From the NCBI GenBank assembly GCA_026770595.1, contig MU633678.1:1-30142 (forward strand): a stretch of 30,142 nt of DNA, in the 5' to 3' direction. Below are positions 1 through 30,142 of this stretch, one piece after another (the stretch's first letter is position 1; each line of letters starts with the position of its first letter). Below the pieces are notes generated by a model, which worked only from the letters and a program-made list of their open reading frames with translations, was not told the origin of the DNA and made no database searches. Origin of the DNA: Ochromonadaceae sp. CCMP2298 (lineage: Eukaryota > Sar > Synurophyceae > Ochromonadales > Ochromonadaceae). The translations under genes and the position numbers were made by a program.

Positions 1-230
1 TCAAAGAGAGAAAAAGTCTCATTTTATGAGAAAATTACTCCTCTTGTGGGGTCACAAAGGTGAGAAAATATCTCATTTTGTGAGATAATTACTCGTTATG
101 AGTAATTACTCATAGTGAGAAAAAGTCTCAGTTGATGAGATAATTACTCATAATGAGATTGGAACTCATAGTGAGAAATATCTCCACCTCATCTCCAAAT
201 GAGTAATTTAGTGAGAAATTTTCTCAGGAT
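1..230. repeat. Array of short palindromes, about 18-bp period
   Basis: The stretch holds about ten imperfect palindromes of the form TGAG(A/T)-N5-7-(A/T)CTCA. Clear units lie at 6-20, 26-40, 61-75, 80-94, 98-113, 116-130, 135-151, 153-169, 171-185 and 212-226. The unit at 98-113 (ATGAGTAATTACTCAT) is a perfect 16-bp palindrome. From 80 to 171 the units start every 18-19 bp. Arms are GAGA/TCTC, GAGT/ACTC or mixed, and the centres are A/T rich. The array may begin before the window. Its role is unknown: it could be a cluster of binding sites for a dimeric DNA-binding protein, a small satellite, or part of a transposon end. It is not a CRISPR array because there are no unique spacers. Confidence 0.8.
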
Positions 231-1135
231 AGTTTGCAGGTGACAGGACGACAGCATGCTTCGCCTTTGTCAAACAACTGAGTACCGAACGCTCAAAGAT
301 AAAAAGAGACTTGCTTGAACTGCTGTGAACAGCCAATTAAAGAAGATTCTTGGGTACTCTGTATATTAGCATACATTGTGAGCTCTGTGTCTCAGAGACT
401 ACACTCCTACACAGTTCCTACTGCCGTTTGGGTAGCATGTTCTGACAGTTCCTCTCGCAAAGGTTGCGCAGACACAGCAGGGTTGGCCTGAATGGGCAGA
501 GATACTGGGAATGCCTATTGTATTTAAACGTAGTACTGTCTGCCTATTTGCCTATGCGGGAGTAGTACAGATCTAGAATATTATCATAGAAAGGGTTAAT
601 ATATTAGCAAAGCAGCGTGTAAACGAAAACGTTTTCTTGTAAATTCTCTCCGGCCGGCCAGAAGAGCAGCGCAGCATAGCAGCTCTCCGAAACCATATCA
701 CCTCTAACCCCCACCGAAGCAGGCAGATGATTGATCGATGGGGCTGTTTTGGTGTCGGGGAGGGCAGACGGCAAAAAACAATGCCATCCATGATTTTGTT
801 TCTCAACAATTGGCGTCAACACTTGGATAATATTTGCAACCGACGCATCTATTTTGAACACGCTCTTTCGGCGATGATGAAGAAGGACGGAGAACGAAGG
901 AACAAGAGAGGCTTGGAGGGGTCTGCAGAGATCTGTGCACACTTCCTCAACTTCCGATTCAGAGCATTTACGCGAGCAGCCATTGTCGCGAAAGAACAGG
1001 CGACTGAGACTGCAATCAATCTGAAGTGAAGTGACAAGAAGTACGATCTACGATCGAAGCATCGTGTTGATCTGCACACACAGTCTCAACACTGACAACA
1101 CTGACAAGTAACATCCCGCATCGTCTTGCACAGGC
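231..1135. other. Upstream flank and presumed 5' UTR/promoter of PA200
   Basis: No convincing gene is seen here. The stretch contains a 26-bp copy (243-268) of the PA200 intron 1/exon 2 boundary, a 9-bp tandem repeat near 1089-1107 (acactgaca twice), and AT-rich DNA around 580-610. An open frame of 100 codons at 727-1029 has no recognisable protein features and is more likely chance. The PA200 promoter and leader presumably lie here, but no TATA element can be fixed with confidence. Confidence 0.5.
243..268 (+). repeat. Exact 26-bp copy of the PA200 exon 2 acceptor junction
   Basis: Positions 243-268 are identical to 1518-1543, which carry the intron 1 acceptor (ACAG) and the first 22 bases of exon 2. 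The identity stops sharply on both sides. A 26-bp exact match is far beyond chance in 30 kb. The copy lies immediately after the palindrome array, about 870 bp upstream of the PA200 start, and is not part of an open gene. Confidence 0.9.
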
Positions 1136-4100
1136 ATGAACGGAACCGAAAGCTTGGGGCTCGGCTCTATGCACCAATGGAACCAGCTGCTGCCTGCACA
1201 GGAGCGGGAGGGCGTCTTGGAGGACGCTGCTGACTCCCAGAGGAAGGTGGACAAGAGCACTGCTGCAGTGGAGGCATGCGTGGCGCGCGGAGAGCCTATG
1301 GGCAACCGCGAGCTGGGCAAGCTGCTGCGGCTACTGGGCGAGCACTGGACCATGAAATACAAGCTAGAGGTGAGCAGAGACTGGTTAGGGATAGGGTCAG
1401 TGTTCCTCCTTTGCACGTCACACATGTCTCATGCATCCCTCCCTCCCTGCCTCCCTTCCCACCTCCCTTCCCACCTCCCTTCCCACCTCCCTGCCCTCCT
1501 TCCTCCCCTCTACTCCCACAGGACGACAGCATGCTTCGCCTTTTGAACGGGCTGACCTCTCTGTACCTGCAGGGGGGCCTGCCAACCACCATGAAGATCA
1601 AGCTCGTGTCCGCTCTTAAAGGACTCACCAAGAGGTGCGCAGAAGTGCCCCTCGTGCGCTCCAGCTACGCCCTCCCGTGGCGCGCTCTGTGGAGGGAGAT
1701 ACTAGGTGTTGTGGAGAGGGAAGACAGACACCTGGCTGCGTGTTCCGAGAACGTGCTGGTGGATCTGCTAACTGCACTCGTGGGCTTCCTGCACGGCGCA
1801 AGGCAGTTCGTGAAGCACCAGGACGCAGAGGGGGGGGCTGCCAGCATAGTGGTGGAAGCAGCTAAGCTGATGCAGGACCCCCGCTATCCTCCCTGTCTGG
1901 AGGGGCTGCTATTGCTTGTCAACTGCCTGCCCACTGACTACAGCGGTTACGCAGAGGTGCTGCCGACTTGGGTGCAGTGCTGGGTGGGTAATGGTGCGGG
2001 GGGCGTGTGGGGCCTGGACCACAATGCACAGTGGGACTATGCCTGGCTCACGCTGCTAGCCAGGGCGCGCAAGCATGTGCCCCAAGGGACAGGCCAGGGG
2101 CAGTACGACTGGGCTAAGCTGCTGCCCACTCTGCTGAACAAGGCCCACGAGCTGCTGCAGGTACCGGCATGCCCCGGGGTGGAGGCTGTCAAGCTCAAGT
2201 CAACTAGTCAGTTTCCCAGATGCTTCCAGGCACACCAGGCGCGCCTCTTGCTCGTACAGTCCGCCTCCGCGCCCAGCCCCGACTCCAAAGTACTGGCTCT
2301 GCGCAAGCTGGCCAAACTGCTGCACTTCATCACCATCCAGCCAGCAGAGCTCATCCCTGCTCCCCCGCTGGGCATCTCACCCCCCGGGCCGGCGCTGCCA
2401 GGCATCACTGCCGCACGCGCTCAATTGGCGCTGGATGGTGGGGGAGAGGCCATGGTGCTTGCGGGTGCGGGGCAGGTGATGGTAATGATGCAGGCATTGA
2501 GACCCTACTTCAACCCCGCCAACCAGGGCGCCTATACGCCCGCACTGGCGCAGTTCTTCCTTGTGTACGTACTGCAATTGTGCAGACACGTGGGGCACGA
2601 ATTGGCCACTGCTGTGTCCGGGTCCCAACCTAGGGACAAGGCCTACCTACCCCCTATGCACCTGCCCACTGCCAAGTACCTAGCTACCCACCTGCTGCCC
2701 TACTGCCTCGAGGGGCTGTACGCGCCCAACCCCTATCTGTCCCAGTTCTGCTCCGCCTGCATCAAGAACCTCGTGGCCGTGCACCCCTCCGCCTGCGGGC
2801 CCATCATCGTGCCCTTCCTACTGGCGGCCCTGGACCCTGCCGCAGTCTCGCAGGCGCACCAGGCCCCCATCGCGATGCAGACGCTGGCCACCTGCTTTCG
2901 CGGACTGATGTACCCCCAGCCAGTGCTGCTGCCCTACCTGCCGCAGATACTGCGCCTGTGCCTGCCCGGAATCGAGCCCAGTGATGTGACCAAGACGAGC
3001 TACACACTGCACCTGTACTCCACCGTGCTCGCATGGCTGCCTACCACGCTGTCCGTGGGGGGGACAGGGGGTGTGGAGGGGGGGCCGCCTCCCTACCTCA
3101 GCCTCATCCAGCAGGCACAGGAGCAGCGGGGACTCTCCGCGGGTGTGGGTGTGGGGAGTGGGGTGGGTACCGAGGAGCTCGAGAAGCATTTGTCGGATCT
3201 GTCTGACTACATGGGGGGGGAGTGGTGCCTGGCCCTGGTGGAGAGGCTGTTCGTGACTCTGGAGGCACAGGAGCAGGACGTGGTGGGGGCTAAGGCTTCC
3301 CCCCTGGCGGGCGCTATAGGCCAGTGCGCCACGTACCTGTTCCAGGCCCTGAGACCCCTGCACCCCTCAGGTTTGTCGGAGCAGGCGCAGCAGCTGCTGC
3401 AGGACAAGCAGACGGCACTGAGGCTAGCGGTGCAGGGGCGGGTTAGGTCGTTCTTCGCTGCCAGCACGCCTCTTAATGCGGCCAAAGGCAGTGCCAAGCT
3501 GATGGAGGCGATGGTCACCTCGGATGTGGCACTACTACCTGCTGTGCTGGCCGACCTACTAGACCCCAACACCTCCTCTGCCCCTGCCCCCTCCTTGGGT
3601 GGGCTGTCTGCCCCAGTGGTGGTGTCCGTAGCGGATGCTCTGCTGAACGCCTACAGCGCCGATAAAGTAGCCTTCAGACTTAGACTGGCAGGGGGTGCGT
3701 GCCGCGCAGCTACCGGGGAACAGATCGCCCTGTGCCTGCCCCGACTGCTGCTACCCATCCTCACCTCGCAGGCCTTCATCTCGCACGAAGAGAAGGCAGT
3801 GCGTACCGCCACCTGCAAGCTGCTCAAGGACGTGCTCAAGGGCTCCTGCTCCTTCTACCCCACAAACCTAGAGCCCCGCTACGCCTCAAACGCGGACAAG
3901 GTCCCAGGTTCCCCTAATATGGGCAGCCTGAGTAACCTGCAGTGGTACGTGCCCTCTCAGCAGGGCGTCCAGGCGGTGCTTCCCCTGCTCAGGGCATCCA
4001 CCTCAGATACCATGGCTGCAGTGAAGGAGCAGCTGGCCGTGCTGGTGGAGGGGGATAAGGGGGGTAAGGAGGGGGGGGCTAAGAAGTCCGAGGAGCTGTT

Positions 4101-7100
4101 GGTGAATAGACTCTGTATCCTAGAAAAGGCGCTCAGAGGCAGTGCGGAGCTGCTGGGCGATGCCAACCCCCCCACCCCCACTCCCGCCCGTATGCTGAAC
4201 ACTGGTCGTGGAGCGGTGCTGGCGTCTCTGTCTGATGCAGATGCTGCGTACCTGAATGGTCTGAGGGAGGAGGTGCTGTGCTTCCTAGCGCACCTGCAGC
4301 AGAGCATCCTTGACTTTGCACCCGCCCTAGCCTCCACAGCAGACGCTCCCCCGCCCCCGCCAGACAGCTCTGCCCCCACTGCATCCGCCACTGCTAGTGC
4401 TGACGCGCACCCCGTGGCCTCCCTGCGCAACAGCGTACTGCTGCAGGGGCTGTGGGCTAAGATTCTCCAATTGGTGGTGACCAGACGTATGGCGTGCTTA
4501 CATGACGTAGAGGTGATCAGATCCCACATGTCCTTCTCCATGCTCAACGCGCAGTCATCCGTCTCTAAGGTAGTGTGTCGCCGCATGAAACAACTCAAAG
4601 AGATGAAGGAGCAGGGACAGGGGGGGGAGGTTACCCAGGTGTGCAACCCCGTCACAGCGGGCTCCCTGCCCCTGTCTGAGCTGGAGTACTGGCGTATGCA
4701 TGACTGCAGCACATCAGGCATCGCGTGCATGGCGTGGATCCAGCACGTGCGCAGGTGCAGAGCACTCTCCTTCGGATCTATCAGGGCGCGCTGCGGGACA
4801 GAGGGGGTGGGGACAGAGGGGACAGAGGGAGCGGCAGATGGGACAGGGGATCCCTTTTCCGCCTGCCTGGATCTGCTGCTGGTGCTGTGCTCACATGAGT
4901 ATCAGAAGGTGCGGCAGGTGGCGCTCAAGGCCTTCGAGAGCGTGTCTAGCAGGTTCGGATTCAAAATGGGCGCCATTGTAACCCGCCTGCTCACTCAGCT
5001 GCAGGGGGGGGGTCAGGGGGGGGCGCTGTCGTACCCTGCTATGAGTGGTGCTCTGAACCTGCTACTGCAAGGAAGAGTGCAGAAGCGAGTACTGGGGGAG
5101 CCTGGGCTGCTTTTGTCCTTCCTACAGGCGCTGTTGCTGCGGTCTCAGGGGGCGGTGCTGGCGGCCACTGACGAGGCGGACAAGAGGGAGAGGCTGGTTC
5201 TGCTGGTGGTGGAGGCGCTTTTAAAGTACGTTAACCATTGGTGCACTCTCCCCCAGGCGGGGGGTGACGATGCTCTTATGCAGTTGGCGCTCTCAGTTGT
5301 GGGCGCAGGAGGTGCAGGGGTGGTGGAGGTGGGGGTGCAGGGGGACGGGGTGCAGGGGGAGGGGGAGGGGGTGGGCTCAGAGGAGGGCGCCAAGGCCGTT
5401 ACCCAGATGGGGTTGAGGTTCGAAACCTTCGCTGCCTTCATGCCCCTGCACCTTATTGGCAGACCCTCTAATGGGGGTGAGGGGGACGTGGTGATGGGAG
5501 AAAGGCTGTGGGAGTGGGTTTTATCAAAAATGGGCACTGATCAGCACGGAGAACCCACTCAGGCCATTGCTCTTTCTGCTCTTTCCCGTATTGCCTGGAT
5601 CTGCTCTCTAGAGACGCACACGCACAGCCACACGCAGACGGAGGGACTGAAGGGCGGGGAGCTGGGTAGGGCCGGGAGGGGGTCGGGCAGCGCTTGTGCT
5701 GCAGGGCTGGTCGGGTACCGCAATGCGAAACTGCGCCTCAGCCCCTACTCCCCCTCCAACACTCTACGCGCCCTCTTCGCTGCCGCCTCTCAGTCCCACC
5801 CAGTGTCTGAGGAGGCCCGGGCGCAGTGGGGGAGGGGCATCGAGCACGTAGCACATGCAGCCAATTTTCTCAAATCAGTGGTGCCCCGCAGCGTCTCTGG
5901 GCGTCGGTGCGACCGAAACCAGTACTCCGCCCACTTCAGGAAGGAAGACGCCATCACCTATTTATCCCTAGCCAGGTCTGGGCTTTTCAATGATCCCGAC
6001 TCAGCCATGGAGGGTTATAGCGTTCAGGCTGAGCAGCTGCAGGTGCTGTTTAAGTGTGCCGAGGACCTCCCCTCTTCTACAGAGGGAGAGCTGAGGAGCA
6101 ACAACACCACTAGAGCTGAACTATTCGCTGGCCTGCTGCGCGCACACCGCCTGGCCGCCAGTAGGGGTACCTTCAGCCCCGCACAAGACACAGAGGCGCA
6201 GGGGGTGTTCTTGGGCGTGCTGAGGGAGGGGTTCGAGAAGGGCTCAATGGACTTCTGCAAGGACTGGGAGGAGGCAATGTGCTTCGCATTCGTAGAGGTG
6301 CCCCTGTCTTTAGAGGGGGACGCACCCAAGGAGCAGATCCCCGCCTACCTGATTGACAGGCTGCTGGACACTGTACTGAAGCAGACACAGGGGCAGGGTG
6401 CGGGGGACGAGGGGGCTGGGGGTGACTCAGGAGAGAGCTTTTCCGCGCAGTCGAAGGTAGGGTGATGAATGATGAAACTAACTATCAATCAGTGCTCACT
6501 CCCACTCACACGCACCCATACACACACCAACACACTTACCCACTAACGCACCCACACACTAACACACACATTCACTAACCCCCTCTCTCAGGTGATGAAG
6601 CTAATCTGCGCCCTGCTGCAGGCCGATCAAGAGGCTTGCTTCGCGGAAGGGGCGAGGGAGAAAGAGATGGAGGGGGGGTGGCAGGGACAGGAGCAGGGAC
6701 AAGAGGGGCAGCAAGCCTCTCTGTTTGGATCCCTGCTACTGCGCGTGCTTGCCCAGCAAGGTCCACTATCCCTAGTATCGCCCTTCAGAGACACCCGCGG
6801 CATGATCGCATTCATGCTGGCAACCCTTGCTGAGAACGTACCCTGCGGGCAGGATGCACAGGTGATTCAGCTGTGCGTGGGGCTGGCCGGCGTGACTGCC
6901 TCCGCCGCAGCCGCAGTTGCCCTCTCCCTCAGTGGGGCCGAGGACGAGGCTGGGACTGTTGGGGGGGCGGTGATGTCCCCTGCTGCATTGTTGCACAAGA
7001 ATGCAACTGAGACAGTGTGCACTCTCATGCACGTGGCGGTGCAGAAGCTGCCTCTGTGGCGCCTGCATGGAGCCTGGGCAAGCCTGTTTCAGGGGGCTGT

Positions 7101-7887
7101 GGCGGGAGCGGGCAGCATGGCGTCGTCGGCACTAGAGACTGCGAAGATGTCCCATGACGCCTCGCTGCTGCTAGCTAACGCTGCTCTCAGACAAGCACCC
7201 GACCTCGTCTCCTTAGCTCTAGCAGGCACCCCTACCCCTACCCCTACCCCTGGGACTGGGACTGGGCCTGACATGATGTCTTCTCTCCTCAGCGTGCTGG
7301 ACGCATTTTCCAAAGATACAGAGACCTCCCTGCACTCCAGGGAGACGGTGATGCAGTGTCTAGCTCTGCTTATGGGCAATAACTGGTCAGTGCTGGGTTT
7401 AAACGAAAAAAAGACCTGCATGGCCATCCTCACGAGGGGGTTGGAGGACAGCAAGCCGGAGGTGCAGCAGCTGGCGCAGGCGGGCATGGTCCTCTACCTG
7501 TCCTTCAAGACGCTGGCTGAATTGGCGTCCATAGCTGCAGTCTACACGAAGAACAGCGACATCCTAGCTACCAGGGAGAAGAAGCTCCGCAAGCAGGGGG
7601 ACGGCACCAAGGTGGGGGGTGGTGTGGACAGCAAGCACCAGAACACCATACTGATGATGTCTTGCCTTATCATCGCCACACCCTACGACCTGCCCACATA
7701 CGTGCCTGCGCTGCTGGGGTCCTTCGTCAGACACGCAGCAGTCAGTGCGCTGAGAGACACGGTGACCCGCACGGTGCAGCTGTTCAAGCGCACGCACACG
7801 GACAGGTGGGAGGAGTTCCGAGAGGCCTTCTCTACCGACCAGCTGGACGAGCTGCAGGGCACGGGGGCCGCACACTACTACTCGTAA
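1136..7887 (+). CDS. PSME4: Proteasome activator PA200/Blm10 (PSME4 family)
   Basis: This is a large HEAT-repeat protein that caps the 20S proteasome and promotes ubiquitin-independent degradation, including of acetylated histones in animals. Proposed exons are 1136-1369, 1522-6456 and 6592-7887, joined in phase 0 by GT-AG introns of 152 and 135 nt. They give 2154 aa, close to yeast Blm10 and longer than human PSME4. The last 80 or so residues match the conserved C-terminal domain (Pfam DUF3437): a YDLPTYVP segment, then FKRTHTDRWEEF, then a STDQLDEL segment. The protein ends Tyr-Tyr-Ser, an HbYX motif that docks into the alpha-ring pockets and opens the gate. Low-complexity Gly/Glu insertions (for example around 5304-5390) account for part of the extra length. 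The start is the first ATG of the exon 1 frame and is the least certain point. Intron 1 is a C/T-rich 12-bp repeat and intron 2 is CA-rich. Confidence 0.92.
1451..1490 (+). repeat. C/T-rich 12-bp tandem repeat in PA200 intron 1
   Basis: The unit cctcccttccca is repeated about three times inside a longer pyrimidine-only stretch (about 1433-1510), directly before the exon 2 acceptor at 1520-1521. It doubles as the polypyrimidine tract of the intron. One strand is almost pure purine. Confidence 0.85.
5317..5375 (+). repeat. G-run cluster (G-quadruplex motif) inside PA200 exon 2
   Basis: Seven or more runs of three to five G, separated by one to four bases, occur between 5331 and 5374, on the coding strand. 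The stretch encodes a Gly/Val/Glu-rich low-complexity insertion in PA200. The G runs mostly read as GGG and GGT/GTG codons, so the frame stays open. Confidence 0.8.
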
Positions 7888-8670
7888 AGGGTTAATGCCT
7901 CACTGTCCACTACTTCTCCAGTTACCAGCTACTAGTTTCTAGAACCCACTGTTGCGTAGAGATGCTATGAGCGATGATTTTTGCAGCAGTTTAATTAGCA
8001 TTTAATTAGCAGTGAAAACTTATGAAACTCTTTAATCCCCGCTGGACGTATGCTGTCGCCAAGAGGTCTCCAGTACGTACTCTTCACCTAAAGGGGGTAT
8101 TCCCATGTGAACACTTCCAACAAACGTTCATGCGCTTAAAAGCGTTGGAATCGATAGAATCTATCTTAGATGTCATGGGCGCTCCCCCCATAATAAAAGC
8201 GAAAATGAGGTAAACTGCGGATCCATAGCTTCTTTTTTGGAAACTGCTCATCCGAGTACAAGTAAAAATAGCAAGTAAATTAATTACATCTAAAGTTTAT
8301 GCATTTAGCAGAAAGTTATACGAAAACCGCCATTAAATTTCTCGGTCATGGGAAAAGTTACCCGAACATGGGAATACCCCCTTTGCTTCTTGGCAGTTGC
8401 TCGAAACCGTTTCGAGCCCCACATGGACCACACTCCACACACAGAGACCAGTTTTCATTCCACAACAGTCTGTAGCACGGGCTTCATAATAATCTTAGGG
8501 ATTCGAGAGTCCACTGCATTGAGTGCTCGCCTCGCAACGGAGGACTCGAAGCGCTGAGTGCAGCTCGAGGCGCAGCAGCAGTAAGCAGCTGATCCTGTTT
8601 GGAGGATTCGTCGTGCACCGACGACTTTTGGTAGTGAGCTCCTGCAGTCGACACAGAAGTCAATCTAGCT
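7888..8670. other. Intergenic region between PA200 and DRC4
   Basis: This AT-rich stretch holds the PA200 3' flank and the DRC4 promoter/leader. It contains an 11-bp perfect tandem duplication (tttaattagca) at 7990-8011 and a 295-bp element bounded by a 19-bp inverted repeat (8090-8384). A 63-codon open frame at 8022-8213 runs into that element and shows no protein-like features. No RNA gene was recognised. Confidence 0.55.
8090..8384. mobile_element. Possible MITE-like element with 19-bp terminal inverted repeats
   Basis: Positions 8090-8108 are the exact reverse complement of 8366-8384 (core GGGGGTATTCCCATGT), separated by 257 bp of AT-rich DNA with no coding capacity. This is the structure expected of a short non-autonomous DNA transposon. 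The flanking bases do not show an obvious target-site duplication, and no second copy is present in the window, so the mobile origin is inferred. The alternative is a pair of inverted regulatory sites. Confidence 0.4.
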
Positions 8671-10649
8671 ATGGGGCCGAAGAAGAAGGACAAGAAGGGC
8701 AAGAAGACCGAGGAGGTCGTGGTGGAGGAGTCAGGTAGGCCTGTAATGCCACTCGCCCTCTTTTCCTGTTGACGACACATCTTGGTCGACACACACATCT
8801 TGCATCTGGGGTGATTCTAACGAGCGCTCTTCTCCTGTTCTCCCACACCCTCCCACACACCGCAGAGTACGACACGATGGACCTGGAGATGCTTAGAGAG
8901 GTGGTGCCCATGCTCAGGCAGCAGCTGGAGAAATCTATGCTGGACCGAAACTACGTGCAGCTAGAGAGGGACTCTATCCAGCAGTACTTCGACACCAGTA
9001 GAAGAGAGGTACGAGAGCTCGAGCTGGCTGTCTCTGCTAAAGACCGGGAGATGGAGCTGCTGGAGGACAACCACAGGGTGGAGCTCAGAGTGTACCAGCA
9101 GAAGGTAAAGCACTTGGAGTATGAGCACAAGAACAACATAAAGACCATCGTGCAGGACGGGACTGGGCTTTTAGGAGTAGAGCACAACACGCACGAGGAC
9201 AGGGAGAGGGAACTACTGAGAGTTAAGGAGCAATTGAAGTTCGAGCAGATGGAGTTGGAGTTAGTCAACACCTCAAAGGTGGCGGAGGTCAGGCAGCAGC
9301 ACGACAAGCAGCTGGCCAAGCTGAGGCAGCAGTTCGAGGACGGCATGGCCGAGTTGAGGTCTCACTGTGAGTCCCGTCTCAGGACCCTGGAGACGGACCT
9401 GGAGGTGAGTCATATGCATTAAACCCCTCTTTCTATACTATAATATGCATTAAAACCCCTCCTTCTATACTATAATATGCATTAAACCCCAGTTGCGGAG
9501 GAGGGTGGAGGTGCACGAGGTGGAGGAGCGCAAAAACCAGCACATCAACGACCTTGTCAGGAACCACCTGAAGGCCTTCTCACAGGTATTAAACCCCCCT
9601 ATATGTACTGCTGTGTGTATATTAACCCCCTCTATCTATGCTTTTATGTGTATCTAACCCCCTCTACCCTATTACATACCCCCTCTCTCCCTCTCTCAGA
9701 TGAAGGCCTACTACAACGACATAACACGCACCAACCTCAACATGATCAAGCGGCTGCAGAACCAGGTAGAGGTGCTAAAAGAAAGAGCAGTGAGCAACAA
9801 GAAGCTGCTGCTAGAGTACGTGCAGGAGAACCAGAAGCTCTCCAAGCCGCTGTCGGAAGTGTCATCCGAGATAGCTGAGCTGCAGGCACTGCTGAAGGAG
9901 AGGGGCAAGGATCAGATGGCTCTGCGCAATGCGAACTCCAGACTGTCTGCCATTGGCAAGTCCTCATCAGCAGTGAGGGGCAAGCTGCAGCAGCTGGAGG
10001 ACGAGTACGGGGCGGTGGAGAAGGAGAGAGACCTGCTCTACAGGTACGACGAATCCCTGTATCTCTACGCTATTATGTGTATCTAATACCCTCTACCCTC
10101 TACTATATCTAACCCCCCCTCTACTATACCTCCTCACCCCTACCCTTTTAGCGGGTTCGAGGAGTCCATCCAGCGTGTCAGACAACAATCGGAATTCACC
10201 AACCAGGCCCTGGAGCAGAGGCTGCTGGCAGCGGAGGGCAACGTGGAGAAGGCTGCAGTGCAGGTGGAGGAGCTCATCAGGTACACACACTCTCTATGCT
10301 ATGTGTATTTAACCCCCTCTCTGTGCTATATGTATTTAACCCCCTCTCTACCCTCTATTACATATTAAATCCCTCTTGAAGGGCGGCATCACTGGACTCG
10401 GGGGAGGTGGCTCGCATGATGGCCAGCCTGAACCAGATCCTGGCTCTCAAGGACGAGGCATTGGGGGATATCCGCTTCGACGTGGTAAAGCTGGCCAAGT
10501 CCTACAACGACAGCCTAGACACGTTTTCAGCGAAGATGGTTGAGCTGGGCATCCCGGAGGACGAGTTTGCGGGCAACGGGTTCAGGCCAGAGAAACTGCC
10601 TGTGGGGTGCACGCCCGGACCCGCAGTGTCACTCATCGCTCAGTCCTAA
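8671..10649 (+). CDS. DRC4: Dynein regulatory complex subunit 4 (GAS8/PF2 homologue)
   Basis: DRC4 is a coiled-coil core subunit of the nexin-dynein regulatory complex, which links outer doublets in motile cilia and controls dynein activity. Six exons read continuously: 8671-8734, 8866-9404, 9493-9585, 9700-10043, 10152-10280 and 10382-10649. All five introns (88-131 nt) are GT-AG. The product is 478 aa, the same length I recall for human GAS8. It opens with a Lys-rich head (MGPKKKDKKGKK) and is then almost all heptad-rich helix. Family-typical segments include LERDSIQQYF, the LKAFSQMKAYYNDIT junction across exons 3-4, and LKERAVSNKKLL. The short initial exon is chosen because its basic start matches the family. 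After the stop, the same frame stays open for 55 more Gly/Val-rich codons (to 10817), but the family length argues that TAA is the true end. Confidence 0.92.
9412..9492 (+). repeat. 31-32-bp tandem repeat filling DRC4 intron 2
   Basis: Two full units (starting at 9412 and 9443) and a partial third (9475-9492) begin with atatgcattaaa followed by CCCCT. They make up nearly all of the 88-nt intron. In the third unit the run that reads CCCCTC elsewhere becomes CCCCAG and is the splice acceptor. Each unit therefore contains a branch-point-like TTAAA/TTAAAC plus a short pyrimidine tract. Confidence 0.85.
9586..9699 (+). repeat. Reiterated TAACCCCCTCT modules in DRC4 intron 3
   Basis: The intron contains successive copies of a motif of the type TGTAT-(A)T(C/T)TAACCCCCTCT: near 9616-9634, 9647-9667 and a degenerate copy by 9680-9699, where the last pyrimidine tract ends in the acceptor CAG. 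The same motif recurs in introns 4 (10044-10151) and 5 (10281-10381). Confidence 0.75.
10281..10381 (+). repeat. Reiterated TATTTAACCCCCTCTCT modules in DRC4 intron 5
   Basis: Two near-identical units, tatgtgtatttaacccc and tatatgtatttaacccc, each followed by a CTCTCT tract, lie about 30 bp apart, with a third degraded unit (ATATTAAATCCCTC) before the acceptor. The acceptor AAG at 10379-10381 is preceded by a weak pyrimidine tract. Confidence 0.75.
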
Positions 10650-11500
10650 TCGCGCAGCCCTGAGGGTGTGGGTGTGGGTGTGGGTGCGGGTATGGGCAGT
10701 CCGGAGGCCCCTGCCCAAGCAGTAGGAGTAGGAATAGGAGCTCGAGTGGGGGTGTTGGGTGAGGCGAGACCCCATGACAAGGCAGACCAGACCCTTCCAA
10801 CTGATGTTATTTTGTAAGTAGAGCAGGGTTTAGAATTTCTTCAGTATTCGGGCGAAGAGAGAATTTTAAAAAGGAACTCGAGAAACAGGAATTTAAATGT
10901 CATGCGAGGCCAACAGGCGAAGAGATTCGATACAAGTTGGTTTATTGTCTGTTGAAGTTGTTCGCGTATACCCTACCTGAAAATACAAATTGATAACTTA
11001 CCTTTTGAAAAGTAAGGCCATCCACTAAGTTCAATTTGAAAGTATAGGAACCTAGGCACCTTTATAAACATAAAAAACGCCAATATTTACCATATTTCGG
11101 CACATAACTTTCCAAAAAGCCGGACATCCACCAATGACTAAAAATTATTTCATTCGTTTAGGCGCTTCTAGCAAGCAAAAGCAACAGTACCGAATAAAGA
11201 TTAGTATCTTTCGTCCGCATGGATCTGGGGTATCCAAGGTTGCGGCTGGCAATCTGCAGCTCTTGCCAGCCGCCTGCTGGCAGTCGAGGGTATACTCGCG
11301 TGCCTGGTTGCTCTTCCGAAGGGGTTTGCGGCCACAGCGCTCCTCGCCGGAACAAATCGGAAAAGGATTTTTTATTTAAATTTTTTGTTACTTTTTCCCT
11401 GCATTCATACAAGAAGGGGTACGATACAGAAGGTATTACCCCTACATTAAGGTGTTGCCATTAAGAGGTCCCAAAAATCTGGTTTTCTAAAGGCGGGTTT
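10650..11500. other. Convergent 3' flank between DRC4 and the coiled-coil gene
   Basis: This region follows the DRC4 stop and faces the predicted end of the minus-strand gene. The first 170 bp stay GC-rich and open in the DRC4 frame. From about 10820 to 11210 the DNA is AT-rich with no coding signal. A GC-rich island at about 11219-11370 holds a strong hairpin. Overlapping 80-codon open frames on both strands there are mutually exclusive and not protein-like. Confidence 0.5.
11242..11273. other. Perfect 11-bp stem hairpin
   Basis: GCGGCTGGCAA at 11242-11252 pairs exactly with TTGCCAGCCGC at 11263-11273 across a 10-nt loop. It sits in a GC-rich island inside AT-rich intergenic DNA. It could be part of a structured RNA or a degraded mobile element. 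No known RNA family was recognised. Confidence 0.7.
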
Positions 11501-13710
11501 TTAGAAGGGGGCTCTGGAAGTCTTGGCAGGTACGCGGGCGCTGTGGGTGCGGTGGGTGCGGTGGACAAAAGAGGAACGAATTGGGTAACGAGTTGGGAAT
11601 GGGGGAAAGGGAGAATACGTGAGGGGCGTGTGAAAGAGCATGCAGCAAGAGTACATTACAGGTCAGGGACAGGGGCACACTATACCGCGTCTCCTACTGC
11701 TTACCCTTGGCTCGACTTGCTGAGTCGCATTCTGTGCATCACTGAGGGGAATTGGGTAACGAATTTGGGATGGAATGAGGGAATACATATAAGTAACGTG
11801 TGGTATGTGGTATGTGGTATGTGGCGTGTAGTATGTGGTATGTGGCGTGTGGAGGTAAAAGGGCAGCGAGAGCACAGCACTGCTGCTCAGCAGACACGAA
11901 GCAGAGCAGAAAACAAGCAAGACAAACAAGAGACTGATTTGAATATTTCTGCATTCTCACCCCTGCTGAGCATGATTGGGTCGTCGGTGATGGCGTCGAT
12001 GGTGGGCCTGTTGATGCCCCTCTCCACGTAGGACATGCCCACCTTCACCGCCTTCCGCTGCTTCACCTCCGACACCTGCACGTCCAGAGTAACTCTATAG
12101 GCCTCCTGCTTCTCGCGATACCTTCGCCACTTCTCCTCCTCGCCCGCCCGGTGCGCATCCGCATGCGCCTTAGCGAAGTCCTTGAAGACCAAGTCAGAGT
12201 CGTGCTGCTGCACAGCCTCCGCCTTCTTCTTCACAATCTGCCGCTCGTTCTCCTTCAGCTGCATGTACGTGCGCTGCCTCCTGTCCACCTCCTTCTTCTG
12301 CTCCTTCTCGATATCCGCGGCCTCCTTTCTCTGCTGCTCCTTCAGCAGCAGCTGCTCGGTGCGGATCTCTGCATCCCGGATAGCCTTGCCTGCCCCCTCT
12401 TGTGCAAATTTCTGCCCATGCTTGCCCATCTGCTCCATGCGCATCTGGTGGTGTTAAATGTGTTCAGGTGTTATTATATGTGTTGTTGTGTTCATGTGTT
12501 GTTATAGGTGTTATTACGACAGGTAGTGGTAGTGGTACCTGGAATGCGTTTTCTCTCTCGATGGCTTCTCTGTCCAGCTTAGCGGCATAGGCCAGCATCA
12601 GCACCTGGTCGTAGGCCGCCTCTGCCTCCTTGGCCACCCCCCTCAGCCTCAGGTTCTCCCTGTTCTCTGCCTTGATCTTCTCCTGTGCCTCGAGCTTTTC
12701 TCTTCTGATACTAGCCACCTTCTGAGCGTCCTGGGCCATCTTCTCTATGTTCAGCTGCTGGTTGCGTGAGTCCATATCAAGCGCCTCCTGCCTCTCCGAG
12801 GCCGCCTTGCGCTGCTTCTCCTCGATCTGCAGTCTTCTGAGGTCTGACTCATCGTGGTCCTTCTGCTTGATTCGGTCGAATTTGGCCTTCTCCTCTCCCT
12901 TATAGCAGTCGATGTCCAACCGCATACGACTCGCATACCCATTCACGTCCAGGGCACCGTCATTGTGCAGACGCCTGGCCTCCTCCATGTGCTCGTCCAG
13001 GCTCTTGCGGAATGCCATCTTCTTAGCACGCGCTGCTGCCTTCTCCTGTCTCTCTGCCTCCTCCGATAGCAGCAGCTGGTACGAGGAAATCATCTTCCAC
13101 TCACTCCCGGAGGGTGGCCGGGCAGGCAAAACTTCAAGCTGTGCAGAGGAGGAGAGGAAGAGGGGTTCGTTGGTGGAGGGCGAGGAGGGCTTGTCGGGGC
13201 TGGGCAGGTGGTTGAAGTCGAGGTGGTGCTTGCCCACGGCTGCCTTCATGTTCAGCGTGCTGCTGATCTCTCGCTCGAGGGAGCTGATGTCATCCTTGCC
13301 GATCTGCACGTGGGAAGTCAGGAACTCTTCCACGAAGAAGGTGATCAGCGCTGAGTGCTTGCTGCAGAGGACAGAGGACAGGCAGGCAGACAGTTAGAGG
13401 ACAGTACGCGAGGAGAGAGGAAAAAAGAAAAAAGGTCAGACGATTGGAAAAATACATGCCTCTCTATTGCCCAGCCCACCCACCTGCCGAACTTCTTCAC
13501 CAGCCTGACGATAAGGATGCAGCCCAGCCTGCCGCGCTCCTCCTTATTCTTCTCTGTGTCCAGGATAGCCTCGAGCTGCCTGCGCTTGCCCGCGTCCATG
13601 CGGGTGCTGGGTCTGTCGGCGTCTCTGTACGGCACTTTGCCCGGACTCAGCATGGGCTGAAATTTTGGCGTGGGGAGCTTAGGAACCCTACCGGTAGGTC
13701 TTCTTTGCAT
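11501..13710 (-). CDS. Coiled-coil protein, probable ciliary/axonemal (family not named)
   Basis: Proposed minus-strand exons are 13710-13484, 13361-12539, 12444-11961, 11741-11705 and 11540-11501, all with GT-AG boundaries, giving about 536 aa. The first three exons are well supported by frame continuity. The last two are short and inferred from splice consensus; without the final splice, translation would stop at 11701 (about 524 aa). An N-terminal segment (residues 60-110, reading LVKKFGSKHSALITFFVEEF across the first junction) resembles a short helical region seen in many protist ciliary proteins. From about residue 150 to 510 the protein is a long Glu/Lys/Arg-rich helix of the trichohyalin-plectin-homology style, as in CFAP45, CFAP53 and MNS1. 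I cannot choose among these. It lies tail to tail with DRC4. The start ATG at 13710 is preferred, but the frame is open upstream to 14214. Confidence 0.65.
11801..11852 (+). repeat. 7-bp microsatellite (TGGTATG)7 in an intron
   Basis: Seven units starting at 11801 and repeating every 7 bp, three with substitutions (TGGCGTG twice, TAGTATG once), lie within the proposed third intron (11742-11960) of the minus-strand coiled-coil gene. Confidence 0.9.
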
Positions 13711-14436
13711 TGTGAGGTTCTGTGGGGGGTATTGACGCAGCCGGGTGTGGAGAGGGTGGGGGTGCACAGCAGGGGGTGCTTGGTTGCAGCTGCCGATGTC
13801 TTTCCTGCGCGCGGTGAGACAAGGAGCGTCGCGGACGAGCAGCGTCGCGTAGAATTGAGCTGTATGCGCGGGAGGCAAGTTAGGAGGCAGACAGCAGGGG
13901 GGGGCTTGGAAAGTTTCTTTGATATCTTCAAATCGATCCAAAGACAGCGATGGGCAAAACTGGACAAATGCGAAACGTCTGGGATAGGAATACTGGGCCA
14001 AAACCTGGTTGCACTGTGTAAGCGGTGTAAAACCAGCCTCGACAGGGAAAGCGGTGTTAGCCCAATCGGCGGGGAAATAGTTACTACCTTTGCGAGGGGT
14101 CATCTGCATTTGTAAACTAGAATACAACAGTTGAACGCCTCCCAATTGCAGTGCGGGGGACTGTCCAACGCAACAGGTACCATTTCCTCCGCCGCAGCCA
14201 GCCAGAGGGTTCAAATCCCACAGTAAAAATCACACCAACACTTCCCCCCCACTTTGTCCGATCTCATTGTTTAAACAGAAATCTTCGAAATTTATTCTAC
14301 TAGAAATGTCAACAAAATCGTGTGATGTTTTTGTGCCCCCCAATGCAAGGCTAGGAATAAACCCCCTGGGAACTGGGTCCCCTTACCCCTTATCCCCCCC
14401 CCCAGCGCTACCTTGAGCAAAACTTTAGGCCCAAGC
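13711..14436. other. Spacer between the AKR 3' end and the coiled-coil gene start
   Basis: Both flanking genes are on the minus strand. The frame of the coiled-coil gene's first exon stays open upstream to 14214, with possible starts at 14109, 14103 and 14214. Part of that upstream translation (about 13900-14110, with SNYFPADW and YSYPRRFAFVQF) looks more protein-like than random. It is left outside the gene because the next section is Pro/His/Leu-rich and not conserved in style. A minus-strand AATAAA occurs at 14296-14291. Confidence 0.45.
14291..14296 (-). terminator. Possible polyadenylation signal (AATAAA) of the AKR gene
   Basis: The minus strand reads AATAAA about 140 nt after the AKR stop codon. 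The position fits a 3' UTR end. Many protists do not depend on this hexamer, so the assignment is tentative. Confidence 0.35.
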
Positions 14437-15567
14437 TCAGACCGAGGTGGGCAGCGCGGCGGTCTCTCTGCGCACCCGGGGGATGGGCAGATTCTTGACG
14501 AACCCGGGCAGTGACATGCCCATGCCCATGAGCGGGTTGGGCAGGTTGAGAGCGGAGTCCTTCGAGATGGCGTCCAGCATGATCACCTCCTCCTGCGTCA
14601 GGCTCCACTTCAGAGCTGCGCAGTTGTCCTGTGCCTGCTCCTTGGTGCGTGCGCCCACGATGGGCACGGTTCCCTTGGCGATGCACCAGTTGATAGCGAC
14701 TTGCGCCATGCTGACGGGGAAGCCTAGTGAGCCCGTCTTGGCCTCTGCTACTCCCTGGATAGCCTTGTTCAGCTGACGAGCGCGGGGCACAGCCGCAGCC
14801 ACCAGCGCTCCGCGGGGGCCGGGCGGCACATCCCGCATTGTGTATTTACCGGTGAGGATGCCCTGGCCCAGGGGTGAGTAGGCCAGCGTGACGACACCCA
14901 GCTCGTCGGCGGTCTTGATGAGGTCAGAGTACTCAGCGCCGCGGCTCAGTAGAGAGTACTGCACCTGGTTTGAGCCCAGGGGGACGCCACGCTCACCTAG
15001 GAACTTGTGCACTGCGCGCAGCTGTGCGGGGCCGTAGTTGGAGACTCCTACTGATCTGATCCAGCCCTTCTGGTAGCACTTGGCCACCCCGTCCCAGTAG
15101 CCTTCGTTGGCGCCTGGTGCGGGCCAGTGGATCTGGTACAAGCCCAGGCTGTCCACGCCCAGCCTGTCCATGCTGTTGCGGCAGGCGGTCATCACGGCGT
15201 CGGACCCGCGGACCCAGGGCTTGGGTGCAAACTTGGTTCCGATCATGGGCTTGACGTCAGAGAAGGAGCGTCTGAATCGGCCCAGCAGCAGCTCGGACTT
15301 CCCCCCCCCGTAGACCTCCGCTGTGTCGAAGAAGTTCACGCCGCCGCGCTGCAGGCAATAGTTGAAGGTCTCCTGCAGGGCCAGGTCCTGGTCGCTGCTG
15401 TAGCGCCAGTATCTCTGGTCGCCCCAGGCCCAGGTGCCGATGCCCAGCTTCGATATTTTAACGCCGCCATTCAGCACGCGGAAGTTGTTGTCGGTGCCCA
15501 GCAGAGCGCTCTGTGCGACTGCGAGCAGCAGGGCCAGAGCGATGAGGACGGTGCACACGTTCGCCAT
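14437..15567 (-). CDS. Aldo/keto reductase with N-terminal signal peptide
   Basis: This is a 376-aa NADPH-dependent aldo/keto reductase in a single exon. The catalytic tetrad is visible as Asp81 and Tyr86 (FFDTAEVYG), Lys112 (IGTKF) and His147 (YQIHWP). Downstream segments GVSNYG, NQVQYSLLSR, AYSPLGQGILTGKY and GARTKEQAQDN are the usual strand-end and cofactor motifs of the barrel. The overall pattern, including LLLGRF and KFAPKPW, is most like the plant plastoglobule-associated reductase (Arabidopsis At1g06690 type). Residues 1-21 form a hydrophobic signal peptide (VLIALALLLAVAQSA). In an alga with a secondary plastid this could start a bipartite targeting sequence, but no long transit peptide follows, so secretion or the ER are alternatives. 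The substrate is unknown. The gene diverges from the giant ORF across a 740-bp spacer. Confidence 0.95.
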   Translation of the reverse strand: MANVCTVLIALALLLAVAQSALLGTDNNFRVLNGGVKISKLGIGTWAWGDQRYWRYSSDQDLALQETFNYCLQRGGVNFFDTAEVYGGGKSELLLGRFRRSFSDVKPMIGTKFAPKPWVRGSDAVMTACRNSMDRLGVDSLGLYQIHWPAPGANEGYWDGVAKCYQKGWIRSVGVSNYGPAQLRAVHKFLGERGVPLGSNQVQYSLLSRGAEYSDLIKTADELGVVTLAYSPLGQGILTGKYTMRDVPPGPRGALVAAAVPRARQLNKAIQGVAEAKTGSLGFPVSMAQVAINWCIAKGTVPIVGARTKEQAQDNCAALKWSLTQEEVIMLDAISKDSALNLPNPLMGMGMSLPGFVKNLPIPRVRRETAALPTSV

Positions 15568-16307
15568 GACTTGTTTTGTGCGAGGTAGAGGTGAAATGGA
15601 GGGATTGTGCGCCGAATATTAGGACTGGACCAGCGAGTGTCCGTCGAGATTGTTTTGAGGCTGCAAGAGAGAACGCGCGACAGAGGTTTAAGGTATGAAA
15701 ATGTTAACAGTTTAAGGGAGGGTCAACCCCAGGACGATGACAGAGCAGGACAAGAGAGGATTGGATTGTGCTTCTTCAGATCTTCAACAATGTTCAACAG
15801 TTCAAGATAAAAATTCAACGGTTTCGTTCCCCCTTGGTCCCGGGTCCCCTGCTGTAGTTACCCGTGTGTAATCATATATATATAATCATTATCATACGCG
15901 TGTAGAATGAAGCATATAAAAAAGATAGCTTCAGTTACTGGCGAATCACTATGTCGACAATGGGGTCTCGTTCAACACGTTGCGCAGCTTTATCCTAAGA
16001 GGTGGGAACTATAGTGTATAGCAAATAGCGGATTCTGTATTGTAATCCCTTGGGAATATCTTTTGTCTCGACCGTTACATTTTGCTGGTAGAGACTGGAG
16101 ACCCCTGGGGAAGAGTCATTGTTGGATTGTTCTTACTCGTACAGTCGTACCCCTTCTGACTGGCATCTGAGACGAAGTAGGCAAGTCAGCTTGGGATATA
16201 GAAGATTCTGACGAGGGCGAGTGAGCTTGGGGTGGAGAAGCTTGGCCCGGACTGCACTGACCTGATGTTTTGGCACTGCACGAAGTTTTGGCCCTGATCC
16301 CAGCAAG
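15568..16307. promoter_or_regulatory. Divergent promoter region between the AKR and giant genes
   Basis: The AKR gene reads left and the giant gene reads right from this 740-bp stretch, so it should contain both promoters and leaders. A run of alternating TA (catatatatataatc) lies near 15872-15886. Two related segments, gtcagcttgggatatagaag (16186-16205) and gtgagcttggggtggagaag (16221-16240), form an imperfect direct repeat shortly before the giant gene's ATG. No RNA gene was seen. A 67-codon open frame at 15607-15810 is probably chance. Confidence 0.45.
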
Positions 16308-19300
16308 ATGTCGGCGAGGAGTGCAGCCTCTTCAGCAGGGGCCTTGAGCAGCCGCGAGCCATCCTTCAATGAGCTCATGAGCGAGTCCTACCATGAGCCA
16401 AATCTGGAGGAGGACGAGGACGCATCGAGGGAGATGGAGGCCTTCCTGGCCGCGCTGGACAAGAACGACCTGGCAGAGGAGATAAAACGAGAGGTGAAGA
16501 GCAAGCTGCAGGCAGTCACCAGCAAGCTCACCACGCTCTTCAACAAGCAGCGCGATCTGGGACAGGGGGAGGAGGAGGAGGTGGGGGCGATCAGTACGGA
16601 GGCGCTGATGCGCAATCCGGAGGACGAGGACGCTCTGAAGCTGAACCGCAAGCAGGAGCAGCAGAAGATTTTGCTGCTCACCAAGAGGCTCAACGCGCAG
16701 ACCAAAACACTCGAGCTGACTGAGCAGAAGACCCGCGCTACTACTAGGCAGTGGACGGGAGACAAGGAGTTGCACTTGGCGGAGATGGCTCGGAAGGACG
16801 TTGAGGTGCACGATATGGAGGTGCGACTGCATGTGATGGAGAAGAAGGCGCGCACTGCTGAGCAGGTGATTCGAGATAGACATATGGTGAACCAGGGGGA
16901 GGTCGAGGGGGACGGGGGGTTCGAAGTAATGAAGGAGAGGCACGACGCGCTTGTGCTGAATTCGGCGTCGAAGAAGGAAGAGTTAGCTACATTGACGCAG
17001 ACTCTGTGGGACACCAAGCTGGAGCTATCCAGCGCAGGCATGAAGATCGACGCACTCACCAGTAGAGTGGAGGACTTGGTGAAGCGTGGGGACAGTCTGC
17101 ATGACCAGATGGAGAGCATGGAGAAGGAGGAGGGCAACCACGTCAAGCACACGAAAAAGGCCATCGAGGAGAGCAAGAGGGCGCAGCAGGAGCTCGCTAC
17201 TGAGGTGTTGAGAAGCGAGTCCCTGGCTGCACAGCTTCAAAAGCAGCAAGCAGACTTGGGAAAGCGCATGGAGGGGCAGGTGGAGCAGCAGCGGCAGATT
17301 GAGGAGTTGGTAGGGCAGTTGGCGGTGCAGAAGAGAGAGGCGGAAGAGAGAGAGGCGGAGCTCGCAGCAGAGGCGAAGCACCTACGCATTGATCGAGAGA
17401 CGTCACTAAGGAACTGCAAGAAACTCAAAAGCGTGCTGGGGGAGGTAGTCTCCCAGTGCTCAACACTGACCCAGTCGATGCAGGAGTGCGAGACGCAGAT
17501 GCAGGGCAGGCTCAAGAGGGAGGAGAGCAGGGCACGGGAGATGCAGATCGACCTAGCTAACGCGGTCAGCAACCTTGGGGTTAGTGCGCTAAGGAAGGGG
17601 GCGGTGGCTGTGGAGTTTCAGAGCAAGCACCGGGTGGATATGGCGGAGGACGGGGCGAGGAGGGAGGTGGAGGGGCTGCAGAGGCGGGTGCAGGAGCTGG
17701 GCAGGGACCTGGCCAGCAGAGACGAGCAGGAGGAGGTGCGGGTGGCGGAGAAGGAGACAGAGCATGTGGTGGCGGTGGCTGCGGTGGGCAAGGAGCTGGC
17801 TACCGCAAAAGCCGTTATTGATCGACTCAACGGGAAGCTGAGCGGGGTGCAGAAGCAGCAGGGCTCGCAGATGGATTTCGACCTGGGGGAGAAGGAGAAG
17901 GCGGATGAGGCGGATAGGGTGCAGAGGGAGCAAAGGGAGGAGCAGGTGACCGCGATGGGCAAGGAGCTGGCCGCCGCAAAAGCCGTTATTGAGCGAAATG
18001 CAGCGCTGGAGGTGGAGTTGCTCAAGGTGCAAACGCAGAGGGCTGAGGCGGATAGGGTGCTGGGGGAGGAGAGGGAGAGGGCGGGGGAGCAGAGGGAGCA
18101 GATAGCAGCGCTCAAGAGGGAGCTCAGTGACTTACAGCTGAGGGAGAGGGAGAAGGTGAATACTGTCTCCCTGACCCTTGATGGGGACTCTAAGAAGGCG
18201 GACACTGAGAAAGAGAGGGAGAGGGAGAGGGAGAAGGAGAGGGAGAGGGAGAAGGAGTGGGAGAGGGAGAAGGAGAGGGAGAAGGAGAGGGAGAAGGAGA
18301 GGGAGAGGGAGATTGAGAGGGAGAAGGAGAGGGAGAAGGAGAGGGAGAGGGAGGGCGAGAAGGGGAGGGAGAAGGAGAAGGAGAGTAGGGGCGAGATGGC
18401 ACGCAGTATTGAGATTGCAGTATTGAGGGAAGAGCTGGCAGCACAAGCTAAGGAGATAAAGAGGTTGGGCACCGAGAGGCAGCAATCACAGAGGGAGCTG
18501 GAGCTAGCACGGGAGACGGCAGAGAGGGGGGCAGAGGCTGTGGCTGCTCAGAGGAGCGAGGAGGCATCGGAGACGGAGATGAAAGATCAGCAGCCGGACG
18601 AGGTCCCTGCCTCCTATGGGGGGTATCTAAAGGCCAAGGGAGAGGTGGGGGACAAGAGGGAGGAGATGGTAAAGGTGGAGAACGTGGTAAGGAGGGTGGA
18701 GGTAGAGGAGGAGGGGGAGGTGGATGCAGTGACTCTGTTGCTGCGGCAGCTGCAGGGGGAGCTGCTGGACAAGGCTCGAGTGGAGGCCCTGCTCCGGCAC
18801 AGCATCCTGACTGACAACTACTACTTCGACTCTGCTGCTGCTGCATTTACCAACGTGTACCCGGTGGAGGAGCATTTGATGGAGGACCTGGTGGACTCGT
18901 TTCACACACTGGGGCAGGACGTGCTGGTAGTGCTGAGGTCCGTAATGGGCACTGGGGAGACAGAGGACGATCAGGATGGAGAGGAGGGGTATAAGCACGC
19001 TGCCTCCCCAACCTCTGTGGTGGATGGGCTCGAAGCGATGCTGTTGAAATCTGCGCAGACGTTGGTGCTGAGTTTGGAGAAGAGCAAGGAGAGGAACTTC
19101 CAACGATTGAAGGCTGAGCAGAGGGGGGCCATGGATTCTCTCACGAAGGAGACGGATCGTGAGATAGAGCTGGCCAGGGAACAGGCGACTATGTACGTTA
19201 CTGCGGCATTCGCTGGGCAGTTGTTGGAGATGGAGAAGCAGAATGCCGAGGCGGAGGCGCGGCTGGACGATGCGTTGAGAATGCTCAGCACGCTGGAGGA

Positions 19301-22300
19301 GGGGAGTGAGGGAGAGGAGGGGGAATATAGCGAGGGCGAGAGCGAGGGGGGGGAGAAGGATGAGGAGAAGGGGGAGGAGTGGGGCGGGCAGAAGAGCAAG
19401 GGCGAAGAGAAGGGCAAAGAGGAGAAGAAGGAGAAGGAGAAGAAGGCTACGAAAGCAGAGATAGTAGAGACAGCAGCGTCTGCTACAAAAGCATCTGCAG
19501 GGGCTGACGCCTCCCAAGAGCCCACCGTTGCGTCCTTAAGGGACGGCGCTAAGATGAAGAGAAGGCGGAGGGAGCTGAGGCTAGGCTCCATATCCGTCAC
19601 CGCCATTCTGAAACTCAAAAAGAGGGTGGCTGCGGGGCGCCGGAACAGGATCGAGTCGCTGGAGGCAGCAGTGGCCGTCACCACCGCCGTGACTGCCGCC
19701 CACACCACTGACACAGAGTACACAGAGGGGACGGACACCCACACAGACACGGTGGGCTTTGAAGACGACTGGGACGGGGACGAGGGGGGGGCTAGCCCTA
19801 GCTCGGGATTCAACACAGGCGGGACCGTTCGCGTCGGCCATTCCAAGCATGTGTCCCTGGCCCCGCCCACCTCCGCGCTCTCGCCCCAGGACAAGGCCCA
19901 TTCCCAGTCCCCGCCCCAGCCTATAAACCAGTTTCTGAAGGCGGGGTCTCGTCGCTCTATGCACAATGCGTCTGTGGGCAATGGGGGGTCCCCTAAAGCT
20001 GTTCCCAGGTTCGACAACCTCGACACGGGTCAGAGCATACACCAACAGCTGACGCAGGTCCAGCGGGAGGAGCTGTATGGCATGCTGCTGCAGGACCTGG
20101 CTGCCGACCTGTCTAGGCAGGCCATCGCAGAGGCCAAGCAGGCATCGGAGAAGCAGCAGGAGGTGGAGGCGAAGGGCAAGAGGGTAGCACGGGATGTGAT
20201 CCAGCTGCGGGAGGACATCAAGAGTGGACCTCTGAACGCCATCGGGGAGGTGCAGGTGGCGGACTTTGACAGGCTGAGGGACAAGTCTTTCGGACCCGAA
20301 GAATTGGTAACTCTCACCATCCTAGAGCACAGACTAAGATTCGGGGCTGCCAATGATGCGACGGATCTGGGCCTGCTGCTGGGCGAGAGCAGGGGCGTGG
20401 GGGACGAGCTGGCGGCCAAGAAGCGCCGCCAGTACCGCACACTGATTCGCTCTAATGAGGTGCAGAAAGGCTTGCTCGTGAAGGCGGTCAACAGCGCAGT
20501 ACCGATATTGGAGCTGCTGCGGTACAAGCACAGCACAGAGGTTGCCCTCTCGCAGCTCTCCGCCCTCTCTGCGTGGCGCTCGCTGACCTACTACCGAGGA
20601 GGGGGGGTGTTTAGAGACGTGCTGGAGGTGCATCTTCAGGTCATAGACAAATGCCTCGCCCAGGCGGGTGGGTTAAATGCCGCAATGGAGGCGGTGGCTG
20701 CTAACCCATCAGTGGAGCTGGACGTGAGACTGTGGCCAGACGCCTTCCAGGTGAGGGTGCTGACCCTGCTGAGAACGAGACTGTCAGACCAGCTGGAGGC
20801 TGCACGGGACGAGGTGCAGATCGCGCAGCAGGACATCCAGAACCTGCAGAGGGTGGGGGGGGGTGCAACCCCTCATGCCAATCGCAAGGCTATCGTATTA
20901 AGCAGCAATGTAAGCAATGCGATGGATACCGATGCCAACAAGGAAAGATGGAGGAGCAAGGTGGAGGACGCGTCCGAGAAGGTAGCGCTGCTAATGGCAG
21001 AGACGAGCCCAGAGTACGCCAAGCTCAACAACAGCGTCAAGATGATGACTGCTGTGCTCAAAGTGGGATCTAAGGCCAATAAATTCGCAAACGTGTGGCA
21101 CAACAGCGTGAAGGAGAAAAGGGGTGGGGAGGCGCCAGCACCCGCGCACGCACCCACGCAGGAGCTCGCCAGTAGCTGGATCAATGATGATCTCACGCCG
21201 AGCACCGCGACCAAGGCCAAGGGGGCGAAGGGGGCGAAGAGTGCGGCACAGCCCCGCCCCAAGAGCAAGGAGGGCGTACACAGCGATGGCGACGGTGCTC
21301 TGTCGGTGCAGCAGCTGGAGGGACAGCTCACCGCAGCCTTCGTCCCTCCAGAGGACGCACACAGCGTCGTGTCAGGACTCACAGAGCGGCTCGACAAGGG
21401 AGAAGAGGGCAGGAGCGGAACGGCCGCGTTGACAAGGCCGCAGGGAACGCGCACTAGCTTTCTGCGCGAGCGGAGTCGCAAGTCGAGTACTTCTCTGAAG
21501 TTTAACAAGATGGACGCGATGAAGTTCAGGCAGCAGAGGGAGAAGGCGCAGGCAGAGATGGGGATAGGGATAGGGATATCCGCCTCCACCAAGATGGGTA
21601 CAATGGGGATAGGCCTGTCCAAGAATTTCGTGGATGAATTGGTGGGGCATGATGGGGGGCTGGATGGAGGGCTCTCGCAAGACGAGCTGAGCTCTGGCAG
21701 CGAGGTGGGGCCTAGTGCGGACAAGAGCTGGAGCAAGCACCCGGTGCGGGTGCGGCATTGGATGCACAGCTGCGCGGACAAGCTGGTGACTGCTGCTCTG
21801 TTCGCCCAGCCCGGCGCCCTGCAGCAGCTGCAAGCCCTTCTGCAGGCCCTGGCGCTGTGGCAGCAGCAGAGGGCAGGGGAGGCTGTGGCGGTCATCAGGG
21901 CGGCCGAGCAGCTGCCATCAGTAGCACAGGAGCTGCTGGCTGAGCTGGGCAGGGAGGTAACGCACATAGGCGCGGGTAGCAATGTACCTGCGGAATGGCT
22001 GGAGCTGCAGGGAAGGCTGGGGGGCATCAATGACTACATACAGTACGCAGCCGCGCAGCTCGCACAGATGCTGCAGGCACAAGCACATGTGCAGGCACAG
22101 ACACAGGCTAGCACAGGCGTCCCTACCTCGCAGAGCGCCTACCACTATGACCCCGCGTACATGCCTTTGGGAGTGGGGGACGCAGCAGGCATTCCCAACA
22201 CGGCCAACTTCCTAGCCCCGCACCTGCACCCTAATATGCTGCAGCTGCATATGCCCGCGAACCACCCGCACCCGCAGCACCTGCACCCGCACCAGGAACA

Positions 22301-25300
22301 CCCAGCGCACATACACGGTCACGTCCCCACAGCTGGGCCCTACGGGCTCACCGGTCTCACCATGCACCTGCCCCACCAAGTCGAAGCAGCCGCCAAACAC
22401 ACACACCTGCACCAACACCCCAAGTACCACCAGCCGCAGGGTAGGCTCACTCTGCCCCCCCCCGAGCTGCACGTGGCTCACATAGAGCACGCCCACCCCT
22501 CCGCGCACACCAAGACCCCCACTCTGCATGTGCATGTTCCCGACGCAGGTCACCCAGCGGCGGACCCTCTTGCCGATCTGCATCCCTTGGCCCCCATAGC
22601 CCCTCACTCTCCGCTGTCCCTGGGACTGAAAGGTCCCCCCTTCACCGGATACAGCAGCGGCCTGCTGGTGTCCGCCCCGTCCTCCCCTGTGCCCCCCCAA
22701 GCGTATGTGCCCAGGGTCCAGATGTATGACAGCAGCACGCAGACGGCACACGGGTCCATACAGCTGCACGATACACGGGTGCAGGAGGGGCAGGAGGAGG
22801 GACAGGGGCAGGAGGAGGGGAAAGAGGGGGAGGGTCAGGGGGAGGTGTCACTAGACCCGCCTGACAAGAGCACAGTGGTAGGTAAGAAGGGCAAGCACGA
22901 GCATGAGCACACGATCATCACATCGGCTATGGCGGTGCCCATGGAGATGTTCCAGCAAGCGGCGAAGGAGACCCTTGGGGACTCAACTGCCCTCAGAGAA
23001 AGGGGCTTCTCCTTCGCATACTACGACGAAACAGAGTTTGAAGTATTGCCCGGCGTGAGGCTGGCCAGCGCGCACAGGGTGGCAGCCGCTGTGGCCAAGT
23101 ACGCACAAGAGGAGATGTCGATGCCCAGGGAGTTTGGTGCCCAGCCCCCCTCCGTCCTGCTGAAAGCGGGCAACGACGAGGAGATCCACATAGGCAGCTG
23201 GATCATGCGCTCCAACATCCGGTACGTACTGATGGGCAACGGAGTGTCCCTGGGGAAGAGGCTTAAGAAAGTCCCAGTTTACGTCAAGTTGCCTAAGGTG
23301 GAGGGGTGCGAGTGCGTCATTTTCCCCCACGTGTTCCCCGTACGCAATGGGGTGAATCTGGTTACGGGTGAGTCATTTCGCGCAGGCAAGCACCTGGCCC
23401 TTCCCGAAGACGTGCTGCTGCTGCAGTTGGCGAAGGAGGCGCAGCTACCAGACGGTCTGACGCAGGTGGAGCTGTCCCCCATAATCAAGCTGTCCTCCTC
23501 CCTGGACCGGTACCTGCACCACCACCACGTCATCCCTGCAGGCCACCAGCTGGTGCAGGTCACGCACGCTGACCCCATGCTGCTGCCCTCTGGGGTGGAG
23601 GTGAAGAGCGGCGTGAGCCTAGCGCAGGCCCCAGACGACTTCGTTCTCCCTGACAACGTGGTATTAGTCAAGAATGAGGCGCACGACCCTCTACCTAAGT
23701 ACATGCACCGACTAGACGCGGTGAAGAACGAGGAGGATTCTCTCTTGGCAGAGATGAAAATGAACGAGTTCTGCTGCGTGGTGAGGAGGCCAGGGGGCAT
23801 AGACTTCCCCCTAGGCGTGGAGATACTGCAGCGCCCACCGGGCCACCCCCTGCCCCCCTGCATGACGCTTCTATCCCTGAGCGCCTACCCGGATGGGCTG
23901 GTGCTACCCGAGCAGCTGGAGCTGGTGCAGTTGATGCCTCGCTTTGATTTCCCCCTAGGCACTAGACTGAACGCAGACTGGAAGGTGTGGCCCCGCCCCA
24001 GCGGCCTGCGCCTGCCCCCCGGAGTGCAGATCGTGTACCCAGACTCCACCGCGGCTGTGTCCCCTTTGCCCCCCGGTATGTGCGCCTGCGCCATGCCGGA
24101 CTTCCCCTACGGAGTGTCGCTGCCCCCCAAGAGCCAAGCAGTGGAACTGTTCGGCAGCGCGGCGGGCAAGTACCCCCTACCCAAGGGCGCCACTCTGGCT
24201 CCAGGCATTACTGTGCTGGACAGCGAGGAGCTCATACCTCTCGCCACGCAGGGCAGCCGCTCCGAGCGTGCTTTGAACGTGCTGCTGGTATACCGTCTAC
24301 CAGGCACGCCGCTGCCCCCGCTGGTAGAGAGGGGCTCCAAGTCTGACCTGCCGGTGGGCACGCTGCTTGCAGAGCACATGGACATCGTGCGAGTGGCGGT
24401 GAGGTTCGAGTTGCCCCCAGGCGTGCGCATACAGGCAGGCGCCAAGCTGGGACCGCACACGCAGATCGCCCCAGGCACCAACCTGGTAACCCTCTCTGGG
24501 GGTCGGCCTGACGAGGACTACTCCACCTCTCTGGGGGTGCTGGAGTGGCCCTACGGAGTTGCGCTCACGCCCGGCACGGAATTCGTGAAACGGCCGCCTA
24601 TAGGCTATTATCTCCCATTCGGCTATAAGGAGGTGGTGCAGCCTAGAGTGGCACTGGACGAAGGCCCCGCCGCAAGGGTCCCCATTACCCTACCAGCCTA
24701 TGGCATGCTGGTGGAGCTACCCAGGGCTGTGCACTTCTCAACCGCGCAGAACCTAGCCGAGCAGGTTACGGTGGGCATGGAGTCCATCCTTGACCAGAAG
24801 ATGGTGTCACTACCACTATGCATGGTGCTAGCTGCGCGCTCGTCTAGACAAAGCCTGTGGCCTGCAGAGCTCACGCCTGTGCCCAGGTCAGCGCTCAGCG
24901 CGGCGCTGCTCAAGGTGCTGGGGCGCATCAACAGTGAGGCGGATGCGAAGGTCAGGCCCCAGGCAGGCTCTACCGCATTCACGTTCGCGCCCGAGGCAGG
25001 GGTGGCCACCAGCAAGCCCGCCTTGCACGTGGAGGTGGTCTCCATGCAGCCGCACTACGCTCTGCCCCCAGGCTGCGAGATCCAGCCGGGCGTGTATGTG
25101 ATGCGCAAGCCCTTCTGGCTGCACGTGCCCTCGGGCGTGGAGCTTGTGACTAAGAACGTGGATTCTAACGGACACGAGAGGCCCTTCCGCAGGGGCATCA
25201 CGCGCATCCTGCTGCGCCCTGACTACATCGTAAACACCGCAGCAGGCAAGACCACCAGTGCAGGTGCGGGTGTGGATATGGATGCGGGCTTGGCGGCCGG

Positions 25301-28300
25301 GGCGGCGAAGGGCAGCAGGAGCAGTTTCTTCTCTGTCTCAGTTGCGGGAGATCCGGGTCAGAGGGACTGGGAATTGGTGGACTTGGAGCATCCCACCAAG
25401 CTCAGCCCCACCTCCCTGCCCAAGGGATTCGAGCTAGTGCATGTGTCGGAGCTGCTAGCAGGCGTGCGCACATGGGGCCCCTACCTCTCTGGCGTGGAGC
25501 CCGTCGAGGCGCCGCAGGAGGACGGGTGTGTGGTGGAGCTGCCCCCCTACCACTTTATCGTGGAGCGTCCTCTGGCCAAGAAGGGTTCGGGGCTGCCTAG
25601 TGGCTTCGAGCTAGGAGTGGCGAGGGAGTACGCCTCTTGGAAGCAGCCCCACATGGGTCCGCAGCAGGAGCTGATGCACCTGGTGCCCACCTACTTCTTG
25701 CCCATGGGTGTTAACATTATGAACACCTCGGTGCTCAGCAAGAACCAGCTGAACACGGAGGTGGGGTCGGCCCAGACGCGAATACCACAGATCCTGCCTG
25801 GCGAGGTCATATCCATGGGCTTCTCGGTGGTTGCCAAGCCCTTCGGCAGCGCGGCCATGGCCAAGATCCTGTCTGACGACCCCTTCTATGTAGACGAGGC
25901 ACACGCATTTGTCAGAGTGCACGACCCGCAGCAGTTCCGCCTGCCCTCCACTATGGCCCTGGACCGGCACAGCGACTTAGTGGTGGAGAGCGTGTTCGGC
26001 GCAGAGCTGCCCCCCGCCTGGAGGTCCGGCTTCCTCTCCGCCAGTGACGATAATCTGACAAGTACAAAGGGGCTGCTCATCACAGACGTCATAAAGTTTG
26101 TCGGACTGCCACATGGCTTTCCGGAGCCCCGGGAGCGACACAAGCACGGCGCCACGCATGGCAATATCATGAAGCGCGGCTTGCTGAAGCGCGTTGCTCG
26201 CACAGTGAAGGTCATCAACAGCGTGATGTCTCCGAGCACGAGTGGCCACAGGGAGCGGCAGCCGGTGCAGAGAGGGCAGTCGAACCACGCACCAGGTGTG
26301 CGCAACAAGTCCGGATTGCTGGTGGTGCATCCCAGGCTGCTGCAGATCCACGCAAGCTACGGGCTGTTCGGGGAGACTGCCGTCGACAAGGTGCTGACGA
26401 ACATCACTTTGAACCGACTCATGCACGCAGCAGATACCAGGGAGCCCACCAAGAAGTCGCTATTCGTGCGAGTGGAGGGAGAGTATCCCTTCCCAAGGCG
26501 TGCGCAGAAGGGCGGGGCGCTGATGCAGGCGACTGCTCTGGACCTGAGTGTGTTTAGGCTGCAGGACGCGGCGGACGAGCTGGCCGATGAGCTGGAGGAG
26601 AAGAAAGAGCACAATGGGGAGCTGGAGAGGGAGACGGAGCGGCTGACACGGATGTTGGCGCAAAGGGACATGAAGAACGAGGAGCTTGAGAAGAAGCTGT
26701 CCTACGACGAAGATCTAACAATCATCATCCAGCGATTGCAGATAAAGATAAAGCAGAAGGAGGAGGAGTGCAAGGACCTGCTCAGCGGGGACAAAGGCAA
26801 CAGCGGAAGACTGCAGGTGCAGATGAAAGTGCTGACGGCGCAGGTGGCGAGGATGGAGGCGGAGGGGGGCAAGGACGCCCAGAAGGTCGCAGACCAGAGA
26901 GAGGGAGAGGACGAGGGTGGGGAGGTGGACGGTGGGAGCACGGAAGTGGGCGCGGGCTTGGAGCGTAGGCAGTACGATGCATTCGCAGTGGCGCTGATGG
27001 ACCGCTACCAACACCACGCACTGATTGCAGTGGACCAGCTGGTGGAGCTGCACGCCCTCCAAGTGAAGCAGCTGCTATCAGAATTCGAGGCCGTTCTAAG
27101 TACCTGGCCCAGCGCCGCACCCCACGAGGCGGTTGCGGCAGCAGTGCGCTGGGCCAGAGAGCGAGCGAAAGTGGGCGCTGTATGGGATGGTTTCGCGGCT
27201 GCTATGCCCGTGCCCGCACCCGCACCTAACGGTGGGGAATTTTCGCGTGGCGGTCGCGTGGATGACTCAGATGTTGATGCGGAGTACACGGACTTCCTCT
27301 CCAAGCCCTCCTCCCCCCCAGACCCGCGCTCTGCACCGGGGGGCGTGGCTGCGCTCTCGTTGCACGAGGACGATATATCTGTACTCAGCGACGGGGACTC
27401 GCACGTGGGCAATAAGTTTGCCAATTTGGGGGGCGGGTTGTCGCCGCAGCCACCATTCCGACGCGACCTGACCAAAGATGAGTTCGGGCAGCCCATCTCA
27501 GTCACCAGCGACTTCGCCCTTAATGTGAAGGGCCTCTACGCACCCGACCACCAGGAGAAGGAGATGGAGATGGTGAGCCTCTCCTGCAGCACGCCGCACG
27601 GGCCCCTGCGCAGCGGCGCTAGTGTTACCAGTGTGCCTAGTGTCAGCGGCAGTGCTGGCGCCGCCGCCGCTGTCTACCAGCGCATTCCCCTGCCGGACAG
27701 CGTGGATCTGGGCCACACCCTCAATGACCTGTTGGCGGTCAGAAAGCGCACAGCCTCAGGGGCAGGGCGGCGGGGCAGCAGGGGGGGCAGCAGGGGCGGC
27801 AGCCCGGGGGGCTTGGGGGAGGTGCTGGGTCTGGGCGCGGACATCGCAACGCGTGAGGCCCCAGCCCCGCTGACGCCACTAAGACCCCTGGACCTGCACG
27901 ACGGGGGCGTGGCGGGGGTGGCGGGAGACCTCATGATGGCAGCGGGTGCGGCGGAGGGCGGCGGTCAGGCTCTGCGCATCACTGCGGAGATCACTGGCGA
28001 GCAGCTGCTGGCCTTCCTACACAGTGACGAGAACCGGCAGCTGCTGCGCCTGAGCGTGGAGGGCCAGGCTACCACTCTGGGTGCGGCCACTCACCACGAG
28101 CTGCGGGCAGTGCTGCTTAAGCTGAAGGCCGGTCTGCTGGAGCAGGTGCCCCAAATCATCGAATTCAGCGCCACGGAGGCCGTTGCCGCCGCTTCCGCCG
28201 CGAGGAGGGGCAAGAAGCGGGCCGCAGCCGCTATGGAGTGGAGGGAGCAGATACCGCCCGCGGATCTGCGTCTGGGTGCTGTGGCGGGTGTGGCTGAGGA

Positions 28301-29579
28301 GCTGGGGCAGGGCGCTGCGCACTACGTCCGTTACGCTGTCAACTCTCTGCTGCTCTTCTCGGAGGTTGGTTTGCAGCAGGCGGACCTGGTGGTGGATGCA
28401 CTGGCATTGCAGCTGGCTGCGCAGAAGCGTCGATCGGAGATGCTGGGCCTTCTGCTGCTGGAGTCAAAGCGGAAGGGGGGTGACTTCGCGCAGGAAAAGA
28501 GCGCCACCGACTCTTTGCGCGAGAGGGTGTGCGAGCTGGAGGGGCGCCTGGAGCACCTACATGGGCAGCACATAGCCCCAGCTGTGTCCGTGCTATCTCT
28601 CCTGGTGGGACGTCTGGGAGACATTGCGCAAGTAGAGAAGCAACTCAAGTTTGCCGCACTGGCTTACAAGAAACGCGCCTACGAGGCGGAGGAGCGCATA
28701 AGCGCGCACAAGAAGGAGTACCACTACTCCACACTACGCTACGAGAACAAGACCGGGATCGTCCTGGAGGCCGACACCTCGGCCTTTACCGCCCCGCTCG
28801 GCGAGGGGGGGGCTCCTGCTTCCGAACCCTGGGGAACAATAAGGGCGGCCTCGTCTCCGTCTCTCGGGATTGAGAGGGTTGAGGGGTTGGTAGCTGACAG
28901 CACCTCCCACTCGCAGCTGACTCGGCGGGTATCCAATTCTGCCATGTCTGCCTTGAATCAGTCGCCCCTGATGAGCGCTAACAATCAGAAGGCGCTGCTG
29001 CACTTCGCCCACGCGCAGCGGATGAAGTATCGGCAGTGCCTGTATCGCGCGAATAGTGTGAAGCAGGAGGAGCACGAGCTGTTGGCCTCAGTAATGGCGC
29101 ACATGGAAGCCTACCAACGCACAGCTCAGGCGCTGCTACCGCCCAAGCTGCTGGAGCAGGTGCTGCGCAGTAGTGTGCGCAGCTACCAGGAACTGAACTC
29201 GGGCCAGCGGCACACTTCCTCCGTGTACCACCACACCAACCGACAGAGACCCGGGGTGCACAGCGCAGGGCTCATCGGACAGGAGGAAAGGGACGACACG
29301 CTCTCCGTGGGGGAGAGCCTTGCGGACACTCAGTGGTCGGCCCTGTCCCCCGCATCCACCAGGAGCCGCGCCACCACCACCAGTGCCTCCCGCCTTAAGC
29401 CGCTGCGGTCTGGGCCGAGTGGGCAGCAGAGCCTCATTGACGCCTCGAATTCGCTCACCAGCAGCGGAACCAAGTTCGGTGCCGCGGGCTCCATGCCGCT
29501 GGCGCCAGCCCAGAGTCACCTGCTGCTGCGCGGCAAGACTGCAATCACCTCGAAGAAGCTGCCGCGGGTGCACTTCTAG
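16308..29579 (+). CDS. Giant 4423-aa coiled-coil / LP-x-G-V repeat protein
   Basis: One uninterrupted frame encodes 4423 aa. I do not recognise the family. In order: residues 30-630, heptad-rich coiled coil; 634-694, Glu/Arg/Lys-only tract predicted as a charged single helix; 700-990, more helix; 1000-1050, acidic/Lys-rich linker; about 1245-1515 and 1812-1925, Ala/Leu-rich helical regions; 1965-2098, His/Pro-rich stretch; 2247-3270, at least 20 motifs of the form (L/F/W)P-x-G-(V/T/F)-x-(L/I/V); 3412-3528, second coiled coil; 3885-4285, helical C-terminal region. Serine- and Gly-rich linkers separate these. No signal peptide or membrane segment is seen. The size and coiled coils suggest a cytoskeletal or ciliary scaffold; that is inference. 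The start is the first ATG of the frame (acAAGATGtcg context). TGTAAA at 29620-29625 follows the stop. An intron that keeps frame inside the low-complexity parts cannot be excluded. Confidence 0.85.
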   Translation: MSARSAASSAGALSSREPSFNELMSESYHEPNLEEDEDASREMEAFLAALDKNDLAEEIKREVKSKLQAVTSKLTTLFNKQRDLGQGEEEEVGAISTEALMRNPEDEDALKLNRKQEQQKILLLTKRLNAQTKTLELTEQKTRATTRQWTGDKELHLAEMARKDVEVHDMEVRLHVMEKKARTAEQVIRDRHMVNQGEVEGDGGFEVMKERHDALVLNSASKKEELATLTQTLWDTKLELSSAGMKIDALTSRVEDLVKRGDSLHDQMESMEKEEGNHVKHTKKAIEESKRAQQELATEVLRSESLAAQLQKQQADLGKRMEGQVEQQRQIEELVGQLAVQKREAEEREAELAAEAKHLRIDRETSLRNCKKLKSVLGEVVSQCSTLTQSMQECETQMQGRLKREESRAREMQIDLANAVSNLGVSALRKGAVAVEFQSKHRVDMAEDGARREVEGLQRRVQELGRDLASRDEQEEVRVAEKETEHVVAVAAVGKELATAKAVIDRLNGKLSGVQKQQGSQMDFDLGEKEKADEADRVQREQREEQVTAMGKELAAAKAVIERNAALEVELLKVQTQRAEADRVLGEERERAGEQREQIAALKRELSDLQLREREKVNTVSLTLDGDSKKADTEKEREREREKEREREKEWEREKEREKEREKEREREIEREKEREKEREREGEKGREKEKESRGEMARSIEIAVLREELAAQAKEIKRLGTERQQSQRELELARETAERGAEAVAAQRSEEASETEMKDQQPDEVPASYGGYLKAKGEVGDKREEMVKVENVVRRVEVEEEGEVDAVTLLLRQLQGELLDKARVEALLRHSILTDNYYFDSAAAAFTNVYPVEEHLMEDLVDSFHTLGQDVLVVLRSVMGTGETEDDQDGEEGYKHAASPTSVVDGLEAMLLKSAQTLVLSLEKSKERNFQRLKAEQRGAMDSLTKETDREIELAREQATMYVTAAFAGQLLEMEKQNAEAEARLDDALRMLSTLEEGSEGEEGEYSEGESEGGEKDEEKGEEWGGQKSKGEEKGKEEKKEKEKKATKAEIVETAASATKASAGADASQEPTVASLRDGAKMKRRRRELRLGSISVTAILKLKKRVAAGRRNRIESLEAAVAVTTAVTAAHTTDTEYTEGTDTHTDTVGFEDDWDGDEGGASPSSGFNTGGTVRVGHSKHVSLAPPTSALSPQDKAHSQSPPQPINQFLKAGSRRSMHNASVGNGGSPKAVPRFDNLDTGQSIHQQLTQVQREELYGMLLQDLAADLSRQAIAEAKQASEKQQEVEAKGKRVARDVIQLREDIKSGPLNAIGEVQVADFDRLRDKSFGPEELVTLTILEHRLRFGAANDATDLGLLLGESRGVGDELAAKKRRQYRTLIRSNEVQKGLLVKAVNSAVPILELLRYKHSTEVALSQLSALSAWRSLTYYRGGGVFRDVLEVHLQVIDKCLAQAGGLNAAMEAVAANPSVELDVRLWPDAFQVRVLTLLRTRLSDQLEAARDEVQIAQQDIQNLQRVGGGATPHANRKAIVLSSNVSNAMDTDANKERWRSKVEDASEKVALLMAETSPEYAKLNNSVKMMTAVLKVGSKANKFANVWHNSVKEKRGGEAPAPAHAPTQELASSWINDDLTPSTATKAKGAKGAKSAAQPRPKSKEGVHSDGDGALSVQQLEGQLTAAFVPPEDAHSVVSGLTERLDKGEEGRSGTAALTRPQGTRTSFLRERSRKSSTSLKFNKMDAMKFRQQREKAQAEMGIGIGISASTKMGTMGIGLSKNFVDELVGHDGGLDGGLSQDELSSGSEVGPSADKSWSKHPVRVRHWMHSCADKLVTAALFAQPGALQQLQALLQALALWQQQRAGEAVAVIRAAEQLPSVAQELLAELGREVTHIGAGSNVPAEWLELQGRLGGINDYIQYAAAQLAQMLQAQAHVQAQTQASTGVPTSQSAYHYDPAYMPLGVGDAAGIPNTANFLAPHLHPNMLQLHMPANHPHPQHLHPHQEHPAHIHGHVPTAGPYGLTGLTMHLPHQVEAAAKHTHLHQHPKYHQPQGRLTLPPPELHVAHIEHAHPSAHTKTPTLHVHVPDAGHPAADPLADLHPLAPIAPHSPLSLGLKGPPFTGYSSGLLVSAPSSPVPPQAYVPRVQMYDSSTQTAHGSIQLHDTRVQEGQEEGQGQEEGKEGEGQGEVSLDPPDKSTVVGKKGKHEHEHTIITSAMAVPMEMFQQAAKETLGDSTALRERGFSFAYYDETEFEVLPGVRLASAHRVAAAVAKYAQEEMSMPREFGAQPPSVLLKAGNDEEIHIGSWIMRSNIRYVLMGNGVSLGKRLKKVPVYVKLPKVEGCECVIFPHVFPVRNGVNLVTGESFRAGKHLALPEDVLLLQLAKEAQLPDGLTQVELSPIIKLSSSLDRYLHHHHVIPAGHQLVQVTHADPMLLPSGVEVKSGVSLAQAPDDFVLPDNVVLVKNEAHDPLPKYMHRLDAVKNEEDSLLAEMKMNEFCCVVRRPGGIDFPLGVEILQRPPGHPLPPCMTLLSLSAYPDGLVLPEQLELVQLMPRFDFPLGTRLNADWKVWPRPSGLRLPPGVQIVYPDSTAAVSPLPPGMCACAMPDFPYGVSLPPKSQAVELFGSAAGKYPLPKGATLAPGITVLDSEELIPLATQGSRSERALNVLLVYRLPGTPLPPLVERGSKSDLPVGTLLAEHMDIVRVAVRFELPPGVRIQAGAKLGPHTQIAPGTNLVTLSGGRPDEDYSTSLGVLEWPYGVALTPGTEFVKRPPIGYYLPFGYKEVVQPRVALDEGPAARVPITLPAYGMLVELPRAVHFSTAQNLAEQVTVGMESILDQKMVSLPLCMVLAARSSRQSLWPAELTPVPRSALSAALLKVLGRINSEADAKVRPQAGSTAFTFAPEAGVATSKPALHVEVVSMQPHYALPPGCEIQPGVYVMRKPFWLHVPSGVELVTKNVDSNGHERPFRRGITRILLRPDYIVNTAAGKTTSAGAGVDMDAGLAAGAAKGSRSSFFSVSVAGDPGQRDWELVDLEHPTKLSPTSLPKGFELVHVSELLAGVRTWGPYLSGVEPVEAPQEDGCVVELPPYHFIVERPLAKKGSGLPSGFELGVAREYASWKQPHMGPQQELMHLVPTYFLPMGVNIMNTSVLSKNQLNTEVGSAQTRIPQILPGEVISMGFSVVAKPFGSAAMAKILSDDPFYVDEAHAFVRVHDPQQFRLPSTMALDRHSDLVVESVFGAELPPAWRSGFLSASDDNLTSTKGLLITDVIKFVGLPHGFPEPRERHKHGATHGNIMKRGLLKRVARTVKVINSVMSPSTSGHRERQPVQRGQSNHAPGVRNKSGLLVVHPRLLQIHASYGLFGETAVDKVLTNITLNRLMHAADTREPTKKSLFVRVEGEYPFPRRAQKGGALMQATALDLSVFRLQDAADELADELEEKKEHNGELERETERLTRMLAQRDMKNEELEKKLSYDEDLTIIIQRLQIKIKQKEEECKDLLSGDKGNSGRLQVQMKVLTAQVARMEAEGGKDAQKVADQREGEDEGGEVDGGSTEVGAGLERRQYDAFAVALMDRYQHHALIAVDQLVELHALQVKQLLSEFEAVLSTWPSAAPHEAVAAAVRWARERAKVGAVWDGFAAAMPVPAPAPNGGEFSRGGRVDDSDVDAEYTDFLSKPSSPPDPRSAPGGVAALSLHEDDISVLSDGDSHVGNKFANLGGGLSPQPPFRRDLTKDEFGQPISVTSDFALNVKGLYAPDHQEKEMEMVSLSCSTPHGPLRSGASVTSVPSVSGSAGAAAAVYQRIPLPDSVDLGHTLNDLLAVRKRTASGAGRRGSRGGSRGGSPGGLGEVLGLGADIATREAPAPLTPLRPLDLHDGGVAGVAGDLMMAAGAAEGGGQALRITAEITGEQLLAFLHSDENRQLLRLSVEGQATTLGAATHHELRAVLLKLKAGLLEQVPQIIEFSATEAVAAASAARRGKKRAAAAMEWREQIPPADLRLGAVAGVAEELGQGAAHYVRYAVNSLLLFSEVGLQQADLVVDALALQLAAQKRRSEMLGLLLLESKRKGGDFAQEKSATDSLRERVCELEGRLEHLHGQHIAPAVSVLSLLVGRLGDIAQVEKQLKFAALAYKKRAYEAEERISAHKKEYHYSTLRYENKTGIVLEADTSAFTAPLGEGGAPASEPWGTIRAASSPSLGIERVEGLVADSTSHSQLTRRVSNSAMSALNQSPLMSANNQKALLHFAHAQRMKYRQCLYRANSVKQEEHELLASVMAHMEAYQRTAQALLPPKLLEQVLRSSVRSYQELNSGQRHTSSVYHHTNRQRPGVHSAGLIGQEERDDTLSVGESLADTQWSALSPASTRSRATTTSASRLKPLRSGPSGQQSLIDASNSLTSSGTKFGAAGSMPLAPAQSHLLLRGKTAITSKKLPRVHF
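17781..17990 (+). repeat. 57-codon internal duplication in the coiled coil
   Basis: The segment beginning at 17781 (A-V-GKELATAKAVIDR) recurs 171 nt later at 17952 (A-M-GKELAAAKAVIER), with near-identical DNA over about 45 nt including an identical 'gcaaaagccgttattga'. A shorter echo, gcggatagggtgc, occurs at 17910-17922 and 18048-18060. The DNA identity indicates a fairly recent in-frame duplication. Confidence 0.8.
18207..18390 (+). repeat. Purine-only GAGAGG/GAGAAG repeat encoding an E/R/K helix
   Basis: About 180 nt of almost pure purine built from 6-bp units GAGAGG and GAGAAG encode residues 634-694 of the giant protein. The protein alternates Glu with Lys or Arg, the composition of stable single alpha helices that act as rigid spacers. 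The DNA could also form a triplex and is prone to slippage. Confidence 0.85.
22200..22600 (+). other. His/Pro-rich segment of the giant protein
   Basis: Residues about 1965-2098 contain dozens of histidines in patterns such as HPHPQHLHPHQEHPAHIHGH and HTHLHQHPKYH. It separates the helical N-terminal half from the LP-x-G-V array. Metal binding or pH-dependent assembly is conceivable, but nothing in the sequence decides. Confidence 0.8.
23046..26120 (+). repeat. LP-x-G-V protein repeat array (about 20 units)
   Basis: Residues 2247-3270 of the giant protein carry at least 20 degenerate copies of (L/F/W)P-x-G-(V/T/F/M)-x-(L/I/V). Examples are LPPGVQIV at residue 2569, LPPGVRIQAG at 2702, LPPGCEIQPG at 2919, and FPLGVEIL, WPYGVALTPG, VPSGVELV, LPKGFELV and LPMGVNI. 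Many are followed after 5-20 residues by a second PG or KP turn and a hydrophobic strand. Spacing is irregular, from about 18 to over 50 residues. The pattern suggests short beta strands linked by Pro-Gly turns. DNA identity between units is low, so the array is old. Confidence 0.8.
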
Positions 29580-30142
29580 AGCGTGTGAGCACCTTTGAAG
29601 CTGAGAAGATATATATTATTGTAAATATGTTTAAACGATTATAGTTACAACAATTACTGTTGGAAGACCGTGAAGTTTTAATCCATCTTTAACTAATAGT
29701 CCAGTGGCTCTATCGTCATTTGGGCGCCCTAGCCCTCGCACCGCCACAGCCCAGCGGCGAGCAGCAGCCGCAAGCAGGAGCAGCATAGCGCCATCAGACC
29801 CTAGCCCTCGCACCGCCGCCACTGCTGCAGTCCGGCAGTGGAGAGCAGGCAGCAACACCACCAGGCCCTTATTCTCACACCGCGACAACCCAGCGGCAAA
29901 TAGCAAGAAGCAGCAGGAAGCAGGAGCAGCGCCTTCCCTTGCTCTAGGAACCTAGCCCAGTCGCCCTCCGGTTGCGAGCAGACCGGTAATAAGGTTTAAC
30001 GGCTGGTAAAGCAGTATATTTTTTGTACTGTCCGGTGCGCTTTCGATGACCCTTGAAAACCCAGTGGCGTGACTTATTCGCACGTCTGGTCGTACTCATA
30101 ACCGCCTCAGGTCTCCAAGGTGTGCAGCCTCTAGTCGATAGA
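29580..30142. other. 3' flank of the giant gene
   Basis: The first 120 bp are AT-rich and presumably hold the 3' UTR and cleavage site. A GC-rich imperfect tandem repeat follows (29727-29940). The final 200 bp have no recognised gene. An 83-codon open frame at 29704-29955 lies within the repeat and is Arg/Ala/Ser-rich low complexity, so it is not called. Confidence 0.5.
29727..29940. repeat. Imperfect 70-72-bp tandem repeat, about three units
   Basis: The 19-bp block ccctagccctcgcaccgcc occurs at 29727-29745 and again at 29799-29817, 72 bp apart. A diverged third unit is marked by CCCAGCGGC at 29889-29897 (first copy at 29750-29758) and by caggagcagc at 29921-29930 (first copy at 29775-29784). 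Confidence 0.75.

Follow-up and report, generated by a model that had tools for sequence, protein, structure and literature searches.

What kind of protein is encoded by the very long open frame at this locus, and what might such a protein do in the cell? The window, that is the whole stretch of DNA analysed here, is the entire contig C42 (30,142 bases) of an assembly of 11.2 Mb in 724 contigs. Positions 16308-29579 of its forward strand form a single stop-free frame that begins with an ATG and encodes 4423 amino acids (the window protein, P0001); the upstream stop-to-stop limit of the frame lies at 16266, and the ATG at 16308 sits 42 bases inside it. The original prediction of a 4423-residue protein in one frame is thereby borne out. 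The frame belongs to a conserved, unannotated family of giant proteins carrying an array that is undescribed in the libraries searched. Its parts are as follows, with the basis for each given last.

16308..29579, forward strand: giant protein, single open frame of 4423 amino acids (frame, and alignment with P0003 at both ends)
16308..18587, forward strand: charged region at the N terminus, probably a coiled coil, about residues 1-760 (composition and 3.5-residue power)
18207..18383, forward strand: run rich in E, K and R, residues 634-692, on a DNA tandem repeat (repeat listing and member scan)
20193..20807, forward strand: conserved, probably helical domain, residues 1296-1500 (kept in 8 of 11 members)
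22140..22562, forward strand: His-rich stretch, about residues 1945-2085 (limits set by eye)
22725..22745, forward strand: YDSSTQT, putative LC8-type TQT anchor with Asp at -4, 89 residues ahead of the array (motif rules, PMC6607443)
23004..26138, forward strand: LPxGV array, the conserved core of the family, residues 2233-3277 (motif counts, conservation, periodicity)
24411..24485, forward strand: strongly conserved hexapeptide-like core LPPGVRIQAGAKLGPHTQIAPGTNL, residues 2702-2726 (conserved columns, Hexapep matches, hexapeptide runs)
26505..26867, forward strand: C-terminal coiled-coil segment, about residues 3400-3520 (conserved columns and coiled-coil chains in the PDB)
28485..29207, forward strand: C-terminal, probably helical region, residues 4060-4300 (conservation and composition scan)
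29487..29528, forward strand: tail motif GSMPLAPAQSHLLL (G-x-[LM]-P in 11 of 11 members)

The open frame and its host

It is likely that 16308-29579 represents one gene, because P0003, a relative of 4650 amino acids in one frame, aligns at both ends of the window protein (29% over the first 200 residues and 26% over the last 23, at full coverage), and because G-x-[LM]-P recurs near the C terminus of all 11 members. The P0003 alignment is thin at window protein residues 1001-1200, with 10% coverage. GC3 is uniform along the frame (0.735-0.799 over ten pieces), and between the window copy and a second copy in the same genome (C216) third codon positions are the most divergent in every one of the 11 segments compared. 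There is no support for a minus-strand gene, as six of the 12 overlapping minus-strand frames of at least 150 amino acids were scanned and gave no Pfam match at E 0.01.

The long single exon had originally been taken as unusual, a view that has to be given up: six of the 24 dynein heavy chain matches in this genome (C337, C108, C55, C145, C158 and C154) lie in open frames of 3678-4574 amino acids, with others of the 24 in shorter frames, so that an intronless gene of 13 kb is ordinary here. For the same reason, that long open frames are common in the genome, a viral or prokaryotic origin deduced from the intronless giant frame was rejected. Two scans of viral contigs and one of prokaryote genomes found no relatives; the first viral-contig scan gave zero pattern matches, and the other two scans gave 56 and 50 matching stretches, none of them confirmed. 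A bacterial-code tRNA scan found none, and a scan for bacterial-type promoters upstream was uninformative.

The dynein heavy chains, together with a GAS/DRC4-type gene within the window (E 1.1e-26), make it very probable that the organism makes flagella. The genome also holds 21 matches to light-harvesting proteins (PF00504), and the two that were read carry motifs in the style of ELKHGRVxML and ELKNGRLAM, which we take to be typical of red-lineage plastids, for example those of stramenopiles. Given the light-harvesting proteins, the dyneins and the GAS/DRC4-type gene, the host looks like a flagellated photosynthetic eukaryote, probably an ochrophyte.

A family of giant proteins and a second copy

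With the window protein's array region as query, a database search returned four relatives (P0002-P0005); with the array of P0004 as query it returned eight rows, namely P0004, P0002 and P0003 together with five new proteins (P0006-P0010). The nine database relatives, P0002-P0010, range from 1988 to 4650 amino acids in length. The genome itself holds two loci, the window copy and C216, the latter a 3962-residue open frame that enters from a contig edge with its N terminus missing and is 65% identical to the window protein over the array. In a tree of the array region, C216 is the sister of the window protein (100/99), with P0002 and P0009 forming the next pair (99/98). GC3 is 0.77 and 0.79 in the two copies, and their codon usage correlates at r 0.97. 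Since tree sisterhood, base composition and codon usage agree, the two copies are read as the probable product of a lineage-specific duplication; that the assembly contains a second species is less likely. Both are slow in the array core, where 81% of amino acids are identical (residues 2441-2780) and 33% of the identical residues differ in codon. The presence of two copies in one genome means that a division of labour between them can be examined.

Conservation was compared by windows between the window protein and C216 and P0002-P0005. Over the array windows (residues 2201-3200), C216 is 54-81% identical, P0002 52-74% and P0003-P0005 27-51%. P0003 reaches 35-51% in its five windows there and 12-33% in all others, whereas P0004 and P0005 mostly reach 7-31% outside the array, with two higher values (43% and 35%) at less than 25% coverage. 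The maxima outside the array are 56% for C216 (residues 801-1000) and 48% for P0002. On these alignments the array is the best-conserved part of the protein on average, though some outside windows match its weaker parts. The predicted parts keep a conserved order, running from the N-terminal coiled coil through the helical domain, the [FY]DxxTQT (LC8-type) anchor, the array and a coiled coil to the GSMP tail.

The LPxGV array

The array was scored with the pattern [LFWIMVY]P.[GNDY][VTILCAMF].[LIVFAM], which was composed after the sequence had been seen. Residues 2215-3290 of the window protein contain 19 such motifs and the remainder of the chain none; when this segment was shuffled 1000 times, the pattern turned up 0.95 times on average and never more than 6 times. 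The original count of at least 20 was therefore slightly generous under this pattern, while the array itself is real. In the ten proteins of alignment A4 (the window protein and P0002-P0010), the aligned array region holds 14-22 motifs each and the remainder 0-2; shuffles of these regions (300 each) gave about one motif on average and at most 4-6. An origin of the array in a recent DNA-level repeat was considered and rejected, as Tandem Repeats Finder shows none in 23004-26138.

Among the many distances between motifs, 15, 18 and 21 residues are found repeatedly. Column autocorrelation in the eleven-row alignment is highest at a lag of 6 both for Gly (r 0.173) and for hydrophobic residues (r 0.131), and none of 2000 column shuffles came up to either value at any of the 40 lags; Pro has its peaks at lags 15 and 21, which 41 and 104 of 2000 shuffles equalled. 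Single sequences show the lag-6 signal less strongly, with z 3.5 (Gly) and z 2.6 (hydrophobic) in the window protein and a hydrophobic z below 2 in P0004, P0006, P0007 and P0010, and a lag-6 Gly signal is also present in the C-terminal part of the window protein outside the array (z 2.9). The six-residue rhythm is thus real on average across the alignment, yet there is no clean tandem repeat. High Pro and Gly content in the array (14-23% together per 150 residues), with low heptad power (0.2-1.9, against up to 5.6 N-terminally), suggests beta structure.

Scanned against Pfam-A with a limit of E 1, the window protein matched zero families, NCBIfam gave no match for its array, and profile searches of the PDB with the array gave best E-values of 0.43 (two array sequences) and 0.29 (five), both implausible; solved axonemal proteins in the PDB searches gave no match either. 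A profile search for the array in other proteins covered 7988 candidates of about 590-1880 amino acids, a range that could not reach the known members (at least 1988 amino acids), and found none below E 0.01, with no positive control. Because the Pfam, NCBIfam, PDB and profile searches gave none, the array is undescribed in these libraries, apart from sub-threshold matches of its core to Hexapep (PF00132). The original statement that it fits no named repeat family stands to this extent.

Among the proteins of A4, at E up to 0.1, Hexapep matches two of ten, both under the 27-bit cut-off and on one short core, and so does not tie the array strongly to any Pfam repeat family. They are P0010 (residues 1500-1527, E 1.1e-4, 22.2 bits), whose match starts opposite residue 2705 of the window protein, and P0009 (residues 484-504, E 0.039, 14.1 bits), whose match lies in its own loose hexapeptide run, 482-506. 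The core, RFELPxGVxxxxxxxLGxxxQxAPGTxL, is among the best-conserved stretches and can be read as four loose hexapeptides over about 25 residues. By a relaxed rule of our own, nine of ten members have a loose run of four to five hexapeptides at the core, which 0-10 of 300 shuffles equalled in each case; P0004, P0005 and P0007 have strict runs of three at this place, equalled in 2-3 of 300. In P0003 and P0008 the number of loose hexapeptides is also somewhat above shuffles, 12 and 7 of 300 of which reach it.

Could the array then be a left-handed beta-helix of the hexapeptide (LbH) type, derived from acyltransferases? Such proteins follow a tandem rule, [LIV]-[GAED]-x2-[STAV]-x (PMC8786284, in part). 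Both Hexapep matches on the same core, the Gly and hydrophobic six-residue periodicity and the loose core runs would fit such a helix. Strict hexapeptides, however, show no notable excess over shuffles in any of the ten members (the closest being P0008, 18 against 16.1), number 16 against 20.0 in the array of the window protein, and form longest runs of only 2-3; the LPxGV motifs themselves stand at uneven distances, frequently of 15, 18 or 21 residues, and do not follow a continuous period of six. An array-wide hexapeptide helix was therefore rejected despite the real periodicity, and an LbH origin of the array in general appears quite improbable. The window array resembles LbH proteins in its short core and rhythm, and differs from them in its length of about 1000 residues and in the coiled coils before and after it.

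The same motifs bear on a further possibility, namely that the protein belongs to the membrane skeleton or pellicle and resembles alveolins or articulins, whose short Pro- and Val-rich repeats polymerise to form a layer beneath the plasma membrane. These proteins, too, place short hydrophobic, Pro-containing repeats beside low-complexity and charged parts. Alveolins have a charged Val-Pro motif, whereas the motif here is LPxGV with Gly, and the array makes up only a quarter of the chain; as noted above, Pfam offered no family whatever for the window protein. We consider this kinship very doubtful.

Parts before and after the array

The originally proposed layout of coiled coil, charged single helix, His-rich hinge, array and coiled coil holds in part: the array is shared by the family, and two other elements were seen in one or a few members. 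The charged run at residues 634-692 has a counterpart in none of the other members scanned (1 of 11; C216, P0006, P0007 and P0009 stop short of the region), and the DNA beneath it is a purine tandem repeat of 12/18 bp at 18207-18385 (Tandem Repeats Finder). Its match to Protein Red (E 5.5e-6) was set aside as compositional. The His-rich stretch is found in three of 11 members (the window protein, C216 and P0002, with at most 24, 16 and 33 His per 100 residues); the other eight have maxima of 6-9, and among these P0006, P0007 and P0009 begin too near the array to tell. Three conserved features had been left unnamed, namely the helical domain, the [FY]DxxTQT anchor and the tail motif.

The N-terminal region is low in Pro and Gly and high in charge, with raised 3.5-residue power in some 150-residue windows. 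The helical domain that follows bears the signatures IGEVxxxxFDRLRxKxFG and GGVxxDVLxVHxxV and is kept in every member that reaches the region; it has no PDB match at E up to 10, and a weak match to Gly_transf_sug (E 0.0098) falls inside it in one of ten members (P0005, residues 803-868). After the array, the profile matches coiled-coil chains in the PDB with a best E of 0.0055, a generic likeness, as is that of P0003 to SMC models (E 2e-13, far below the cut-off); a weak Fez1 match (E 0.004) lies on the coiled coil of P0002.

Ahead of the array, [FY]Dxx[TS]QT is present in seven of 11 members (the window protein, C216, P0002, P0003, P0004, P0006 and P0008), against a shuffled expectation of 0.0025 per protein (200 shuffles of each of six members), the pattern having been picked after the sites had been seen. 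In the six members with a measured array start, it lies 30-173 residues upstream. The exact site is missing from P0005, P0007, P0009 and P0010. Of these, P0007 and P0009 say little, as their sequences start 42 and 3 residues ahead of the array. A WTQT is found in P0005 at 86 residues upstream of the array, and P0010 shows ETQT twice, 236-258 residues upstream. P0004 additionally carries FDNSSQT far upstream, within the coiled coil. The TQT triplet is the anchor for LC8, a hub with more than 100 partners in which position -4 is often aspartate (PMC6607443, in part). The genome contains a partial Dynein_light (PF01221) match over 37 of 86 positions (E 8.3e-13). LC8 binding at the putative anchor, in a linker whose composition suggests disorder, is thus a good lead rather than a result, because many TQT peptides fail to bind (the same source, in part). 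In sequence, coiled coils and a putative TQT anchor with Asp at -4 in a linker are shared with known LC8-binding coiled-coil scaffolds, from which this family differs in having a single conserved site in most members and a large Pro-Gly array after it.

Possible functions

It is quite probable that the window protein is a structural scaffold of some kind. As a tentative reading, which we hold to fall a little short of an even chance, it would be soluble and cytoplasmic, and would act as a giant scaffold within the microtubule or flagellar cytoskeleton; a flagellar location is a guess. The long coiled coils at both ends would pair two chains, an LC8 dimer recruited at the TQT site just before the array would clamp them side by side, and the central, Pro-Gly-punctuated stretch of about 1000 residues may serve as a docking platform or stiff rod, probably of beta structure throughout, which would be the part under the tightest constraint. 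The cytoskeletal reading is favoured by the retention of the family as long single frames, by the higher average conservation of the array and its slow change in both copies, by the TQT site with its LC8-like features, by the partial Dynein_light match, and by the dyneins and GAS/DRC4-type gene of a very probably flagellated host. Against it stand the four members that lack the exact TQT site, the outside windows that equal weaker parts of the array in conservation, the high hydropathy peak of P0004 and the missing match to any solved axonemal protein. The proximity of the GAS/DRC4-type gene means little for function, the host being a eukaryote. The original idea of a large modular scaffold remains reasonable in that its array is real and conserved; its single exon is no sign of anything unusual, and its layout is kept in part. 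By description, the protein is also reminiscent of FAZ10, a giant cytoskeletal protein of protists, in its giant size and proposed cytoskeletal role (PMC5358337, in part).

Long coiled coils and low-complexity linkers are general features, LC8 serves its many partners widely, and the window protein shows no flagella-specific feature. These points would suit a scaffolding or tethering role elsewhere in the cell, at the Golgi, the nuclear envelope, an endomembrane or the cell cortex, unrelated to flagella and with the array as a docking rod. Against a membrane-anchored version of such a tether, a hydropathy scan of six members (peaks 1.36-1.84) gives no clear anchor in the window protein, where a membrane segment is unlikely (peak 1.59); the peak of P0004 (1.84) is high enough to allow one. 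A place in another compartment seems to us rather unlikely.

Returning to a cytoskeletal scaffold, one could go further and propose that the array represents a novel repeat fold, in which Pro-Gly units build an all-beta rod of about 1000 residues, in a lineage-specific and so far unnamed scaffold of the flagellar apparatus; this combination is unlikely. In the open-access literature no paper naming such a protein was recognised, and the available part of a paper on oomycete flagellar genes mentions no giant protein (PMC3471859).

A conserved protein of up to 4650 amino acids whose core array has no family model or structural relative in the searched libraries constitutes an annotation gap. If the array is a new fold, it would add a repeat class. 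To our knowledge, parts of the basal-body and flagellar-root structures of algal flagellates are poorly known, and if the protein resides at basal bodies or flagellar roots, it would offer a molecular handle on them.

Neighbouring genes and minor observations

Other genes share the window. A PSME4/Blm10 proteasome activator gene lies at 1276-7887 in at least two frames (PF16507 and PF11919 matches), and an aldo/keto reductase at 14437-15567 on the minus strand (PF00248, E 3.4e-54). Also on the minus strand, 11887-13393 encodes in at least two frames what by eye is a highly charged helical protein, with no Pfam match. Near the contig end, 60-178 is an AT-rich tandem repeat of nearly palindromic units.

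The introns of the GAS/DRC4-type gene (9412-9490, 9593-9695, 10055-10150 and 10285-10378, limits by eye) consist of related repeats of 26-45 nucleotides. The pattern TGCATTAAACCCCYYYYTCTATACTAT, with up to three mismatches, occurs 16 times in the genome, these introns included, against 0 for a reversed control; an introner-like element or an intronic minisatellite is the reading we offer. Downstream of the second copy, on the minus strand of C216, a frame of 434 amino acids resembles, by eye, ankyrin-type repeats (LKVLKWWSQAMKGRCPW...). Finally, the dynein heavy chain rows C219:1462-2782 and C189:9501-10821 have identical scores and frame lengths on opposite strands, and perhaps represent a duplicated stretch in the assembly.
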